DNA of 64,000 bases from a virus, in IMG/VR virus record IMGVR_UViG_3300044655_001189, positions 1-64,000 of that record. One strand, written 5' to 3'. The translations under genes and the position numbers were made by a program. Within the stretch, counting starts at the first letter, position 1, and each line of letters starts with the position of its first letter. Below are positions 1-64,000 of this stretch, one piece after another. Under the pieces are notes generated by a model that was not told the origin of the DNA, ran no database searches, and worked only from the letters and a program-made list of their open reading frames with translations.

Positions 1-182
1 GTGCTGTCTTCGTCAGCACTAAACTTGCATGATAGCACTTCATTGGTTAGGGTATTGTAGACTTGGGTGACGTATGCTATACGTCTACCCCAAGCTACTT
101 CATATACCTTAGTTTCAATGATTCCAATTGTAGTAGAGCTAATCTCCTTGTGCTCAATTGGAGTTTCAGATTTAGATGTCAT
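1..182 (-). CDS. Partial hypothetical protein, cut by window edge
   Basis: An open frame starts with ATG at 182 and runs off the left edge without a stop, giving about 60 residues (starts MTSKSETPIE). Its start overlaps the end of the nucleotidyltransferase-like gene by 11 bases, so it belongs to the same leftward operon. The visible part is polar, with a short beta-rich stretch (VYEVAWGRRIAYVT). I do not recognise the family and the C-terminal part is not in the window. Confidence 0.7.
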   Translation of the reverse strand, partial: MTSKSETPIEHKEISSTTIGIIETKVYEVAWGRRIAYVTQVYNTLTNEVLSCKFSADEDS

Positions 183-1050
183 CTATGTCTGAATCCCCGA
201 ATACTTGGTCAATGATTGCATTGAGGTATTCGGTAGTCATGTCCTTACCGGGATTGTTCCGTAGAATCTCTACGAGTTTTCCAAAGTAAGCTACGTCCAC
301 TCCAATCAATTGCTCTTCCAGTATATCAGGGTTGGTCAGGTCAAGCAAGGATATCTGGAACATAATCTTTAGCTGCTCCCCTGCATTCACATTCCAGTTA
401 CGCTTAAGGAATTTCTTTAAGCGTATGATGGATGTCAATGGGTATAGGCTACCCTGATACTTGAGCTGCTTGGTAAGGATAGATGTTAGAGCATCTACGT
501 TCAGCACTAAGCCAGCATTAAATGTCCAGTAATTGGTAGCATGAATGAAGTCGAACGTTTTGTGTATCTGTTCAGCATTACCATGGAAGCGGCAAACTAT
601 CTGTACATCATCGGATAGGCTGATAGCGTTTGGTGATAAGAAGTTTACCCTGTACGGTATCTTAAGTTGATCTTCATTGTGTGCAATAGGTAATCCCCAT
701 CCTACATAAAGTTTGATTTGGTCAGGTTTGAGGGTGCGTACAGCTACATCGTATGCTGCTTGAGATAACCCATCATATTTTTTCCTAGTCAACTCTTCTT
801 GTTCGCGGCCATCAAATACTTGCACATCGTATTTGTTGCAGTAGTATAGGCATAACCGTTTGAGTACGTTCATGTCCATGATGTAAACGTCATAGTCGTT
901 TACCTGTTCATTAGTTAGCATGGATGCAATACAGCCGCCAGTAACAAGGATGTTCTCACGTACTTCTTCGCGTAGTGAGTCGTCCTTGATAGACTTTAGC
1001 CATTCGTTCATCTTGGTTTTGATGTTCTTGCTGATTGTTTTTGTTTGCAT
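172..1050 (-). CDS. Nucleotidyltransferase-fold protein (Pol-beta superfamily-like)
   Basis: A 292-residue protein. Around residues 36-58 it has VTGGCIASML followed by NDYDVYIMD. The GG...S plus DxD-type arrangement is the hallmark of the polymerase-beta nucleotidyltransferase fold (CCA-adding enzyme and poly(A) polymerase group), with the two aspartates as likely metal ligands. Phages often carry such proteins of unknown substrate. The C-terminal two thirds look alpha-helical and I cannot assign them. The start ATG at 1050 is followed by a basic N-terminus (MQTKTISKNIKTK). It sits at the downstream end of the replication operon, 19 bases after the preceding small gene. Substrate and role are unknown; RNA repair or tRNA modification are only possibilities. 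Confidence 0.6.
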   Translation of the reverse strand: MQTKTISKNIKTKMNEWLKSIKDDSLREEVRENILVTGGCIASMLTNEQVNDYDVYIMDMNVLKRLCLYYCNKYDVQVFDGREQEELTRKKYDGLSQAAYDVAVRTLKPDQIKLYVGWGLPIAHNEDQLKIPYRVNFLSPNAISLSDDVQIVCRFHGNAEQIHKTFDFIHATNYWTFNAGLVLNVDALTSILTKQLKYQGSLYPLTSIIRLKKFLKRNWNVNAGEQLKIMFQISLLDLTNPDILEEQLIGVDVAYFGKLVEILRNNPGKDMTTEYLNAIIDQVFGDSDIDDI

Positions 1051-1069
1051 GGTATTGATTGATAAAAGA

Positions 1070-1240
1070 TTAATACCCTTTGATAATAGCCCACATATTT
1101 TCAGCAGAATCTATGTGAATTTTATCTTTATTTTTAGTGATGTACTGAGAAGCATCAGCTTTGCTTTTGCCTTGATACGGTATACCTGTTTCACTTTCTA
1201 TGAAACGAATATAGGCTAACTGTTTTTCAGTTTCATTCAT
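1070..1240 (-). CDS. Small hypothetical protein (56 aa)
   Basis: I chose the ATG at 1240 (MNETEKQLAYIRFIESETG). Its start overlaps the stop of the upstream small gene as TAATG, which suggests translational coupling. An upstream in-frame ATG at 1282 would add 14 residues lying inside the previous gene. The protein has a conserved-looking GIPYQGKSKADASQYI segment, reminiscent of small phage proteins that resemble SAP/DUF3072-like helices, but I cannot assign a family. Confidence 0.65.
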   Translation of the reverse strand: MNETEKQLAYIRFIESETGIPYQGKSKADASQYITKNKDKIHIDSAENMWAIIKGY

Positions 1241-1419
1241 TAGAATGGTAATAGCACTTGTATGTTTTCCCACCGTACCCATCGGGTATCGTGGTCTACA
1301 TCGTTACGGAGAAACATAAGCTTCTCTTGCTTATTGATTGAAATAATTTGCCATGCTTTGTATTCATAGCTAACCGAATCTTTCAACTTAAAGCTCTCAA
1401 ACTTTAATTTTCTCGCCAT
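1240..1419 (-). CDS. Small hypothetical protein (59 aa)
   Basis: ATG at 1419 to TAA at 1240, 59 residues (starts MARKLKFESF). It fills the otherwise unexplained gap between the DUF932 gene (stop at 1422) and the 56-residue gene, with a 2-base gap upstream and a TAATG overlap downstream. That fit is the main evidence that it is real. It is basic at the N-terminus and beta-rich with two Trp-containing strands (YKAWQIISI, TRWVRWENI). No family recognised. Confidence 0.65.
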   Translation of the reverse strand: MARKLKFESFKLKDSVSYEYKAWQIISINKQEKLMFLRNDVDHDTRWVRWENIQVLLPF

Positions 1420-1421
1420 GA

Positions 1422-2378
1422 TTATACTAATTCAGCTAAAAGATTCATACTTCTGTTACGGGTGACAATGCCACTACCAAATAGGCTACCTTCAAAACTA
1501 TTGCCCATGCGATACTCTTTCCAATGGTCAGCATAGTAAGTAATGCCATTGAATATCTCTAATGCTGTTCCTTCAAACTGTTCGTTTTGTGGGCACTGGC
1601 GAGTAGCTTGCTCCATTTCGAATAGAATGTTGTCAGCCTTAGTGCTCAACTTTATTCCAGGTTTGTAAGCATTGCCCATGATAACCTGCTTAAAGTGTTC
1701 TTGCTTGTCAGCTTCGCTTACCTTAGTATGCGCAAGCTTATCGAACATAATCTCTATCTCTTTGAAATAGTTGTTGGCAATGTTCATAATCTTGGAACCT
1801 TCGGCTAACTGAGCATTGGCATTGGCTGAGTGCCGCACCTTATACACACCTATGGATTTCTTATTGAGTGCTGCGTTCATTGTATTCTCGCATACTACTC
1901 GTACTGGTGTGAAGCGTACATCAATAGATGATGTGCCATCATGGCTATTGGAGAACAATAGGTATTCATTGTACTGCTCTCCATTTACCATAACGTGCTC
2001 AGGTAATTTACATTGCAACCACATCTTTTCGCCATTGCCAAGTACTCCTGCGCTGGTGTAGATTGCTTCATCTCGATTTACAATAGCATCAAAGAAAGTA
2101 AATGCTTGTACGTTTTGTAATACAGTATAGGATTTTCCTACTACTCCAAGGTATTGGTCTGTATCAGTACGGACTGTAGCCATCCTATCAGGAAGCTCAC
2201 GGCCATCAGATAAATACAATGGCTGCTTAACTACATCGTAGCCAATGCCAGATAACGTAATGGTTTCTTCTGCTGTCTTAGGGCCTGTTACGACTTGACC
2301 TAGTCCATGCCATGCAGCATCAACGGTCATTACACTGTACTGCTTAGTAATTGGGTCTTGATAAAGATTGTGTGCCAT
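1422..2378 (-). CDS. DUF932 family phage/plasmid-like protein
   Basis: A 318-residue protein starting MAHNLYQDPITKQYSVMTVDAAWHG. The AWHGLGQ motif, the VGKSYTVLQN segment (about residues 80-90) and the SHDGTSSIDVRFTPVRVVCENTM segment in the middle are the signature of the DUF932 / TIGR03299 family. Members are common on phages and plasmids and near recombination genes, and their function is unknown. Its length matches the family, so it is intact. It sits between the ParB-like/small-gene cluster and two tiny genes in the leftward operon. The start ATG at 2378 has an A/T-rich leader and no Shine-Dalgarno, as is usual in Bacteroidetes. Confidence 0.85.
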   Translation of the reverse strand: MAHNLYQDPITKQYSVMTVDAAWHGLGQVVTGPKTAEETITLSGIGYDVVKQPLYLSDGRELPDRMATVRTDTDQYLGVVGKSYTVLQNVQAFTFFDAIVNRDEAIYTSAGVLGNGEKMWLQCKLPEHVMVNGEQYNEYLLFSNSHDGTSSIDVRFTPVRVVCENTMNAALNKKSIGVYKVRHSANANAQLAEGSKIMNIANNYFKEIEIMFDKLAHTKVSEADKQEHFKQVIMGNAYKPGIKLSTKADNILFEMEQATRQCPQNEQFEGTALEIFNGITYYADHWKEYRMGNSFEGSLFGSGIVTRNRSMNLLAELV

Positions 2379-2398
2379 GATTGTAATTGTTAATTGGT

Positions 2399-2716
2399 TT
2401 AGAGATTATCCTCTTGATGTTTGTATGTAATGTTTTTTGGTACTGGTGGACTCTTACGATAGTTGCTAATAGTTTTCTGCAATTTTTTGTTTGCTTCTGT
2501 TAGCTCATAAACGTAGTTGTCATAACGCATAGTGATTCTCTCTTTGCGTGTTGCTGTAAGGAACTCCTTTAACTTCTCTCGGAGCATAGCATTCTCGGCT
2601 TCTAGTTCTCCTATCAGGATGTAGTAGTCAAGTACTTGCTTGGTTAATTTAACCAAGTGTTGATGTGACATAAGCTCTCTGATGAACTCCATATCAATAC
2701 GGCTGTCATCAGTCAT
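2399..2716 (-). CDS. Small coiled-coil hypothetical protein
   Basis: A 105-residue, mostly helical protein. Residues about 25-85 show heptad-like spacing of Leu, Ile and Met (LTKQVLDYYILIGELEAENA), which suggests a coiled coil. Its ATG overlaps the stop of the gene upstream (ATGA, 2713-2716), so the two are probably translationally coupled. No enzymatic motif is visible. It could be a structural or regulatory partner of its neighbours in the operon, but the sequence does not say. Confidence 0.7.
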   Translation of the reverse strand: MTDDSRIDMEFIRELMSHQHLVKLTKQVLDYYILIGELEAENAMLREKLKEFLTATRKERITMRYDNYVYELTEANKKLQKTISNYRKSPPVPKNITYKHQEDNL

Positions 2717-3036
2717 ACTCGTAATAGTAATTTGTGGATGGATGGTATGCCATACTTATCAGTGCCATCAATCTCTACGGATTCTCCTGCAGGTGTGATT
2801 GATGTGCCGCTAAGTAACCTATCAGGATGATACAAATCATCTTCTGTCAATTGATTCCAATTGTGGAGGTACTTATGTGCGGTACTGTAACGTAGGGTGA
2901 ATGATACTGGGCCTGATTTAATTAACAGGCTCTGGAAGTTTTTGTGTGACACTTCAACGAGGCTACCTTGTGGAAGGTAAGCCCCGTTGCGTGTAGTCAC
3001 ATCAATCCTCAATACTCGAATAAGAGTCGTCATCAT
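2713..3036 (-). CDS. Hypothetical protein (107 aa)
   Basis: The frame is open up to 3144, but the upstream part is Met/Leu-rich and lies inside the ParB-like gene. I place the start at one of two adjacent ATGs (3036 or 3033), giving MMTTLIRVLRIDVTTRNGAYLPQGS. This leaves about 30 bases of overlap with the ParB-like gene. The protein is beta-rich and about 12 kDa. No family recognised. It is coupled to the following coiled-coil gene by an ATGA overlap. Confidence 0.6.
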   Translation of the reverse strand: MMTTLIRVLRIDVTTRNGAYLPQGSLVEVSHKNFQSLLIKSGPVSFTLRYSTAHKYLHNWNQLTEDDLYHPDRLLSGTSITPAGESVEIDGTDKYGIPSIHKLLLRV

Positions 3037-4699
3037 TAAGGAAATCATCTGGTTCATCATCCTCAGCATCACTTTTGAAATCCCAATCGGTATCATCAGG
3101 TGCTGTGCTAGCATATGAATCAGTAAGCTCTCCAACTTTAGCATTCAATTCAGCAAGTTTCATTGCTATGATGTCACTCTCAAGGCCAGCAATAGCATCA
3201 TTCATTTTGTTTTGCTTAGTAGTAATGACTAAGTTGTCTGCATCAATCCATGTTTGCAATTCCCCAGGTGCGATAGCTTCCATGAGTTCCACGTACACTG
3301 CTTCATCATAAGCAAGTCCATCAAATCCTTTGGAAAGGAAAGGAATGAAGCCATTGACTGCACGTTCAGCAGCAGTAGCATTACGGCTATCATAGGTATA
3401 TCTAGCAAACGTGGCCAGACTAGCGCGAAGGAATGTTAGCAGTACGTGATTGATGTTTAAAGCTAGATGGTCAAGTTCAAAGTCCTGCACAGCTTTAGCG
3501 AATGCTTCTTTCAAGAACTCAGACTTGCGAATCTTATGCTTGTCCTTGTAGGAATTGAAACGGGTCTGCTTTCCTTCGATAATCTTGCGAATAGCTTTTA
3601 CATTCTCTGATTCTTTTTCCTTCACCACAGCTACTGAATTATTAGCAACAGGCTCTACATCACCACCATTGCGAATGATAGCAATATTCTCAGGGGTGAT
3701 TAGATACTCACAGTCCACACCTAATACAGTAACGGCATCAGGATGTATAGACAATAGACCTTCTTTACATTGCTCTTTGGTTTCTGTAACTACGCGTTCA
3801 CCATCCACATACTCCCATGATTCTTCAATCTCATGAGTAAGCTCATTCTTTTGGGACCATGTAGGACATAAAACATTTTCGTGTTCGATAGTGTAAGACC
3901 GCGCTTCATTCTCTGACAGCAATACATATCCACCCCAAGCAAGTTGATTCGTAAACTTCCTGATTTGTTCAGCTCTAGTCTTAGCATCAAAGCATGTGCG
4001 ATTCATGCACGTATTTTTAGGCTCATCAAATAAACTGTGAGTTGCGCAGTTCAAAGGACATTCCACACAAGCGATGTGCTCATAGCTATCAAGCAAGCTA
4101 AAGGTAGCCTTGCTCAAATCAGAAGTGTAAGCATATAAACTTACGTGTCTGCCAGCCTTAATGAGTTTAGTCGCTTCCGCAAGTGACTCATTGGTATGCT
4201 CTGATAGCAACAGCAACTTAGTACGGGTCAGCTTACCTTCTTTGTACGCATCAAGGATAACTTCTGGAAGTCTACCAAGTTTTATCCGTAGGTACACCCA
4301 TGAGGTAGGCTTGCATAGCGTTGATGCAATTTGTGGTATGGACATATTCTTATTACTCATTCGCGTAACAATCGCTACCTCTTCAAGTAGCGTTAAGTTG
4401 TGACGAGTAATGTTTTCTTGGATCTCCACTTGTAGTAAGCTCTTTTCATTGAGGTCAGATACAAAGGCATCAATCTCCTTCCATCCTAATTCTTTGCAAG
4501 CTGTGAATCTTCTACGACCCATCACTACGATATACTTTCCTTTCTTCTTAGGGTCAGGTGCTACGGTTATGGGTTGGAGTAATCCATATTCAGCAATGCT
4601 GTTGCTTAATTCGTATTGAGCTTTAGCATCAGGTGTAGTACGTGTACCTCCATTAAGAATAGAGATAGATTTAACTGCGATGTTTTGTAAATTTTCCAT
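3002..4699 (-). CDS. ParB/Srx-fold protein with Cys cluster
   Basis: A 565-residue protein, starting at ATG 4699 (MENLQNIAVKSISIL) rather than an upstream ATG at 4714. Residues about 10-90 form a ParB N-terminal (ParB/sulfiredoxin) domain: an AEYGLLQPITV segment, then GKYIVVMGRRRFTACKELGW. The GxRRxxAxxxLG pattern is the classic CTP-binding box II. A helix-turn-helix region follows (LTLLEEVAIVTRM to ASTLCKPTSWVYLRIKLGRLP). At about residues 210-245 is a cysteine cluster (CVECPLNC, then CMNRTCFDAK) suggesting a zinc site. The C-terminus is acidic (DDDDSYSSIED). ParB-like proteins in phages act in DNA segregation, transcription control or as nucleases; which applies here is unknown. No ParA partner is visible. 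Confidence 0.8.
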   Translation of the reverse strand: MENLQNIAVKSISILNGGTRTTPDAKAQYELSNSIAEYGLLQPITVAPDPKKKGKYIVVMGRRRFTACKELGWKEIDAFVSDLNEKSLLQVEIQENITRHNLTLLEEVAIVTRMSNKNMSIPQIASTLCKPTSWVYLRIKLGRLPEVILDAYKEGKLTRTKLLLLSEHTNESLAEATKLIKAGRHVSLYAYTSDLSKATFSLLDSYEHIACVECPLNCATHSLFDEPKNTCMNRTCFDAKTRAEQIRKFTNQLAWGGYVLLSENEARSYTIEHENVLCPTWSQKNELTHEIEESWEYVDGERVVTETKEQCKEGLLSIHPDAVTVLGVDCEYLITPENIAIIRNGGDVEPVANNSVAVVKEKESENVKAIRKIIEGKQTRFNSYKDKHKIRKSEFLKEAFAKAVQDFELDHLALNINHVLLTFLRASLATFARYTYDSRNATAAERAVNGFIPFLSKGFDGLAYDEAVYVELMEAIAPGELQTWIDADNLVITTKQNKMNDAIAGLESDIIAMKLAELNAKVGELTDSYASTAPDDTDWDFKSDAEDDEPDDFLNDDDSYSSIED

Positions 4700-4720
4700 G
4701 TTGATTAGAATCAAAATTGA

Positions 4721-5968
4721 TTAAGATAATTTGTTGGTGTAGGTAATAGCCCACTCTTTATACTTGGAGAACTGACTGATGATTGTTTCTGCTGTTTTAG
4801 TTTCAGCTTGATTGAATGTAGAACAACTAATATCAGTAATCGTGAAGCTATTAATCCAATCAATTATCAATTGCTTGGGTGCAGTAGCAGCTAATCTAGC
4901 AGCTTCTGCTTGTTGTTTAGCTAACGCTTCATCTGCCAGTATCTGTAGTTTGCGTTGCTCTTCAAGTGCAGCTTGATGTTTAGCTTCTAACTCTGCTTGC
5001 TCCTTAACAGCAGCATCATCAATCACCTTCTGTGCAGCAGCATTAGCAGCATCAATCTGTGCTTGCGCTTCTTGCTGTGCTTTATTACGTGCATCAATAG
5101 CCATCTGTTCAGCACGTGCAGCTTGGTCAGCTAATGCTTGAGCATCTACTCGTGCTTTTACAGCACGTAGGTTCTCTACGCACGCTTCGAAATCATCATC
5201 AGGTAGTGCCAAGGTTTCCCTGTAGTCTGTGATGTGAGCTATAAACGGAACCAGTACTTGTTTGCGATCAGCTTGCTTACGCTCCAAGATTTCAGCATCA
5301 CGTTTAGCCAGCTCTGCTTCTTTCCTTGCTATCTCCGCTTCCTTGGCAGCAATTTGCTCTAGTCGCTTACGCTCATTCTCTTCTGCTTCTTGTTTAAGCT
5401 TGAGTGCTAATGCAGCAGCTTCCTCTATCTGTACTTTGATAGCATCGATAGTTACCAAGTGATTAGCAAAGTCCTGTTCATCGCACAGGCGTATACCAGT
5501 ATCAGTAATCTCGAAGATTTCATCTTCGTGTTGTATTGAATACCGCGTACCATCGAAGGTAAGGCCAAGGTCAAACAGTTTAGCAGTCATAGATTGAATG
5601 CGTAACCGTTCAAGGTTCTCTGCTTCAATCTTTAATTGTTCCTGATGATTGCGATATGCATCACGTATAGTCTTGAGCCTAGCTTCTTCTGTTGCTTGTG
5701 GTTCAAGGAGTTCTTTCTCCTTAGCAATGATAGCTTTTACAGCAGCGGACAAAGGTTCTCTCAATGCCTTGGCTTGTTTCTCAATGCGCACACGTAGCTC
5801 TACATGTTTCATCAACCCTTTGTGAACCACATCGTGGCCAGCTTGGTCGTTGAAGCCATCAATAATAAGCTCATGCGTTTCTCCAATCAATGCTTTAACC
5901 TCTTGCTCAAGTGGTGTAAGCAATTGCAACGCTGTGTCTGTAGCGGTAGTTAATGTTTCTGTTTTCAT
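4721..5968 (-). CDS. Long coiled-coil protein, DUF1351-like, nuclease partner
   Basis: A 415-residue protein dominated by Ala/Glu/Lys/Gln-rich helix. Residues about 165-235 and 260-360 are near-continuous coiled coil (for example AAKEAEIARKEAELAKRDAE). The N-terminal 100 residues (LRVRIEKQAKALREPLSAAVKAI) resemble phage DUF1351-type proteins encoded next to recombination nucleases. Its start codon overlaps the stop of the PD-(D/E)XK nuclease gene, implying joint expression. A role beside the nuclease, such as an annealing or scaffold partner, is inferred from position only. It has no catalytic motif. Confidence 0.7.
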   Translation of the reverse strand: MKTETLTTATDTALQLLTPLEQEVKALIGETHELIIDGFNDQAGHDVVHKGLMKHVELRVRIEKQAKALREPLSAAVKAIIAKEKELLEPQATEEARLKTIRDAYRNHQEQLKIEAENLERLRIQSMTAKLFDLGLTFDGTRYSIQHEDEIFEITDTGIRLCDEQDFANHLVTIDAIKVQIEEAAALALKLKQEAEENERKRLEQIAAKEAEIARKEAELAKRDAEILERKQADRKQVLVPFIAHITDYRETLALPDDDFEACVENLRAVKARVDAQALADQAARAEQMAIDARNKAQQEAQAQIDAANAAAQKVIDDAAVKEQAELEAKHQAALEEQRKLQILADEALAKQQAEAARLAATAPKQLIIDWINSFTITDISCSTFNQAETKTAETIISQFSKYKEWAITYTNKLS

Positions 5969-6843
5969 TAGATGAATAGGCTAATATAAAATGGGTGATT
6001 CAATGGCTGTCCGTTGCCATCAAGATACTTGGCTATGTGAGATAGCATCCATTCGAACTTACGCTTACCTCGTTGCAATACTTCTGGGCTTAGTTTCACC
6101 AAGCATGGAGTGTATGGGTAGGCGTCCATCTGGAATAAAAGATATGCATCTTGAGTACCAATGCCCTCACGATACCACCATTGTTGCATATCGTAATCCA
6201 TCAGGTCAATGTACTTATCCAGTTGCTCGTAGTTGAATCCAACACCGGGCTTGTCAAGATGAATCTTTTTGAGATCAACGTGATAATTGTACCCATCAGT
6301 TGCATCAATCAATCCTTTCATCTTAACTCCAAGGTGTAGCTTCTCGAAGGCCAGCTCACGATAAGTATCGTTAAGTAGTAGAGCTATGTCAGGTGTATTA
6401 GCCAGCCTATCAAGCATGTTCTGATACATCGTATGTTGCTGTATGCTTACGATAGTTTGTTTCTTAGCTCTAGCTTCTTCCTCTACTTTTTCAAGGAACT
6501 CTTTGTACTTATTTGTAGAGCGTGGCTTAGCACCACCAATAGCAAACAGCTCCCTTGAATCATCAAGGATAAGGTGTGATGCATTGTATCGTTCTGGCTC
6601 AAGTACTGCCATATGGTACTGTATGCCCTCTTGCATCGAATCAGTTGAGCGATTGTCTTTGTACCCTTGTAGGTGCATAGATAGTAGTTCAACGTTGCGA
6701 TACCCTTCTTTCAATAAGCTAGAAGATAGATGGCCTGTGTTACTGTAATAAGCTTCTGGTGTGGTGTGCAGTAAGTTCATTGCAAAAGGTAGCATCGCTA
6801 ATCCTTTTTCATTTCTACGGAGTGGATTGTTTATCTGTGGCAT
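5968..6843 (-). CDS. RecE/Cas4-type PD-(D/E)XK exonuclease
   Basis: A 291-residue nuclease of the phage RecE-like (DUF3799, PDDEXK_1-type) group. Visible active-site elements are His77 in EGIQYHMAV, Glu164 in YRELAFE, Asp180 in KMKGLID, and Asp190-Leu-Lys192 in YHVDLKK. A Gln/Tyr helix follows (YDMQQWWYREG, about 216-226). This order (H, E, D, DxK, QxxxY) matches double-strand-specific 5'-3' exonucleases that process DNA ends for recombination. The gene is sandwiched between the RuvC-like resolvase (start/stop overlap at 6843) and the coiled-coil protein, which fits a phage recombination module. An alternative ATG (Met17) is possible. Confidence 0.85.
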   Translation of the reverse strand: MPQINNPLRRNEKGLAMLPFAMNLLHTTPEAYYSNTGHLSSSLLKEGYRNVELLSMHLQGYKDNRSTDSMQEGIQYHMAVLEPERYNASHLILDDSRELFAIGGAKPRSTNKYKEFLEKVEEEARAKKQTIVSIQQHTMYQNMLDRLANTPDIALLLNDTYRELAFEKLHLGVKMKGLIDATDGYNYHVDLKKIHLDKPGVGFNYEQLDKYIDLMDYDMQQWWYREGIGTQDAYLLFQMDAYPYTPCLVKLSPEVLQRGKRKFEWMLSHIAKYLDGNGQPLNHPFYISLFI

Positions 6844-7352
6844 TATGTGTTCATGGTTGTCCGAGCATAAGCAGCAAGCAATAGCGCATCAACCACACCT
6901 GTATGTGGTTTAGTTGCTCTTGCTGTAGCTGTTGGGTCGGTGAGTTTAACATTAGGAAACATATTCAGTACAGCAGCATGAGCCATTGCTTTAGTATCTC
7001 TGCTACCATCAGCATTTCTGATGTCTTTGATACCAGAGAACGCCCACTTCTGCCACTCCTTCGGAGGTACTGGCTTAAATGGGATGCTACACATTACTAA
7101 GCCCATGCGTAGTAGACCAAGCGTTTCACCAAATTCAAATTGAGTTTGGCTTGCTACCTTCTGACCTCTGATAGCAGTCACCCCTTCTAGTACACAAAAG
7201 GAATTAATAGTGATGCTCTTAAAGATTTCAGCAAGTGCAGATACGTTGATGTCTAATCCTACCTTGGGGTATGTGCGTACTTCAATAAGCCCACTCTCCC
7301 ATATTATGGCAATGGCGCCTGCCTTGCCGGGGTCAATGCCTACATAGTTCAT
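6843..7352 (-). CDS. RuvC-like Holliday junction resolvase
   Basis: A 169-residue RNase H-fold resolvase. It starts MNYVGIDPGKAGAIAI, where Asp7 is the first catalytic acid. Glu56 lies in SFCVLEGVTAIRG, and His150 and Asp155 lie in ATKPHTGVVDALLLAAYA near the C-terminus. The DPG motif, the E-G motif after strand 4 and the C-terminal HxxxxDA(L)L motif are diagnostic of RuvC-type enzymes, which cut four-way DNA junctions. The length matches the family. It would resolve branched replication or recombination intermediates before packaging. It overlaps both neighbours by a few bases within the leftward operon. Confidence 0.9.
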   Translation of the reverse strand: MNYVGIDPGKAGAIAIIWESGLIEVRTYPKVGLDINVSALAEIFKSITINSFCVLEGVTAIRGQKVASQTQFEFGETLGLLRMGLVMCSIPFKPVPPKEWQKWAFSGIKDIRNADGSRDTKAMAHAAVLNMFPNVKLTDPTATARATKPHTGVVDALLLAAYARTTMNT

Positions 7353-7648
7353 ATCGTTTCAGGATTTAGTTTATACTGTTCAAGAATTTCCATCGTGTAG
7401 TCGTACTGTCGTACAGCAGTGTCCTCTGTATTTGGTGCAGAGTTGATATGGATATTCATGTGATTATCATAATACGTTGCCACTATGTGGTATCTTCTAT
7501 CAAAATATAATAGGACACAATGGTGGACAGCTTCTTCTTTATATAGCAGGGATAGTTTTGCTTGTATCTCTGGATAGTTAGTAAAGAAAGCGATTACTGT
7601 AGGGTCATCTTCTAATTGAATATCAAGTAGCTTGTCGATGATTTTCAT
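7349..7648 (-). CDS. Hypothetical protein (99 aa)
   Basis: A small acidic protein starting MKIIDKLLDIQLEDDPTVIAFF. It overlaps the RuvC-like gene by 4 bases and the upstream NinB-like gene by 26 bases, so it is within the recombination operon. The middle looks like a two-strand beta hairpin (HHCVLLYFDRRYHIVATYYDNHMNIHI, read as alternating hydrophobic positions). No known family recognised. Confidence 0.7.
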   Translation of the reverse strand: MKIIDKLLDIQLEDDPTVIAFFTNYPEIQAKLSLLYKEEAVHHCVLLYFDRRYHIVATYYDNHMNIHINSAPNTEDTAVRQYDYTMEILEQYKLNPETI

Positions 7649-8054
7649 CTGGCGGTGTTATACCTAGAGCACCCCAATACAGGTCACAATTGGCAATGAA
7701 TGTTTTGAACTCTTCCTTAGTCATTGCACTCACATGGAGTTCTTCAAATATCACAGCTTCTTTGCCGTCAATTTCAATGTACCTAAAGGTGCCGTTGTTT
7801 GCATCTTTCTTACACATCACATCAACTTCACCCATGCTTAAGGTTTTACCATTAAGCTGACGATACTGGACGATGATGTTCGGAATGTAGATGCCACGAT
7901 AGTAGCGCATTGATCCTTCGGATATGCGCTCAGGTAACGGACGTATTCTGATTTCAATTCTTTTACTTGAGGCCATTACAGCCTTTGCGTATTTATCTAA
8001 TGGTATCGTAATCGAATTACCATCTACGCTGCTGCATAGAAAATAACTTTCCAT
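7623..8054 (-). CDS. NinB-like recombination protein candidate
   Basis: A 143-residue protein. The pattern of a basic strand (RIEIRIRPL), then SEGSMRYYRGIYIPNIIVQYRQ, and a C-terminal block SAMTKEEFKTFIANCDLYWGALGI followed by PPDEN, resembles phage NinB-like recombination proteins. In those, an RS..Q..YY(W)G core is followed by an ST..L...EF..Y...I..W..E..GI.IP..P tail. The core here is divergent (SEGSMRYY). Its position beside the resolvase and exonuclease supports a DNA recombination role. It is the first gene after the hairpin at 8065-8097. Assignment is by motif only. Confidence 0.5.
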   Translation of the reverse strand: MESYFLCSSVDGNSITIPLDKYAKAVMASSKRIEIRIRPLPERISEGSMRYYRGIYIPNIIVQYRQLNGKTLSMGEVDVMCKKDANNGTFRYIEIDGKEAVIFEELHVSAMTKEEFKTFIANCDLYWGALGITPPDENHRQAT

Positions 8055-8064
8055 GATAAAGGTT

Positions 8065-8097
8065 AGCCCACCTATACCAATGCGATACAGGTGGGCT
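8065..8097 (-). terminator. Hairpin between SSB-like and NinB-like genes
   Basis: A perfect 9-base-pair stem AGCCCACCT/AGGTGGGCT (8065-8073 with 8089-8097), with a 15-base loop. It sits in the short gap between the stop of the SSB-like gene (8106) and the next start (8054). Read leftward it is followed by a weak T-containing run (AACCTTT). It is probably an intrinsic terminator or processing hairpin limiting read-through from the strongly expressed SSB-like gene. Confidence 0.6.
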
Positions 8098-8105
8098 TAC
8101 TTTAT

Positions 8106-8750
8106 TTAGAATGGCAAGTCATCATCCTCTAGGTCACCACCTGCCTGTGGTGTGGGGTATGCTGCATTAGCAGCAGGTATTCCACTCGGAGCTGGACTAC
8201 TAGGTATGGCACTTGCACTGGCAGCACCTGGGTGTGACTTATCCCATCCATTCTGCATGGAAATCAACTTATTCCATTCAGCTTGGTCAAGCTTCTTGGT
8301 TAAGTAGTCCTCGTTTACATAGTCTTCAAACGGTTTGGTTGGTGGATTGGTGAAGCGTAAGATAATCTTAGTTGAGATACTAGGACGTTGGTCATCCTTA
8401 GATTTGATGTACTGTTCGCTTTGGAACGCACAGTTAATCTTTTTGCCAATTGCATTCTCAATCAGCTTATCTTCGGGCAAAGACATATTAACTTGAGCAT
8501 GCGTAAGCAGCTCTTTAATCTTGCCAAGTTTCCACTTGTCTTTGGCTTCGTCCTTACCATTAGGCAACCAGTATGTGCCCTCGCACTCAAATCCACCTGC
8601 ACTAATCAATATAACCTCAAGGTACTTCGTACCTCCTCTGGTTTCCTTATCGGTAATTGTTTTGATGGTGCATAGATCCTTAAATGGTCTGGTAGGAAAA
8701 CCACTGCTTGTTGGAATTTCTGCTGTCTTAATGCCTGATAAAATACTCAT
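8106..8750 (-). CDS. ssb: Single-stranded DNA-binding-like protein with acidic tip
   Basis: A 214-residue protein. The N-terminal ~150 residues are beta-rich, with a region (GGTKYLEVILISAGGFECEGTYWLP) compatible with an OB fold or DUF669-type ssDNA-binding protein. Residues about 175-205 are a flexible Ala/Ser/Pro/Gly linker. The protein ends GGDLEDDDLPF, an acidic tip ending DDDLPF that is essentially the SSB C-terminal peptide used to recruit replication and repair proteins. It is upstream of the recombination genes and downstream of the Sak4-like ATPase, a typical pairing for phage single-strand annealing/recombinase modules. The symbol is functional, not based on close homology. Confidence 0.8.
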   Translation of the reverse strand: MSILSGIKTAEIPTSSGFPTRPFKDLCTIKTITDKETRGGTKYLEVILISAGGFECEGTYWLPNGKDEAKDKWKLGKIKELLTHAQVNMSLPEDKLIENAIGKKINCAFQSEQYIKSKDDQRPSISTKIILRFTNPPTKPFEDYVNEDYLTKKLDQAEWNKLISMQNGWDKSHPGAASASAIPSSPAPSGIPAANAAYPTPQAGGDLEDDDLPF

Positions 8751-8787
8751 GATGATTGATATTAAAAATGAAAGATTGAATTACAAA

Positions 8788-9486
8788 TTACTGTGCTACT
8801 GGTGCTACGGATTCCGCTGCATCATAAGCTTCAATGGCTTGGAGTACTGCTTCCAAATCATTAGGGATATACATATGTTCAAACATTCCCATTGGAGTCT
8901 TGGCTTCGCGAAGATTATCCTGTTGTGTTTGGAATACAAACCTATCCTCTACATTCTCCTTGTCTGCAAGGATAGTAGTTTGCAGTACGATACGCACGTA
9001 GCTTACTGGATCAAGGTGGTCAGCCAATAGTTTGCCAAAGATTTTGAACTTGCTATATCCTGACTCATTGATGTCCGTGTGATGTAAGATTACAATCTTC
9101 ACATCAGTAGGTAGCATCGCTGCCTTGAGGAAGATACTCTGCATCACATCACGAGCAAAGAATTTCCAACGCTCGAACACTGCATTGCCTGAGCTTTGCG
9201 CCATAAATCCATCGGATAAGATACGGCCAATAAAGAAGTGACTGAAATCTTCAATCACAAATAGCTTCACTCCCTTAGCGGTAAGTGAGTCAAGCTTGAC
9301 AGGAATCATATTGATTTCATCAATTAGAATCTTTGTCTTGCCCCACTTAGCATCACCACCACGGAAAGGTAGTGGCTTGGTGTTGGGCGTAAGTATCACA
9401 GCTTTACGCTCTATCGGATTGATGTTGCGTAATGATGTGGTTTTGCCTGTGCCCGAAGGGCCTTCAATAATTATGACCTCTGCCAT
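8788..9486 (-). CDS. Sak4-like RecA-fold ATPase (recombinase)
   Basis: A 232-residue P-loop ATPase. Walker A is GPSGTGKT (residues 9-16) and a Walker B-type strand is KLFVIEDFSHF (about 74-84). Further conserved features are a sensor-like VKIVILHHTD (about 128-137) and a C-terminal FQTQQDNLREAKTPMGMF segment. This layout matches the AAA_24 / Sak4 group, phage RecA-like single-strand annealing recombinases that work with an SSB. The SSB-like gene follows directly, supporting that pairing. Its start overlaps the HU-like gene by 16 bases. Confidence 0.85.
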   Translation of the reverse strand: MAEVIIIEGPSGTGKTTSLRNINPIERKAVILTPNTKPLPFRGGDAKWGKTKILIDEINMIPVKLDSLTAKGVKLFVIEDFSHFFIGRILSDGFMAQSSGNAVFERWKFFARDVMQSIFLKAAMLPTDVKIVILHHTDINESGYSKFKIFGKLLADHLDPVSYVRIVLQTTILADKENVEDRFVFQTQQDNLREAKTPMGMFEHMYIPNDLEAVLQAIEAYDAAESVAPVAQ

Positions 9487-9725
9487 CCATTTTGTTTTTT
9501 AAATTCTCTGAGTTTTTTCATACTTGCATGCAAGGTACTCTTGCGTTTGAAAACAAACGATACAAGTGAACTGACTTTGAAGCGGACATTTTGCTCCAAT
9601 AGTCTTAACATTACTGTGCTCATAGCTTTCAAGATAACTCTTACTGTACGCTCAGGGATTTTCCGCTTCGCCATATCAGCAATAGTATTTGTAAGCTCTT
9701 CGCCTTGCTTGGTTGACCTATACAT
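9471..9725 (-). CDS. HU/IHF-like DNA-binding protein, armless
   Basis: An 84-residue basic protein. The stretch TIADMAKRKIPERTVRVILKAMSTVMLRLLEQN, then VRFKVSSLVSFVFKRKST, follows the HU/IHF plan: an N-terminal helix with I(A) and a turn, a long helix ending at about residue 40, then two beta strands with a conserved hydrophobic-F pair. The region where HU has its long DNA-binding beta arm is very short, so it may be a minimal or diverged HU-type protein. Its start and end overlap the DnaB-like and Sak4-like genes, so it is part of the replication core. Family call is by pattern only. Confidence 0.5.
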   Translation of the reverse strand: MYRSTKQGEELTNTIADMAKRKIPERTVRVILKAMSTVMLRLLEQNVRFKVSSLVSFVFKRKSTLHASMKKLREFKKQNGWQRS

Positions 9726-10971
9726 AGCTCAAGATTTGAGTGTACTTACCATTCCAAAAGCAATCAACACTTCCTGCACCAGTACTCCTACCCTTGCCAA
9801 TGATTACCTCAAGCTCTTGGATGTCTGAATTGCTTAATGATTCAGCACCAAAGTAAGCTGGCCTGTATGGAAACAATACATAGTCTGCAGCTTGCTCTAT
9901 TTCACCTGATTCACGCAAGTCACTAAGCTTGGGCTTGGTATTAGCACGCTTGGTATTCTCTCTGCTCAACTGACTAAGCGCAAAGACAATCGTATGCGTT
10001 TCCATTGCCACATCCTTAAGCTGTCGTGCTATGGTAGCAATCTCCTGTTCCCTAGACTTTACACCCACTACAGTTACAAGCTGTAAATAGTCGACTACAA
10101 ACGCTTTGTACCCTAAAGCGGCCTTAGCCCTTATCCCATTACAGATGTCCAGTAAGGTGCGAGCTTTGGCATTGACAAACCAACGGTGATTGGCTAGTCG
10201 GGAACGTAAAGCATCTATGTCAGCTTTCTGCTGCAAAGTAAGACTGCCTTGCTTGATTGCATCGTTAGGTATCGAAAGCAAAGAACAACACCAACGCTGG
10301 ACTAACTGAGTGTCTGGCATTTCTAACGAATAGAAACCCATAGGCTCGTCATGCAATACATTCTGAATCATTATGTGTAATGCTACAGAAGTCTTGCACA
10401 TACCTGCGTTACCTGCTATGATAACCATATCCCCTGGCTCAAAGAAACCAATGAAATTATCAAGCGGTGCTATGCGTGATTTCAAACCTACTGATTGACG
10501 GTCAGGTGATAGCATATCATCGAAAATGCTATCAGTATCTCTGACACGGTCACCCAATTGAGGTAGTACCAAATTCATACGGGCTGCATCAGCATCAACA
10601 TAAATGTTGCTACCGTTGTTAGCTGCGTAAGTAAGTTGATACCCTACTTGCATACAGATGTCCTTGGCTTTAAGTTCAAACAAGTCACGTAGGAGTAGCT
10701 GAACTACAGCATCACGAAACACAACTGCAGGACTGAACAAGGCAACTAGCGAAGCTTGGCCAGAATAAAAGCTGGTATCGATCCCACGTAGCGAAGCTTG
10801 CAAAGTTTCTATCGCAACGGACTGCGGTGGAATACGAAGCAAAGCATCGGCTATAAAGTCACGTCCTTGCGTAAACATGTCCGAAGTCAATTGTGAGCTG
10901 TAAGCAGCCATTCTTAATGGCTCTTGGCACAGTAATGCGAGAACCTGATTTTCTATTTCTGCTCTCGTCAT
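9718..10971 (-). CDS. dnaB: Replicative DNA helicase, DnaB family
   Basis: A 417-residue DnaB-type helicase. The N-terminal ~130 residues fit the primase-interacting domain (MTRAEIENQVLALLCQEP and HGDMF-like TSDMFTQGRDFI). The C-terminal RecA-fold domain has LDNFIGFFEPGDMVIIAG, then the P-loop GNAGMCKT (187-194), Walker B KAFVVDYLQLV, ALSQLSRENTKR, and SDLRESGEIEQAADYV, all DnaB signatures. The P-loop has Cys192 where nearly all helicases have Gly before the catalytic Lys193. It unwinds the phage replication fork. No primase or DNA polymerase is in this window, so those are likely elsewhere. It overlaps the neighbouring genes by 4-8 bases. Confidence 0.93.
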   Translation of the reverse strand: MTRAEIENQVLALLCQEPLRMAAYSSQLTSDMFTQGRDFIADALLRIPPQSVAIETLQASLRGIDTSFYSGQASLVALFSPAVVFRDAVVQLLLRDLFELKAKDICMQVGYQLTYAANNGSNIYVDADAARMNLVLPQLGDRVRDTDSIFDDMLSPDRQSVGLKSRIAPLDNFIGFFEPGDMVIIAGNAGMCKTSVALHIMIQNVLHDEPMGFYSLEMPDTQLVQRWCCSLLSIPNDAIKQGSLTLQQKADIDALRSRLANHRWFVNAKARTLLDICNGIRAKAALGYKAFVVDYLQLVTVVGVKSREQEIATIARQLKDVAMETHTIVFALSQLSRENTKRANTKPKLSDLRESGEIEQAADYVLFPYRPAYFGAESLSNSDIQELEVIIGKGRSTGAGSVDCFWNGKYTQILSYV

Positions 10972-11363
10972 AAGTTTTCTTTAATTATGGTTTGTAAAGT
11001 AATTAACTGTGAAGGTGAAAGGTTTAGGCGTTTATCCAGTATCACTGCTTTAAGCAATGCCATGTTACGTTCCGTAGGGCCATTCATTTCTTTCATTACT
11101 GAATTGGCAACTGTTATTGCCAATGGTGTGCTTTGATTACTCGAATGCATTGAAAGGTAACCTAACGCTTTGGTGCGACCTAAATTCAATGGCTCGTGCA
11201 ATGAGCGTAACGGGTATTTGAACCACTTAGCATTGATGATGATAGTGGCTTCCTTTACGATACTGCCTAAGTAGCTGCGATTGGACAGTAGGGTATCGTA
11301 TGTGATTCCTACATGGTTGCAACAGGCTGTGATGGTATCGGAAATGGTTTCATTAAACGTCAT
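10968..11363 (-). CDS. Hypothetical protein upstream of helicase (possible loader)
   Basis: A 131-residue protein starting MTFNETISDTITACCNHVGI. Residues about 30-75 (SIVKEATIIINAKWFKYPLRSL to LGRTKALGYLSMHSS) loosely recall the DnaA domain IV helix pattern or a helicase-loader winged helix, with conserved-looking R-x-K-A-L-x-Y-L-S-M-H. It overlaps the DnaB-like gene by 4 bases, so a helicase-loading or origin-related job is an attractive but unproven guess. It also overlaps the upstream gene by 11 bases. Confidence 0.65.
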   Translation of the reverse strand: MTFNETISDTITACCNHVGITYDTLLSNRSYLGSIVKEATIIINAKWFKYPLRSLHEPLNLGRTKALGYLSMHSSNQSTPLAITVANSVMKEMNGPTERNMALLKAVILDKRLNLSPSQLITLQTIIKENL

Positions 11364-11721
11364 TTACGTTAGTGAAGCCAATAGCAGAACTGCCGTCAGT
11401 CAGAATCTCTGGACGTACTACGCGGCCATTGGGCGTGACTACTTTGGTTTGAGTTACCAAGTAAAGTTTATTGTGTAGAATAATCGGTTTAACCGATTTT
11501 CTTCCCGTTTTAGGAAAGTCCACATCAATGCGAGCAATCTGCCCGTTTGGTTTAGACTTTATTGGTAACTGTAGTGCTCTAGCAATCTCTTTGATTTTGG
11601 CAAAGATTCGACCTGCTTTAGCTGGGTCTGGTTGCTCTGCAATTTTGGGTGCAGCACCATTGAGTTGACCCTTTAACTTGAGTAGGTCGGTATTGTTGGC
11701 AAGTGGTTTGTAGGTACGCAT
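11353..11721 (-). CDS. Hypothetical basic protein, first gene of replication operon
   Basis: A 122-residue basic protein, starting at ATG 11721 (MRTYKPLANNTDLLKL). The frame extends upstream to 11760, but that part would translate the GGCAA..TTGCC inverted repeat, so I prefer the inner start. The ATG touches the TCACTATC octamer (11722-11729) directly, so transcription from that site would give a very short leader or none. Contains TGRKSVKPIILHNKLYLV, a beta-hairpin-like basic patch. No family recognised. It heads the operon running to the exonuclease. Confidence 0.7.
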   Translation of the reverse strand: MRTYKPLANNTDLLKLKGQLNGAAPKIAEQPDPAKAGRIFAKIKEIARALQLPIKSKPNGQIARIDVDFPKTGRKSVKPIILHNKLYLVTQTKVVTPNGRVVRPEILTDGSSAIGFTNVNDV

Positions 11722-11729
11722 GATAGTGA
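11722..11729 (-). promoter_or_regulatory. TCACTATC octamer, copy 1
   Basis: On the coding strand TCACTATC immediately precedes the ATG of the gene at 11353-11721. It is one of eight identical octamers found upstream of leftward genes between 11.7 and 18.3 kb. See findings for the shared interpretation as an early promoter or operator. Confidence 0.55.
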
Positions 11730-11741
11730 TTATGTGGTTGT

Positions 11742-11753
11742 GGCAAAATTGCC
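11742..11753. promoter_or_regulatory. GGCAA..TTGCC inverted repeat, copy 1
   Basis: GGCAAAATTGCC, a 5+2+5 inverted repeat, lies 20 bases upstream of the ATG at 11721. Near-identical elements precede the genes starting at 12524 and 13493 at similar distances, so it is probably an operator or promoter part rather than chance. Confidence 0.5.
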
Positions 11754-11772
11754 GATGCAAATAAAGTAAAAG

Positions 11773-11792
11773 CTAAGGGATTCTCCGCTCAG
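11773..11792 (-). terminator. Terminator with GGAGAATC loop, copy 1
   Basis: Read leftward, CTGAG then CGGAGAATCC then CTTAG forms a hairpin followed by CTTTTACTTT. It follows the stop of the gene at 11817-12524 by 24 bases. The loop GGAGAATC is shared with two other terminators at 12568 and 13029. Confidence 0.7.
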
Positions 11793-11816
11793 TATTTACC
11801 TGTGGTAAAAAACAGA

Positions 11817-12524
11817 TTAGTTTTCGAAAGGGTGAACTACCTCTAAAGATGGTTTAACAGCAGTTACCTCGAACTTGCATGGTAAGTCATGCTTGTTGAT
11901 GATTTGCTTGTCAGCGCGTCTGAAAGTCACAGTTTTACCGTAAAACAGAATGTCAATCTGCGCTTCTCCGTTTTTGTAGAACTCTGTTAGTGCATCGTAC
12001 TGGTCTTGAGTTACCATGTAGGTACGATTTGACAATAGCACAGAAGTGCAAGGTGTACCCACTTCTGGGTAACCTTTTGGGTTACGCTTGAATGCAGCAG
12101 CACCTTTAGGAAATAGCATTTGAAGCATTGGTTTGCCAATGATGCCTTGTTTGTTCCAAGGTTGATTAAGCATAGCAACGATTTTGTTTACAAAGAAGTC
12201 ACGTGCTTCTGGGTGCTGCAACAAGTCAGCAGGGTATTCTTTTACACCTGCAAGGTGGCACAATGCACGTAAGCGATTTTCGTTACCAGCAGTAAGTACG
12301 TAGTTTTCGTAATTAGCATCAGCACGTGAAGAGTCGCGTTGTTTGAAGAATATACGTACCATAGGCAGTACACCTGTAGAGCCATCTTGGAATGTGTGGT
12401 TCTTCATTTCAAAGGTTACTAATAATGGCATAACCACGTACTCGTATTTTACACGAGCCTTGAAGTCTTGGTTAGACTTTGAATTAGAAACAGCAACAAC
12501 TTGGGCAACAGACGAATTGTTCAT
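11817..12524 (-). CDS. Hypothetical protein (235 aa), own transcription unit
   Basis: A 235-residue protein starting MNNSSVAQVVAVSNSKSNQ. It has a long beta-rich centre (YEYVVMPLLVTFEMKNHTF, LPMVRIFFKQRD) and a C-terminal beta strand region, so it could be a single compact domain that binds nucleic acid or protein, but no motif is diagnostic. It is bracketed by two look-alike terminators (11773 and 12568), with a GGCAG..TTGCC repeat 17 bases before its ATG, so it seems to be a single-gene transcription unit. That suggests it is needed in large amounts or early. Function unknown. Confidence 0.75.
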   Translation of the reverse strand: MNNSSVAQVVAVSNSKSNQDFKARVKYEYVVMPLLVTFEMKNHTFQDGSTGVLPMVRIFFKQRDSSRADANYENYVLTAGNENRLRALCHLAGVKEYPADLLQHPEARDFFVNKIVAMLNQPWNKQGIIGKPMLQMLFPKGAAAFKRNPKGYPEVGTPCTSVLLSNRTYMVTQDQYDALTEFYKNGEAQIDILFYGKTVTFRRADKQIINKHDLPCKFEVTAVKPSLEVVHPFEN

Positions 12525-12541
12525 TTTGAATTGTTTTTATT

Positions 12542-12553
12542 GGCAGAATTGCC
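12542..12553. promoter_or_regulatory. GGCAG..TTGCC inverted repeat, copy 2
   Basis: GGCAGAATTGCC lies 17 bases upstream of the ATG at 12524. It differs by one base from copies at 11742 and 13519. Confidence 0.5.
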
Positions 12554-12567
12554 GGGTTAATTAAAAA

Positions 12568-12587
12568 CCTATGGATTCTCCGATAGG
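12568..12587 (-). terminator. Terminator with GGAGAATC loop, copy 2
   Basis: Read leftward CCTAT, CGGAGAATCC, ATAGG, followed by TTTTT. A canonical intrinsic terminator for the unit ending at 12609, with the same loop as the hairpins at 11773 and 13029 although the stem sequence differs. Confidence 0.75.
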
Positions 12588-12608
12588 GTAAGCGTAGTCG
12601 TATTAGAA

Positions 12609-12800
12609 TTACTGCATTGAAGCAATAAGCGCAATGTTTTTTTCACGTTGGAATGATGCGTCAACGTAATTAGGCTCGGTAGGCAGTGATATATCGTCCT
12701 CGGTTTCGTCAAAGATGGCAATAGCATCTTTGAGTGTAGAAGCTTCGATGTGAACAGTACCGTACACTTCCCATGTTACAGGGATTTTGAAAGTAGCCAT
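12609..12800 (-). CDS. Small hypothetical protein (63 aa)
   Basis: A 63-residue acidic protein starting MATFKIPVTWEVYGTVHIEAST. The pattern of a beta strand, then E-A-x-T-L-x-D-A-I-x-x-F, then LPTEPNYVDASF, is seen in small phage proteins of unknown role that are widespread in siphoviruses and podoviruses. It starts 5 bases after the stop of the upstream small gene, so the two form an operon bracketed by terminators. Confidence 0.75.
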   Translation of the reverse strand: MATFKIPVTWEVYGTVHIEASTLKDAIAIFDETEDDISLPTEPNYVDASFQREKNIALIASMQ

Positions 12801-12805
12801 GATAA

Positions 12806-12994
12806 TTAGTCGTTAATGAAGCTTGCACCGTAAAAAAACAAGTTGATGTTTAGTACACCGTGTTCACATTCAATAGCAAATAATGCTCTATTGGAATCTC
12901 CATAAGAAAAGCTAATGAATGATAAGCCAAAGCGTTTGTCTGAAGGGTAAACGTAAAGCTGTAGTAGATTGAATTGGAAATCGCGTTCTTCCAT
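12806..12994 (-). CDS. Small hypothetical protein (62 aa)
   Basis: I place the start at ATG 12994 (MEERDFQFNLLQLYVYPSD). The longer open frame to 13048 would run through the terminator hairpin and the TCACTATC octamer. The protein is beta-rich and aromatic. It is the first gene of a two-gene unit with the 63-residue gene. The octamer lies 18 bases upstream. No family recognised. Confidence 0.65.
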   Translation of the reverse strand: MEERDFQFNLLQLYVYPSDKRFGLSFISFSYGDSNRALFAIECEHGVLNINLFFYGASFIND

Positions 12995-13012
12995 GATGGC
13001 GAGAATATAAGT

Positions 13013-13020
13013 GATAGTGA
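13013..13020 (-). promoter_or_regulatory. TCACTATC octamer, copy 2
   Basis: The octamer lies 18 bases upstream of the ATG at 12994 and directly after the T-run of the terminator at 13029-13055. This terminator-then-octamer-then-gene order recurs across the region. Confidence 0.6.
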
Positions 13021-13028
13021 ATAAAAAA

Positions 13029-13055
13029 CCCATGCACAGATTCTCCATGCATGGG
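13029..13055 (-). terminator. Terminator with GGAGAATC loop, copy 3
   Basis: Read leftward, a perfect 8-base-pair stem CCCATGCA/TGCATGGG closes the loop TGGAGAATCTG and is followed by TTTTTT. It ends the unit of the gene at 13065-13493, whose stop is 10 bases upstream. This is the strongest of the three terminators sharing GGAGAATC. Confidence 0.85.
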
Positions 13056-13064
13056 TGTAATGGC

Positions 13065-13493
13065 CTAAAGAAGGATTTTAAGCGTTTCTTCTACTCTAGG
13101 TAGCACATCAGCACCTTTGACGTTGGATAGGTCAACGTAGAAGTCGGCTATGGGCTTAGGCAAGCCAACAGTTTTATCTTCGGAGCGAGGAAACGCTAAT
13201 ATGCGTCCTGTGTCGAAGTTAGCTGCGTAAAGGATATGTATTCCTGGGGCGGCTAATGTGTTAATGACTAAGCTCTCTGGACGTTGTGGACAAGCATCGC
13301 TTTCTTGGTCAACAAGTAAGCTAAACACTCGTAGATGAAAGTTAGCAGGTTTTTCTTTGTGCCTACGCAAGTTGCGCTCGGCTTCTTTACGATTGTAAGT
13401 GGGCGAAAGCGGTTTGACGTTAGCAATAAGATTAAAAGCATCAGCTGGTTCGATGATGCGCAATGCAGCAGGTACTAGGGCTTTTGTGGCCAT
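13065..13493 (-). CDS. Hypothetical protein (142 aa)
   Basis: The start is placed at ATG 13493 (MATKALVPAALRIIEPADAF). An upstream ATG at 13532 would translate the GGCAA..TTGCC element. The middle is basic (YNRKEAERNLRRHKEKP), followed by beta strands and a C-terminal helix. It has no catalytic motif that I recognise. It forms a single-gene unit ended by the strong terminator at 13029. Confidence 0.7.
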   Translation of the reverse strand: MATKALVPAALRIIEPADAFNLIANVKPLSPTYNRKEAERNLRRHKEKPANFHLRVFSLLVDQESDACPQRPESLVINTLAAPGIHILYAANFDTGRILAFPRSEDKTVGLPKPIADFYVDLSNVKGADVLPRVEETLKILL

Positions 13494-13518
13494 TGTAATA
13501 GGTATTTTGTACTGTCGT

Positions 13519-13530
13519 GGCAAAATTGCC
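13519..13530. promoter_or_regulatory. GGCAA..TTGCC inverted repeat, copy 3
   Basis: GGCAAAATTGCC, identical to copy 1, lies 25 bases upstream of the ATG at 13493. Confidence 0.5.
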
Positions 13531-13582
13531 AATGGTTCACGGTTGGGGTCAACGCACTATACCGTGTAATTGCGTAAATAGA

Positions 13583-13738
13583 TTAGCCTTTCAGCCATTT
13601 CTTGAGGTTGTGCTGTACAATCAGTACGTGACCTAAGTCGCTGCGTTTTCGCTTTGGCTGCTTGAGTAGATACTGAATTTCAGCATTTACAGAAGCTAAC
13701 CGTTTTTCCAGTAGCATTGTTTCGCGTGGATTGGGCAT
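13583..13738 (-). CDS. Small basic hypothetical protein (51 aa)
   Basis: ATG at 13738 to TAA at 13583, 51 residues, starting MPNPRETMLLEKRLASVNAE. It is strongly basic (LLKQPKRKRSDLG) with a helical heptad-like N-terminus, so it could bind nucleic acid. It fills a gap between neighbouring leftward genes with a 27-base spacer upstream. The fit and codon pattern are the evidence; no family recognised. Confidence 0.6.
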   Translation of the reverse strand: MPNPRETMLLEKRLASVNAEIQYLLKQPKRKRSDLGHVLIVQHNLKKWLKG

Positions 13739-13765
13739 GGCTTGGTGAATTTGGGTTAAAAATAA

Positions 13766-14020
13766 TTACAGAACGTCAAAGTCCATGTTAGGGTCACTAA
13801 CGCAGTCGAAGCAATACACATCATTGTGGGGAATACTGCATCCACAGTCGGTGCATTCGCTTTTGGTGTTAGGACACCCTTTCTCGTGGAGAGGTGTGCC
13901 GTTAACGACCATTGCAACACATTGGCTGCATTGGACGGTAATGAAAGCGCCATCATGCTTGGATTTGTCGAAGCCTAAATCAATAAGTTGTTCAACGTGC
14001 ATAGCTAAACCTAATTTCAT
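13766..14020 (-). CDS. Small zinc-ribbon-like protein (84 aa)
   Basis: An 84-residue protein with nine cysteines, including CSQC, a CxxxxxECTDCGC block and CFDC, plus two His near them. This suggests two zinc-binding knuckles. It starts MKLGLAMHVEQLIDLG and ends in an acidic tail (DPNMDFDVL). The ATG overlaps the stop of the 54-residue gene as ATGA (14017-14020), indicating coupling. Small zinc-ribbon proteins in phage early regions often bind host transcription or RNA-handling proteins, but nothing here shows the target. Confidence 0.75.
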   Translation of the reverse strand: MKLGLAMHVEQLIDLGFDKSKHDGAFITVQCSQCVAMVVNGTPLHEKGCPNTKSECTDCGCSIPHNDVYCFDCVSDPNMDFDVL

Positions 14021-14181
14021 GGCTTTACGAATAGAGGACGTTCGTGACTATCCTCGCATACTTGGCGGCACCATGCAAGTGCTTGGCCTGTTGGGAAGTG
14101 TTGTTTCCAGATGGCTTGAGCAAGTGCCATACGGTATTTGCGCCCGTACCAACGCTTTCTTAGATTGAGTGAATTATTCAT
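14017..14181 (-). CDS. Small basic hypothetical protein (54 aa)
   Basis: ATG at 14181 to TGA at 14017, 54 residues, starting MNNSLNLRKRWYGRKYRMAL. Arg/Lys/Trp-rich, with a motif YxxAxAQAIWKQHFPTG that looks like a single folded helix pair. It overlaps the zinc-ribbon gene by ATGA and is preceded at 64 bases by the TCACTATC octamer at 14246. An overlapping rightward frame is less likely because it has no place in the transcription units. Confidence 0.65.
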   Translation of the reverse strand: MNNSLNLRKRWYGRKYRMALAQAIWKQHFPTGQALAWCRQVCEDSHERPLFVKP

Positions 14182-14245
14182 TACTTAACCCGATTCGCTT
14201 TTGCTGTTTTCTTGGCTGTACACGGGTAATACAGTTGCGGTGAAT

Positions 14246-14253
14246 GATAGTGA
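14246..14253 (-). promoter_or_regulatory. TCACTATC octamer, copy 3
   Basis: Lies between the stop of the phosphoribosyltransferase gene (14258) and the 54-residue gene, 64 bases upstream of its ATG. Confidence 0.55.
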
Positions 14254-14257
14254 TTGG

Positions 14258-14731
14258 TTAAATGAATTTGACTAAGGCGATACTGGATATGCTAGTAGGG
14301 TCGTAGTCGTAAGCGAGTGACATTAAAGTGTGCAGGGTAATACCACTGGTGGTGGCATCATCTACAAACAGAATGTGTTTATGTGCAAGTCGTTCTGGTT
14401 TGGCAAAGCGAATTGTGCGCATAATAGATCTGGGCGTCCTTCTACCACCTAAACAGAAGCTTGCTGCATTACGAGAGCGAACAAGGCAATTTAAGGGCGT
14501 GTGACGGCCTTTGTAACCCATAACCAACGTAGTGATACTGTTGGTGGTGCCGACCTTGTGAGAGGGCACAGGAATGAGTATGGTGGGGTATTCGAGCGTG
14601 TCAAAGTACTGGTACATTTCAGCACGAAAGAACTCGTAGTCGAACTGAGCACCATCTTTGAAATTCAGAAGCATACGCCTCATGTGGTTAGGCTTGCTGC
14701 CGAATGTGGTGTGTAAGCTGTCTATGTGCAT
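14258..14731 (-). CDS. ComF-like phosphoribosyltransferase
   Basis: A 157-residue protein. HILFVDDATTSGITL (Asp124, Asp125, Thr127, Thr128, Gly130) is the PRPP-binding loop of type I phosphoribosyltransferases. The upstream IPVPSHKVG matches the ComF-family PVP block, and an R-S-R segment follows. Such enzymes transfer a phosphoribosyl group from PRPP to a base or related acceptor; the acceptor is unknown for ComF proteins. A phage copy could serve nucleotide salvage or modify a host target. It lacks the N-terminal zinc finger of bacterial ComF, but the gene just upstream encodes a CxxC protein. It follows that gene by 2 bases. Confidence 0.8.
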   Translation of the reverse strand: MHIDSLHTTFGSKPNHMRRMLLNFKDGAQFDYEFFRAEMYQYFDTLEYPTILIPVPSHKVGTTNSITTLVMGYKGRHTPLNCLVRSRNAASFCLGGRRTPRSIMRTIRFAKPERLAHKHILFVDDATTSGITLHTLMSLAYDYDPTSISSIALVKFI

Positions 14732-14733
14732 GA

Positions 14734-15273
14734 TTAGAAGTATCTGCTACGTTTGAGAGGATGAGTTTTGGAGAGAGCATCGAAGTATGGTTCTCCTGTA
14801 ACGCGGTCTACCTCATTTTTGCAGAGTTGGTAGTAGTCAGAATCAGAAAGATGCGGATGGTGAGCGATATGATTGCTGTGCTCCGTTTTAGAACGGGTGA
14901 CAGAATCATTAGTGCCAATCCAAGGCTTGTGACTGGATAGGCGCTGGCCGCAAATTAAACAGATACGTAATGTATTCGGCTCTTCAAACAAAGGAATGCG
15001 CTCAAGTTTATCCCATTCAGAAACAGGAATACCAACTTGAAAGCGTTTGTCAAGACTATCCCATTTGACCATCCGAAGCTTTTTTTCATCAGCATCTGGA
15101 AGTTTAATGAAGATGCTATCTGGAAAGTCAGGGTGCTTGCGCCCATCATACATTAGAGCAAGATGCTCTAATTCACGGTTAACATCAAATAGCTTGGATA
15201 GAAGCTCAGCTTTACGGACATCTGCATTGTGAACGGCTGAGTCAAGGCTGATATGGAAATGGGATTGTTCCAT
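14734..15273 (-). CDS. Zinc-finger-like hypothetical protein (179 aa)
   Basis: A 179-residue protein starting MEQSHFHISLDSAVHNADVR. At about residues 104-140 CLICGQRLSSH and a following H-rich stretch (HSNHIAHHPH) could coordinate zinc. The N-terminal half is acidic and helical. It is 2 bases upstream of the phosphoribosyltransferase gene and surely co-transcribed. In bacterial ComF proteins a zinc finger is fused N-terminally, so this may supply that part in trans, which is speculative. Confidence 0.65.
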   Translation of the reverse strand: MEQSHFHISLDSAVHNADVRKAELLSKLFDVNRELEHLALMYDGRKHPDFPDSIFIKLPDADEKKLRMVKWDSLDKRFQVGIPVSEWDKLERIPLFEEPNTLRICLICGQRLSSHKPWIGTNDSVTRSKTEHSNHIAHHPHLSDSDYYQLCKNEVDRVTGEPYFDALSKTHPLKRSRYF

Positions 15274-15283
15274 GGTTGTAGAT

Positions 15284-15327
15284 GCAGCGTTGTGAACCCG
15301 TTAGGGCAAGGCCATTACGCTGCGGCC
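15284..15327 (-). promoter_or_regulatory. Structured 5' leader with two exclusive folds
   Basis: In the leader of the gene starting at 15273, GCAGCG (15284-15289) can pair with CGCTGC (15318-15323) around an inner CCC/GGG stem. Alternatively GGCC at 15310-15313 can pair with GGCC at 15324-15327, which encloses the second arm. The two folds exclude each other, which is typical of leader RNAs that control translation or attenuation. Confidence 0.4.
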
Positions 15328-15342
15328 TTTGGTTGGTTAAGG

Positions 15343-15350
15343 GATAGTGA
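15343..15350 (-). promoter_or_regulatory. TCACTATC octamer, copy 4
   Basis: Lies 5 bases after the stop of the gene at 15356 and 69 bases upstream of the ATG at 15273, at the 5' side of the structured leader. Confidence 0.55.
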
Positions 15351-15355
15351 AAGAT

Positions 15356-15709
15356 TTAATGTGCATTACGACACGCTTGTAGTAAGCGTGTTGCATAAGG
15401 CAGTGCGTGGTATTCACGCAGAAATTCCTCGGACAGTTGGCATCTGTGTACTGCCGTATATCCGATTGGTATAACCTCCAGAACACTTGTGATTATGTCC
15501 GCTTTAATCAGGGCTTGCAATATCCCTTCGTTTTCGGAGTAGTTCTTTATTATGGCTTGGTCAACATCTACAAAGCGGTCTATTACTACCGTTGCGGTCA
15601 TAAAGTCCTCCCCTGTGGACTCTTCGTAAAGAGTAATATCCGTCAGGTGACGGTAGGTATCGCGGTACATGACAGCGATACAGGCGGTGTTTAAAAAGGT
15701 AATTTTCAT
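15356..15709 (-). CDS. Hypothetical protein (117 aa)
   Basis: A 117-residue protein starting MKITFLNTACIAVMYRDTY. Alternating hydrophobic strands in the first half and a helix-rich second half with a conserved-looking LSEEFLREYHALPYATRLL end. Similar small proteins occur in accessory regions of many phages, but I cannot name a family. It is preceded by a palindrome (GCCAATATTGGC, 15775-15786) and a three-way-junction RNA. No octamer precedes it. Confidence 0.7.
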   Translation of the reverse strand: MKITFLNTACIAVMYRDTYRHLTDITLYEESTGEDFMTATVVIDRFVDVDQAIIKNYSENEGILQALIKADIITSVLEVIPIGYTAVHRCQLSEEFLREYHALPYATRLLQACRNAH

Positions 15710-15774
15710 TCGTTATGGTGTTGCTCTGAAACCTACATTTGAGTAGGAACGCCAGCATCTAAGTTTTTGGTTAT

Positions 15775-15786
15775 GCCAATATTGGC
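15775..15786. promoter_or_regulatory. Perfect 12-base palindrome GCCAATATTGGC
   Basis: A perfect palindrome in the leader of the gene starting at 15709, just downstream (leftward) of the three-way-junction RNA. It could be an operator or an additional RNA hairpin. Confidence 0.4.
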
Positions 15787-15792
15787 TTTGCT

Positions 15793-15835
15793 CCCCTTGT
15801 CACATCGCTGTGACTAACGCTCTCAGAGCAAGGGG
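15793..15835 (-). ncRNA. Three-way-junction structured RNA element
   Basis: An outer 6-base-pair stem (CCCCTT 15793-15798 with AAGGGG 15830-15835) encloses two perfect hairpins: GTCAC/GTGAC (15799-15814, 6-base loop) and GCTC/GAGC (15819-15829, 3-base loop). All bases of the three helices pair without mismatch. It lies between the stop of the gene at 15848 and the next start at 15709. It may terminate transcription, protect the 3' end or regulate the next gene. The strand is inferred from the flanking genes. Confidence 0.6.
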
Positions 15836-15847
15836 AATTACTACGTT

Positions 15848-16171
15848 TTAGTTAATTGGGCTTAATATCCAATTAGATGCATCGCAGAAGTGAGGGTTAC
15901 GAATAATAGCATATTGAAAATTCAATATATCTTGCGCAAGTCTTGGACATTGAATGCGTCTAGCTTGGCAGGTCATTAGACGAAGCATACGAAGGGCAGT
16001 AGCAATGTCGAATTCGTTGTTGATACCTAAGTAGCATTTGTTGAATTCAATTGCAATGATGTCGTAAGCTATGCCTCGTTTGCCGCTACGATAGGCAGAA
16101 GTGGAGGCTTTGAGTTGTTTGCGTGTGTAGTTAACAATCTCAGGACGGTTGGCAAATGGTACGTGTTGCAT
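15848..16171 (-). CDS. Hypothetical protein (107 aa)
   Basis: A 107-residue, basic, helix-rich protein starting MQHVPFANRPEIVNYTRKQLK. Has CQARRIQCPRLAQDIL and a Trp near the C-terminus. Single-gene unit: the octamer at 16199 lies 27 bases before its ATG and the three-way-junction RNA follows its stop. No family recognised. Confidence 0.7.
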   Translation of the reverse strand: MQHVPFANRPEIVNYTRKQLKASTSAYRSGKRGIAYDIIAIEFNKCYLGINNEFDIATALRMLRLMTCQARRIQCPRLAQDILNFQYAIIRNPHFCDASNWILSPIN

Positions 16172-16198
16172 TGGTAAGAGTATTAGGCACTGTTTGAT

Positions 16199-16206
16199 GA
16201 TAGTGA
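16199..16206 (-). promoter_or_regulatory. TCACTATC octamer, copy 5
   Basis: 27 bases upstream of the ATG at 16171. TAGTG within it can pair with CACTA about 10 bases upstream, forming a small hairpin. Confidence 0.6.
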
Positions 16207-16262
16207 GGTTCCGACACTACATTGGATTGCTCACTGGTGGCTACTGTCACAGCAGTCATAGC

Positions 16263-16292
16263 TCCCTATGCTTTGTTTCCGTGGCATAGGGA
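16263..16292 (-). terminator. 9-bp hairpin after the 73-aa gene
   Basis: TCCCTATGC (16263-16271) pairs perfectly with GCATAGGGA (16284-16292). The hairpin starts 7 bases past the stop of the gene at 16299. There is no T-run, so it may be a processed or stability hairpin rather than a classical intrinsic terminator. Confidence 0.5.
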
Positions 16293-16298
16293 TAGGCG

Positions 16299-16520
16299 TT
16301 AGCCTTTGAAGAGAATGCGGTCAAGACGCGCATACTTTTCTTCTTTGGTTAATAATTCGGTGTTGATTACACGGTCAACACTTAGGCCTGCTGCCACAGC
16401 ATCAGCAATAATTGCTTCATGCTTGCGTGGTTTGCGAGGTGGCGTGGTCAGGGTTTTGCCATATAGTATGACAGGTTCTGAAACACAGGTAATAGTGGTA
16501 ATTCTGGGTCGCTTAGCCAT
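16299..16520 (-). CDS. Small basic hypothetical protein (73 aa)
   Basis: A 73-residue protein starting MAKRPRITTITCVSEPVILYG. It has a proline- and lysine-rich central part (TPPRKPRKHEAI) and a C-terminal helix (LLTKEEKYARLDRILF). A DNA- or RNA-binding role is possible from charge only. An opposite-strand frame of similar length is judged a shadow because all neighbours run leftward and the flanking hairpins fit this strand. Confidence 0.6.
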   Translation of the reverse strand: MAKRPRITTITCVSEPVILYGKTLTTPPRKPRKHEAIIADAVAAGLSVDRVINTELLTKEEKYARLDRILFKG

Positions 16521-16564
16521 TTGATGGTTTATTAAGCTTTGACGGTGTCTGCCATCATCAGTAA

Positions 16565-16611
16565 TCAGGAAACACCCTGACTAGATCCACAATGCTTCAC
16601 AGCAGGTGGAT
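16565..16611 (-). ncRNA. Tandem hairpins downstream of the membrane zinc-ribbon gene
   Basis: Two adjacent hairpins: TCAGG/CCTGA (16565-16580) and ATCCAC/GTGGAT (16585-16611) with a smaller inner stem. They lie between the stop of the gene at 16624 and the start at 16520. Another of the structured gaps in this region; function unknown. Confidence 0.45.
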
Positions 16612-16623
16612 TTCGGCTTTTAA

Positions 16624-17049
16624 TTAGTAACTGTTTAGAAGTTCTTGGTATTCAGCGTGTACAATGCAGTTACCACAGTATGTGTGACCGTTGGTGTGCG
16701 TGTACAATGGGCTGAATGAACCTCTGCGCTCACATGCATAGCAGCGCACTTCAACAGGACGATTAGGTATGTGAACATAACCAACTACCCTTGGCATTGG
16801 CCTTGGCACTGCCACAATAGGAGCTGGCTTAGCCACAGGCTTTTCAAGTTGACCATCTGCTATGTAGAAAGCAGATACAGCTGCAACGAATAGCGCAAGG
16901 AAACAGGCAATGCCTAAGCAGACTGTTGACTGCACCATTGGTATTAGCTGGAATGAGCCAAGCGTGGCTATCCAAACTAAGGTTAGTGAGAAGGTTGGTG
17001 CGATAGCGGCAGCTATCACATTGCGAACAAAGAAATACGTTGCTTGCAT
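16624..17049 (-). CDS. Membrane protein with C-terminal zinc ribbon
   Basis: A 141-residue protein. Residues about 5-35 (VIAAAIAPTFSLTLVWIATL) and about 40-62 (VCLGIACFLALFVAAVSAFYIA) are two membrane segments. A proline-rich linker follows (KPAPIVAVPRPMPR), then a cytoplasmic zinc ribbon CYAC...CGNC (about 108-130) with a nearby His pair. So a membrane anchor holds a four-cysteine zinc module. Possible roles are superinfection exclusion or recruiting a host factor to the membrane; these are guesses from architecture. The octamer at 17091 lies 41 bases upstream of its ATG. Confidence 0.75.
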   Translation of the reverse strand: MQATYFFVRNVIAAAIAPTFSLTLVWIATLGSFQLIPMVQSTVCLGIACFLALFVAAVSAFYIADGQLEKPVAKPAPIVAVPRPMPRVVGYVHIPNRPVEVRCYACERRGSFSPLYTHTNGHTYCGNCIVHAEYQELLNSY

Positions 17050-17090
17050 TGTTACTGGTGACGGTGTTTAGGCAGTCGTCGGCTGAGAGT

Positions 17091-17098
17091 GATAGTGA
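17091..17098 (-). promoter_or_regulatory. TCACTATC octamer, copy 6, with inverted partner
   Basis: 41 bases upstream of the ATG at 17049. A second copy of the core in opposite orientation (CACTATC on the plus strand, 17115-17121) forms a 7-base-pair inverted repeat with it, as expected for a dimeric operator or a hairpin promoter. Confidence 0.6.
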
Positions 17099-17137
17099 GT
17101 GTGCTATGACTACGCACTATCGGGTTATGGTCTAAAT

Positions 17138-17207
17138 CACGGACTTGGAACCGTGTTGCTTCGTATGAAGCAAGGCCTTACAAGGGATGTTCTCCCTTGT
17201 CCTCGGT
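17138..17207 (-). ncRNA. Three-hairpin RNA element, copy 1
   Basis: Read leftward after the stop of the gene at 17210: ACCGAGG, hairpin 1 (ACAAGGGA/TCCCTTGT, 17180-17200), AAGGCC, hairpin 2 (TTGCTTC/GAAGCAA, 17156-17173), hairpin 3 (CACGG/CCGTG closing loop TTCCAAGT, 17138-17155). A second element with the same order, loop and linker but different stem sequences lies at 17547-17613. The compensatory changes support a real RNA structure. It is not a tRNA: the loop is 8 bases and no T-arm or acceptor stem is present. Confidence 0.7.
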
Positions 17208-17209
17208 AA

Positions 17210-17464
17210 TTAGATGGCGCAATACAGGAACTGCAATGAGTGATTGTTCTGGGCACAGACCCAAAGCAATTGTTCAATAGAGAATTCTTGCAACATGAAC
17301 CATCGGTTGTCAGTCCGTGGCACATGAATGTGTGCTGTGTATCTGGCATCAGAGCGAGCCAGACCAAACTTCTCAGGGGTTTGCAATTCAAACCACTGTG
17401 AAACGTGGGTAACATTTAAGTCCTTGTCGTTACAAGGGCCTTGAGCAACAAAATGAAAGCGCAT
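17210..17464 (-). CDS. Hypothetical protein (84 aa)
   Basis: An 84-residue protein starting MRFHFVAQGPCNDKDLNVTHV. Contains many aromatic residues (SQWFEL, NRWFML) and four cysteines or histidines spread along it. Chosen over an overlapping leftward frame because it fits exactly between two three-hairpin elements, with the octamer at 17518 lying 53 bases upstream. No family recognised. Confidence 0.65.
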   Translation of the reverse strand: MRFHFVAQGPCNDKDLNVTHVSQWFELQTPEKFGLARSDARYTAHIHVPRTDNRWFMLQEFSIEQLLWVCAQNNHSLQFLYCAI

Positions 17465-17517
17465 GGTTTATCAATACCTATTCTTGGCTCGTAAGGATTT
17501 GAACGAGTTGCGTGGGT

Positions 17518-17525
17518 GATAGTGA
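17518..17525 (-). promoter_or_regulatory. TCACTATC octamer, copy 7
   Basis: 53 bases upstream of the ATG at 17464. AGTGA here can pair with TCACT six bases on, forming a short hairpin that includes the octamer. Confidence 0.6.
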
Positions 17526-17546
17526 AAGCCTCACTACGTGTTGATT

Positions 17547-17613
17547 ACTGGACTTGGAACCAGTCTGCCAATGCAGGGCCTTACAACCCACCACTACGGT
17601 GGGCTGTCCTCGG
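17547..17613 (-). ncRNA. Three-hairpin RNA element, copy 2
   Basis: Same plan as the element at 17138: ACCGAGG, hairpin 1 (ACAGCCCACC/GGTGGGTTGT, 17583-17607), AAGGCC, hairpin 2 (CTGC/GCAG, 17565-17576), hairpin 3 (ACTGG/CCAGT closing loop TTCCAAGT, 17547-17564). It begins right at the stop of the gene at 17614. Stem sequences differ from copy 1 but pairing is kept, while the loop TTCCAAGT and the linker are identical. Confidence 0.7.
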
Positions 17614-18039
17614 TTAATTGTTATTAGCCATATCAGTGTAGTACTGAATGATGCGGCTTTCTAAGCGATGGAAATGACCTTTGTTGCTTACTACATCAGC
17701 GAGGTCTGTCATGACCATAGATTTGCCATCAGGTAATGGAAGCGTAGCTTTGACAACGATTAAATCAAAAGCATTAACTTCTCCTTCTGACATACTAGCT
17801 AAGGCAGCTTGTTGCAAAGAATGGAAGGACGTTTGTGGAGCACGATTCTTACGCTGTATCAACGTGTATAGCCTGCGTGCTGCTTGTATCTCGTAGTAAG
17901 CTGATACCAACGTGTCGGCCACTCCTAACTTGTAGGATGTAACCTTCACCTGACCATAACGAGGCGTGAACTTGTAAACAAGCGTTTTGCCATCTAATGC
18001 TACTACTCTTAACTCATGGGTAACTGATGCGTTTGCCAT
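17614..18039 (-). CDS. Hypothetical protein (141 aa)
   Basis: A 141-residue protein starting MANASVTHELRVVALDGKTLVYKFTP. Beta strands at the N-terminus, then a helical core (SAYYEIQAARRLYTLIQRKNR) and an amphipathic C-terminal helix. No motif recognised. The ATG at 18039 is preceded after 10 bases by a stable hairpin (18050-18084) and after 254 bases by an octamer (18294), so its leader may be long and regulated. Confidence 0.7.
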   Translation of the reverse strand: MANASVTHELRVVALDGKTLVYKFTPRYGQVKVTSYKLGVADTLVSAYYEIQAARRLYTLIQRKNRAPQTSFHSLQQAALASMSEGEVNAFDLIVVKATLPLPDGKSMVMTDLADVVSNKGHFHRLESRIIQYYTDMANNN

Positions 18040-18049
18040 TTCTTACTGG

Positions 18050-18084
18050 GATGCTCTATAAACTCTTGCGAGAGGTCAAGCATC
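18050..18084 (-). promoter_or_regulatory. Nested hairpin just upstream of a start codon
   Basis: GATGCT (18050-18055) pairs with AGCATC (18079-18084), and inside it CTCT/AGAG (18063-18074) closes a TGCG loop. It lies 10 bases upstream of the ATG at 18039, where it could control translation initiation. Confidence 0.45.
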
Positions 18085-18615
18085 GAAACCTTTTGATTCA
18101 TCGCACAGCAATAGGGTTACGCCACTACAGCGCATTACCTACTACCATGCAATTAAATTTGCTTTAACGAAAGGAAAGCTTTAGCTTTCGCACACGCGGA
18201 TATTTACCACATAAGTAATGATACAACCAATATCAGATTGGATAATCACCGCTATTCAAGACATTACCATCATCGACAATACATCGGCTTGGTGATAGTG
18301 ACCCTTCGGAAACCCACGCTATACCTACGATTGATGCAATCAAATGTAATCAACCATGATACAGATAGCATAATAATAACTACTACTAATAGTATCTATA
18401 TATATATATGTGTGCGAGAAAGATTTTGAATTGTATGTGTGAAATAATCACAGACTATATATCCAAAAAAAGGTGATGGGGGGGATAAACGGAAATGACG
18501 AATGGTACGGGGGTTGGTGGGATGTGTCCCTCCACAGAAGATACTCTTATATCCACGGGTAATACCCTTATGTATTCTGTAATGGTGTTACTCTAGTAGA
18601 AGAGCTTAGAACTCT
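18085..18615. other. Gene-poor region with octamer and AT-rich tract
   Basis: No convincing gene on either strand; a rightward 63-codon frame at 18238 is low-complexity and unsupported. The leader side (to 18294) contains a GAAAGC/GCTTTC hairpin near 18175-18190. Around 18361-18415 lies an AT-rich stretch with TAATAATAA and an alternating TATATATATATA tract, followed by a G-run near 18478-18484. Such an unwinding-prone tract could be an origin or a boundary, but I see no iterons or other origin signs. Confidence 0.5.
18294..18301 (-). promoter_or_regulatory. TCACTATC octamer, copy 8
   Basis: The rightmost copy, 254 bases upstream of the ATG at 18039. No leftward open frame lies between, so a transcript from here would have a long structured leader. 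Confidence 0.5.
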
Positions 18616-18822
18616 TTATTTGATTTGGTCTTTAAGTGCTTTCTCTATGTTCCTACATGCTTTACAATCTGGGTTATCGCATAGGCTACAGTCGTCTAGG
18701 TTTTGCAGGAGTAAACCTTTGGCCACACAATACGTGAACATGACTGTATGATTTGGTGTAATAGGTTTGGCCATTAGGGACTTCATGAATGAGATCAGCT
18801 TCTCTTCTGTTAACCTGTCCAT
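18616..18822 (-). CDS. Small CxxC protein, paralogue of 19975-20478 C-terminus
   Basis: A 68-residue protein starting MDRLTEEKLISFMKSLMAKP. It matches the last ~65 residues of the 167-residue protein at 19975-20478 in order and spacing: LTxEKLxSF, AKP, a single Cys in the middle, then C-N/D-x-DC-K-x-C-R-x-x-E-x-ALK-x-Q-x-K. The cysteines (CSLCDNPDCKAC) probably bind zinc. This is either a duplicated module or a shortened copy of the longer gene. It stands alone downstream of the kinase-like gene. Function unknown. Confidence 0.75.
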   Translation of the reverse strand: MDRLTEEKLISFMKSLMAKPITPNHTVMFTYCVAKGLLLQNLDDCSLCDNPDCKACRNIEKALKDQIK

Positions 18823-18842
18823 TGCTTTTTAGTTTGAATCGT

Positions 18843-19205
18843 TTAATATAAACTTGCTATTTTTTCATTAATTCCATAATCAAGTAAGATGTATTTCTTG
18901 CCTTTTACCCCCCAATTTTGGGGATTACGTAAATCGCAGTTATCGAAATTAAATTCAAGAACTTTTGATTTAATACGTCTGATTACTAGGATTGGTATTG
19001 ATTCAACGGCAGCATATCTCTTCTGACATACAACACCCATGAACATCCATTTCAGTTCTGCTAATGGTGCTATATGCTTGTATTTATCCCAAATTCTTTT
19101 TTCATTAAGTCCTTGTAAATAACCTTTTCTACCTATAGGAATCTTGATAACTACATCATTAAATAGAATCACAAATCTCGTTGAATGTTTAAATGAAATC
19201 ATCAT
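18843..19205 (-). CDS. Kinase-fold-like mini-protein (120 aa)
   Basis: A 120-residue protein that keeps the order of protein-kinase landmarks in miniature. A strand ending DVVIKIP supplies a VAIK-like lysine. GLNEKRIWDKY follows, where the Glu could be the C-helix glutamate. Next comes an LAELKWMFMGVVCQKR hinge-like strand, then NFDNCDLRNPQNWG, recalling the catalytic loop D-x4-N, and finally ILLDYGI in place of DFG. Comparable short kinase-like proteins exist in phages, with unclear activity. There is no room for a full C-lobe, so it may be a pseudokinase or a substrate-binding domain. Two adjacent ATGs (19205, 19202) are possible starts. The start overlaps the stop of the 55-residue gene. 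Confidence 0.5.
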   Translation of the reverse strand: MMISFKHSTRFVILFNDVVIKIPIGRKGYLQGLNEKRIWDKYKHIAPLAELKWMFMGVVCQKRYAAVESIPILVIRRIKSKVLEFNFDNCDLRNPQNWGVKGKKYILLDYGINEKIASLY

Positions 19206-19369
19206 TTCACTTCGTGTATGTCTTTATAGAACAACCTCTGCTGCTTAACAGTAAATAGGAGTACGTGCACTGGTGTAGGTTCAATCACTTCTTTGCATAC
19301 ATGTGGTTCGTATGCTACGATAGGGCAAAGTAAACAGCTAAGGTAGTAGGTAAGGAATAGGGTTTTCAT
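19202..19369 (-). CDS. Small secreted or membrane peptide (55 aa)
   Basis: ATG at 19369 to TGA at 19202, 55 residues. The start MKTLFLTYYLSCLLCPIVA looks like a signal peptide or lipoprotein-like leader (LLCP, with Cys12 and Cys15). Its TGA overlaps the ATG of the kinase-like gene, suggesting translational coupling. Not recognised, but the overlap and the leader-like N-terminus support a real gene. Confidence 0.6.
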   Translation of the reverse strand: MKTLFLTYYLSCLLCPIVAYEPHVCKEVIEPTPVHVLLFTVKQQRLFYKDIHEVK

Positions 19370-19401
19370 TTTAGATTTATTTATAGTTTCTATGGATTGA
19401 A

Positions 19402-19914
19402 TTATTTATTCCAATGATTATTTTCTTTCTCCCAACTAAATGTTAAGTCTTGAGTTTTGTCATTATAGTACTTACCGACAAAGTCACTTTTAAAAGCACT
19501 GCCTGTGTTTTCAAATAAAGTCAAGGTTTTCACCTTAATCTCAGGATAATTCTCAAAAATCCATTCAGTCAAGAAGTTATAGTTTCCTCCACGAATAACT
19601 CCTGCTTCAACTAACAATAAAGTTTTGTCATTGAATCCGTGGTCATGAGTAAAAAAAGCATACACTAACTCCCGAATAAAATCTGAGTCCCAAGTCTGGT
19701 CAGGATAAGGCACATCAACTGAGAACCCATCTGCAATCTCTCCTTTGTAAGATAGGTTATGCCTAATAATCTGACCTACAATGCTAGAGTAATCACTAGA
19801 AACAGTAACTACTATAGTATTGCTTGCATTAAAACCTTGCTCTAACACTTCAAAAGATAAGCTTTTTATTAAAGCTAATTCTACTTCTATTGGTATTAAA
19901 TGTTCTTCTCTCAT
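19402..19914 (-). CDS. Possible phosphoribosyltransferase-fold protein
   Basis: A 170-residue protein. The strand-loop FNDKTLLLVEAGVIRGGNYNFL (about residues 93-114) has the shape of the PRPP loop of phosphoribosyltransferases (hydrophobic strand, acidic residue, then a G-x-x-x-G turn), but only one acidic residue is present where two are usual. The rest is alpha/beta in pattern. If correct, this phage carries two such folds (see 14258-14731). Confidence in the fold is low. It lies alone between two small accessory genes. Confidence 0.45.
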   Translation of the reverse strand: MREEHLIPIEVELALIKSLSFEVLEQGFNASNTIVVTVSSDYSSIVGQIIRHNLSYKGEIADGFSVDVPYPDQTWDSDFIRELVYAFFTHDHGFNDKTLLLVEAGVIRGGNYNFLTEWIFENYPEIKVKTLTLFENTGSAFKSDFVGKYYNDKTQDLTFSWEKENNHWNK

Positions 19915-19974
19915 GATTCCTCTATTCTGGGTTCATTGAGCCGCCCAATGCTATATCGTGTATGTATATAAGAA

Positions 19975-20478
19975 TCATTTGCATTGTTCTTTGAGTGCAT
20001 CTTCCAATCCCCTGCAGTTTTTGCAGTCTGAGTTATTGCACAGGTTAAATTGTTCGGATTGATATACGATGCCTTGGTCTATACATCCCGTAATTAGAAT
20101 CATTGGTTTGGGTGCATCGGGTTTGGCCGTAATGTCTTGGAGGAATGACATCAGTTTCTCTACGGTCAGTTCACCTTCCACCGAACCGTATGGTGCTTTC
20201 TTATCCTCAATCTGATGGATAATGCCTTGACCTTGTTCTAAATTCTCAATATGCTGCTTGAGGGTCATACCATCAGGAACATCTTTGAGGTCGATTACTT
20301 TTTTATTGTTTGTTACATCTGGTTGAAAATGTGTACAACGACATTGACACCCTGCTAAGTGCTTTGAATTAACGAACCAACTAGTGCACCAGCCACTTGT
20401 AGTGCTATGTTCTTTCAATGTATGCCCACAAACGCATTCTGCGTCATTAGAATTGATTGCTTTTTTCTTGTCTGTCAT
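19975..20478 (-). CDS. Two-module cysteine-rich protein (167 aa)
   Basis: The N-terminal part (about residues 14-52) has seven Cys and three His (CVCGHTLKEH, then CQCRCTHF), resembling a zinc-binding module. A linker of about 40 residues follows. The C-terminal part (about 102-167) is clearly related to the 68-residue protein at 18616-18822, with CNNSDCKNCRGLEDALK. It is the first leftward gene after the divergent control region, so it may be among the earliest expressed. Function unknown; a zinc-dependent host-interaction protein is a reasonable guess. Confidence 0.75.
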   Translation of the reverse strand: MTDKKKAINSNDAECVCGHTLKEHSTTSGWCTSWFVNSKHLAGCQCRCTHFQPDVTNNKKVIDLKDVPDGMTLKQHIENLEQGQGIIHQIEDKKAPYGSVEGELTVEKLMSFLQDITAKPDAPKPMILITGCIDQGIVYQSEQFNLCNNSDCKNCRGLEDALKEQCK

Positions 20479-20818
20479 GATTTCTATTGATTAGTGTTTC
20501 TGTATCGTGTATGTGTATAAGCATCCCTTCCCTGTCATGTTAGACAGAGTTGCCAGAAGCTTGGTTCGAAAGCTATTGGCACGCTACATGTATCTCTTGA
20601 CATCCCTGTTGGTGCTTGACTGTCCTCTCGATAAACTATCCTTTCGGTAGCATGACGTGACCAAGTTGACGGATGCTAAGTCAGAGCTTGGATTTGTGAG
20701 AGAGCGTGAGAACTGTAACTGGTAACTACTCCGAGGTGGTTTGGACGTCTATCGTTTCAGTCCAGGGGTCAGAGTTTTAGAGCCACCCCTATTGTGTCAT
20801 GGTACTGGTAGAAATGAG

Positions 20819-20857
20819 AATCCCCCTAAGAAGCGACCACTCTTCTTTCGGGGGATT
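20819..20857 (+). terminator. Strong two-part hairpin with T-run
   Basis: AATCCCCC/GGGGGATT (20819-20826 with 20850-20857) with an inner AAGAAG/CTTCTT stem (20828-20833 with 20842-20847), followed rightward by TCTTTTCG. Rightward there is no coding gene before it, so it could end a short non-coding RNA. Leftward it would lie in the leader of the gene at 20478. Confidence 0.6.
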
Positions 20858-20930
20858 TCTTTTCGCTTGGATCTTGTAAACCCGTAGCTAAAGGTCTTTG
20901 GTGTGCAGGAGGTCGTTTGCTGCTATGGCA

Positions 20931-20938
20931 CAAATGTA
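20931..20938 (-). promoter_or_regulatory. TAnnTTTG box facing left
   Basis: TACATTTG on the minus strand, matching the Bacteroidetes -7 consensus TAnnTTTG. It would direct transcription into the structured leader of the leftward gene at 19975-20478. I do not see a clear upstream TTTG (-33) box. Confidence 0.45.
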
Positions 20939-21013
20939 AAAGTATTTTCCAGTCTTTAACACTTGTCCACTAAAAAGTCAGTTCGGGTGTAATTCTGTTT
21001 GAGAGTGGTGGGG

Positions 21014-21021
21014 TATGTTTG
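21014..21021 (+). promoter_or_regulatory. TAnnTTTG box for rightward operon
   Basis: TATGTTTG lies 23 bases upstream of the ATG at 21045, the first gene of the rightward half. It is one of eight such boxes found just upstream of rightward genes. Confidence 0.55.
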
Positions 21022-21044
21022 CAGCCTAACCAATTCACAACTAA

Positions 21045-21644
21045 ATGGAAGTAGTTAAGGGTGCGGATAAACTGAAAAAAGAATCCGAAAAAGAAATGTT
21101 TGAGGACGGCCAGCCTGTGCTAAGTCCATCAGAGGTTGAAACAAAACAATCTCATGAAGCAGCGAAGCTTGCTATGGAGAAGTACAGGGCTAACCTGATT
21201 GAAGTGGCCAAAGAGTACGGCCAGCTTTATGTGATAGCTAGTAAGTATGGCGAGGAATCCTTGCTTGAGCACGCTTATGGAGTATGGCAAATTCTGTTGT
21301 ACGTAGAGTGCGTTACTGGTGATATGACAGCCAAGACTCAAGCGGAAGCGCATGCGCATATTGGGGCGTACATCTCCGACAAGTTTGTGGCACTATGGCC
21401 CGTAGATGAAGAAACCAAGAAGCCATTAGCTACTTTCATCAGCGCGGTACGTGGTGACTTGATGGCTTACGAAATGCGGTCAGGTAAAGCCACCGTATCG
21501 CTTATGGAAGTGTACCACAATAGCCCGAAGGTGTTTACTCAAGACGTGGCCTTTGCTATTAGCCTTGCTAATCGTTTGACTATAACTGCTGGTCGATTGC
21601 ACCGTGAGCGTATGCTAGTGTTTAACCCAGAAGTCAAAAACTAA
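21045..21644 (+). CDS. Hypothetical helical protein, first late-strand gene
   Basis: A 199-residue, mostly helical protein starting MEVVKGADKLKKESEKEMFED. The N-terminal 45 residues are highly charged and probably flexible. The rest has helical runs such as LLEHAYGVWQILLYVECV. There is no catalytic signature. The stop overlaps the next ATG (TAATG at 21644). Position at the head of the rightward operon, before packaging genes, does not by itself tell its function. Confidence 0.75.
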   Translation: MEVVKGADKLKKESEKEMFEDGQPVLSPSEVETKQSHEAAKLAMEKYRANLIEVAKEYGQLYVIASKYGEESLLEHAYGVWQILLYVECVTGDMTAKTQAEAHAHIGAYISDKFVALWPVDEETKKPLATFISAVRGDLMAYEMRSGKATVSLMEVYHNSPKVFTQDVAFAISLANRLTITAGRLHRERMLVFNPEVKN

Positions 21645-22288
21645 TGTTTGATGTAATTCTATCTGGAATACCGCACGATAGCTCTAGTGAGCAAAGTGGT
21701 GCGCTTGTGATTGACACATCCTTATTGCGCAAAGTTGTGTTGAATAAGAAAGGCGGTCTTGATTTGGAGTACGCAATTGATGTGTACGATGCAGAGCGTC
21801 AGGAAACCATGACCACCAAATTTGCATTAGATAGTCCTATACCGGTACATGAGGATTTAACCAAGGTGTTTGTTTTGCTTGGTGCCCACCTTGCGTATGT
21901 AACAGATCAGGTTACTGACAAGACCAAGGGATTGAGCAATCGTATTGTGAAGCAAGAGTGCTTAGAGTCAGATGATGAAATCTTTGGCACCATCTATTGC
22001 AAACAAGTAGCATTGAAAGGCAAACCTGATGAAGATGCATCGGTGATGCTCTTTGGTGGCCGTAGGCTTAAAAACAAGCAGCATCTGGCATTGAATGGCA
22101 GCTTAATTAAGCTTAATGAGGAAGATTCTACTTATTCAGAGGTAGGTCAATTGGAGAATCTGATTGAGGACTTACGCTATGAGATTAGTCTGTATCTAGG
22201 AGGTAAGCGGAAACCTTTTATTCAAATGGAAATAGGCTTCACTTCTGCAGACCAAGTGGAAGAGATTGAAGAAATTGACGTAGAGTAA
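21644..22288 (+). CDS. Hypothetical protein (214 aa), acidic tail
   Basis: A 214-residue protein starting MFDVILSGIPHDSSSEQ. Beta-rich, with a GKPDEDASVMLFGGRRLKNKQHLALN segment and a very acidic C-terminus (EEIEEIDVE). Its start overlaps the stop of the previous gene, so the two are coupled. It is followed by a terminator at 22311-22342, giving a two-gene operon. No family recognised. Confidence 0.75.
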   Translation: MFDVILSGIPHDSSSEQSGALVIDTSLLRKVVLNKKGGLDLEYAIDVYDAERQETMTTKFALDSPIPVHEDLTKVFVLLGAHLAYVTDQVTDKTKGLSNRIVKQECLESDDEIFGTIYCKQVALKGKPDEDASVMLFGGRRLKNKQHLALNGSLIKLNEEDSTYSEVGQLENLIEDLRYEISLYLGGKRKPFIQMEIGFTSADQVEEIEEIDVE

Positions 22289-22310
22289 TTGGCACGTTGC
22301 TAAAAGATAA

Positions 22311-22342
22311 AATCCCTTGTGGCTTGATTGCTGCAAGGGATT
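22311..22342 (+). terminator. Intrinsic terminator of the first rightward operon
   Basis: AATCCCTTG (22311-22319) pairs with CAAGGGATT (22334-22342) around a 14-base loop, followed by TTTTTATTT. It follows the stop at 22288 by 22 bases. Confidence 0.9.
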
Positions 22343-22350
22343 TTTATTTC

Positions 22351-22358
22351 TATGTTTG
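22351..22358 (+). promoter_or_regulatory. TAnnTTTG box after terminator
   Basis: TATGTTTG directly follows the terminator, 17 bases before the preferred ATG at 22376. This restarts transcription for the next genes. Confidence 0.5.
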
Positions 22359-22375
22359 TCACTCATAAAAAAGGT

Positions 22376-22654
22376 ATGGGACTCCTACAAATTGATTCTG
22401 TAACTACAGCAGAACGTATTAGTCAACTGACTGTGCAGAGTCTATTAGCACTAGCCGTTTTAATGCTTTCGGCCACTTGCATCTATCTTTACAAACAAGT
22501 ACGTGATATGCAAAAAGCAGAAGTTGACCGCGCAGAAGAACGCACTGAAAAAATGATTGTTATATCTACGCAGACTAAAAGCGCGTTTGAAAATCTATCA
22601 GTAACTGTAAACGAAATTGTGGGAATTGTACGCGAGTTGAAATATAAACCATAG
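22376..22654 (+). CDS. Small single-pass membrane protein with helical tail
   Basis: A 92-residue protein, taking ATG 22376 (MGLLQIDSVTTAERISQ) as start. Upstream in-frame codons at 22328 and 22352 fall in the terminator or promoter box. One membrane segment (LLALAVLMLSATCIYLY, about residues 23-40) is followed by a charged helical, coiled-coil-like tail. This shape resembles small lysis or inner-membrane accessory proteins (i-spanin-like or holin accessory), though it is far from the lysis genes. Role unknown. Confidence 0.6.
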   Translation: MGLLQIDSVTTAERISQLTVQSLLALAVLMLSATCIYLYKQVRDMQKAEVDRAEERTEKMIVISTQTKSAFENLSVTVNEIVGIVRELKYKP

Positions 22655-22658
22655 CATT

Positions 22659-22910
22659 ATGAAATCACAAATTAAAAGCCTGTACGCAAAGTGTGATGAA
22701 TCAATGGATAACCTCATTTGTTCACTCAAAGAGTTTAATCAAAGTTTTGAGTCGTCAGAGTTAAATCCAAATATTCCACATGCAGTGCATAAAAAAGATA
22801 AAGACGAATCTTACGCACAATACATAAGCACCTTACAAAGATTCACTGTTCCACGATTTGTAATTGACTTCATTACCTTGGGCTTCTTTTCAAAATACAT
22901 TTACAGCTAA
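22659..22910 (+). CDS. Hypothetical protein (83 aa)
   Basis: An 83-residue protein starting MKSQIKSLYAKCDESMDNLI. N-terminal helix, polar middle, and a hydrophobic aromatic C-terminus (RFVIDFITLGFFSKYIYS) that could associate with a membrane. The last base of its stop overlaps the first of the next ATG (22910). No family recognised. Confidence 0.65.
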   Translation: MKSQIKSLYAKCDESMDNLICSLKEFNQSFESSELNPNIPHAVHKKDKDESYAQYISTLQRFTVPRFVIDFITLGFFSKYIYS

Positions 22911-23464
22911 TGCGTACAGCAATAGTTTTATCTTCAACCAATACAAAACATATACCTGTAGCTCAAGAAGACGTACAGGTATTTTTGTTATCAGAATCCT
23001 ATGACACATTTAAGCAAGCATATAACGACATTCATGAAACTGGAAATGCGGTTGTTCCTTGTAGTTCTGAGTGGACTGGTCTTACTACGGTTTTAACACA
23101 TGCATATCAAAACCGTTATCAATTTTTAAAATGGATTGGCCCAAGTGGACAGCAAACGTTCATTAAAAAAAACGTGGCTATAACCATCTTAATTGACGGA
23201 TCGTTTGGAGTTTCTTTGTATCAGCTTCGCAGACTTATTCAGTTGGCATATAAGCGAACAATCAGCGAAGAGGAAATAGTGAACTACATTTTTGATTTGA
23301 ACTACACTGCCAATGGTATAATCTATGATATTGCTAGGTGGTCAGGAATTACAGTACCAGATCACATTGCTCCATTGTCATTGAATGATGCTCAAGTGTA
23401 TATTGCACGTTGGGGTGGAGTACCGGGCAAAGAAAGATTCAAGACTCCATACGCTATTAAATGA
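22910..23464 (+). CDS. Hypothetical protein (184 aa)
   Basis: A 184-residue protein starting MRTAIVLSSTNTKHIPVAQED. Alpha/beta in appearance with several tryptophans near the C-terminus (YIARWGGVPGKERFKTP). No diagnostic motif. It overlaps both neighbours by 1 and 4 bases within the pre-packaging operon. Confidence 0.7.
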   Translation: MRTAIVLSSTNTKHIPVAQEDVQVFLLSESYDTFKQAYNDIHETGNAVVPCSSEWTGLTTVLTHAYQNRYQFLKWIGPSGQQTFIKKNVAITILIDGSFGVSLYQLRRLIQLAYKRTISEEEIVNYIFDLNYTANGIIYDIARWSGITVPDHIAPLSLNDAQVYIARWGGVPGKERFKTPYAIK

Positions 23465-23847
23465 TAATCTATACTTCACTATTTGCGTTACTGTGTGCTA
23501 TGGTAGTTGTGCCAATGTGGTGCTTGGGATTGAGGATGATTAGTAACTATACAGAAGCTGGTCAATTTCGAGGAACGCCAATTGAATTTGTAAGCAATCC
23601 AGTAGATAAAAAATTGTTTTGGTTTGTCCGCGCTTACTTCATGAGGAAGCATCAATTCATTGGCCGACCAATCATTACTTGTGTGAGCTGTATGCCATCA
23701 ATCCATACGTTGTACGTTATGGCCATACTCTACATAGGCTTAGAAGTATCGTTTACCCTTTGGTTTATTCCATGCTATATCTTTGTGGCTGTATCATCAT
23801 CCTTCACCTGTGGGTACTGGTGGTCTAAATTCCAGAACAATGGCTGA
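23461..23847 (+). CDS. Multi-pass membrane protein (128 aa)
   Basis: A 128-residue protein. Hydrophobic segments at about residues 2-22 (TSLFALLCAMVVVPMWCLGL) and two or three between about 72 and 118 (LYVMAILYIGLEVSFTLWFI, CYIFVAVSSSFTCGY). A polar domain with CVSCMPS lies between. Several phages encode a similar small membrane protein before the packaging genes. It may act in lysis timing or envelope alteration, but this is not shown. It overlaps the preceding gene by 4 bases and the following lysine-rich gene by 8. Confidence 0.75.
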   Translation: MIIYTSLFALLCAMVVVPMWCLGLRMISNYTEAGQFRGTPIEFVSNPVDKKLFWFVRAYFMRKHQFIGRPIITCVSCMPSIHTLYVMAILYIGLEVSFTLWFIPCYIFVAVSSSFTCGYWWSKFQNNG

Positions 23848-24130
23848 GCAAAAATCTAAACGAAATAGACTAGCTGGCACCACTAAGGGCAAGTCTGACA
23901 GTGCAAAGTTTTACCACGAGAACGAAGATGCTCGTAAGAAAAAGGAAGCCTATGATAAGAAATTCCACGCTACTACAGAGCGAAAAAAATATAGAGCCGA
24001 ACTCAATAAAGAGAATCGCAAATCGACATATAAGGTTGGGGACGGTAAAGATGCGTCACATACCAAATCAGGAAAAATGGTGCTTGAAAATCAATCTGCA
24101 AACAGAGCTAGAAACAGAGGAAAGAAGTAG
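23840..24130 (+). CDS. Basic HNH-relic-like small protein (96 aa)
   Basis: A 96-residue, very basic protein, starting at ATG 23840 (MAEQKSKRNRLAGTTKGKSD); an earlier ATG at 23783 would fall inside the membrane-protein gene. The second half (YRAELNKENRKSTYKVGDGKD, then ASHTKSGKMVLENQS, then NRARNRGKK) parallels a phage protein family. In that family GDGKDVxHxDG...N...S...NR is a degraded HNH-endonuclease-like core. The catalytic His-Asp pair is largely lost here (ASH-TKSG). It could be a DNA-binding structural or packaging protein. The family link is from memory of pattern only. Confidence 0.6.
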   Translation: MAEQKSKRNRLAGTTKGKSDSAKFYHENEDARKKKEAYDKKFHATTERKKYRAELNKENRKSTYKVGDGKDASHTKSGKMVLENQSANRARNRGKK

Positions 24131-24374
24131 TAGTTTTTTTCTCATACTGGTTTCTGATATTGTTGTCAGGTATCGCTTGTATCAGAGCACTGAAATTAAA
24201 TCAATACGAATAAAGGATTTTGTAAGTAGGTGGTGGAAAGGTTCGCTACAGCTTGATATTCCAAAGCAAAAATTCATAGAACAAGTAGTATATAGGGCAG
24301 GGTTAAAAACTACTGGCAAAAAACCAATCGACTTGAACCATGTAACACTAGAGTTCAAAAACCTTGTAGGATGA
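24051..24374 (+). CDS. Overlapping hypothetical protein upstream of packaging genes
   Basis: A frame open from 23901 to 24374. The first ATG that looks protein-like is at 24051 (MRHIPNQEKWCLKINLQTEL), giving 107 residues and an overlap of 80 bases with the basic protein gene. A TTG near 24078 would shorten the overlap. The distinctive part (FLILVSDIVVRYRLYQS, then KFIEQVVYRAGLKTTGKKPIDLNHV) has normal composition and lies in a stretch without another gene. It overlaps the next ATG by 4 bases. No family recognised; start uncertain. Confidence 0.55.
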   Translation: MRHIPNQEKWCLKINLQTELETEERSSSFFLILVSDIVVRYRLYQSTEIKSIRIKDFVSRWWKGSLQLDIPKQKFIEQVVYRAGLKTTGKKPIDLNHVTLEFKNLVG

Positions 24375-24928
24375 TAGGACCAATTTTTAGTATCAATGCT
24401 CAAGGCGATTTTGGAATTATTGATGATCGACTTTACTTAGTTCCAGAGTTTCGTGAAATGCTTGCATTGCCAAATGGTATCAAGCTGATGCAATACACCT
24501 TTTGCATTTGTGACTATTACTCTCCATACATACGCATAAGCGACCCAGACGACAGAGCACTCAAGGTATCAAATGATGTGTTAAAAGAAGCATTATCTAA
24601 AACTGAAAAAGAGCTTATTCGAAAAGCTACTAAAGTTTACAAAGAGCTGCAGGAACATCCATTAATGGAACAGTACGATGTAATGAAACGCATGCGTACA
24701 TTGATGCAGAAAAAAATTGACATACTAGGTATTAGTGATGGGTCAAAAGCATCTGACATCATGGCTCTATCACAGCAACTTGTAAAGTACACAATGGATA
24801 TGGAAAAGGTAGAAGAACAGATACGCCAGAAAAACGCTAAAATTGGTGGGTTATCGGGTATCAAACGTTCTTTATCAATTTATGAAGAGCGTGTGTACAA
24901 AGAACAACGGTCAAATGACTCTGAATGA
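24371..24928 (+). CDS. Helical protein upstream of terminase (small terminase candidate)
   Basis: A 185-residue protein. The N-terminal ~60 residues are compact alpha/beta (MIGPIFSINAQGDFGIIDD). The remainder is long helix with coiled-coil periodicity (LSKTEKELIRKATKVYKEL, TMDMEKVEEQIRQKNAKI). It ends 4 bases inside the large terminase gene, the usual place for the small terminase subunit. However, I see no helix-turn-helix, so the call rests on position and helical content. It could instead be another conserved packaging accessory. Confidence 0.5.
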   Translation: MIGPIFSINAQGDFGIIDDRLYLVPEFREMLALPNGIKLMQYTFCICDYYSPYIRISDPDDRALKVSNDVLKEALSKTEKELIRKATKVYKELQEHPLMEQYDVMKRMRTLMQKKIDILGISDGSKASDIMALSQQLVKYTMDMEKVEEQIRQKNAKIGGLSGIKRSLSIYEERVYKEQRSNDSE

Positions 24929-26868
24929 TTTACGGAATAGACTATGCTCCTGTTGTACGTTATGGTATGCCGCACAGACGGGATGGAGAAGGAGCGTATG
25001 AATTATTTTGGGATGAAGAAATCAATCGTATAGAGAACGGGTACACACCACCATTAGGAACTTGGATTCCCGGTAACTACTATTTCTATTTAAATTATGG
25101 TACCATACGTGGTTTTCCAGAAGGAGTCAACGGTAAACGTGTAGCCAAACCAATACCAATGAAACCCATCTATAGAGATGGTGACCATCATGTATTCCAG
25201 CATTTGCACCAGTGCAAAATAGATGGGTGGGGTGCTATCCTACCTAAAGGACGTAGAAGGGGTTATTCATGGATGATTGACCATGTGGTGCTACATGAAT
25301 TTATCACATCAGTATCAGGACAGATGGCTGTAGGTTCTCAAGGAGAGCCAAACAAAGGGTACGTTAAAGAGTTTCGTAACAAGTTTGATTTGTCACTTTC
25401 TCGATTGCCTGACGAATTACGTATAAGTTTGGGTCTAGAAAACAACATGGAGTTTTTGCGCACAGGATGGGATGAAACTGTAACTGGAGAAAAGCGCGAG
25501 TACGGACTACACAACATTATTCATTGGGTCAACTTTGCAAACCCTGATAAACTTCGTGGTCTGCAGTTATCACTTTGCGTATGGGAAGAAGCAGGTGAGA
25601 TTGAAAATCTGCTTTCATCATTTCTTGCCACCCAGGAATGTTTCAAGGAAGGTGACTGGATGTTTGGTCTGCCAATCATTGGCGGTACGTCAAACAAAAT
25701 TCGCCATGACTCTATGGACTTTCAAGAAATGTGTGAGAACGCAGAGGACAAGTATCACTTACGGCCGCTATTCCTAGATGCTACTACCTGTTACTTTCCG
25801 ATGTACGATACCAAGACGGGTGTCAGCGATAGAGAAGGAGCAAAAGCCTTGCATGAAGCCAATCTGAAACGATTGAAAAAAAAGGATGGTAATGGCAACA
25901 ATACTGCATACTGGACATATCGCCAAGAATATCCTCAAGAATGGTCTGACCTATGGTTGACCTATGGCTCTACAACATTTGACTTAGAGATAATCAACAA
26001 TCAAATTGCGTACCTATCTACAAGTGAACGTGCAATGGAAGGGGTTGAGTATGGAGAGCTTGAGTGGCCGAAGGACAAAGACGGCAAAGAACTTGAGGGT
26101 GCTATGCCAATATGGGTGCCAAAACTTGATGGGAAATTGCTCAAGTGTGCCGATAATTTGCCACACCTACTGAATGCGCACAGCGCAGGTTATGACCCTT
26201 ACTTTATTGATGATTCGGTGAATGGTGGTAATCGCAATGCAGACCCTGACAACTCTAAGGCCGCTTGCGTTGTACGCAGAAGGTACATAGATGGCAACAC
26301 GCTAGGTGACATGCCAGCGATGCTATACTTTGACAGGCCATATCTTAAAGAGGAAAGCTATATGTACACATGGAAAATGTGTGTGTACTATAACACTCAA
26401 GTGTTGGCTGAAACTGGTGATGATATGTTCTTTAAGTTTTTTATTGATAGGAAGATTGCGCGTATGTTAAAGCCAAGGCCAGTAGCTGCTGAAAGCCCTA
26501 ATAGCGAAGCGCAGAATCGGTATGGGATAAACATGAAAGGGTATCAGAAAGCATTGGGCGAAGGATTGGCTGATGATGATTTAAAACGCAACATTGGAAA
26601 CCACAGAATGATTCCATTGCTTAAGCAATTGGCTGTCTATGGAACAAAAAATACTGACATTGCAATGGCCTACATAATTGCTCTAATACATGACTATGAT
26701 ATGAGTAGAATTATGGTAAGCGAACAGGTCGATGAAACTGAGAAATTACGTTTACCATCATTCAGTGAAGTGAATGGTAGAATTGTATCTAATTTTGGAG
26801 CAACCAGTAGAGAGCGGTTAAGCAGTACAGGCAATTCATTTTCAGAACGTTTTAAATACGGATACTAA
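24925..26868 (+). CDS. terL: Terminase large subunit
   Basis: A 647-residue ATP-driven packaging motor/nuclease. The ATPase P-loop region is AILPKGRRRGYS (about 104-115). It has the basic K-G-R-R-R-G layout of phage terminases but Tyr114 stands where a typical P-loop has Lys. Walker B is LQLSLCVWEEAG (about 213-224; Glu221/Glu222). The C-terminal nuclease domain shows AGYDPYFIDDS (about residue 430) and further Asp residues expected for its RNase H-like metal site. It overlaps the portal gene by one base. The long N-terminal extension and position resemble crAss-like phages. Confidence 0.9.
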   Translation: MIYGIDYAPVVRYGMPHRRDGEGAYELFWDEEINRIENGYTPPLGTWIPGNYYFYLNYGTIRGFPEGVNGKRVAKPIPMKPIYRDGDHHVFQHLHQCKIDGWGAILPKGRRRGYSWMIDHVVLHEFITSVSGQMAVGSQGEPNKGYVKEFRNKFDLSLSRLPDELRISLGLENNMEFLRTGWDETVTGEKREYGLHNIIHWVNFANPDKLRGLQLSLCVWEEAGEIENLLSSFLATQECFKEGDWMFGLPIIGGTSNKIRHDSMDFQEMCENAEDKYHLRPLFLDATTCYFPMYDTKTGVSDREGAKALHEANLKRLKKKDGNGNNTAYWTYRQEYPQEWSDLWLTYGSTTFDLEIINNQIAYLSTSERAMEGVEYGELEWPKDKDGKELEGAMPIWVPKLDGKLLKCADNLPHLLNAHSAGYDPYFIDDSVNGGNRNADPDNSKAACVVRRRYIDGNTLGDMPAMLYFDRPYLKEESYMYTWKMCVYYNTQVLAETGDDMFFKFFIDRKIARMLKPRPVAAESPNSEAQNRYGINMKGYQKALGEGLADDDLKRNIGNHRMIPLLKQLAVYGTKNTDIAMAYIIALIHDYDMSRIMVSEQVDETEKLRLPSFSEVNGRIVSNFGATSRERLSSTGNSFSERFKYGY

Positions 26869-29105
26869 TGTTCCCATCCACACTTGTACCACGTGACAAA
26901 GCAAAAAAAGAAGAATGGCTAACCAATTGGGGTAATGCCATTAGTAACGCCACTGGGTCTAATTATACGAGGCGTTTACATAGACTACATTCTAATTGGC
27001 AGCATTACTACGGTAATACAAATACCGAAGATTTCAGATACATGACTGAAATGTATGGCCTAAGAACACCAGCTCGTTTTGTTGGTTATCCATTCCTTTA
27101 CAAATTGGTAGAAGCTTTAGTTGGAGAATCAAGTGGAGATACTTTAGACTTTTCTGTTGAATGCGTAGACAGCGACATTATTTCCTCAAAGCTTGAAAAG
27201 CGGATTGAAGCTGGAACTAATGTGCTTACTGCAGGGTTACGTAAAATACTAGGTGGAGTAAGCAAACAAGACTTGTTTCAACAAGAAGGTGTGGCGGATG
27301 AGTTGCCTGACAACATTGCTGCATTGGATGAAATGAGTTTCCATGATAATACGGAAGTCGGTATGATGTATGTGATGCGCCACTTGCAACAGAAGTATGA
27401 CTTAGACTTAATTTTTGAGGATGGTATGCGTGAGATGGCAATCAGTTATTCACCTACCTATAGGGTATATGTAAAAAATGGTGACCCATTTGCCGAAGTA
27501 GTAAGCCCATCAAGGATAACTTATGGTTCTCACGAAAGCTTGAAGTGGTTACAATACGCTCCATGGGTACGTGATGAACAGGAAATACCATTGTCGCACG
27601 TTATTGACGAATACCGTCACATATTAAAACCAGAGGATATTCGAAAGTTTGAGGGGTGGATGTCTGGTGGTGAAATCAAATCTTTTGATGGTTCTATTCC
27701 TTGGGCCAAATGGGGGCGTTACGATACAGAGAATCAGCAAATTTTATTGCGCGTGGTACGATGGGAGTTCATGGCCATAGAAGAAATTGCAATGCGCCAG
27801 AGCGCGAATAAGTACGCTCCTAATATGCCATTCCTAAAGATTGTTTCGGGTGATACTGAATCCAAAGATGTGAAGCGCAAGCCTATCAATATGGTGTATC
27901 AAGGTGTAATGATAGCTGGAAAGCAGTACGATAAACGTTTGCGCAATGATCAAGTACGCCACAATGAAGATTATGCTCAAACCCATCTAAGCTACTTTGG
28001 TTGTGTAAAGAATGGCATCAGTATCATTGACGCTACTAAGGAACTATCGAACATGATGTGTATCGTAATGTTCCACATAGAATCCATGCTCAATAGAGCA
28101 GGTGGTCGTGCGGTGGTTTATGATATTGCACAGAAGCCAAAGAACATTCCCCTGGAAGATATTTTTTACCATGCCAAAGAAGGGGGTATCATTTTCATCA
28201 ACACTAAAGAAGAGGGCAGTCAGCTTTCTCGTGGATTTAATCAGTTCCAACAGATAGACTTTACACTATCTAGTTCTATCCAGCAGTTGTTTCAATTGAA
28301 AGCGATGTTGGAAGATACTATGCAAAGCATTACGGGCATCAACCCTAATCGTACTGGTGAAGGTCGCCATGATGAAACGGTAAAGAATAACAATAGTAAA
28401 ATTCAGCAATCCACATATATCACACAGTCGATGTATGACGACCATTACAAAGTGGTCCAAGACGTTATGAATGAATTGTTGAACTTGGTAAAGATTGCTT
28501 GGGATGATGACAATGAAAGGCTTGTAACTGTCTTTGGAGATAGAGGACGAGAGATTGTAAAGTTGATGAAAGACTGGTTGGGCCACCACTATGGTCTGTA
28601 TGTCAAAAACTCTCAAAAAGAAAAAGCTAAAAAACAGAACATAATGGAATTGGGGCGTGCAGCTCTTGCTTCTGGTCAAATAGGATTTGAACAAATTTTA
28701 TTGATGGGTAATAAATCGAACTCTAAAGAAATGGAGCGCGTATTTAAAAAATCCATGGCTATTATGAAAAAAGAATCAGCAGCCAATCAAAATGCTAAGA
28801 TGCAGTCTGAGGAAGGTGATAGACAGTTAAAGCGCGAAGAGATACAGTCACGCATTGTTGCCGCACGTATTGAAGCTGGTGCTTATGTAGAAACTAAACG
28901 TCTGGAAATATCTGCACAGTATGGATTGGCCGATAGTCAAAACATGACCAAGCTTGCACAAGTTGCTGCAGAAAGCACAAACTCTCTTGATAAAATAGTT
29001 GAGGAAGCAAAGGTGAAATCAGGTGAGGAAATGGCTGCTATGCAACCACAACAACAACAACAACCAGAAAATGTAAATGCACAACAACCTATTGCAAGTG
29101 AATAA
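26868..29105 (+). CDS. Portal protein
   Basis: A 745-residue protein directly after the large terminase, with a length like crAss-like and podoviral portals. It starts MFPSTLVPRDKAKKEEWL. The middle holds a clip/stem-like region (QQLFQLKAMLEDTMQSITGINPNRTGEGRHDETVKN), where GINPNRTGE resembles the conserved G-x-N-x-x-x-x-G of portal proteins. The C-terminus has long helices (residues about 620-700) and ends in a Gln-rich tail (QPQQQQQPEN), likely flexible and inside the capsid. It forms the dodecameric ring through which DNA passes and which binds the terminase. Confidence 0.85.
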   Translation: MFPSTLVPRDKAKKEEWLTNWGNAISNATGSNYTRRLHRLHSNWQHYYGNTNTEDFRYMTEMYGLRTPARFVGYPFLYKLVEALVGESSGDTLDFSVECVDSDIISSKLEKRIEAGTNVLTAGLRKILGGVSKQDLFQQEGVADELPDNIAALDEMSFHDNTEVGMMYVMRHLQQKYDLDLIFEDGMREMAISYSPTYRVYVKNGDPFAEVVSPSRITYGSHESLKWLQYAPWVRDEQEIPLSHVIDEYRHILKPEDIRKFEGWMSGGEIKSFDGSIPWAKWGRYDTENQQILLRVVRWEFMAIEEIAMRQSANKYAPNMPFLKIVSGDTESKDVKRKPINMVYQGVMIAGKQYDKRLRNDQVRHNEDYAQTHLSYFGCVKNGISIIDATKELSNMMCIVMFHIESMLNRAGGRAVVYDIAQKPKNIPLEDIFYHAKEGGIIFINTKEEGSQLSRGFNQFQQIDFTLSSSIQQLFQLKAMLEDTMQSITGINPNRTGEGRHDETVKNNNSKIQQSTYITQSMYDDHYKVVQDVMNELLNLVKIAWDDDNERLVTVFGDRGREIVKLMKDWLGHHYGLYVKNSQKEKAKKQNIMELGRAALASGQIGFEQILLMGNKSNSKEMERVFKKSMAIMKKESAANQNAKMQSEEGDRQLKREEIQSRIVAARIEAGAYVETKRLEISAQYGLADSQNMTKLAQVAAESTNSLDKIVEEAKVKSGEEMAAMQPQQQQQPENVNAQQPIASE

Positions 29106-29115
29106 GGTTTCTCTC

Positions 29116-29123
29116 TATATTTG
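29116..29123 (+). promoter_or_regulatory. TAnnTTTG box before scaffold gene
   Basis: TATATTTG lies 21 bases upstream of the ATG at 29145, between the portal and scaffold genes. It would allow extra transcription of scaffold and capsid. Confidence 0.5.
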
Positions 29124-29144
29124 AGCGCACCTAAAACTAATGAC

Positions 29145-30173
29145 ATGGTAGTTGAAGCACAAGCTAATGCAGTACCCACAGAACAACCCCAAGGGTTTGA
29201 TGCGGCTGCGTTCTTGACTGGAAGAAATACAGAAGTACTTGGAGGTAAGCCAAACGAAGTTGCTTCTCCAATTGCAACACAACAATCCCAAGTAGAAGCA
29301 CCAGCGCCAGTATCGGCAGCTAGTGTTGCTGCAGCAGAAGCAGAAGCGGCTTTTAATCTTACGCTTTCTCAACGTGCTGCAACTCGTCTGACTGAACGAC
29401 TAGGGGTTACAGAAGAAAACCCATTGACCGAGGATAGGCTCTTAGAATACTTTGATGCCATAGAGCGCAATGAATCAACCCTACGTGCTCAATTAGTAGA
29501 GAGTGGAGTGTACGACAGCGAGGTTATCAAGGACATTGAAAAAACTAAGGCGCTATCAAAAGAAGATGCTGTAAAACAGCACTTAATTGCTTTGGGTTTA
29601 GATGAAGAGGATGCAGCTACACGAGTAGAAATCCTAGAGAGTACTGGTGGAATTGACAGCATCTACAACAAGTATGTCACTTCATTAGATGCAAAAAAAC
29701 AAGTAGAAATTGACCGTCTGAAAGCAGAAAATGCACAGGCGATAGATAAACGTTCCCGTGGTTTGAATGGCTCAATGAGTCAGGAAGAAGCGGGGCAGCT
29801 CACCACTCTGCTCAATGAGCAACTAAAGGACGTGAGCACGATTGCTGGTGTGAGTTTTGGCTCTACACCAGAAGAAGCCCAAGCAAGCAAAGCTGCTCAT
29901 GTGGAGTACTTAGTTTCTGGCAAATTTGAAAAAGACCTTAGAGAAAACCCGACTGTGTATGCACAGATGGCGTTTGTATTTAAGAACCTAAAGACCATTC
30001 AGAGCGTTGCAATAAGCAAGGGCGCTGAGTTGGGTAAGGCTGCGATTTTAAGCAAAATACAGAATCCAACTATTCCAAAATCAGGGCAACCCCCTGTACC
30101 TAACGGTAGTGGAGCTGGCTTTGATCCAGTAGCATTTAATCAAGGACGGCAAGAGGCACAAGCTAATAAGTAA
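29145..30173 (+). CDS. Capsid scaffold-like protein
   Basis: Taking ATG 29145 gives 342 residues (MVVEAQANAVPTEQPQGF). The frame also has a TTG at 29121, which falls on the promoter-like box. The protein is acidic and Ala/Glu-rich, helical with a predicted coiled-coil stretch in the middle (KKQVEIDRLKAENAQAIDK), and lies between portal and capsid genes, the normal place of a scaffold. The two ends carry the same short motif: GFDAAAFLTGR near residue 20 and GFDPVAFNQGR near the C-terminus. Repeated end motifs suggest two equivalent docking peptides, perhaps to capsid or portal. Confidence 0.75.
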   Translation: MVVEAQANAVPTEQPQGFDAAAFLTGRNTEVLGGKPNEVASPIATQQSQVEAPAPVSAASVAAAEAEAAFNLTLSQRAATRLTERLGVTEENPLTEDRLLEYFDAIERNESTLRAQLVESGVYDSEVIKDIEKTKALSKEDAVKQHLIALGLDEEDAATRVEILESTGGIDSIYNKYVTSLDAKKQVEIDRLKAENAQAIDKRSRGLNGSMSQEEAGQLTTLLNEQLKDVSTIAGVSFGSTPEEAQASKAAHVEYLVSGKFEKDLRENPTVYAQMAFVFKNLKTIQSVAISKGAELGKAAILSKIQNPTIPKSGQPPVPNGSGAGFDPVAFNQGRQEAQANK

Positions 30174-30203
30174 AGTCTACTCTGTTCTTAAATCCCATTT
30201 GTT

Positions 30204-31586
30204 ATGATTGTAAATACAGGAAATTCTAGCACTTCGGCTACAGAAGCCAATTCGCTGATTACCAATTTGCTCAAGTACCCCGAAATCAGTCCAGTAGTTA
30301 CTGACTTGTTTCCTCAGTATTCTTTGAACTACTTTATTGAGAACACCAAAAAGTATGCAAAGGAAGTTGAGTACGGGTCAAACAACGTAAGTTGGTTTCT
30401 AAAAGGACGTAGATCACGTCCAAGTATTATTGACCCTGCCTATACAGGTTCGGCTACTGCAGGTGCTGGTAACACAGCTTTTGTGGTTGACTTTGCTCCA
30501 GGCGAATTGCATCTTTACCCTAAAGCGGTTGTTCGCTTTCCGGGCGAAGTAAACGCATGGGTAGAAAGTATCTCTGGCCTACAGGTTACTTTCCGTTTAC
30601 AGGACAATAGTTCAACCCCTGCTACTGTAGACTTGTCTGCACCGGGTGGTATGACTGTTGGTATTATTGGAAACATGAACGAAGAAGGTTCTGCTCGTGG
30701 TTACGGCAACCAAACGTTCCCTGATAAATACACCAATTACATGGGTATTTACCGCCAAGAAATGGAGATTACAGGCGATGCCTTGACCGACAAACTTTGG
30801 ATTGAGTACAATGGCCAAGCGTTGTGGTATCACCGTCAATGGGCTGAATGGATGGAAGAGATTGAGTACGAGCGTGAGCTTGCACGTATCTACATGCACG
30901 CTACTATGAACAATGCTGGTGTTGCTTTCCAATACGAGCCTGTGAGTGGTAAGCCGTTGATTCACGGTGATGGTCTGTTGAAGCAGATTGGTTTGAACAA
31001 CGTTGACACCTACTCAGGTGCTTCTTTGACTGAATCGCAAATTACTTCATTCCTTGCTGCTTTGTCTTTGAATACAGGACAGGGTCAAGAGTATTTGGTA
31101 CTTGGAGGAACTGCAGGTATTTTGGCATTCGAAACTGCTATGAAAGCTTATGCTCCAGCGTTTGGTGCTCGCTTTGCAATGTCAGGTGGTGGTGATGTTA
31201 CCCTTGGTGCTAATTATCGTTCATTCGTGGGCTTTAATACCAAGTTGACTATCGCTCACAACCCATGTTTTGATGATGTGAACATTCACGGAAACGATAT
31301 GGTAACTAATGCTTTTGGTGTTTATCCAAAAGAAAGTTACCGTTTGTTGTTCTTGAATGTGGGCAAACAAGGAGTAAGTAACTTCAACTTGGAAATGGCT
31401 GTAAAGTCTGCAGGTGGAATCAATCGTGGACGTGTTATCAAATACGTAAATGGTATGATTGACCCAATGAACCCAAGCAGCATGTATGCCGCAAGCGGTG
31501 ATGACAAATTCAAAATTGAATATTTGTCACACACTGCATTGGTATTGCGCAATCCATGGAGTTGCGGTATGTTAGTACACGCCTAG
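30204..31586 (+). CDS. Major capsid protein
   Basis: A 460-residue protein downstream of the scaffold, the usual place and length of an HK97-fold capsid protein. Starts MIVNTGNSSTSATEANSLIT. Features consistent with the fold are a hydrophobic/acidic E-loop-like region after about residue 60, an EMEEIEYERELARIYMHA long-helix segment (about 215-232) and a beta-rich P-domain towards the end. I have no diagnostic motif, so the call rests on gene order, size and the strongly expressed-looking codon use. It ends TAG, showing that TAG is a stop in this phage. A 30-base gap precedes its ATG. Confidence 0.85.
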   Translation: MIVNTGNSSTSATEANSLITNLLKYPEISPVVTDLFPQYSLNYFIENTKKYAKEVEYGSNNVSWFLKGRRSRPSIIDPAYTGSATAGAGNTAFVVDFAPGELHLYPKAVVRFPGEVNAWVESISGLQVTFRLQDNSSTPATVDLSAPGGMTVGIIGNMNEEGSARGYGNQTFPDKYTNYMGIYRQEMEITGDALTDKLWIEYNGQALWYHRQWAEWMEEIEYERELARIYMHATMNNAGVAFQYEPVSGKPLIHGDGLLKQIGLNNVDTYSGASLTESQITSFLAALSLNTGQGQEYLVLGGTAGILAFETAMKAYAPAFGARFAMSGGGDVTLGANYRSFVGFNTKLTIAHNPCFDDVNIHGNDMVTNAFGVYPKESYRLLFLNVGKQGVSNFNLEMAVKSAGGINRGRVIKYVNGMIDPMNPSSMYAASGDDKFKIEYLSHTALVLRNPWSCGMLVHA

Positions 31587-31621
31587 ATTTTAATTATTAA
31601 CCATTCTAAAACCATAGCACC

Positions 31622-32266
31622 ATGAGTACTGCAGTGCAAGCAAAAGACCTAGTAACCATCAGCTTTAAGGATAAGCCGGGCAAGATTACTTTACGTGACC
31701 ATACTAACATAAAGGGTGATGATTACGTTCTAACTAATTCGAAAGGAGAATCCACTTCGTACACGTTAGACCGAACTCAGCAATTCGATTTGTCAAAGCC
31801 GTTTGATGCTAAGATTGTCGAAGGGTTTAGGAATCATCCGATATTCGGAAAGGCCCTTGTAATTAAATCGCGTACTGCGGAAGCCAAGAAGGTGGTAGTA
31901 ACCTATGACTTGATGGAAGCCGCTGGCACATTCATTAAGAAGATGGGTGCAGGTGTAGGTAGTTTTGCACGAGTACTTGGAGTGCATGTGAATGGCTTAG
32001 ACCCAATTGAAATCAAGGCACGCTTGTTGGAGATTGCCATGAAAGACCCACAAAGAATCTTAGACTTGAAGGAGGATCCAAACTTCGCTCTAAGAGTCCT
32101 TTTAATTGAAGGTTTGTCTGTAGGTGTATTTACTCGAAGAGAAGGTATCTACATGTATGGAACGACATCATTAGGTTCAACGGAACCATTGGCTATTGAG
32201 TGGTTAAGCAAAAACACAGACCTTACGCCAGCTCTCCGCAAGGAGGTTGACGGCAAACTTAAATAG
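31622..32266 (+). CDS. Capsid-adjacent structural protein (214 aa)
   Basis: A 214-residue protein starting MSTAVQAKDLVTISFKDKPGK. First half is beta-rich and second half helical, with LLEIAMKDPQRILDLKEDPN. Lies just after the capsid gene. A near-match to the TAnnTTTG box (TAGATTTT) occurs at 31584-31591. Proteins here in crAss-like phages are capsid- or head-associated structural genes of unknown detail. Could be an auxiliary capsid or DNA-packaging accessory; not shown by sequence. Confidence 0.7.
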   Translation: MSTAVQAKDLVTISFKDKPGKITLRDHTNIKGDDYVLTNSKGESTSYTLDRTQQFDLSKPFDAKIVEGFRNHPIFGKALVIKSRTAEAKKVVVTYDLMEAAGTFIKKMGAGVGSFARVLGVHVNGLDPIEIKARLLEIAMKDPQRILDLKEDPNFALRVLLIEGLSVGVFTRREGIYMYGTTSLGSTEPLAIEWLSKNTDLTPALRKEVDGKLK

Positions 32267-32268
32267 GA

Positions 32269-32961
32269 ATGACTATTGCCCAGATGCATGAGCAGTTCGA
32301 GTTAGGAATGGACGAGAGGAATAACTCTCGTTTTACTCCACCCGAAAAAGACGAGATACTGAATCGTGCATGTCAGGCATTTGCCAGAGAGTACTATAAA
32401 GAGTTTGAGAGTAACGAAGAGATCAGGCAGTCCTTGGCTATGCTAGTCGAGGTACTGCCTGTGACCTTTGTACAAACCTTGAACGTGGCGATTGCTAACT
32501 TAGATGGCTTGGTTATACCCAACGCTTCTACTGGAAGTACAATAATGTTCATCTTATCCTTGAATGCACAAATTACTGATAACTGTGGCAGAACTCACCG
32601 TAGGGCGGTAAGACCGCACATGAGTAATGATGAAGTGCATATTACCAATGATCCATTCAATACACCGAGTGCTAGAGAGCCCAAGCTTCATGTTGAACAC
32701 AATGGAACGCAAGCTCGTAGAATGAGGTTGTATGTGGATGGAGATAATGGCATAGCGCCATTCCCTGTGGTGGGTTTGGCCACAGTAAGAGTACTTCGTT
32801 CACCACGGTTAATGAATATTTCCTCGTCACCTGCAATCAATTGCGAATTACCCGCATATTTGCATCAGGAAATTGTGAATAAGGCAGTAAGCTTTGCCTT
32901 AGAAAATGTAAGCTCAGACCGCCTAGCGGAACATTCACTTCTCAGCAATGAGAAACCCTAA
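32269..32961 (+). CDS. Head-tail adaptor / ring protein candidate
   Basis: A 230-residue protein. The N-terminus TPPEKDEILNRACQAFAREYY matches a pattern (F-T-P-x-E-x-D-x-I-L-N-x-A-x-x-x-F) found in connector ring proteins of crAss-like and related Bacteroidetes phages. The rest is beta-rich. It follows the 214-residue gene by 2 bases. A role in the neck connecting portal to tail is likely but inferred. Confidence 0.6.
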   Translation: MTIAQMHEQFELGMDERNNSRFTPPEKDEILNRACQAFAREYYKEFESNEEIRQSLAMLVEVLPVTFVQTLNVAIANLDGLVIPNASTGSTIMFILSLNAQITDNCGRTHRRAVRPHMSNDEVHITNDPFNTPSAREPKLHVEHNGTQARRMRLYVDGDNGIAPFPVVGLATVRVLRSPRLMNISSSPAINCELPAYLHQEIVNKAVSFALENVSSDRLAEHSLLSNEKP

Positions 32962-32973
32962 TACCCTATTATC

Positions 32974-33723
32974 ATGGCTATTGTAAAATATCCTTACGAA
33001 GAAGTAAACTTGCTTGTAGATGCTGCTGCTGTACCTGCGCCTGCTGCTGGTGTGTTTGCTGTTTCCTCTACCATCAGCTTTCCAATGAAAAGCATTGATT
33101 CGGTTGAGGCGTTTACGAATACTGCTGGTACTACTCGCGTAGTAACCCTTACACCGTCAGCAGGTGCATGGACAGCAGGTAGCACCATCAAGATTGGTCT
33201 ACACGGTATCAAAGATGGTACAAATGGTTTTGCAGCTCAATACTGCACAATCGATGTACCTGCTGCTGGATTTGCGAATGCTACGGCTGCTTGTAATGCA
33301 ATACGCGCTGCGGTTGCTGCTAAATTTACTGCCATCACAGGTTCTGGAACTGCAACAGCAATTCTAAGTGGTGCAGGAGCTGGTAGCCTTGACCGTGGAA
33401 AGCCATTCAAGATCAGCACTTATACGGACGACCCTGCCCGTACTATTGCAACAGTAGTTACTGCTGCTGGTGTAGCTCCATTGGGAACTATTGCTCAAGT
33501 GCAAGCAGCTCTTCCAACAGCAACTATCACTGCAGTACACAACTTGGTGAAAGTGAAACGCACATTGACTGGTGATGATGGAACGTCACGCAAGCAGTTA
33601 ATCAACCTATGGGTTGACTTTTCAACTACTGCTACGTTGGCTGCTGACATCGTTGCTGCATTGACCATTGTGACTACTCAGACAACTGACGAAAGCGGAC
33701 CTGCTCAAATCATTGCGGTTTAG
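32974..33723 (+). CDS. Ala/Thr-rich structural protein (249 aa)
   Basis: A 249-residue protein starting MAIVKYPYEEVNLLVDAAAVP. It is rich in Ala, Thr and Gly in small beta strands, like head-decoration or fibre-type proteins, with no charged catalytic cluster. Ends in a region of TTLAADIVAALTIVTTQ. Followed by a strong terminator (33747-33776), so it closes the capsid operon. It may decorate the capsid or form part of a tail; position favours capsid decoration. Confidence 0.6.
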   Translation: MAIVKYPYEEVNLLVDAAAVPAPAAGVFAVSSTISFPMKSIDSVEAFTNTAGTTRVVTLTPSAGAWTAGSTIKIGLHGIKDGTNGFAAQYCTIDVPAAGFANATAACNAIRAAVAAKFTAITGSGTATAILSGAGAGSLDRGKPFKISTYTDDPARTIATVVTAAGVAPLGTIAQVQAALPTATITAVHNLVKVKRTLTGDDGTSRKQLINLWVDFSTTATLAADIVAALTIVTTQTTDESGPAQIIAV

Positions 33724-33746
33724 TAACAGGATTTGATTTAAGAATG

Positions 33747-33776
33747 GAAAGGGAGGTACGCAAGTATCTCCCTTTC
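33747..33776 (+). terminator. Intrinsic terminator after capsid operon
   Basis: GAAAGGGAG (33747-33755) pairs perfectly with CTCCCTTTC (33768-33776) and is followed by TTTTTGTTT. Confidence 0.9.
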
Positions 33777-33784
33777 TTTTTGTT

Positions 33785-33792
33785 TAGATTTG
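33785..33792 (+). promoter_or_regulatory. TAnnTTTG box after terminator
   Basis: TAGATTTG ends 7 bases before the ATG at 33800, immediately after the terminator. A transcript from here would start almost at the ATG, giving a nearly leaderless mRNA. Confidence 0.55.
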
Positions 33793-33799
33793 AACCATC

Positions 33800-34603
33800 A
33801 TGGCAACACTACTTCAGGACATCTACAACATTAAGAATATCGCGGTACATGGTAAGACTTCTACCACTGATGCCTTGCGTGAATCTCAAGTAAAACATTG
33901 GATTCAATACTATCGTGCATTGGCTATTGAGCAATTGTTCAAAACCACCGATAGGACTCCACAGATGCTCTGGCAAAAGACAGGATGCCTAGAGCTTACC
34001 TCCGTAGATATGGCTGAGTGCCCGTGTGAGGATATTATGTGGGGCTGTAGTATCTTTAAAGTTGACATACCGAAAGCAATAGACTTAGCTGGCCGCGCTG
34101 CGGTATCGGTAACTACAGTAGACGGATTACATCACATTGAATTAGTAAATCCTTCGGCTATGATTGTTTCACGCCATGCGAAATGGACGGGAGTAAAAGA
34201 CAGAGCCTACTTAGATAGGTCAACTACAGAAGGAATGATGTCGCTGTATATAGGCAGTGCAAATGAGGACTTGCAATACATTAAAGTTCGGGAAATAGCT
34301 GACGACCCTACACTCGTATCAACGATGATAGGTTCCCCTGGCACATGTACCGAACGATGCTTTGACATGGACAAGGATGATTACCCTATGACTGGACAGG
34401 TCAGGGCACTTGTTTACGATATGATATTCAAAAAGGAATTGGCATTAACCAATCAATCAATTGAAGATATTTTGAATAACAATAATGAGGATAGGCAGTA
34501 TCTTGCAGTTAAACAAGTTCTTGAATCTCTAGGTCAAAATGCAAAGCGAAACCAACAATACAGTCCGGCCACTGGGGCCAGAATGGGTAGAAGTAAATCA
34601 TAA
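33800..34603 (+). CDS. Connector ring-type structural protein (267 aa)
   Basis: A 267-residue protein starting MATLLQDIYNIKNIAVHGKTS. The start (helix, then RESQVKHWIQYYRALAIEQ) follows the shape of ring/adaptor proteins in the tail module of crAss-like phages. It has clusters of cysteines (SVDMAECPCEDI, CTERC) that are unusual for a tail protein and could form disulfides. It is the first gene of the tail operon after the terminator. Tail or neck function is inferred from position. Confidence 0.6.
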   Translation: MATLLQDIYNIKNIAVHGKTSTTDALRESQVKHWIQYYRALAIEQLFKTTDRTPQMLWQKTGCLELTSVDMAECPCEDIMWGCSIFKVDIPKAIDLAGRAAVSVTTVDGLHHIELVNPSAMIVSRHAKWTGVKDRAYLDRSTTEGMMSLYIGSANEDLQYIKVREIADDPTLVSTMIGSPGTCTERCFDMDKDDYPMTGQVRALVYDMIFKKELALTNQSIEDILNNNNEDRQYLAVKQVLESLGQNAKRNQQYSPATGARMGRSKS

Positions 34604-34946
34604 AGCGTTTGCGCAATTAGTTGCAGACGAGTGTGGTTATTCTGCTAGTACTTGTGAGCGCGTGATGGACTGCTACTGGAAAAACGTTTTAGACGTTTTG
34701 GAACAGAGCAAGATGGTCAGCGTGTATGGTATAGGTATTCAACTAATCTTAGCGGTTATACCTGCGCCTACAGAGCAGAAGGTTCTGATGAAACGCATAG
34801 AAAATTTATCTGTCATTAAGACTAGACCAAAAAAAAAGTACCTCCGCTATCAGGTTAGAGTAGCTAAGTATCGATACATCAAATGGCTCTGGATGATGAA
34901 TCAAGGGCATCAATTCATAAAACTTAAAGGCGATGATTCAGAATAA
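34539..34946 (+). CDS. IHF/HU-like protein in structural module
   Basis: A 135-residue protein that overlaps the previous gene by 65 bases. Residues about 19-70 (KAFAQLVADECGYSASTCERVMDCYWKNVLDVLEQSK) and the following VSVYGIGIQLILAV follow the HU/IHF helix-turn-helix plus strand plan. A basic C-terminus follows (RPKKKYLRYQVRVAKYRYIK). An IHF-like gene between head and tail genes is a known hallmark of crAss-like phages. It may help condense or shape DNA at the vertex, or be structural. Confidence 0.65.
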   Translation: MQSETNNTVRPLGPEWVEVNHKAFAQLVADECGYSASTCERVMDCYWKNVLDVLEQSKMVSVYGIGIQLILAVIPAPTEQKVLMKRIENLSVIKTRPKKKYLRYQVRVAKYRYIKWLWMMNQGHQFIKLKGDDSE

Positions 34947-35652
34947 AGCTTCGATTTACCAAGCCATTGACATGGCTAGACGAGGACTAGAGATAGAACA
35001 ACTAGGCCCTATTATGTCAACTTTCATAGAGTGGGTATGGGATGGAGAAAAGAAAATCGGTTCTTCTGTAACATTTACTCGAAAGGAATGTTTGATTGAC
35101 ATTGATGAAAATGGTGTAGGTTGCTTACCAAAGGATGTGCTTTATATTCTTGCCATAGGTAAAACAGGCATGAAAATGGAACAGTCTACTACAGACTTCC
35201 AATTGTTTGAAAAAAAACTTGTAAATAACAATAGTGGATTTGCAATGACTTCTTCTGCATCAGCAAGTCAATACCTAGATGCATTGTATGGGTTCTTCAT
35301 TAATAGCCCAATGAAGTTCTCTGTGCACAATGGAAAGATTTATATGGCTGGATATAAATCTGGTCAAATATCAATTGCTTACAAAGGAGTATGCTTAGAT
35401 GATGAAGGATATCCATTGGTAAATGAATTGCATATAGAAGCGTTAGCAGCGTTCCTTATCTATATGCACACGCAAACTGAATATCTACGCGCAAGAGCGC
35501 CTAAGTACCTGCATGATGATATGAAGCTACGCTGGCTAGAGTTATGCCTACAGGCACGCTCTGAGGACGAAATGCCAAATCCACTTGACCTACGCATACT
35601 TAATGGTATCTGGAATAATATGCTTCCACTAGGCGAATTAAATAATTTCTGA
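34933..35652 (+). CDS. Tail tubular / ring-type protein candidate (239 aa)
   Basis: A 239-residue protein starting MIQNKASIYQAIDMARRGLEI, with FIEWVWDGEKKIGSSVTFTRKECLIDID and CLPKDVLYILAIGK. This N-terminal arrangement recurs in connector or tail tubular proteins of crAss-like phages. It overlaps the IHF-like gene by 14 bases and the 1729-residue gene by one base. Function as part of the neck or tail tube is inferred. Confidence 0.6.
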   Translation: MIQNKASIYQAIDMARRGLEIEQLGPIMSTFIEWVWDGEKKIGSSVTFTRKECLIDIDENGVGCLPKDVLYILAIGKTGMKMEQSTTDFQLFEKKLVNNNSGFAMTSSASASQYLDALYGFFINSPMKFSVHNGKIYMAGYKSGQISIAYKGVCLDDEGYPLVNELHIEALAAFLIYMHTQTEYLRARAPKYLHDDMKLRWLELCLQARSEDEMPNPLDLRILNGIWNNMLPLGELNNF

Positions 35653-38600
35653 TGATAGAACATAGCAACGAATTTTCTGGCGGCTTAGACCGAGGAACAA
35701 ATGAGCGTACACAGATGGAGAAAACCATCTTTGACAGCGTAAATGGTCAACTTTACTTTGACCATACAGGAAATGTGATATGGCGGCCATATAATGGCAA
35801 CACGCGCATGCTTGTTTTTGATTGTGAGCAAGATGATCCAATAACCTCTGCTGCAGTAGATACGGGCAATAGTGCAGTGCATACTCCGATAGGTGGGTGT
35901 TCCTTTGCCGATTGCTTTATTGTAATAACGGTACGTCAAACATCAGGTTTATATGACCCAATGATTATATGGCTATTCCAAGAAAATGTGGATGGTGAAG
36001 TCTATGGTCAGGTGCTATTGTCAGACGTTGCTTCTACAGACAAATTCAATCAGAAAATCTCGAATAACATTCGGATGCGTCCAATTTATGAGAACGATGA
36101 ACTGTATCGTATCAAATGGGTTGATGGTGTAGAAATCGATAGCAATCCACCAAGGTCACTGACTTTTAGCAAGACGGGAACGGTAACAGGCCCAACATAC
36201 AACGGAGCGACTGTCACAGGTCGCTTTTCTGTTTTTACGGTTTTAGGTAATGTAACACCTACATTGACCAATTTAATGGCTCCATTTAAGATGGGGTATA
36301 TCCATTTTCTCAAGCGAGTAAAAGGTCAAATAGCTTCTGGTCGATACATTTATTTATATCGGGAAATTTTAGAAGATGGGTATCGCACACCATGGAGTCA
36401 CCATACTAATCCTGTATTTGTTTCTGTAGACATACAAAATGGAACTGATATGCATCTGTATGAAATGGAAGGAAGCAATGAAGTTACAGTGCATGGAAAT
36501 CGTTTAGGAATATATGGTGTAGATATAGCTTACCAAACATTAGAAGTAGCCTATGTGTATATTCCTGATGATACTAACATTCCTACGGTAGCTGCTTCAT
36601 TTGCTTTTATAGAAATTAATGGCCAAGGTTACATTGAGGTTGACCATACATCAATGAGTGGAGAGATATTGAATGTGGCTGAAATTATTGCACTTCGTTT
36701 AAATATGACAGCAGCTCAAACATTGGAAATAAAAGACGAGCATTTATGGCATGGCAACTATAAAGCTGGAAGTTTATTATTGACCAATAATGAAATAGAA
36801 AAAGTTTTAGAAGGATTAAAAGTCATTCACATTTTCCGTGACATGCCAATAGATAGAAAAGGCAAAACAGATAAATTTGGAAACATTGATCCAATCAATT
36901 TATTCAATTTACCATTAGAAACTAGAGATACCAAATTTGCACTAAACGATGTGCAAGAGTTCACATTTCCAATTGACGATGATTACTGTGGTTATAGAGG
37001 GCAGCAGATTGATAACACTTATGTTGGATATCCAAGGGATGAAGTTGGTCGTTTTGGAATAGTGTTTTATGACTTAGTAGGTAACCCTACAAACGTAGAG
37101 CACTTCTGTGATTACTACTGGCCTAAAATGTATTTGGGTGGTGATGGTACGAGTGACCCATCAGGAACGCCAGTAGCTGTAATTGACCCTGATTTATCTG
37201 CTAAAGCTTTTCGCATTCGTAGGGATGATTCTCGCACTCTAACGGGTATAGGTGATCCTGATAATATTTTGGATTTAACTGCATTGTCTTTGCATAAACG
37301 TTCATGGCTTACTACAGGTGGAGCTGATGTGCATAGCATTAGCGACCCTACGCTTGAGCGTGCTGTGGTAGATGGTGACGACCCATTGACAGACACTATG
37401 CAGCATTACACCAATATGCCACAATCCTATGCGCGTATACAAGGAATTAAATTCTCTGGCATAGACATATCAGATATTCGCGACAAAATTAGTGGGTATG
37501 CTATTGTGCGTTGCCCTATAGAGTATTCCACGATAGCACAGGGGCTAATTTCACCTACGTCCATCACAGACGACCAAGGCGATGAGGAACGCCTAGGCCC
37601 ATGGCCAAGACCTAATTTGGCATTCCGTGATTATGGTATTGGTTCTTTTGGTGTTGCTCCTAGTGACAATCATGGTGAGTTCAGAGCAAGTGGATATACA
37701 CCTATACGTTTATGGGATAGACAAGAAGGTAACGGTGTGTATTTGAATGGAACGTCAGACTTCTTTTCAATGTATATTCCAGAAATGATGTTCGGTTCTC
37801 CGATGCCATCTTACAATCAAGGGCAGAAATTTGAGTTGGTTCAAGTTTGTTGGGAAGAGTATAACTGCGGTCAGGAAGATGCAAGTACTTTATTTCCAAC
37901 AGGACTTCTTGCACCAGTAGGGCCATATCTATCAAACAACTTTGCTTTAGATAAACATTCATGGCATTTGCTTGTGAATACGCGAATACATCATTTCAAT
38001 ATTCCACCTGCACCTGCATCACAACCATACTCGTGGAACTTTCATTCTGAGGACCAAGGAATACCATTTGATGCTACGAACATAATGCCAGCGGCTTTAT
38101 ATGCTTCTTCTTATGGTGTATCATGGGGTACTTTAGGTCAGGCCGAAGCTTTATTTCCAACATATGGAACTACATTCACTCCTGACTGGCTTCGTAAAAT
38201 TGGAATGAATGAGAAAGAGTATGGAATCGACCCATCCTATCCTGCGCGGTTTTTTCACAATATGAAATGGTATTATCATCCATCAGATTATGACGCACCT
38301 ACACCTGCAGACCGAGATCGCCATGATGATTATTATGGAGGATTCCGTGATTACGCAAATCTTTTAGCTGATTATTATGATCAATCAAAACGTCAAGCGG
38401 TAGGTCACGATAATACTATACTACTGCGCAATACTATTGCAATGAAGGACTGGAATGGCACCACTTCTCCATGCCGACACGTCATGGCTTTTCCAATGCC
38501 TACGTGGGCATACGAAACTTTAGGTGGTTCTGCAGTGCCAAGTGCCAATGCTTACGCTCACGATGCTAAGAGAGGTGCTACTGCTCGGTGGATGGTAAAC

Positions 38601-40841
38601 TGGAAACGAGAACTTGGTGCACCATATGGTGGCAACTTTCAAAATAATTTGCAATACAATATTTTTATTGGAACTGGTCATTTTCAACCTGTAGGTAATG
38701 ATGAATTTGACACATTTATGGGTGCTACTACTCCTGACCGTATTGATAATGCAGAAGTTTGGGGTGGGGAATGTTGGTTGGACTTACATGCAGGAACGTT
38801 TATGTATCCGGGATATGCGCATGACAAGATTTCTGACCAAGATTCTACTGGTTATTCAGTAGATTCATTTGGATTTATTTTAGCGTTTCCACATGAAGCT
38901 AGAATCAATCTTGCATTGCGTAATGCTCCATCACCGGGCAATCCTATGTCACCACACGCAGGTTTACGTTCATGGAAAATGTACAACGATTTTGCTGGTG
39001 CAGGTTCCTCACCTTGGACAGATAAAGGTCTATTCCACTATAGCGGATTGAATGGTGATGCAGAAGATGCTTCTAAGCACTTGATTGAAGAGTTCTTTAT
39101 CAATGAAGTGATGGGCTATCGTGACAAGTTCAAAGGATATACTACGATACCTAGAGGATTTAGAAGTATTAAGCATTGGCCGCAACGGTGGGCATACAGC
39201 AACAAGAAAATCTATGGTGAGATTGCCGATGTATTCAGAGAAGTTCTTATCGCAAATTACCGTGACCTAGATGGTTCATTTGGCGCAATCATGGCCAGTG
39301 CTAATCATGCGGATAAAATCATTTCATTTCAAGAATTGGCCTATGGTCAATTGAGAATCTATGAGCGCACGATTATTCCATCAACAGAGGGGCAACTTAC
39401 CACGGGTGATGCAAGTGTTATTGATGGCATCAAATACTCTACAGACCAAATAGGGTGTCAGCACCCTGAGTCGGTTGTTATTACACCAGATGGCGTGTAT
39501 TGGGTTGACTGTTTTGCTTACTCCATATTTTTCTCTCAAGGAGAAGATGCTGTAAACTTGTCTGACAAGGCTGGCATGAATCAATACCTACGTGAATTGC
39601 TATGGAGATATGTGGGTGGCCGAAGCATCTATGGTGAAAAAGGGGTGGCCATTGTAGGTGGCTATGACCAACGTACTAAGCGTGTAACGATGTCCTTTCC
39701 TTCAATTATGAAGTATCAGGTACACAGCCGAAGCACAGCTCCATTCGATAGCAATAGGTACAATTGGTTTGGGCCTGTGTACACTACGGTTGCCATTAGT
39801 GGAAACAATCACCAGAGAGCGCGAGTAAAGCCATTGGATAAGGGTAGCGATGTTGCACAGGACATTACTAATGGCTATGTGCACATAAGCAATCAGGATA
39901 TACTTGTAATACATACGTTGGGCTATGGTGCGGTGCCAGCTTATTTGTATGTCGATTTGTATCAAGGCATCTATGGTAGCGATACGATTACACCATTAAG
40001 CAACACGGTGACTGAATTTTATTTGGTGTTACCGGGCAAGACAGGCACAGCTTCTAATAAAGGATGGGTAGTAGAATTTGCGAATTACCGCGAAGGAAGT
40101 CCTGACTTGACAACTCCTGATATTGTAACTCCATTAGCTACAACAGTAACAGAAAAGGAAGGGTACGTTTATCACAATGCAATCTATCCGCATACACCAC
40201 CTAGCCAATCTATTGCTACGGATTCTGATGCTGCTGTGTTCCATTTGTTCAGAGCCGAGAAGGATAGTCCTTTCCAAGTTCGATTGATACAGTCTAGCAG
40301 TTCTTTTGAGGATGTAGGGCTAGGAATACAGATGCGTAATCGGATGGTGTATAATGAAGAGTTCAAAGCATTCGAATCATTTATATCTGCAGGAGATATC
40401 TTCAACATCAATTTCAGAAAGAAGCGTTATGCTGCAATAGAAACCAGTGTAACGAATGGCATGTATGTAGATGACATGAGAAGTCCAGAAGTGCCAAAAC
40501 TATACGGGAAAGAGTTTGAATCCTATCTAGAGTTTGTTGCTAATACAGGTGCTGCAATTGATAAAATTTTTGATGCTTTACGCCTTGACTCAAGCGATTT
40601 GGGCGATGTTAAGAGCGTGCGTTACACGAATGAAAATAATGCAGTATTGATTATTATTGCAACTGATTCTAGTGTTGCGTATATCAGGAGGATAAACCGT
40701 ATACCAATTAGAAGGAAGTGGCAACTAAGTAGAGTGACGGGGCACTACCTTCGCGTTATGGTTGAGATAAATGGCAAGCGTAATAAATTGGCGTATGTGT
40801 TCACAGCTCGAACTTTATTTAGACTAAGCAATAAAAACTAA
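35652..40841 (+). CDS. Giant tail stabilisation/muzzle-type protein (1729 aa)
   Basis: A 1729-residue, beta-rich protein. The N-terminus NEFSGGLDRGTNERTQMEKTIFDSVNG, then LYFDHTGNVIWRPYNGN, fits the F-x-G-G-L-x-x-x-x-x-x-R start of tail stabilisation (muzzle-like) proteins of crAss-like phages. A late segment VAIVGGYDQRTKRVTMSFP also matches that family. Its size agrees with the distal tail muzzle protein. It would gate the tail and hold the ejection contents; the family link is from pattern. A transcription start inside or just before it is not obvious. Confidence 0.65.
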   Translation: MIEHSNEFSGGLDRGTNERTQMEKTIFDSVNGQLYFDHTGNVIWRPYNGNTRMLVFDCEQDDPITSAAVDTGNSAVHTPIGGCSFADCFIVITVRQTSGLYDPMIIWLFQENVDGEVYGQVLLSDVASTDKFNQKISNNIRMRPIYENDELYRIKWVDGVEIDSNPPRSLTFSKTGTVTGPTYNGATVTGRFSVFTVLGNVTPTLTNLMAPFKMGYIHFLKRVKGQIASGRYIYLYREILEDGYRTPWSHHTNPVFVSVDIQNGTDMHLYEMEGSNEVTVHGNRLGIYGVDIAYQTLEVAYVYIPDDTNIPTVAASFAFIEINGQGYIEVDHTSMSGEILNVAEIIALRLNMTAAQTLEIKDEHLWHGNYKAGSLLLTNNEIEKVLEGLKVIHIFRDMPIDRKGKTDKFGNIDPINLFNLPLETRDTKFALNDVQEFTFPIDDDYCGYRGQQIDNTYVGYPRDEVGRFGIVFYDLVGNPTNVEHFCDYYWPKMYLGGDGTSDPSGTPVAVIDPDLSAKAFRIRRDDSRTLTGIGDPDNILDLTALSLHKRSWLTTGGADVHSISDPTLERAVVDGDDPLTDTMQHYTNMPQSYARIQGIKFSGIDISDIRDKISGYAIVRCPIEYSTIAQGLISPTSITDDQGDEERLGPWPRPNLAFRDYGIGSFGVAPSDNHGEFRASGYTPIRLWDRQEGNGVYLNGTSDFFSMYIPEMMFGSPMPSYNQGQKFELVQVCWEEYNCGQEDASTLFPTGLLAPVGPYLSNNFALDKHSWHLLVNTRIHHFNIPPAPASQPYSWNFHSEDQGIPFDATNIMPAALYASSYGVSWGTLGQAEALFPTYGTTFTPDWLRKIGMNEKEYGIDPSYPARFFHNMKWYYHPSDYDAPTPADRDRHDDYYGGFRDYANLLADYYDQSKRQAVGHDNTILLRNTIAMKDWNGTTSPCRHVMAFPMPTWAYETLGGSAVPSANAYAHDAKRGATARWMVNWKRELGAPYGGNFQNNLQYNIFIGTGHFQPVGNDEFDTFMGATTPDRIDNAEVWGGECWLDLHAGTFMYPGYAHDKISDQDSTGYSVDSFGFILAFPHEARINLALRNAPSPGNPMSPHAGLRSWKMYNDFAGAGSSPWTDKGLFHYSGLNGDAEDASKHLIEEFFINEVMGYRDKFKGYTTIPRGFRSIKHWPQRWAYSNKKIYGEIADVFREVLIANYRDLDGSFGAIMASANHADKIISFQELAYGQLRIYERTIIPSTEGQLTTGDASVIDGIKYSTDQIGCQHPESVVITPDGVYWVDCFAYSIFFSQGEDAVNLSDKAGMNQYLRELLWRYVGGRSIYGEKGVAIVGGYDQRTKRVTMSFPSIMKYQVHSRSTAPFDSNRYNWFGPVYTTVAISGNNHQRARVKPLDKGSDVAQDITNGYVHISNQDILVIHTLGYGAVPAYLYVDLYQGIYGSDTITPLSNTVTEFYLVLPGKTGTASNKGWVVEFANYREGSPDLTTPDIVTPLATTVTEKEGYVYHNAIYPHTPPSQSIATDSDAAVFHLFRAEKDSPFQVRLIQSSSSFEDVGLGIQMRNRMVYNEEFKAFESFISAGDIFNINFRKKRYAAIETSVTNGMYVDDMRSPEVPKLYGKEFESYLEFVANTGAAIDKIFDALRLDSSDLGDVKSVRYTNENNAVLIIIATDSSVAYIRRINRIPIRRKWQLSRVTGHYLRVMVEINGKRNKLAYVFTARTLFRLSNKN

Positions 40842-40846
40842 AACAA

Positions 40847-41740
40847 ATGGCATACGGAGGTAAGTTTTCATCTAAAGAAGATCTAAGTGGTAATCGTCAG
40901 GCACTACAAGTAGGTCGCGATTTCAAACCGTTAGAAGGAGCTGATAAAGTTTGGGCTGATATGGTAGGCATGAACGAAGATGGTTCATTTAATACTTGGG
41001 GTCAAGTTCAAAATCAACTTTTAAGTTGGCTTGGTATGGGTGCATTAACACGTACTCTAACCAACGTAGGCCGTGATAAAATTATGAAAGACCGTGATGA
41101 TGATTATGGTCGGGCGTATGATCAAGTAGGAAAACAACTAATTGATGAAAGTCAAAATCTTAGTTGGAATATGAGCGTTGAAGGAGGTAAAGCAACTGGA
41201 CAAATTATTGGAATGGTTGGTGCTGGCATGGCAGCAGGTGGAGGTGGAGCAGCTGGAGCAGGTGGCGTAGATTATGAAGATGCATTAGGAGCAGGCACTA
41301 ACACAAGCACTTTAATGGGTCCACCAGAAGCAATAACATCATTCGATGGTGATGTGAGTAACGTGGTAAATGCCACGGGTTACGGCTTGAGTTCTGAGGA
41401 TAAAAAAATCTTAGGAGAGCGTAAAACCGCCAATGACTTGCTAAATAAAGTTGGTGGTAGTTTAGGTAAAAATACATCACCTACTGACATGGCATTACAA
41501 CAATCACAATCTGACAATCAAAATGCTTATGCTGACCAAAGATTACAAAAAAATCAGGAGTCCATTAATGACATTGCAGGTTCTATGGCTTGGGGAGAAT
41601 CAGTGCCTGTGGTTGGTAAATTTATTACATCTGCAACTAATTACGGATTACATAATGATGTGTGGAAAGCAACAATGGAGGACGCAATCAATCGTATGGA
41701 TAGAAGTTTAATGCTCGATTCGGGCGAATACATGGCATAA
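40847..41740 (+). CDS. Gly-rich putative internal virion protein (297 aa)
   Basis: A 297-residue protein starting MAYGGKFSSKEDLSGNRQALQ. Contains a glycine/alanine stretch (GAGMAAGGGGAAGAGGVD, about residues 125-145) that could form a membrane-inserting or flexible segment, and polar helical flanks. It starts 5 bases after the muzzle-type gene. The stop and next ATG overlap (41740). Together with the next two genes and the giant gene it forms a block that probably encodes proteins packaged in the tail and injected. Position is the main evidence. Confidence 0.6.
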   Translation: MAYGGKFSSKEDLSGNRQALQVGRDFKPLEGADKVWADMVGMNEDGSFNTWGQVQNQLLSWLGMGALTRTLTNVGRDKIMKDRDDDYGRAYDQVGKQLIDESQNLSWNMSVEGGKATGQIIGMVGAGMAAGGGGAAGAGGVDYEDALGAGTNTSTLMGPPEAITSFDGDVSNVVNATGYGLSSEDKKILGERKTANDLLNKVGGSLGKNTSPTDMALQQSQSDNQNAYADQRLQKNQESINDIAGSMAWGESVPVVGKFITSATNYGLHNDVWKATMEDAINRMDRSLMLDSGEYMA

Positions 41741-43929
41741 TGATACAAGGACCTACTCCCAAAGAACGATATGCTGCATTACTCGCTAAAGCGAGAAGTG
41801 GCAAGCTCCCATTTAACCAACAGCAGTTAAAGGAGATTTTTCAAAAGATTGTAATCACAAAGAATAATACACCTGCTCAAGCAGCAGCTAGTGTAGATCA
41901 AGCTTTTACCACTCTGGATAAGATGCTTGAGAACTATCAAGGTTCTATTGATAAACTTGGCACCAGTGAAGTGTCAAATCATTCCGCAGATGCTATCAAA
42001 AACAGCTACCAACTGAATGACAAATGGGCTAAATATTTTGACGAGAATGACATCAGCTCCGAAGAGTTTACTATAGACAATCTCAAGGAACTAACCATAG
42101 AAAAATTAGAAGCGTATGTCAATCATGCGAATGACCTAAACGCCTATGGCAAATCAAAAGGGGTTGCTGCTGAATTTAATGTAGGTAAAGGGCAGGTAAT
42201 AGCAAAATCTGTGCCTAGTATGCCACGGGCAGAGCGATTGGCTGCTGTATCTGATTTTAAGTTGATAGAAGCGGAAAGAAAAGATGCTGCGCGTAAGGTT
42301 TTAAAGCCCGGTATCATTTCAGATGCAAGAGCGTGGCTGAGTGACAATTACAATGTGGCTCAATCATTAGAGGGTGCCAAAGAAGCTGGTGCGATAGCAT
42401 TGAGTATAGAAATAAGAAGAGGTGCAATTACCAAAGAACAATATTTATCTAAACTTGAGGACCTTGAAAACGGAGTCAAACTTGGTAAAGATGGTTCGTT
42501 AGATGCCATAAAAGCTTATAGACAAAAACCAGTATCAGAGCGAATTAAAGGGGGCAGCCAAAAAATTACAGAAGCATTGCTAAAGGAAAGGGCAGCTGAC
42601 AATGCTGAAACAAAAAAACTTTTAGAAGAACATTATGCAGCAGAAGCGCAAGCTCCATTAACGATTAAGCCTACACCTGCACAAGCATCTGCACAAGCAT
42701 CTGCACAGGCGGCAAGTGCACCAGCATCTACTCCAACTGTGACTGAACCTGTTGCCGCTACTGCTGCGCCATTACAAAAAGAAACAATTGAGCCGTTACC
42801 CGTATCAGGTACTGTACCACAAATAGCAAGCATACCTACAGAAGCTTTACCTGCACCATTACGCCCACCATTATCAACAAAAAATTTACAAGTACAAACC
42901 CCAGGAGTATCTTCTCGTCAAGCTGCATTAGCAGAAGCTAAGAATGCTGCTGGCCAAGTACAAGATAAAGTCACAGGGCAATGGCATGATAAGACCTCTG
43001 CCGAAGGGCAGAAGATAATGGCCGCGTACAATACGGCTAATGCAGCCAATGCAGCACAGACAGCAGCACAAACTCCATCACCACAAGGAGGTAGAGGAGG
43101 ACAAGGACAAGGAGGTGGAGGAGGTGGTGGAGCAGGTGGAGCAGGTGGAGCAGAAGCTAACCCTGAACAAATGAGAGGACAGTTTCAAGATGTACTGGAT
43201 GCAATGAAGCGTGGTGACACTAAAGGAAGTATTCTAAATGCTGCATCATTCCTACAGGACTTCACAGGAATGATAGCAGGACTGAATCAAATGGGTGATT
43301 CACAGCTTGAGGACTATGCACCATCAAAGTATCTGAATGAAATGGTGCGTGTCACGCGCAACATGGTAGAAACAGGAACGCCAGAGATTGCAGAAGAACA
43401 ACGAAGAGCTGATGTAAGAAGAGGACTAGATGTTGATTTGGGCGTTGTTAAGCAAGCAGCAGGTGGAAGTGGTGGTGCAGTTCTCGGTACACGCTTTCAA
43501 TCTATCAGAGATTACAATGATGCATTAGCTAAAGTATCGGTAGAAGATATGGAAGCTAAGTTTCGTGCTATGCCATTATACGTGGACGCACTAGGTCAAA
43601 TGGAAACAGCTCACAAAGAGCGATATGCCAAGCGTTATGAAATGGAACTGGCTAGGCAGAATGCTGCTGCAGACCTAGTAAGTGGCAGCATAAAGAACAT
43701 GCACAATGCAGCACAAATGGAGCAATACTATGGTGCTGGCAGTGTTAACGCTGTACTTAAATGGGCAGATGCTACTAAGATTGCCAAGGAACGTGACCAG
43801 ATGGTAGTAGGTGGTAATCAGTTGATGGAACAGTTGCCGGGTCCAACTCAAGGTGTTATACCTAGTACTTACACAGGAGGGTCGGGTGTAAATCAAAGTC
43901 CTATTGTAAATAAAGTTGGTGGAGGATAA
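41740..43929 (+). CDS. Low-complexity putative ejection protein (729 aa)
   Basis: A 729-residue protein. First ~310 residues are helical. Then comes a Ala/Gln/Ser-rich stretch with the repeated AQASAQAS, a Pro/Thr-rich linker, and a Gly-run (GGGGGGGAGGAGGAE, about residues 455-475). The C-terminal 200 residues are helical again (GMIAGLNQMGDSQLEDYAP). Alternating helices and flexible linkers resemble internal virion proteins that must unfold to pass through the tail. It precedes a 488-residue partner. No catalytic motif. Confidence 0.6.
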   Translation: MIQGPTPKERYAALLAKARSGKLPFNQQQLKEIFQKIVITKNNTPAQAAASVDQAFTTLDKMLENYQGSIDKLGTSEVSNHSADAIKNSYQLNDKWAKYFDENDISSEEFTIDNLKELTIEKLEAYVNHANDLNAYGKSKGVAAEFNVGKGQVIAKSVPSMPRAERLAAVSDFKLIEAERKDAARKVLKPGIISDARAWLSDNYNVAQSLEGAKEAGAIALSIEIRRGAITKEQYLSKLEDLENGVKLGKDGSLDAIKAYRQKPVSERIKGGSQKITEALLKERAADNAETKKLLEEHYAAEAQAPLTIKPTPAQASAQASAQAASAPASTPTVTEPVAATAAPLQKETIEPLPVSGTVPQIASIPTEALPAPLRPPLSTKNLQVQTPGVSSRQAALAEAKNAAGQVQDKVTGQWHDKTSAEGQKIMAAYNTANAANAAQTAAQTPSPQGGRGGQGQGGGGGGGAGGAGGAEANPEQMRGQFQDVLDAMKRGDTKGSILNAASFLQDFTGMIAGLNQMGDSQLEDYAPSKYLNEMVRVTRNMVETGTPEIAEEQRRADVRRGLDVDLGVVKQAAGGSGGAVLGTRFQSIRDYNDALAKVSVEDMEAKFRAMPLYVDALGQMETAHKERYAKRYEMELARQNAAADLVSGSIKNMHNAAQMEQYYGAGSVNAVLKWADATKIAKERDQMVVGGNQLMEQLPGPTQGVIPSTYTGGSGVNQSPIVNKVGGG

Positions 43930-43943
43930 TTAAATCAAAAGTC

Positions 43944-45410
43944 ATGATAAATCAAGGAGCTAGAACTCGTGCAATGAATGTGGAAAAGGATTTCTCCATT
44001 GCACTACAAGGTCAACGTGACCAACGTGAAGCACTCAATCGTGCTCAAGACGAAACTAGAAAAGACCAATTGGAATACGATGCTTTCTCCAAAGAGATAG
44101 CTGACCAAATGGGTCAATTCGGTAAGCTTGATATGCTTGAGAATGATGTGGCCGCTATTCGTGGCGTAGAAAAAAGTGCTAGAAGTAAAGTAGCTGAATT
44201 GCTCCGTAAGCATGGTGGTGATGTACGTGCATTCATGCGTGCAGGTGGAGGTAGAAGTGCATTAGCCAATTATGCTTCTACAATCAAGAATAGCAAAGAG
44301 TACGGTAGTGGTGTATTCAATGCGCAAACATTTGACCTGATAAACAAAGCTGTAGAGAAAGGTGAGATACCGCATTATACCGATATAGGTACACCTGACA
44401 AACCAAATGAGATTCCTATGCAAGAAGCTGTGAAGCTGCTAGCAATGGGTAAGATTCCTAGAATATCGTGGAATGGTTCATTTAAGCCTAAACAGATTTC
44501 TGATATAGCAGATATGACGAGGAATATCGTAAATCAAAGTGCTAATCCAAGAGAAGCTACTGATAACGAAGTGAGAGCAATGTACCGTTCTTTAAACATG
44601 CCTGACCATTGGGTGGAGTCCGAAGTTGCTAAATACATAAAAGAGTTTTATGGAAAAGGCACTAAAAATCCTTTATGGATTGACGGTAATCAGGGTTTAC
44701 GTCAAATAAGAGAGAACGATAAGAATCGTGCAGCTAGTGCTGCTGAGCTAGAGAAGCGTTTAGCTGCAAAACCACAGGGTATTTCTCCGCGTGCGCTTGT
44801 GCTTAACAGTCCTATGGGCTGGACGGATTTTAATGGTGATGCAGCAGCATTATACAAAGCAGAACCGTTAGCAACAAACATTCAATATAAACGATTCCAT
44901 GACGTAAAGAATGACCCTATAACTGCAACGGGTATGCAGGTGGGATATAGACCAGAAGATGCTATAGTTATATCTAAAGACGGTAAATTACGCGCAATAA
45001 ATCTTAATGGTAATGCAACGCCTACAGCTAAATTACTTGGGGGTATAGGTGGTAGTGATTCCCTACGAGCAAAGGTGATGGAAAACTCCTTTGACACAAA
45101 AAAACAATATCCAGATGAAGCAAATACAATCAAAAATTTTACTGGTGAAATAATGAAAGTTGATTTACCGCCAAGTAAAGGTGGGCCAGTATATTATACA
45201 AAAGCTATAATCACCACTTATCCCGGTCATATAACAGCTGAATGGTTCAAACATACAGGACGCTCATCGGCTATCGGTAAAAGTGCTACAAATGAAGAGT
45301 ACGAAGTGTGGTTGCCAATGAAAACGACTGCTGCTGATGAACTTGCACAAGTAGACCAAGTCGCTGCGCTAGGAAGTCAACAGACTAATTCACAACAGCA
45401 AGCGTACTAA
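43944..45410 (+). CDS. Putative ejection/cargo protein (488 aa)
   Basis: A 488-residue protein starting MINQGARTRAMNVEKDFSIAL. The first ~200 residues are helical and charged. The rest contains mixed regions with VWLPMKTTAADELAQVDQV. The ending is Gln-rich (GSQQTNSQQQAY). No enzymatic motif is visible. It lies between the Gly-rich protein and the giant polymerase gene and belongs to the same operon. Assigned as an ejection-block protein by position. Confidence 0.6.
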   Translation: MINQGARTRAMNVEKDFSIALQGQRDQREALNRAQDETRKDQLEYDAFSKEIADQMGQFGKLDMLENDVAAIRGVEKSARSKVAELLRKHGGDVRAFMRAGGGRSALANYASTIKNSKEYGSGVFNAQTFDLINKAVEKGEIPHYTDIGTPDKPNEIPMQEAVKLLAMGKIPRISWNGSFKPKQISDIADMTRNIVNQSANPREATDNEVRAMYRSLNMPDHWVESEVAKYIKEFYGKGTKNPLWIDGNQGLRQIRENDKNRAASAAELEKRLAAKPQGISPRALVLNSPMGWTDFNGDAAALYKAEPLATNIQYKRFHDVKNDPITATGMQVGYRPEDAIVISKDGKLRAINLNGNATPTAKLLGGIGGSDSLRAKVMENSFDTKKQYPDEANTIKNFTGEIMKVDLPPSKGGPVYYTKAIITTYPGHITAEWFKHTGRSSAIGKSATNEEYEVWLPMKTTAADELAQVDQVAALGSQQTNSQQQAY

Positions 45411-45431
45411 ACCTAATGTTTAATTTCATCT

Positions 45432-45439
45432 TAGCTTTG
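45432..45439 (+). promoter_or_regulatory. TAnnTTTG box before giant gene
   Basis: TAGCTTTG lies 23 bases before the ATG at 45463, in the only gap (53 bases) of the ejection block. A CTTAG/CTAAG hairpin surrounds it. Confidence 0.5.
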
Positions 45440-45462
45440 GGGCACACTAAGACCTTAAAGCT

Positions 45463-48400
45463 ATGGATGAAGAAATGTTGCAACAGTTACTTGCCGAGCA
45501 AGCTGCTCAAGAAGGACAAGTACAATCTCAAGGACAACCTGTTGCTGCACAGGTAGCCCAACCTACTCAAGCGGTGGGTACACAAATAAGTCCAATGACT
45601 AACCCTTTTCTATCCCCACAAAGGAAGGAGAGGGTTTTGTCTAATACATGGATGGACCATGTCGTTGACGACCCTATCAGTTCTGCTAAGGGTACACCTG
45701 ATGAAGAGTCTGTTCGTTCCTTAAGCGATGAAGAGATAGCACAGCGCTTAGAGTTCTTTGCCAATCCTTCTAGCAATCCACAATGGATGGAGGAAATGAA
45801 AAAAGACTCCGTAGGTTTTGATAGAGCGCGTAATGCTTCGATTGAAGAAGCTGCGCGTAGAGCAAATGAAAAAACTGGCGAACAGAAAGACCCTAATGAT
45901 TTCTGGAAGGAATACAATGGTCAGTATGATACTGAACCTATGGGTAAAAAAGAACAGGACAAGCGCAAACTTGATACCTACTCTGCCAAGATGAAAGAGC
46001 AAGGCTCTTCTGATGAAGAAGTCGGAAACTTAGAATCTATGTGGAATGAATTAAAGAAAGCTAAAACAGGGGTAGATTTAATACCTCATGCTTTAATTAA
46101 CGGCTTGACAGGGGTAGTAGAACAGGGCCATGATTTATACTTACATGGCGTTTCGTTAATAGCTGGTTTTACTCCGAGGGAAACCTTAACCTATAAAGCC
46201 GTAATGATGGGTGGAGCCACCGATAAGTTTATGGAAACAGGTGACCGCAAAGACTTACAGGCAGATAAGTATGACCGTTTTAGAGCGAGTTTAACCGAAT
46301 ACATGAATCAGGAAAATGAAAGAGTAGGTGCATTACCTACAAAAACATTTATTGCTTCTGCAAAAAAAGATGATTTCGTAGGGTCTTTGGTTGCAGGTTT
46401 TGGGGGTACTATGGGTCTTGTACCATCTGCTATTGTTGGCGTTGGAACAATGGGATGGGGCATGGAACCATATATGGCAGGTATGGCAGAAGCCGATAAG
46501 GTTACCAACTCTCGGTTAGCCACAGGAAAAGAAATAGCTGATGCATATCGTGATGGTGACAACGACCAACTTATGTCATGGACAACTAGCATGATCGTTG
46601 GTTTTACCGAAAAACTAGGTTTGAAAAAATTAGGAAAAAGCATAGAGGAAGCGTTTAGCAGTAAAACATTAAAGGATAAAGCAATTCGATTCCTAAGTGA
46701 TTCTGGCATCCAAGGTGCTACTGAAACATTTCAAGGCGGTATAGAACACGTTGGTACGGCTTACAATGAAATCAAATTAGCCAATCCTGAAATGAGTGAT
46801 GCGGAAGCTATGGCTAGAGCGGTCAAGGAAGGGGCATTATGGTACGGCTCTGGCGAAGCATTTGAAACATTTGCTACTACTGCATTAGGCGTATCATACA
46901 TGACTGGTGCTTCACATGTTGCAGGTAAAGCGTGGAGAAAAGCTACTGAAACTCAAGAGCAAAAACTAGCTGCTAAACTTGACGACCCAAATGTATCAGA
47001 AGCTAGTAAGACAATCCTTCGTGACAAGTTTAATCAGTTAAGACAACAAGCATCTGCTGAGTACCAACAAGAGCGAACCATTTTCAAATCATTATCTCAA
47101 GAAGAGCAAACAGAACTAGGTTCTTTAGCGAAAACAATTAAAGTGCAAGAAGAGATATTAGCTGAACAAGACCTTGATGATGATGCAAAACAAATTGCAG
47201 AACAAAGAATAGGTGAAACATTAGCTCGTATAGATGCAATTAAAGCGCCTATCAAAGAGCAACTATTAGAGAAGGATAAAGAGAAGCTTCGTAGCATGGG
47301 AGTTTATACTGTACCAATGGTTGATGGTGTACTAGACCCGACTGCTAAAACACAACTTCATACAGAAGAAGAACAAAAAATTGCTGCAAAAGCCATTGAC
47401 GAGATTGTTCAGACAGGCATAAAAGAGAAGTTGCCTGCGAAACAAATAGCTGCAAACATAGAAGCAGCTGGTCACATGGTAGGTGATGGAATATTGTTCA
47501 CTACTCAAGAGTATGTGGAAATGGCTACGACTAAAGCATTGCCATCACTGACAGAAGCATTTGACGGGAAAGTAACTGCAAAAGAAGTTTCTAATACTGA
47601 TACGACTACTACAACCGAATCTACATCTGAATCTACGGATGATACACTCAAGCCGTTTACAGAGTTAGATGCTAGAAATGATGAACTGAATACCTATTTT
47701 GATGAAAGGAAACGTATAGACGAGATTTATGAATCAGACTGGGATGGTTTATCTGAGGATGAAGCTGATGAACACCGAAATGCCCTAATAGCAAATGAAG
47801 AACAACGAGATATTCTATTTGAAAAGTACGCTTCTCCGAAAGAAAAAAAGGAATACGAAAGATTAGTGGCTAAAGAAAAATCCACATTTGAAAATCTAAA
47901 AAACAGAGTTGGACTTGGAGAAACACGCTATCAGAGGTATCGTAAAGCCAACAATTACAAAGAGTCTGTAATGGACAGGCTATATGATATGACACCTGCT
48001 CGTGCCACATCAACTGAAAGCACAACAGAAGCTACTCCAACAGCAACAGAGCCAGTAGCAGTTACTCCAACTCCAACTGAAAAAGAATTAAGAGATAATA
48101 TTGTAATAGCTGATATTGAAAAAAGAAGAAAAGAAGCTTTAGCTGCCAATGTTAAATTGACTGAATTAACAGGTGGAGCTATAGGCGGAGAAAAAGATTT
48201 TGCTGACCAACTCAATGCTAAATTCGATGCGGAAATAGATGCTGTAACATCAAGTCAGTCTACATCAAAAGCTGATGAAGTAATGGCTGCTGCCAAAGCT
48301 GCTATTGAAAGAGAGCGCGAGGTAGATGATTTACCTTTTGGGGCAAGTGGGAATGATGTTTTTGAAAGTGATAAGGGCAATAAAGAAGGTGATAAAAAGG

Positions 48401-51400
48401 GTGATACAGTTTCCGAATCAAATAAGGAAAGTGAGGCTACGCCTACTGCCAGTGAAGATTCTAAGGCTAAATCCGAATCCAAGTCCGAGTCAAATAAAAA
48501 AGCTGAACCTGTAGTTAAAAAGAAAGCACCTGCTAAGAAAGTTTCCAAACCTAAAGCACCTGCGAAACCTAAAGCTGCAAAGAAGCCTAAAACCACAAAG
48601 AAACCTACGACCAAGCAAAAAGAAGCTGCCCCAACTGTAACGGAAGAAGTTGCACCAGTAACTGAATTACCTACTGATCCAGAAGCGCGCAAAGCAGCCA
48701 TCATAGCGCGTAAAGCAGAGATATTTAAAAGCATTAAAGACCGTTGGTTACCTGATAAAGAAAATCAAACATTTAACATCATAGCCGCTGGACCTGAAGA
48801 GAATTTAGCTGAAATGAAAAAGGATGTTGATGCTATTATTGAATTGGCGAAGTTGAGTATAGAGGAAATGGGAATGACTCTTCAAGAATTTGTGGATGAA
48901 ATGGTGGTAGCCTTTGGAAAAAAATTGCCAAACATCACACAGCTTGCTACTGATGTTTACAATAGCGTAAGTCTAGGTTCTGATACAGTAAGGAATGAAG
49001 TTGATGTATTGATTGACGAGTTTCTGAATGCTGAACCAACAATAGAAACTGAATCGGGTCAGGTGTTGCCTGTAGGTGAAAATCCAGAGCAGCGCACATT
49101 ACGCTCTTCTATTTTGGCAATAGCAGATAGAGCTATGCTCGCAGGTGGAGAATGGTTACGCGAAAAAGACTTTCAGAAGATTGGGTCAAAAGGTAGAATG
49201 AGATACTTCTTTGACAATCCCAAAGCGTATATCGTTATGAATGCCCTTGATGGTTATTCAAGGAATTTGAAGGGCTACTCATTCATGAAAACTCTTCTGA
49301 CCAAAGACGAAGCAATGAACATCATGCAGAATTTCGTTGAGGAAATTGACAAGATGGAAGAGCGTACTGGCTTTAAGCTAGACGGTAAAAAAATCAAAGA
49401 GCCTAATTATGGTGATGTCAATACGGTTGTTCAAGGTTTCTTTAAGGAATTTGAAGCTGCTTGGAAAGATAAAGACCCTGAGAGCTATGCAATCTTTGAC
49501 AAGTATTCAAAGCTTATAGCTGGAATACCTAGCATTAAACCATCATACGCAATGGCAGGGCCAAATGAATGGTCAGACCTTGGGTTGAAACGCCTTGTGA
49601 CGGGATTGTTCAGTGAAGATGGAATGCTATTAAATCCTGATGTTATTACCCAAACTATACAAGGTATTGCTGCTAGTGTGCCACGCGGTGGAGGTAATAA
49701 AGGATTCATCGCAGCCATGCGTAAAGTGGCCTATGGAGCAGAAGGAGAGCAGCAAGTTATAGCTATGCGAATGCTTGACAGAATTGGCGCTTTAGTTGAC
49801 CTTGATTCAGCGCAGATAAACAATAGCGGTGAGCTTAAAGCTATCTTCAACACGTTAGCAAATATGGGTACTGACCAAATTGTAGTGAGCGTATTTGGTA
49901 GTGATGGCATGGTGCGCAGGGAAATAATGAATGTCGCCATTTCCGCCAAAGAATTAGTTTCAAATCTGGTAGGAAAGCTAGACACATACCTTACTCAAGC
50001 AAGGGCTGTGAGTGCGTTTAATTCATTGATACGTGAGTATAAAAACATCAGCAAAGAAGTCACCCATCAAATTGCAAATCAAGGAGCACTTACCCCAGAA
50101 CAAGATATTGACTATGCAAAACGCTTATTGAATTTATACCATGAACGAATCATAAAACCGTATGGTGGGCTATACAATGTAGACAATAGCTATGTAGATG
50201 GAGTGGTGAAATCGCTAAGCATGAAAAATTCTACTAAACCAGTATGGGTTCAAGCTGCAGGGATGATTCAAGTGTTGGACAATAGCAATGTTCGAGATAA
50301 ATTAAGCAATGGCAAAGTAGTCGATGTATTGTCAGAGTCCAGCAGTTACTTCAATTTAATTTCACAATCCATTGTAAACCGTCAGGCAAATGCAACTACA
50401 TGGAGAAATGCTGATGGTGAGAATGTAACTGCACAAGGGCCTAAAGACCACGTTACTTTGGTTACAGATTCTATGTTGATACCTACAGAGGAAGGTGGTA
50501 CTACACCAGCACAGAAGATGCTGAAACTACCTTTTTACAAAAACAATCCTATTCTAAAATTTTGGAATAAGGGAACTACAACAGGTCGGCAATTATGGAC
50601 AGAAGGTAACTTCAAAAAGCAATTTAGTATAGAGCTGGATAAGATGGGTTCCTCTGGCGTATTAGCGGATAACCTGATGGCATTCTTTGACAACACAAAG
50701 GAGAGCTACAAGCACATGTATATGCTCAATGGTGACCGTATGAGAAGATATGTGTTCGATGCTCCACTTCTTTCGTTTCAAGAAATTGGCGATCACTTTG
50801 GGTTGACTAATGGTAAGTTCGACCCTACTACAGCTATTGTAAAACAGTTTGAGCAACGAGCTGCAAATGCATTAGCAGGTGGTGATGTGCAGCTTAATGC
50901 GGAAGGTTTGGATAGGCTCAATTCTACATACCACATTAAATTCAAAATTGAGAATGGAAAGTTTGTAGCTGATGGCGAATTAACCAATAGTGCTAGACAA
51001 GCAAACATCAATGCACTAACTGAAAAATTCAGAGAATTGAATAAGCATCCTGTCCAGTATGAAGGAATGCAACTACGGTATATGGATGCAGTACTGGCAA
51101 TGGCAGCTAAAAATCCTAAGCTGGCTGAACTACTAAATCCTAACCAAGCCTATGATTCACGGTTGCGTAAACTTGCTGCGCTGTATGAAGGAAACAACAG
51201 TATCAATGAGCTTGCATTAAGTGATGTCTTGGTTGGTGACTTGATTAACCTACGTCCGGGCGCGAAGGGAATGAAGGATGCTAAGAGTCAATCAACGGGT
51301 GGTATGAATGTGTCAGCTACAGTCGGCCCATTCTACATCGTTACATTAAAAGAGTTCCCTGGAATGGACTCTGGTTCATTTATGAATGCGCACATGAGTG

Positions 51401-54400
51401 AAGCTGCAGGTCAGGGTGTCATTAACGGACTAGGGCCAAACATTAAGATTGGCTTCTTTGGAGTGGTTCGAAATGGCTTAAAGACTGGACATGGCCTTGC
51501 ATATAAAATGGCTACCATGAATGCGGTGCGAGGTAAAGACGGTAAGAACAAAATGGAGTATGACCATGGAGATTCTGACCAGTACGCTAAACTAGCGCGT
51601 TTAATGGATAGGATAGAAGCTGAAATTACTGCTAAGAATACCAGTGACGTTAAACCACGCATTCTATTCATGCCACCAACTTCTCAGAAGGTACAGCCAT
51701 ATAAGACAACGCCAATCGACCTTTCTACTTACAACGATGACTTTGTTCTAAATGAATCTCATTTTCAAAAGGTAACACCAGAAACACATACAGTCAATTT
51801 CAATATCAATAATGATATGACTGATGGCGCTCGTTCTAAATCACAACTTGTGCAAATGCTTTCTATCATTCAAGAAGCTGTTGATGGACAAGACTTGGCT
51901 ATACGTGAAGCATTCCTTAACAAATTCCATTCAAAAATGGTTGACGTTATGAAGGAGCAAATGAAGGAAGGTTTTAATACTGACCCTGATGTTCTAGCTA
52001 AACAATTGATAGAGCAAGTTTTTGGAAACGATATGTCATTCAGTTCAAAAGCTGCACTACAGCATTTGAAAAATCTATTTGAGGACCCGAATATTACACA
52101 CCATATTGAAGATGAAAATCTATTTGGCACAGCACTAGGTAAGCTTACCCAAACATTCAATAGGGTGGCTATGACTATGCAATTAGATGGCGGTACGCTG
52201 CAAACGTTCCCTGACCTTGAAACAGACCCTAACAAAAGGCTTAAATGGAAAGATGCTAATGGTACTGCGTTAATCAATCCAGAGGTAGCTGTACCGCCAT
52301 CAATGGGTGCTATTGGCGACCTAATTATTTTGGCTCGCGTACCATCATCAGGTTCTGAATCGATGTTCGTTGGTAGAATAGTGGGGCACCTGCCAGCAAA
52401 TGTAAATGGAGTGAAAGTTCCATTTGAATACTTGCTTAATTCCAACTCCGACCATGATGGAGATATGCTTCATGCGTTTATAGAAAAACAAAGCAAGGCT
52501 GCTAAAAAAGCATTCGTTGATTTTATGATGAGTACCGAAGCCATGTTGTCGCCAACGTTTCTACAAAGGCGTGACAAGCCATTAACATTGGATCTACTGG
52601 ATAATGCTTTAAATAGAGCTGGCTTGCCGAAGGTTAAGGTTAGCTTGAACTCCGTAATGGGTAGAATGAATATCCTAGATCAGATGAACTCAAGTTCGTC
52701 TGCTATTGGAATATTTGCCAATGCTAAAAAAGTGTTTACAAACTTGGCTGCATCAGGTAAGAGTACTGTAGAGCCAACTCAAGTTTTAATCAACGGCAAA
52801 GTAGAAAATGCTAAAGCTTACAGTACAAAGAATCTTCCAATGATGGGAGAGCTATTGCAAGCTGCCTTGGATAAGTTCGATAATCTGATGCTGTCCAGAA
52901 TGGGTATTGACATGGCGAACATAAATGAGATTGCTCTATTGGCAAACTTAGAAACGCGCAACAACGAAGTAATGAGTTATGACGACATCATAACGCTCTT
53001 ACAGTCGCCCGAAATGAAAGCGTATGTCAAGGGCGTGAATGATTTGATTAGCCCATTTGAAGGTAAGGACACTGCTTGGCCCAAGGATAAAACAAATATC
53101 CTAGACCTATTGATGTCTAATTCGCAAAACAATGGACTGAACAAAGAAATACTTGGCCTTATTCGTTTAGCGGTTGTTGAAGGTAATCAATTGAATGCAG
53201 TGGCATCTATGACTAGCTTAGACAAAGGGATGCAGTATGGCATGGGTCAAGTGTTGCACGTACTAGATATGTACAATGCATTAGAAGCAGGTAAAACGGG
53301 CTATCTTCAATTATTTAAAAACGCATTGGGCAAACATCATCATGAGGTGTTGGAGCTGTTTGTGAATACAATGAAACAAATGTCATTGTCATTTGGAAAT
53401 GATGCTGTCAGAGGAGCGCAAGATATATGGGATGCGCTAGGAATCTATGACCGTAAAGCAAAACATTGGGAAAAGCTTGCGACCATTGGAAACAAAATGC
53501 TTAATGCTACGGTGACCATAAAAAAGTATGACAATCCAGATGCGTTTGTGCAATCTTTTGGAGAGTTTCTATATGGATTGAAGAATGGTAGCGATACCAT
53601 GTACCCAATCAATAGCACTAGCGATACTGAAATTGACCAGATAGCAAATTTACAAGCGATGCAAGAGTTTGCGAATAATGCAAGAGAACAATTGCTGGCA
53701 AATAAAACTTCTCCAAAGTCAAATCCATTGAGCAATACTGCCAAACAAAAATACTTGGCACAAATTTCTGATTATGTGATTGCAAAAAACATGGTGAGCA
53801 CATTGACAAACAATGTATTCATACGAAATCTAACCGTCATTAAAGACAGGAATACAGGAAAGGTTATTGTAAACCTGAGTAGGAATGCGCGACAGTTAAA
53901 TGGAGTAGATAAGGCAGCTTTACTTGCAGCGTATGAAAAATTGCCACAACAGTTTAGAGATTCATTGCATGACTTTGCATTGCTAAATACAGGCTCTAAG
54001 ATTACACCATCTTCATTGTGGTCGTTACTACCAAATAGTTCAGTAGAACGATACAACGCAGCCACTAAGCTCATCAATGACCAAAAAGAAGGAGCTGCAT
54101 CAACTCCAACTACCGCTAAGAATAATGCTGAGTTTAGCGAAGCGTTAATGATGGAAAGCATGGATATGCTCGGAGCAGTAAGAGTTCCGCAAGGAAAGGT
54201 ATTCTCTGACATATTTAGAACTGTAGCTACTGGCTTAACTCAAGACCAAAAGAATGGTTTAGTTGGTAAATTGAAATCATACTTTCCAAACTCAGCAGAA
54301 CAGATACTTGCTGCCAATGGAGAAGTGTTTGAGATAACTCATCCTGCCACGACTATAGGCGCCATGACCAATGGTAAAATGAGTTACAGAGGAACGCCAA

Positions 54401-57400
54401 TGTTGCGCGTGGCTAATGCTAATGGAATTGGATCGCGATACTTTCTACTAGCGAAATCAGATGGTACATTAACCAAAGACAATGGGCTGTTCACTATGGG
54501 CATTGCTCAAACCTATGTGGAGATAACAGCTGGCATTGAAGCGTTACAAAAAACCAATCCACAGGGATATACTATGGATGGTGATAGACGAGAAACTAAA
54601 AATGCTGATGCTATTGCAGATGAAATGCGCAAACTATTCGAGGACCGCTTTAAGGATGTGAATGAGGACATCAAAGAAGGGGTGCGAATGGAAACAGCTA
54701 ATCACATGGGCACAATGAATGCGCCTGCTTCTGCTACACGAACTATCGCAAGTGACCCTAAGCTATACGACAAAATAGTTAAGCGATTAAAAGAGAAGTT
54801 TCCAGAGGTTCAAGTTATGGATTGGGATGCGTATCAAAAAGAGTTTGGTGCAGCACCGGGCGTTGGTCAAGCAAGACAATTTGGTTTACCTAATGCAATG
54901 CAACGAATAGTTGCTTGGTCTATGTCAGAGGGTGAGCTTGAAACTCCACCACACGAATATGCACACCAGTACGTTTGGATGTTTAAGAGTCACCCATTGA
55001 TTCAAAAAGGAATTGAATTGTATGGTTCTGCAGAAGCTTTGGTAGATGCTGTAGGTAAAGACTACGTTCGTCAAATAGAAAGCGAGGGTACAATTTACGG
55101 TGCGTTTTCTAATACGATAGCAGGTATGAGAGGATATGCTGAAAAGCAAGCGGCCAAGAAAGGCTATGCTCAATCGTTCTGGAAACTAATGAGGTCCATT
55201 TTTGGATCAAATGACATTGCTCAAGTGCTTGCAAAAAATATGTTGGATGGTACGCGCTTAGATGCGGAGCCAACATTAAATGAGCAAGTAGGAAACATGG
55301 TCGGGCGTAGGCCGCTACCTTCTAATGCCAATCAATTTATGGATAGCAATGTAATTCCTCATAAGGTACAACGCTCAGATGCCGACCTTGATGCTTCTGA
55401 AAGCGCCATGACGGAAGCAGGGAAGAACATAGTGCAGAATTTAATTGACAATGACATAGCTAAGGAACGGCTACGTAGAAACTCAGGTACTGGATTCTTA
55501 TTTCAAGTGGTACAGAACTTCCCTGGACTAGACCCTAGTACTCAATGGAGTGCTCACAATTTTGCATTGAATATAAGTTCATGGCTGAACAATGAAATTT
55601 ATACGCCAGCTGAAGTTAAGGAGAAAGGTGGATATTTTGCATCGACTGTATTGAGTGACGAGTCATTGCAAACAGACCCATTGTTTATGGCGCACAGCTT
55701 TAAGCAAGTTATGAGTGATTTGCTGTATCTCAAAGGTGAATTTGACCGTACTGCTGGCACTACTCATGCAGTTCAACAAGTAACTGCAGCTAAAAGAATC
55801 AATGGCTTGATGGCATTGATGTATAATTCTAGCGACCCATTAGATGCATCCTCACTTGGATTTCAGAACGCACTTAGCGCAATGGAAGTAGCGGAGGTAC
55901 GTCAGGCGTATGATGCTATAATGCGAACTCATGCAATGCTTCAATACCAAAAGATTGCCAGCAAGCAATTGAATATTGCAGAAGGAGAGGTTGCAGAAAC
56001 ATCTAAAGTGTTGACTACAATCAATGATTCTATTACCGCCAAGTCTGCAGTCTTAAAAAGAATTTGGCTTGCAATGCAACACGATGAAGGATTTGTTGGC
56101 AAGGCAACAGATACTTTTAAAGGCATCTATAGTTGGTACCAAGATAAGTTTGACCGTCTTGATGTAAAGGTTTTTGCAATCACTGGTGATGAAAGTGCTC
56201 CGTTGTATCAGGTGCTAGTACAGTCATTAAAGACTGCGCAAAACCGATACAACAGGATATATCACGGCACTTCTATTGATAAAGGCGTTGCTTATATCTG
56301 GTCTGATGCTATTGGCAAACTCAAAGGCTTGGATGCTATTACCTACAATACTTGGGATCAAGGAACTGTATGGAAACTAAAAGATGCAACTCCTATTGAG
56401 GTAATGCAAGTACGTGAAGTTAATGGCGTAAATGTTTTGCAACCCATAACCGTATCTATGAGTGTAGGTGAAAAGCTATGGGTGTCTATTATGGCAAAAC
56501 AAGTAGATGCTAAAACTGGTATTAGCTTCCGCGATGTATTGAAAAACGGTGGTATGGGATTCTCTACTCAACGTCATAAGAAAGATGTAGTGACTGCTAA
56601 ATACAAGCTGACAGAAGCACAGATAGTAGCTATAGAAAATGAAGTTGCAGCATACCAAGGCGGTAAACTTCTTAGCCAAGTGATGCCAGCAATAGCAAAT
56701 GTTTTTGCTAAGATGCAGCCAGCTATCAATCAAACTTACAAAGAGCTGACAGGACTAGACCTACTTACTGACCCTGATTACTTTCCGAAAAAAATGCATG
56801 GCAAAGGTTCGGGAAATAGCAATCATGTAACTGGACAATGGGATAGAGTTATATCTCCTTTGGGAATCATAGGAACATCCGTGACCTTGGAAGTGCAGGA
56901 CGTATTTAGCATGATGCATGATTACACAATTAAAGGTGCAGAGTTTCATGCGTATGCTATTCCTATCCGAAATGCTGGAAAACTTTTGTCAGGTAAAGAT
57001 GCAGAGGGATATAAATTGGAAGATAGCTTAATGAAGGTTGGCTTAAAAGACCATCTGGATGATGTTGTCAAACACATAGAGGGTATGATTAACACAAAGA
57101 AGCAATTAGGCTACGAAGGGGGTAAACTCAATGTACAAAACGAATTGAAACCAGCGCATTGGTTATCCCATAAATTGCATTCTAGGCTTACTGTACATGC
57201 ACTTGGTCACAACTTGGTGGTAACTGCTACACAGTTACTTGGAGGGCCTATGGCTACGCAGCGCATTCCATGGAAGTATTTGCAATCCGATACAATACGG
57301 GTGGACAAAACAATCTTTTCGTTATTGGAAACCTTAAATCGGGAGAAGATATTTACTTTGGATAGCGTATTTGATTATGCCAATACCAATATGCCAGAGT

Positions 57401-58392
57401 ATCACGAAATGAGGGCTCACAGTAGTGACTTAAATGCTAGGTTAACCACAAGGGTGATTGATAGTTCTCAAGAATCCAGTATGCAATCCGTTAATGGTGG
57501 CAAAGAAGATAAACTCCTTTGGTTAGTCAATCCATCGTACTTCTTAGCCGCTATTACATGGGCTGACTTGCAAGGGTTAAGAATAATATGGAATGGCGCT
57601 AAAAATATGGCAGCCGACCCCGACTTAAACCTTGGATTGGTTGTGGGTAGTACAGAGTATTGGGAACACGTTGCTGCTGTAGCAGAAGATGTGGTTAGAG
57701 AAACACAATCTTCATTCGATAAAGTAAATCGTACTAGAGCACAGGCTAACCCTGGACATAACTTCTATTCGTACTTCCAACGGTTCTCGTCACAATCAGT
57801 AGCTATATCTGCTCAATTAAAGAAAGCACATTATCAATCGGTACATAACCCTACTCCTGCTAATCGTGCGCATGAAAAAAGGTCAATGGCTGCGTATGTA
57901 TTGATTAACTCTACAGGTTATGTAGCAGTCAGATTGATAGAAATGTTCATGATGTATGCTATTTCCATGCAGTTAAATAAAACTGCATCCATTGATATAC
58001 CAGAAGCAGAAGATCCGTTAATGCCAGATTGGATGAAACAAGTAATTATGACTGTCGGTGATATAATTGGAGTAAGCTTTGGCGTTTTTCCTATAGGTGG
58101 TGATTTAGTAAAGGCATCTACTAAAAGCTTGTCGAATTATGCAATTACTCATAGCCCCAAAGAAGCTGCTAGTACGTTTGGTAAAAGCGTATTCAATCCT
58201 GTTGACCATCCAATTATTGATGCACCGGTCCACGTATACGATGGTGTCATGGCTCTGAATGATGGCGATGTTGACAAAGGTTTGGCTAGCTTTTTCAAAA
58301 GTGGGGTAACGGGTTCAGGATTTCCTTCTTCTTATTTCAGAACTCCCGAAAAATATATAGAGATTTCAAAGCCAACGCAATACCATAAATAA
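45463..58392 (+). CDS. Giant virion RNA polymerase + zincin polyprotein (4309 aa)
   Basis: A 4309-residue protein; one frame, no internal stops. A hydrophobic stretch lies near residues 305-334. A Glu/Thr/Pro linker and a Lys/Ala/Pro tail (about 860-1065) follow. Then come a DNA-dependent RNA polymerase-type region with DHDGD at 2330-2334 (52450-52464), preceded by an R-x-P strand (ARVPSSGS) and followed by FMMSTEAMLSP, which mirrors the beta-prime active-site element. A zincin motif HEYAH lies at 3164-3168. Two membrane-like segments lie at about 4142-4170 and 4190-4216. In crAss-like phages such giants are packed in the virion and injected, where they transcribe early genes. Confidence 0.85.
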   Translation: MDEEMLQQLLAEQAAQEGQVQSQGQPVAAQVAQPTQAVGTQISPMTNPFLSPQRKERVLSNTWMDHVVDDPISSAKGTPDEESVRSLSDEEIAQRLEFFANPSSNPQWMEEMKKDSVGFDRARNASIEEAARRANEKTGEQKDPNDFWKEYNGQYDTEPMGKKEQDKRKLDTYSAKMKEQGSSDEEVGNLESMWNELKKAKTGVDLIPHALINGLTGVVEQGHDLYLHGVSLIAGFTPRETLTYKAVMMGGATDKFMETGDRKDLQADKYDRFRASLTEYMNQENERVGALPTKTFIASAKKDDFVGSLVAGFGGTMGLVPSAIVGVGTMGWGMEPYMAGMAEADKVTNSRLATGKEIADAYRDGDNDQLMSWTTSMIVGFTEKLGLKKLGKSIEEAFSSKTLKDKAIRFLSDSGIQGATETFQGGIEHVGTAYNEIKLANPEMSDAEAMARAVKEGALWYGSGEAFETFATTALGVSYMTGASHVAGKAWRKATETQEQKLAAKLDDPNVSEASKTILRDKFNQLRQQASAEYQQERTIFKSLSQEEQTELGSLAKTIKVQEEILAEQDLDDDAKQIAEQRIGETLARIDAIKAPIKEQLLEKDKEKLRSMGVYTVPMVDGVLDPTAKTQLHTEEEQKIAAKAIDEIVQTGIKEKLPAKQIAANIEAAGHMVGDGILFTTQEYVEMATTKALPSLTEAFDGKVTAKEVSNTDTTTTTESTSESTDDTLKPFTELDARNDELNTYFDERKRIDEIYESDWDGLSEDEADEHRNALIANEEQRDILFEKYASPKEKKEYERLVAKEKSTFENLKNRVGLGETRYQRYRKANNYKESVMDRLYDMTPARATSTESTTEATPTATEPVAVTPTPTEKELRDNIVIADIEKRRKEALAANVKLTELTGGAIGGEKDFADQLNAKFDAEIDAVTSSQSTSKADEVMAAAKAAIEREREVDDLPFGASGNDVFESDKGNKEGDKKGDTVSESNKESEATPTASEDSKAKSESKSESNKKAEPVVKKKAPAKKVSKPKAPAKPKAAKKPKTTKKPTTKQKEAAPTVTEEVAPVTELPTDPEARKAAIIARKAEIFKSIKDRWLPDKENQTFNIIAAGPEENLAEMKKDVDAIIELAKLSIEEMGMTLQEFVDEMVVAFGKKLPNITQLATDVYNSVSLGSDTVRNEVDVLIDEFLNAEPTIETESGQVLPVGENPEQRTLRSSILAIADRAMLAGGEWLREKDFQKIGSKGRMRYFFDNPKAYIVMNALDGYSRNLKGYSFMKTLLTKDEAMNIMQNFVEEIDKMEERTGFKLDGKKIKEPNYGDVNTVVQGFFKEFEAAWKDKDPESYAIFDKYSKLIAGIPSIKPSYAMAGPNEWSDLGLKRLVTGLFSEDGMLLNPDVITQTIQGIAASVPRGGGNKGFIAAMRKVAYGAEGEQQVIAMRMLDRIGALVDLDSAQINNSGELKAIFNTLANMGTDQIVVSVFGSDGMVRREIMNVAISAKELVSNLVGKLDTYLTQARAVSAFNSLIREYKNISKEVTHQIANQGALTPEQDIDYAKRLLNLYHERIIKPYGGLYNVDNSYVDGVVKSLSMKNSTKPVWVQAAGMIQVLDNSNVRDKLSNGKVVDVLSESSSYFNLISQSIVNRQANATTWRNADGENVTAQGPKDHVTLVTDSMLIPTEEGGTTPAQKMLKLPFYKNNPILKFWNKGTTTGRQLWTEGNFKKQFSIELDKMGSSGVLADNLMAFFDNTKESYKHMYMLNGDRMRRYVFDAPLLSFQEIGDHFGLTNGKFDPTTAIVKQFEQRAANALAGGDVQLNAEGLDRLNSTYHIKFKIENGKFVADGELTNSARQANINALTEKFRELNKHPVQYEGMQLRYMDAVLAMAAKNPKLAELLNPNQAYDSRLRKLAALYEGNNSINELALSDVLVGDLINLRPGAKGMKDAKSQSTGGMNVSATVGPFYIVTLKEFPGMDSGSFMNAHMSEAAGQGVINGLGPNIKIGFFGVVRNGLKTGHGLAYKMATMNAVRGKDGKNKMEYDHGDSDQYAKLARLMDRIEAEITAKNTSDVKPRILFMPPTSQKVQPYKTTPIDLSTYNDDFVLNESHFQKVTPETHTVNFNINNDMTDGARSKSQLVQMLSIIQEAVDGQDLAIREAFLNKFHSKMVDVMKEQMKEGFNTDPDVLAKQLIEQVFGNDMSFSSKAALQHLKNLFEDPNITHHIEDENLFGTALGKLTQTFNRVAMTMQLDGGTLQTFPDLETDPNKRLKWKDANGTALINPEVAVPPSMGAIGDLIILARVPSSGSESMFVGRIVGHLPANVNGVKVPFEYLLNSNSDHDGDMLHAFIEKQSKAAKKAFVDFMMSTEAMLSPTFLQRRDKPLTLDLLDNALNRAGLPKVKVSLNSVMGRMNILDQMNSSSSAIGIFANAKKVFTNLAASGKSTVEPTQVLINGKVENAKAYSTKNLPMMGELLQAALDKFDNLMLSRMGIDMANINEIALLANLETRNNEVMSYDDIITLLQSPEMKAYVKGVNDLISPFEGKDTAWPKDKTNILDLLMSNSQNNGLNKEILGLIRLAVVEGNQLNAVASMTSLDKGMQYGMGQVLHVLDMYNALEAGKTGYLQLFKNALGKHHHEVLELFVNTMKQMSLSFGNDAVRGAQDIWDALGIYDRKAKHWEKLATIGNKMLNATVTIKKYDNPDAFVQSFGEFLYGLKNGSDTMYPINSTSDTEIDQIANLQAMQEFANNAREQLLANKTSPKSNPLSNTAKQKYLAQISDYVIAKNMVSTLTNNVFIRNLTVIKDRNTGKVIVNLSRNARQLNGVDKAALLAAYEKLPQQFRDSLHDFALLNTGSKITPSSLWSLLPNSSVERYNAATKLINDQKEGAASTPTTAKNNAEFSEALMMESMDMLGAVRVPQGKVFSDIFRTVATGLTQDQKNGLVGKLKSYFPNSAEQILAANGEVFEITHPATTIGAMTNGKMSYRGTPMLRVANANGIGSRYFLLAKSDGTLTKDNGLFTMGIAQTYVEITAGIEALQKTNPQGYTMDGDRRETKNADAIADEMRKLFEDRFKDVNEDIKEGVRMETANHMGTMNAPASATRTIASDPKLYDKIVKRLKEKFPEVQVMDWDAYQKEFGAAPGVGQARQFGLPNAMQRIVAWSMSEGELETPPHEYAHQYVWMFKSHPLIQKGIELYGSAEALVDAVGKDYVRQIESEGTIYGAFSNTIAGMRGYAEKQAAKKGYAQSFWKLMRSIFGSNDIAQVLAKNMLDGTRLDAEPTLNEQVGNMVGRRPLPSNANQFMDSNVIPHKVQRSDADLDASESAMTEAGKNIVQNLIDNDIAKERLRRNSGTGFLFQVVQNFPGLDPSTQWSAHNFALNISSWLNNEIYTPAEVKEKGGYFASTVLSDESLQTDPLFMAHSFKQVMSDLLYLKGEFDRTAGTTHAVQQVTAAKRINGLMALMYNSSDPLDASSLGFQNALSAMEVAEVRQAYDAIMRTHAMLQYQKIASKQLNIAEGEVAETSKVLTTINDSITAKSAVLKRIWLAMQHDEGFVGKATDTFKGIYSWYQDKFDRLDVKVFAITGDESAPLYQVLVQSLKTAQNRYNRIYHGTSIDKGVAYIWSDAIGKLKGLDAITYNTWDQGTVWKLKDATPIEVMQVREVNGVNVLQPITVSMSVGEKLWVSIMAKQVDAKTGISFRDVLKNGGMGFSTQRHKKDVVTAKYKLTEAQIVAIENEVAAYQGGKLLSQVMPAIANVFAKMQPAINQTYKELTGLDLLTDPDYFPKKMHGKGSGNSNHVTGQWDRVISPLGIIGTSVTLEVQDVFSMMHDYTIKGAEFHAYAIPIRNAGKLLSGKDAEGYKLEDSLMKVGLKDHLDDVVKHIEGMINTKKQLGYEGGKLNVQNELKPAHWLSHKLHSRLTVHALGHNLVVTATQLLGGPMATQRIPWKYLQSDTIRVDKTIFSLLETLNREKIFTLDSVFDYANTNMPEYHEMRAHSSDLNARLTTRVIDSSQESSMQSVNGGKEDKLLWLVNPSYFLAAITWADLQGLRIIWNGAKNMAADPDLNLGLVVGSTEYWEHVAAVAEDVVRETQSSFDKVNRTRAQANPGHNFYSYFQRFSSQSVAISAQLKKAHYQSVHNPTPANRAHEKRSMAAYVLINSTGYVAVRLIEMFMMYAISMQLNKTASIDIPEAEDPLMPDWMKQVIMTVGDIIGVSFGVFPIGGDLVKASTKSLSNYAITHSPKEAASTFGKSVFNPVDHPIIDAPVHVYDGVMALNDGDVDKGLASFFKSGVTGSGFPSSYFRTPEKYIEISKPTQYHK

Positions 58393-58394
58393 TT

Positions 58395-58402
58395 TACTTT
58401 TG
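58395..58402 (+). promoter_or_regulatory. TAnnTTTG box four bases before a start
   Basis: TACTTTTG ends four bases before the ATG at 58407. If used at standard spacing, the mRNA would begin at or within the first codon (leaderless). Confidence 0.5.
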
Positions 58403-58406
58403 AGCC

Positions 58407-58976
58407 ATGGCAACAATCCTTATCCCTCAATTAGACACTACCTCACAATGCGGTAGATTGATATTCACAGATGCTACTGCGGTGGGTAGTGGTACAGGCT
58501 ACGATGTAGCAGGTGGCATAGACCTATCTACGGTAACAGATGCTTCGCTATCTTACACTAACTTATCAGGAACGTCACAAGGATATCTGTGGGCTACTGG
58601 TGACTGGATGCCAGCAACAGGCGACATGTCGTACACGATTGATTATCCATCATTGCTAGGTGTGTATGAGTTCACGTACAGTGTGACGGGTCTAATTGAT
58701 GGGGCAGGTGAACCCGTGACTATTGAAACTAAGTTTATGGTGTTGTTTGACTGCGCTGTAATCGCTTGTCTTAAGTCTAAGGTACTTGCACTTGCAAAGC
58801 AAGGTTGCGGATGCTGTGGAGGCTGTGGTAATGGCCTTGACCAAGCTAAAGTAAATTGGATGTACGCTCAATTGTCTGCTGTGCAAATAGCATTTGCAGA
58901 AGGGTACTACGATTGTCTTGATGGAATACTTGAATCAGTACTTTCTAAATGCGATAATGCTTGTAGCTCATGTTAG
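58407..58976 (+). CDS. Cys-rich tail-type protein (189 aa)
   Basis: A 189-residue protein. The first ~110 residues are beta-rich and Thr/Gly-rich. The C-terminal ~60 residues have nine or more cysteines in short clusters (GCGCCGGCG about residues 133-141, CDNACSSC at the end). Cysteine clusters of this kind occur in tail or spike proteins of Bacteroidetes phages and may be stabilised by disulfides or metal. The gene overlaps the next by 7 bases. Role as a tail component is inferred. Confidence 0.6.
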   Translation: MATILIPQLDTTSQCGRLIFTDATAVGSGTGYDVAGGIDLSTVTDASLSYTNLSGTSQGYLWATGDWMPATGDMSYTIDYPSLLGVYEFTYSVTGLIDGAGEPVTIETKFMVLFDCAVIACLKSKVLALAKQGCGCCGGCGNGLDQAKVNWMYAQLSAVQIAFAEGYYDCLDGILESVLSKCDNACSSC

Positions 58977-60463
58977 ACTTTACTATTGTTCGTGACCAGA
59001 ATGCTAAGAAAACCAACATGAAATTGTTGGCTGATACCAAAGTAGCAATTGGTAAATGCTTGAATGCTCACCTATGTCGGCACATGAAGTATGCGCGTAT
59101 TGGTCGCATCAATAAGAACGAACAATGCAGCGTATATGAGTTGACCAATTTGTACAATGCATTAAGCTCTCCGTTGTCATTTGCTGATGGAGTAGGTATG
59201 CAAGGTAGTTGGGATTTATTGAGTTACAGCGAAAATGGTATTGTCACTACCGATGTACCAGATGGGTATGTCACATTGGTAATAGGTGAAACTCAAATGC
59301 TACCAAATTTTGCAATGGATGGTAATTGGGTTGATTATACACAAGTGGACTTCTATACCATTACGCATTACAATATTGTGGACAACATCACCGTTACGAT
59401 TGTCTATAATATTGATGGCACTCTTACTGCAAGCTGGACTAACGACAGAATTACATACATACTCATTTTTGAAAGAGTAGTTGAAGAAGCTAAAGACTGC
59501 TGTGTAACCCGTGAGGACATCATTGCTGCTTACTGCCATGTGATTAACTACTGTGGCTGTACTCCTGTGGTGGTAGGTGAGTTTCCTGATTTTCCAGAGC
59601 CACCAGAATGTTCATGTGCTGATGGAATTACTTTTTGGCTTCCGTATTCCACGGATAATGCTTTATTGGTATATTTGGGTTTGTATTTCTCTTACAGTGA
59701 TACTGTACGAGGTTATTGCGTATTTACGTATAAAACTGAAAAGGGAGAAGCTACTTTAAGTTACAATGAAACTTTATCACAATGGGAACTTTCAGAACCT
59801 GAAGGCGTAATTGGTACATCACCTGATTTAATTGGTACAGAATGGGTTGTTAATTATGGTGATGGTGACTGGACCATTTTGGGTATAACTGAATGTGGAA
59901 ATACATTAGAAACACTTTGTATAAGTGTAATTACAGAAGATGGAAGTATAAAACATGAGTTTTTCCCATTACGAGATGCTACTACTTTATTGACAGTAGC
60001 ATATGGTGGACTTGGTGATGGCGAATTGTATGCAGTTGATGCAATTAGTGATTATTGGGTATTAGAAGTTCTGGATATTACTGGGAATGATTGCTTAGCT
60101 AGTGTACATAAAATTTACGCACCTATAGATGAACCTCCACTTGGAACTTATATAGATGCTTGCCATAGAAAAATAATTATTTCGAATGGTCCATGTACTG
60201 AACTGACTGCTTGTGATTTGTTCTATGTTCAATCAGCACAGAAGCTAGGTGAATTAAAAATGGGTCCGCATTCAATAGAACTTGCTGTAACGGGTGGAAC
60301 TGGACCATATACTTACGAATGGTTTAGCGATGCTGGAATGACTGTATTAGTTGCTACTACATCTACAATTGGAAGTCTTAGTTGTGGTAATCAAAGATGG
60401 TTTAGAGTGACCGATTCATTAGGTTGTACTTTTGAGGACTCACGAAGCATTATTTGCACATGA
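58970..60463 (+). CDS. Tail adhesin-like protein with SprB-type repeat (497 aa)
   Basis: A 497-residue protein starting with a TTG at 58970 (decoded here as Met; LDFTIVRDQNAKK follows). First ~180 residues have Cys and mixed motifs (CVTREDIIAAYCHVINYCGCTP). A proline-rich cysteine linker follows (PDFPEPPECSC). The last ~60 residues (TGGTGPYTYEWFSDAG, then WFRVTDSLGCTFEDS) fit the SprB / PKD-like Ig-fold repeat found in Bacteroidetes surface adhesins. Such domains bind host polysaccharide or protein, so this is likely a host-recognition tail protein. The start is uncertain; an ATG at 59020 exists. Confidence 0.6.
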   Translation: MLDFTIVRDQNAKKTNMKLLADTKVAIGKCLNAHLCRHMKYARIGRINKNEQCSVYELTNLYNALSSPLSFADGVGMQGSWDLLSYSENGIVTTDVPDGYVTLVIGETQMLPNFAMDGNWVDYTQVDFYTITHYNIVDNITVTIVYNIDGTLTASWTNDRITYILIFERVVEEAKDCCVTREDIIAAYCHVINYCGCTPVVVGEFPDFPEPPECSCADGITFWLPYSTDNALLVYLGLYFSYSDTVRGYCVFTYKTEKGEATLSYNETLSQWELSEPEGVIGTSPDLIGTEWVVNYGDGDWTILGITECGNTLETLCISVITEDGSIKHEFFPLRDATTLLTVAYGGLGDGELYAVDAISDYWVLEVLDITGNDCLASVHKIYAPIDEPPLGTYIDACHRKIIISNGPCTELTACDLFYVQSAQKLGELKMGPHSIELAVTGGTGPYTYEWFSDAGMTVLVATTSTIGSLSCGNQRWFRVTDSLGCTFEDSRSIICT

Positions 60464-60936
60464 GATTAAATCACAGATTCAATTTGCAAGAGTACGTTTC
60501 TAAAAGCGCGTATCTTAAGTATGGTGACCAATCTTCGCGATTCATTTGCCCAACTTTGCTTGAAGTTGATTTACTACTTTGTAAATTAGTAGAAGCCGAA
60601 CTTGGCCATGCTGTAAGTTGTACCATCAATAACTGGTCAACTGGTGGTGATAGGGTTGCAAGTGGATTAAGAATGGTTGGAGAGCCACATTACTCAATAA
60701 CATCTTCTCATGCATGGGGTAGAGGTTCTGACAAGCAGTTCTCTCATAAAGAAACTAAAGCTCGCATTGCAAATAATATCATCTACAATGTAGTCTTAAA
60801 CAATCAAGGGGCGTTATACTTGGCTGGTATGCGTAGAATAGAACACATAGATGATGCTCCAACGTGGTTACATTCGGACACGCTATGGACTCCTGATGAA
60901 TTTGTAAATAAAATACAGGTAGTACGTGCTAAGTAA
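60460..60936 (+). CDS. Endolysin, M15-like peptidase
   Basis: A 158-residue protein, start ATG 60460 (MRLNHRFNLQEYV), overlapping the previous stop as ATGA. Contains SSHAWGRGSD (His84, Asp91) and WLHSD (His138, Asp140), the S-x-H-x-x-G-x-x-x-D ... H-x-D zinc and active-site layout of M15 D,D-carboxypeptidase / L-Ala-D-Glu endopeptidases. These cut peptide bridges of peptidoglycan at lysis. Position before the spanin-like genes supports an endolysin role. No signal peptide, so export would rely on a holin. Confidence 0.8.
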   Translation: MRLNHRFNLQEYVSKSAYLKYGDQSSRFICPTLLEVDLLLCKLVEAELGHAVSCTINNWSTGGDRVASGLRMVGEPHYSITSSHAWGRGSDKQFSHKETKARIANNIIYNVVLNNQGALYLAGMRRIEHIDDAPTWLHSDTLWTPDEFVNKIQVVRAK

Positions 60937-60970
60937 AGCATTACAAGTCACAAGAAAAATTCTACAAAGG

Positions 60971-61387
60971 ATGACTAATCAACCGAGTGACTTAAATACC
61001 ACCAAATTTGATAAGTATTATCAGTATATTGAATTGATTTCAGTGCTTTTAATTGTTGTCATAACAGGTTATTGTGTAGTGATGTTGGTATTACAAGAAG
61101 GTAAAAGCAAAGAGTCTAATCAATTCAAACCAGAAACTGTAGACTTGACTATACCCAATGCAAAAATTGCACAACTTGAGTTAAAAATTCAAGAGAATGA
61201 GGTAATCATCAATCAACTTCTTAAATCCTTAGCCAAAAAAAAAGCAAATGAAAAACGTGACGTTATTGATTATGTTGGTGTTGAGTACTTGGACTCTACA
61301 GGCATCGATAATAAAGCCAGAGCAATCATACTACTTGCCGATAGTCTTAGAAGGACCGGACACTCTTGGTACGAGCCTATACCTTGA
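60971..61387 (+). CDS. Inner-membrane spanin-like protein
   Basis: The start ATG at 60971 (MTNQPSDLNTTKFDKYYQ) gives 138 residues; an upstream GTG at 60926 would extend into the endolysin gene. A single membrane segment (IELISVLLIVVITGYCVVML) near residues 16-36 is followed by a charged helical, coiled-coil-like periplasmic part (ELKIQENEVIINQLLKSL). This is the i-spanin shape. The next gene starts 140 bases before its end in another frame, as in Rz/Rz1-type pairs. Function as outer-membrane disruption is inferred from architecture. Confidence 0.65.
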   Translation: MTNQPSDLNTTKFDKYYQYIELISVLLIVVITGYCVVMLVLQEGKSKESNQFKPETVDLTIPNAKIAQLELKIQENEVIINQLLKSLAKKKANEKRDVIDYVGVEYLDSTGIDNKARAIILLADSLRRTGHSWYEPIP

Positions 61388-61745
61388 AGGAGATACATTA
61401 ATTTGCTTTACAGCAGATGAATGGAATGCTATCCAGTATGGATTGATTGGATGGACTGCTATGTCACAATTAGCTACAATTCGATTAGACATAATTGAGC
61501 AGCAAGATTCACTCATTACAAAATATATAGACCAAAGCATCACTTGCGATTCAATTATACAGCAAGAGCAATTTAAGTCTGATGAATTAACTTTTGGATT
61601 GAGGCGTTCTAATGCACGATTAGCTGTGAGTGAGAGCAAACTAGCTAAGATAGAGAAACGAAGGAACACATGGCGCGTGGTAGCGTTAATGAGCATTACT
61701 TTCAATCTGATTGGAATAGCATTAGGAGCTGCTTTAATTAAGTAG
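61248..61745 (+). CDS. Overlapping spanin-partner-like membrane protein
   Basis: A 165-residue protein starting with a signal-peptide-like leader (MKNVTLLIMLVLSTWTLQAS). It has a central helical region with charged coiled-coil-like stretch (ARLAVSESKLAKIEKRRNT) and a C-terminal membrane segment (VVALMSITFNLIGIALGAALI). The first 140 bases overlap the previous gene in another frame. The overlap mirrors lambda Rz/Rz1, although a lipobox Cys is not obvious and there is a C-terminal anchor. So it may be a variant (unimolecular or inner-membrane) spanin partner. Confidence 0.55.
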   Translation: MKNVTLLIMLVLSTWTLQASIIKPEQSYYLPIVLEGPDTLGTSLYLEGDTLICFTADEWNAIQYGLIGWTAMSQLATIRLDIIEQQDSLITKYIDQSITCDSIIQQEQFKSDELTFGLRRSNARLAVSESKLAKIEKRRNTWRVVALMSITFNLIGIALGAALIK

Positions 61746-61768
61746 TCTTTTTAGGTTTTTTTTATTTA

Positions 61769-61776
61769 TACTTTTG
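61769..61776 (+). promoter_or_regulatory. TAnnTTTG box after lysis genes
   Basis: TACTTTTG lies 25 bases upstream of the ATG at 61802, in the only gap of that region. Confidence 0.5.
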
Positions 61777-61801
61777 GCCAATCATTTAAAAAACAAACAT
61801 C

Positions 61802-62179
61802 ATGAGTGTAGTTACATGGATTTCCAATTCAATGCACAGGGCGTCACCAAATCGCTTGTCAGGTATTTTCAGACTAGGTCCAATATTATATGGCGTACAA
61901 GATGATGACGCTCTTAGTTTAGGTCAATTAAAAAGCTTTCAAGGGTCAATCCTTCCAGTAATGAGTCAAATTACAGGACAGACTATTGATCAAGGAATTA
62001 CCACTATAATTCATGGAGCAGGACATCCTGCAAAACATATAACTTTTATTGGTAACGATGGTTGGCCAATGTATGTAGCTTGGCAACCAACAATAGGACA
62101 TGAAAGTGAAAGTATTACAGTTAGTTCTTTGGAAGAATTTACTGATGTAACTATAGACGTAATTGCATACACCATTTAA
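61802..62179 (+). CDS. Hypothetical protein (125 aa)
   Basis: A 125-residue protein starting MSVVTWISNSMHRASPNRLSG. Beta-rich with GNDGWPMYVAWQP and an acidic end. Located between the spanin-like and tail-fibre genes, so may be a small tail or chaperone protein. No family recognised. Confidence 0.6.
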   Translation: MSVVTWISNSMHRASPNRLSGIFRLGPILYGVQDDDALSLGQLKSFQGSILPVMSQITGQTIDQGITTIIHGAGHPAKHITFIGNDGWPMYVAWQPTIGHESESITVSSLEEFTDVTIDVIAYTI

Positions 62180-62200
62180 TAACCAAACAAAACCAAAGCT

Positions 62201-63310
62201 ATGAAAGCACAAAAACAATTCGGTAGTATGATTTTGATATTTACAGCCATAATGATGGCAATAGGTTTTGGCAAAGCCAATGCTCAGGTTTACAAAGTAT
62301 CTACTGATATGAGAGTTAGTGGAGAACTTGAAGTGATTGATAGTATAAAAACTCGTGTTGGTTATTTTCAATGGAATGGCTCTGCATGGGAAAGTGCTGG
62401 CGTTGGTATACCAAAACTTAGTGATGTTCTTTTTCAAGGAAACAATACAGATGGATATAACATCAACATAAGTGATGGTGACCAAATTTATTTTGACAAT
62501 GGATCTAGAATACGAAAAGGCATTACTGATATGAGCAATGGTGGTGCAAAAGGAGTAGCTTTAGTTTGCTCTATTGACTATGAATTAAAATGGGAAGCTG
62601 GACGCCTTTACATTCTTCAACAAGATGGATTTACTATTCGGGAAGTCAGATATAATTTTACAATGACTCCAACGGTAAACGATGATGCTACAAAAGGATT
62701 TGTGATTGGCAGTAAGTGGGTTATGGATGATGGACTTGAATATATATGCGCAGATAGCGCGACAGGTGCAGCCGTTTGGAATTATGCAGCACGATGGGAG
62801 CAAGTTGGTGGAATTATTACAACACTTACAGCAGATACCGTTTTTATACCAAATTTAAACGTAGATGAATTCGCTTTATACTCGTATAGTCCTGATTCAG
62901 GTGATGTATTAACTGCTGTAGACCCTACAGGTCACGCTCAATGGCAAGCACCTGCATACTCATCAGGTACATATACGCCAACAGCTACTTCTATAACCAA
63001 TATCGCATCGTCAACATCACGTAAAAGTAATTGGTCAAGAGTTGGTAATATTGTAACTGTGGCTGGTACAGTAACTCTAACTACTTCAGGAAATGGATCA
63101 ACTGAACTAGGTTTATCACTTCCAGTTCCTAGTAATTTTGGAACGACATACGAGGCTTCTGGTAACGCTATAGCTATAACAAGCGCAGGTCATCCTGCTG
63201 TAATTTATTCAAATGTGGCTAACGATTATGTTGTATTACTATTTGACCACAATGGTCCAACAGCTTCCGATAATTTCAGATATACTTATAGCTACGAAAT
63301 ACTTGAATAA
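62201..63310 (+). CDS. Tail-fibre-like protein with signal peptide
   Basis: A 369-residue protein. The N-terminus (GSMILIFTAIMMAIGFGKANAQVYKV) is a typical Bacteroidetes signal peptide with ANAQ cleavage site. The central and C-terminal parts are beta-rich fibre type: YTPTATSITNIASSTSRKSNWSRVGNIVTVAGTV fits a receptor-binding fibre tip domain seen in many tail fibres. The signal peptide is unusual for a tail fibre, since tail proteins normally assemble in the cytoplasm. It may be an exported protein that masks receptors, or a gene captured from a host surface protein. Fibre identity is strong on pattern, export unproven. Confidence 0.6.
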   Translation: MKAQKQFGSMILIFTAIMMAIGFGKANAQVYKVSTDMRVSGELEVIDSIKTRVGYFQWNGSAWESAGVGIPKLSDVLFQGNNTDGYNINISDGDQIYFDNGSRIRKGITDMSNGGAKGVALVCSIDYELKWEAGRLYILQQDGFTIREVRYNFTMTPTVNDDATKGFVIGSKWVMDDGLEYICADSATGAAVWNYAARWEQVGGIITTLTADTVFIPNLNVDEFALYSYSPDSGDVLTAVDPTGHAQWQAPAYSSGTYTPTATSITNIASSTSRKSNWSRVGNIVTVAGTVTLTTSGNGSTELGLSLPVPSNFGTTYEASGNAIAITSAGHPAVIYSNVANDYVVLLFDHNGPTASDNFRYTYSYEILE

Positions 63311-63316
63311 TTAGTT

Positions 63317-63556
63317 ATGGAAACAATTTTCAAGTCATCTGCCAGAATACGTTTGTTCTTAGCGTTAATACTTATACCGCCTGCAATGGCTTATTTGTTT
63401 ATAGCATCCTTTGGGCATGTTCCAGAAGCTAATCAAAACACTGTTAGCACTATTGTAGGCTTTATACTTGGTAGTATTCTTGGATCTATAGCCACATATT
63501 ATTGGGGTTCTAGTCAGGGTAGTGCTGATAAGAATAAACCATTGTCTGAATCATAA
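63317..63556 (+). CDS. Holin-like membrane protein (79 aa)
   Basis: A 79-residue protein with two membrane segments (about residues 11-31, FLALILIPPAMAYLFIASFG, and about 42-63, TIVGFILGSILGSIATYYWGS), a short loop and a charged C-terminus (SQGSADKNKPLSES). Size and topology match class II holins, which make the inner-membrane hole that releases the endolysin. It follows the fibre gene by 6 bases. A holin role is inferred. Confidence 0.65.
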   Translation: METIFKSSARIRLFLALILIPPAMAYLFIASFGHVPEANQNTVSTIVGFILGSILGSIATYYWGSSQGSADKNKPLSES

Positions 63557-63597
63557 GCAAACTAATTCACGTCTTACTAAGTAAGCAACAATAAATC

Positions 63598-63605
63598 TAC
63601 ATTTG
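63598..63605 (+). promoter_or_regulatory. TAnnTTTG box before the 97-aa gene
   Basis: TACATTTG ends 16 bases before the ATG at 63622. A CTTAC/GTAAG hairpin without a T-run lies just upstream (63573-63585). Confidence 0.5.
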
Positions 63606-63621
63606 TCTAAACACATTAGCC

Positions 63622-63915
63622 ATGCCAAGCACAGAAGAAATATACTTATCAAGAATTGAAAAACATCTAGCGGTGTCTAGGGGTATTGCTGGAAGTCAAA
63701 TCATTATAGGTGGAGGTACGCCTGATGTAGCTACAGGAAACATTATTGCTATTGAGTGCATTGGCACTACGTATGAGCTTGGTGTTGTTGTAGGTAACTG
63801 TGATGGTTTATCAGGAGCCACGTTGCTTGTGCCTAAAACTATTTACGGACAGTTCAGCTCTGTAGAAGCTGGTCCTGCAGCTACAGATGTATTCTTAGTT
63901 TATTTCGGAATCTAA
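63622..63915 (+). CDS. Hypothetical protein (97 aa)
   Basis: A 97-residue protein starting MPSTEEIYLSRIEKHLAVSRG. Glycine- and beta-rich (GGGTPDVATGNIIAIECIGT), with the appearance of a small tail-associated protein. Its stop overlaps the next ATG (TAATG). No family recognised. Confidence 0.6.
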   Translation: MPSTEEIYLSRIEKHLAVSRGIAGSQIIIGGGTPDVATGNIIAIECIGTTYELGVVVGNCDGLSGATLLVPKTIYGQFSSVEAGPAATDVFLVYFGI

Positions 63916-64000
63916 TGTTACAGATAGGCTCTTCCAATTTAGGTCAACTGGGTGGTACTCCTTCAATTCCTTTATCAATCAATGGAGCATCAGCAGAAAC
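63915..64000 (+). CDS. Partial tail-type protein, cut by window edge
   Basis: An open frame from ATG 63915 (MLQIGSSNLGQLGGTPSIPL) to the window end. Ser/Gly/Leu-rich like a fibre or baseplate protein N-terminus. Its start overlaps the previous stop as TAATG. The rest lies outside the window. Confidence 0.5.
   Translation, partial: MLQIGSSNLGQLGGTPSIPLSINGASAE

Follow-up and report, generated by a model that had tools for sequence, protein, structure and literature searches.

A candidate promoter octamer before small early genes of a crAss-like phage

Identical copies of an octamer, TCACTATC, precede small leftward genes in the early region of a phage genome that we analysed over a window of 64,000 nucleotides (positions 1 to 64,000 of IMG/VR record IMGVR_UViG_3300044655_001189). 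We propose, with a probability of about two in three, that the octamer with its following bases, TCACTATC(A)(Y), is a phage-specific promoter of small early units, likely read by a virion RNA polymerase. It would drive leftward units, each comprising one gene or a few. A promoter function is well supported by the strict strand bias of the octamer, its intergenic placement, the turnover of its sites, its abutment on start codons, the A that follows it and the terminator before one copy. The initial annotation of this DNA had suggested that the octamers serve many small, independent transcription units as promoter or operator; this is the best-supported reading, with the promoter favoured over the operator. 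Three points had been missing from it: the crAss-like nature of the phage, its probable virion RNA polymerase, and the probable identity of several ‘hairpins’ noted before octamers as ribozymes or a terminator.

Distribution of the octamer

All eight copies in the window lie on the minus (coding) strand in gaps between genes, from 11,722 to 18,301 (Table 1), just where they had been reported, and counting over both strands of the window revealed no further copy. The eight copies compare with 1.9 expected and with a maximum of 5 in 100 shuffles. No copy falls inside a gene or in a late region of the window, and the interpretation stands. When the count was extended to the full record (70,113 bases, both strands), nine copies were found, all on the minus strand, the ninth at 68507-68514. 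Leftward intergenic DNA makes up about 2% of the strand positions. Within the 7.4-kb early stretch TCACTATC is the commonest 8-mer (8 copies versus 0.14 expected), and eight copies of any 8-mer arose in only one of 500 dinucleotide shuffles of this stretch. Other over-represented 8- and 9-mers (GCAGGTGG, GGCGTTCCT) lie mostly within genes and seem to reflect codon or repeat effects.

The distances from the end of the octamer to the likely start codon, taken in order from 11722 to 18294, are 0, 18, 64, 69, 27, 41, 53 and 254 bases, in agreement with the range first described; the ninth copy, at 68507, stands 0 bases from the ATG of a leftward gene of 131 aa. At 13013 the mechanical ATG of ORF 12806-13048 falls upstream, within the terminator hairpin, and the start codon is likely the one at 12994 instead. 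The block headed by the copy at 11722 contains the genes for DnaB, Sak4 and an exonuclease.

Table 1. Octamers, ribozymes, terminator and candidate polymerase gene in the window (G001, the related phage)
Feature	Position	Strand	Context
Octamer	11722..11729	-	Followed directly by ATG (11721) of ORF 11353-11721; heads DnaB/replication block
Octamer	13013..13020	-	7 bases past strong intrinsic terminator stem; ATG 12994 18 bases on; homologue G001:4013
Octamer	14246..14253	-	Lost here in relative, with a copy ~80 bases downstream, on far side of conserved RNA element
Octamer	15343..15350	-	Flanked by stop codon of ORF 15356-15709 and by 45-nt fully conserved element; homologue G001:6689
Octamer	16199..16206	-	ATG of ORF 15848-16171 27 bases on; homologue G001:8320
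Octamer	17091..17098	-	Downstream of twister-P5; homologue G001:9519
Octamer	17518..17525	-	Downstream of twister-P5; degraded to TCACTACT in relative, where a new copy abuts GTG of next gene (G001:9953)
Octamer	18294..18301	-	ATG of ORF 17614-18039 254 bases on; homologue G001:10739
Type II hammerhead ribozyme	16543..16618	-	Rfam 42.8 bits, gathering 37; past stop codon of ORF 16624-17049
Probable Twister-P5 ribozyme	17139..17207	-	Below Rfam gathering, E 9.4e-4; past stop codon of ORF 17210-17464
Probable Twister-P5 ribozyme	17548..17614	-	Below Rfam gathering, E 8.5e-4; directly past stop codon of ORF 17614-18039
Intrinsic terminator	13028..13056	-	13 pairs and T run; loop with GGAGAATC; ends 7 bases before octamer 13013
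4309-aa ORF	45463..58392	+	Active-site pattern of crAss-type RNA polymerases (ARVPSSGSES...SNSDHDGDML); candidate octamer reader

Conservation and turnover of sites in a related phage

Scans of viral contigs and genome contigs for relatives yielded one full relative, one 5-kb fragment and two distant DnaB loci; in one viral-contig scan the gap setting was so narrow that even the full relative would be missed. This relative, IMGVR_UViG_3300036985_004421 (hereafter G001), has a TerL that is 94% identical and an early region of ~80% DNA identity. Comparing the gaps of the two phages, a check proposed with the initial annotation, bore out the pattern: G001 also has nine octamers, all of them leftward and six at matching places, and TCACTATC is the commonest 8-mer of its early region too. 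A base-by-base comparison of the five homologous early sites shows an unchanged octamer at each, with differences in the neighbouring bases at four. The sixth homologous pair is 68507 and G001:61634.

The other three octamers of each genome are moved or new. Two of these non-homologous pairs retain the same gap or gene, namely 14246 versus G001:5462 (where the octamer may fall within the first codons of a small ORF) and 17518 versus G001:9953. Turnover with a constant total is the behaviour of a position-flexible functional site. The octamer is known from two genomes only. TCACTATC is not enriched in phi14:2 or in Flavobacterium phage Fpv1, two phages with related polymerases, and neither yielded an equally clear motif of its own; thus, by this comparison, the octamer sequence is specific to this lineage.

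Motif shape and the predicted transcription start

Among 12 independent sites the eight invariant bases are followed by A in 10 and then by a pyrimidine in all 12. The bases upstream of them show no conservation. A start codon is directly abutted by five of the 18 copies in the two genomes (ATG at 11722, 68507, G001:7398 and G001:61634, GTG at G001:9953). Since this abutment would place the transcription start at or before the A of the ATG, the octamer, if a promoter, would cover about -8 to -1. We infer that transcription starts on the purine right after the octamer; where the start codon stands directly past it, some messages would be leaderless. No Shine-Dalgarno sequence is evident upstream of the start codons, as is expected for phages of Bacteroidota.

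Operators are another possible reading of short, identical sites that precede many start codons: a repressor or activator would bind the octamer to control the early genes. We regard this as very improbable, given that the octamer is not palindromic, occurs in one orientation only, abuts start codons exactly and has no second conserved promoter element beside it.

Ribozymes, a terminator and other elements in the gaps

Three ribozyme matches were found in three neighbouring gaps, each beginning just past a stop codon, and two of the three are followed by an octamer in the genome of the window; all three recur in G001. The type II hammerhead has the CUGAUGA/CGAAA core and the stems of its class and scores 41.7 bits in G001. 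The twister-P5 matches score 29.8–32.8 bits in the two genomes against an Rfam gathering threshold of 37.6; their core is identical in the four copies of the two genomes, and stem changes are compensated. The presence of ribozymes and a terminator in octamer gaps supports the idea of many small transcription units. Each unit would end at an intrinsic terminator or have its transcript trimmed by a self-cleaving ribozyme just past the stop codon, the latter being a putative role.

The octamers had initially been described as lying usually right after a hairpin, which holds for some of them. A terminator hairpin precedes the copy at 13013 and a GGCAATTTTGCC hairpin the one at 11722, whereas no clear hairpin is found at 14246 and 15343, nor at 68507; at 16199, 17091 and 17518 the octamer itself can form the 3′ arm of a small hairpin. 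Because the ribozymes lie past stop codons and the terminator before 13013, several of the noted hairpins may well be the tail of the previous unit (terminator or ribozyme).

It could be asked if the octamer acts in RNA, with a nuclease or another protein recognising UCACUAUC in a long early transcript and cutting or binding it, so that 5′ ends come to lie near start codons. The sites are strand-specific and intergenic, in a region rich in self-cleaving RNAs, and the octamer pairs in a small hairpin at three of them, one such hairpin persisting in G001 despite the loss of the octamer. Such a role is nevertheless improbable: one copy lies directly past a strong terminator, where a processing site is needless, the copies share no surrounding structure, and the motif has a sharp end, the octamer followed by an A typical of initiation. 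The octamer as part of a ribozyme was ruled out, as it is present without any ribozyme (11722, 68507, G001:7398) and on either side of RNA elements.

The gaps hold further elements. Hairpins at 11779, 12574 and 13039 (minus strand) have the loop GGAGAATC in common, each with a T-rich run behind it; the scan called only the one at 13039 a terminator. Hairpins of the GGCAATTTTGCC type at 11742-11753 and 13519-13530 (minus strand), with a variant near 12545, are found a short way ahead of three start codons, some accompanied by an octamer and some not. The 45-nt element AAAGGCCGCAGCGTAATGGCCTTGCCCTAACGGGTTCACAACGCTGC at 15285-15330 (minus strand) is fully identical in G001 between differing flanks, has no Rfam match and could form a pseudoknot in which AAGGCC/GGCCTT is crossed with GCAGCG/CGCTGC; it is possibly a new kind of ribozyme. 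At 14180-14257 (minus strand), past a stop codon, a possible H-type pseudoknot is conserved, with CTGTA/TACAG changed to CTGCA/TGCAG in G001 and the loop ACCCG able to pair with CGGGT; the octamer lies on opposite sides of this element in the two genomes. The gap 15714-15847 (minus strand) folds strongly (z -3.0), contains the block TAACCAAAAACTTAGATGCTGGCGTTCCTACT, conserved in G001, and has no Rfam match of note. Another conserved element, at 16207-16298, has no class. The other conserved elements tested folded no better than shuffles by a method that is blind to pseudoknots.

A candidate virion RNA polymerase

Judged by its proteins, the phage is crAss-like (Crassvirales-related). The best relatives of its TerL and portal are crAss-like phages at 21–25% identity, the TerL matches being crAss and Flavobacterium phages at 22–25%, and a protein of 1,729 aa matches gp44, the muzzle protein of a solved crAss-like virion (E 3e-14). 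The active-site stretch of the giant 4,309-aa ORF (ARVPSSGSESMFVGRIVGHLP...SNSDHDGDML) follows the same pattern as that of the phi14:2 virion RNA polymerase (YRIPNQGQSSNDPLQIVGILP...GSDFDIDKM), with a DxDxD catalytic loop in the context RxPxxGxxS...IVGxLP, and the pattern is conserved in G001. In hhalign the family of this ORF and the crAss RNA polymerases (profile of the PDB 6vr4 family) aligned exactly at the active site, with an E of 3e-4 and a probability of only 38%. The AlphaFold model has a pLDDT of 33, and a two-barrel fold is not readable from such a model.

The virion RNA polymerase of crAss-like phages works independently of the host enzyme and transcribes early/regulatory and replication genes (PMC10136315). 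The octamers head small leftward genes and, through the copy at 11722, the replication block. Since these are the genes that such a polymerase transcribes, we propose the octamer as its promoter: the giant enzyme, injected with the DNA, would probably read it, as in other crAss-like phages. The link between the two is by association, and we infer the identity of the polymerase. The fuller picture, in which a crAss-like virion RNA polymerase has an 8-base promoter that touches the start, produces partly leaderless messages and serves units separated by different self-cleaving ribozymes past stop codons, is plausible and is put forward tentatively.

The same association leaves some room for a promoter whose reader is the host RNA polymerase, assisted by a phage factor, or some other phage enzyme, a reading that we consider unlikely. 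Genes at 18.6–20.5 kb, just upstream, have no octamer, and two of them have another repeated AT-rich leader (TTATAYACATACACGATAYAG), so two or more classes of promoter may be active early. A -10 element of the sigma type, however, lies 6–7 bases upstream of the start, and at the five abutting sites this spacing would move the start into the gene. Sites like those of sigma-70 promoters (-35 and -10 hexamers) are not enriched in the region above shuffles (16 versus 23 expected).

An AT-rich 26-mer, CTATATCGTGTATGTATATAAGAATC (plus-strand letters), occurs with 88% identity at 19951-19976 and 20500-20525 (minus strand), before two leftward octamer-free genes. It may be a second promoter class; its exact core was not found in the early region of G001.

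With a short, sharp motif and a predicted start base, promoter recognition by the crAss-type polymerase family becomes directly testable. Early genes separated by ribozymes plus terminators would, if true, offer phage ribozymes a natural function that can be tested. The literature searched, to which the main structural paper (Drobysheva 2021) did not belong, contained no description of promoters of crAss-like virion RNA polymerases, and promoters are nowhere mentioned in a 2023 review of Crassvirales (PMC10136315).

Comparison with known systems

The first seven bases of the octamer, TCACTAT, match the T7 class III promoter exactly from -8 to -2 and lie at the same place relative to the predicted start. 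Unlike a T7-type promoter, the octamer comes without the conserved -17 to -9 part, has C at -1 and would start on A. A T7-like single-subunit polymerase was looked for and none was found, by a motif search and by a PF00940 search that was weak, giving no match in any control genome.

The octamer also resembles the late promoter of PhiKZ, where TATG overlaps the start and is read by a two-barrel phage polymerase: both are very short, start-touching motifs without an upstream element (PMC7598289). The PhiKZ promoter differs in its sequence, in serving late genes and in being read by a multisubunit, non-virion enzyme. In jumbo phages, whose early promoters are read by virion polymerases, a single conserved motif before early operons was found bioinformatically and later confirmed as a promoter (PMC7598289, PMC10770324), and early promoter motifs vary between these phages (PMC7598289). 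A single conserved motif before early units is common to the octamer, to jumbo phages and to the early promoters of the virion polymerase of Thermus phage P23-45; the latter two are AT-rich, and those of jumbo phages are centred near -10, whereas the octamer has three C in eight bases and abuts the predicted start. The N4 virion polymerase recognises a conserved small hairpin around -11 (PMC4496689). A hairpin promoter of this type was ruled out here, several sites having no evident hairpin, none being common to all and nothing being conserved upstream.

As in crAss-like phage phi14:2, whose virion polymerase is PDB 6vr4, the candidate enzyme is encoded by a giant ORF among structural genes and has the same active-site pattern; the overall sequences are too distant for ordinary searches. 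The ribozymes share conserved cores and stems with known type II hammerheads and twister-P5 and are intergenic in a phage, as are phage hammerheads elsewhere (PMC3088659). They differ from known phage ribozymes in their arrangement, three in neighbouring gaps, each past a stop codon and two then followed by the octamer.
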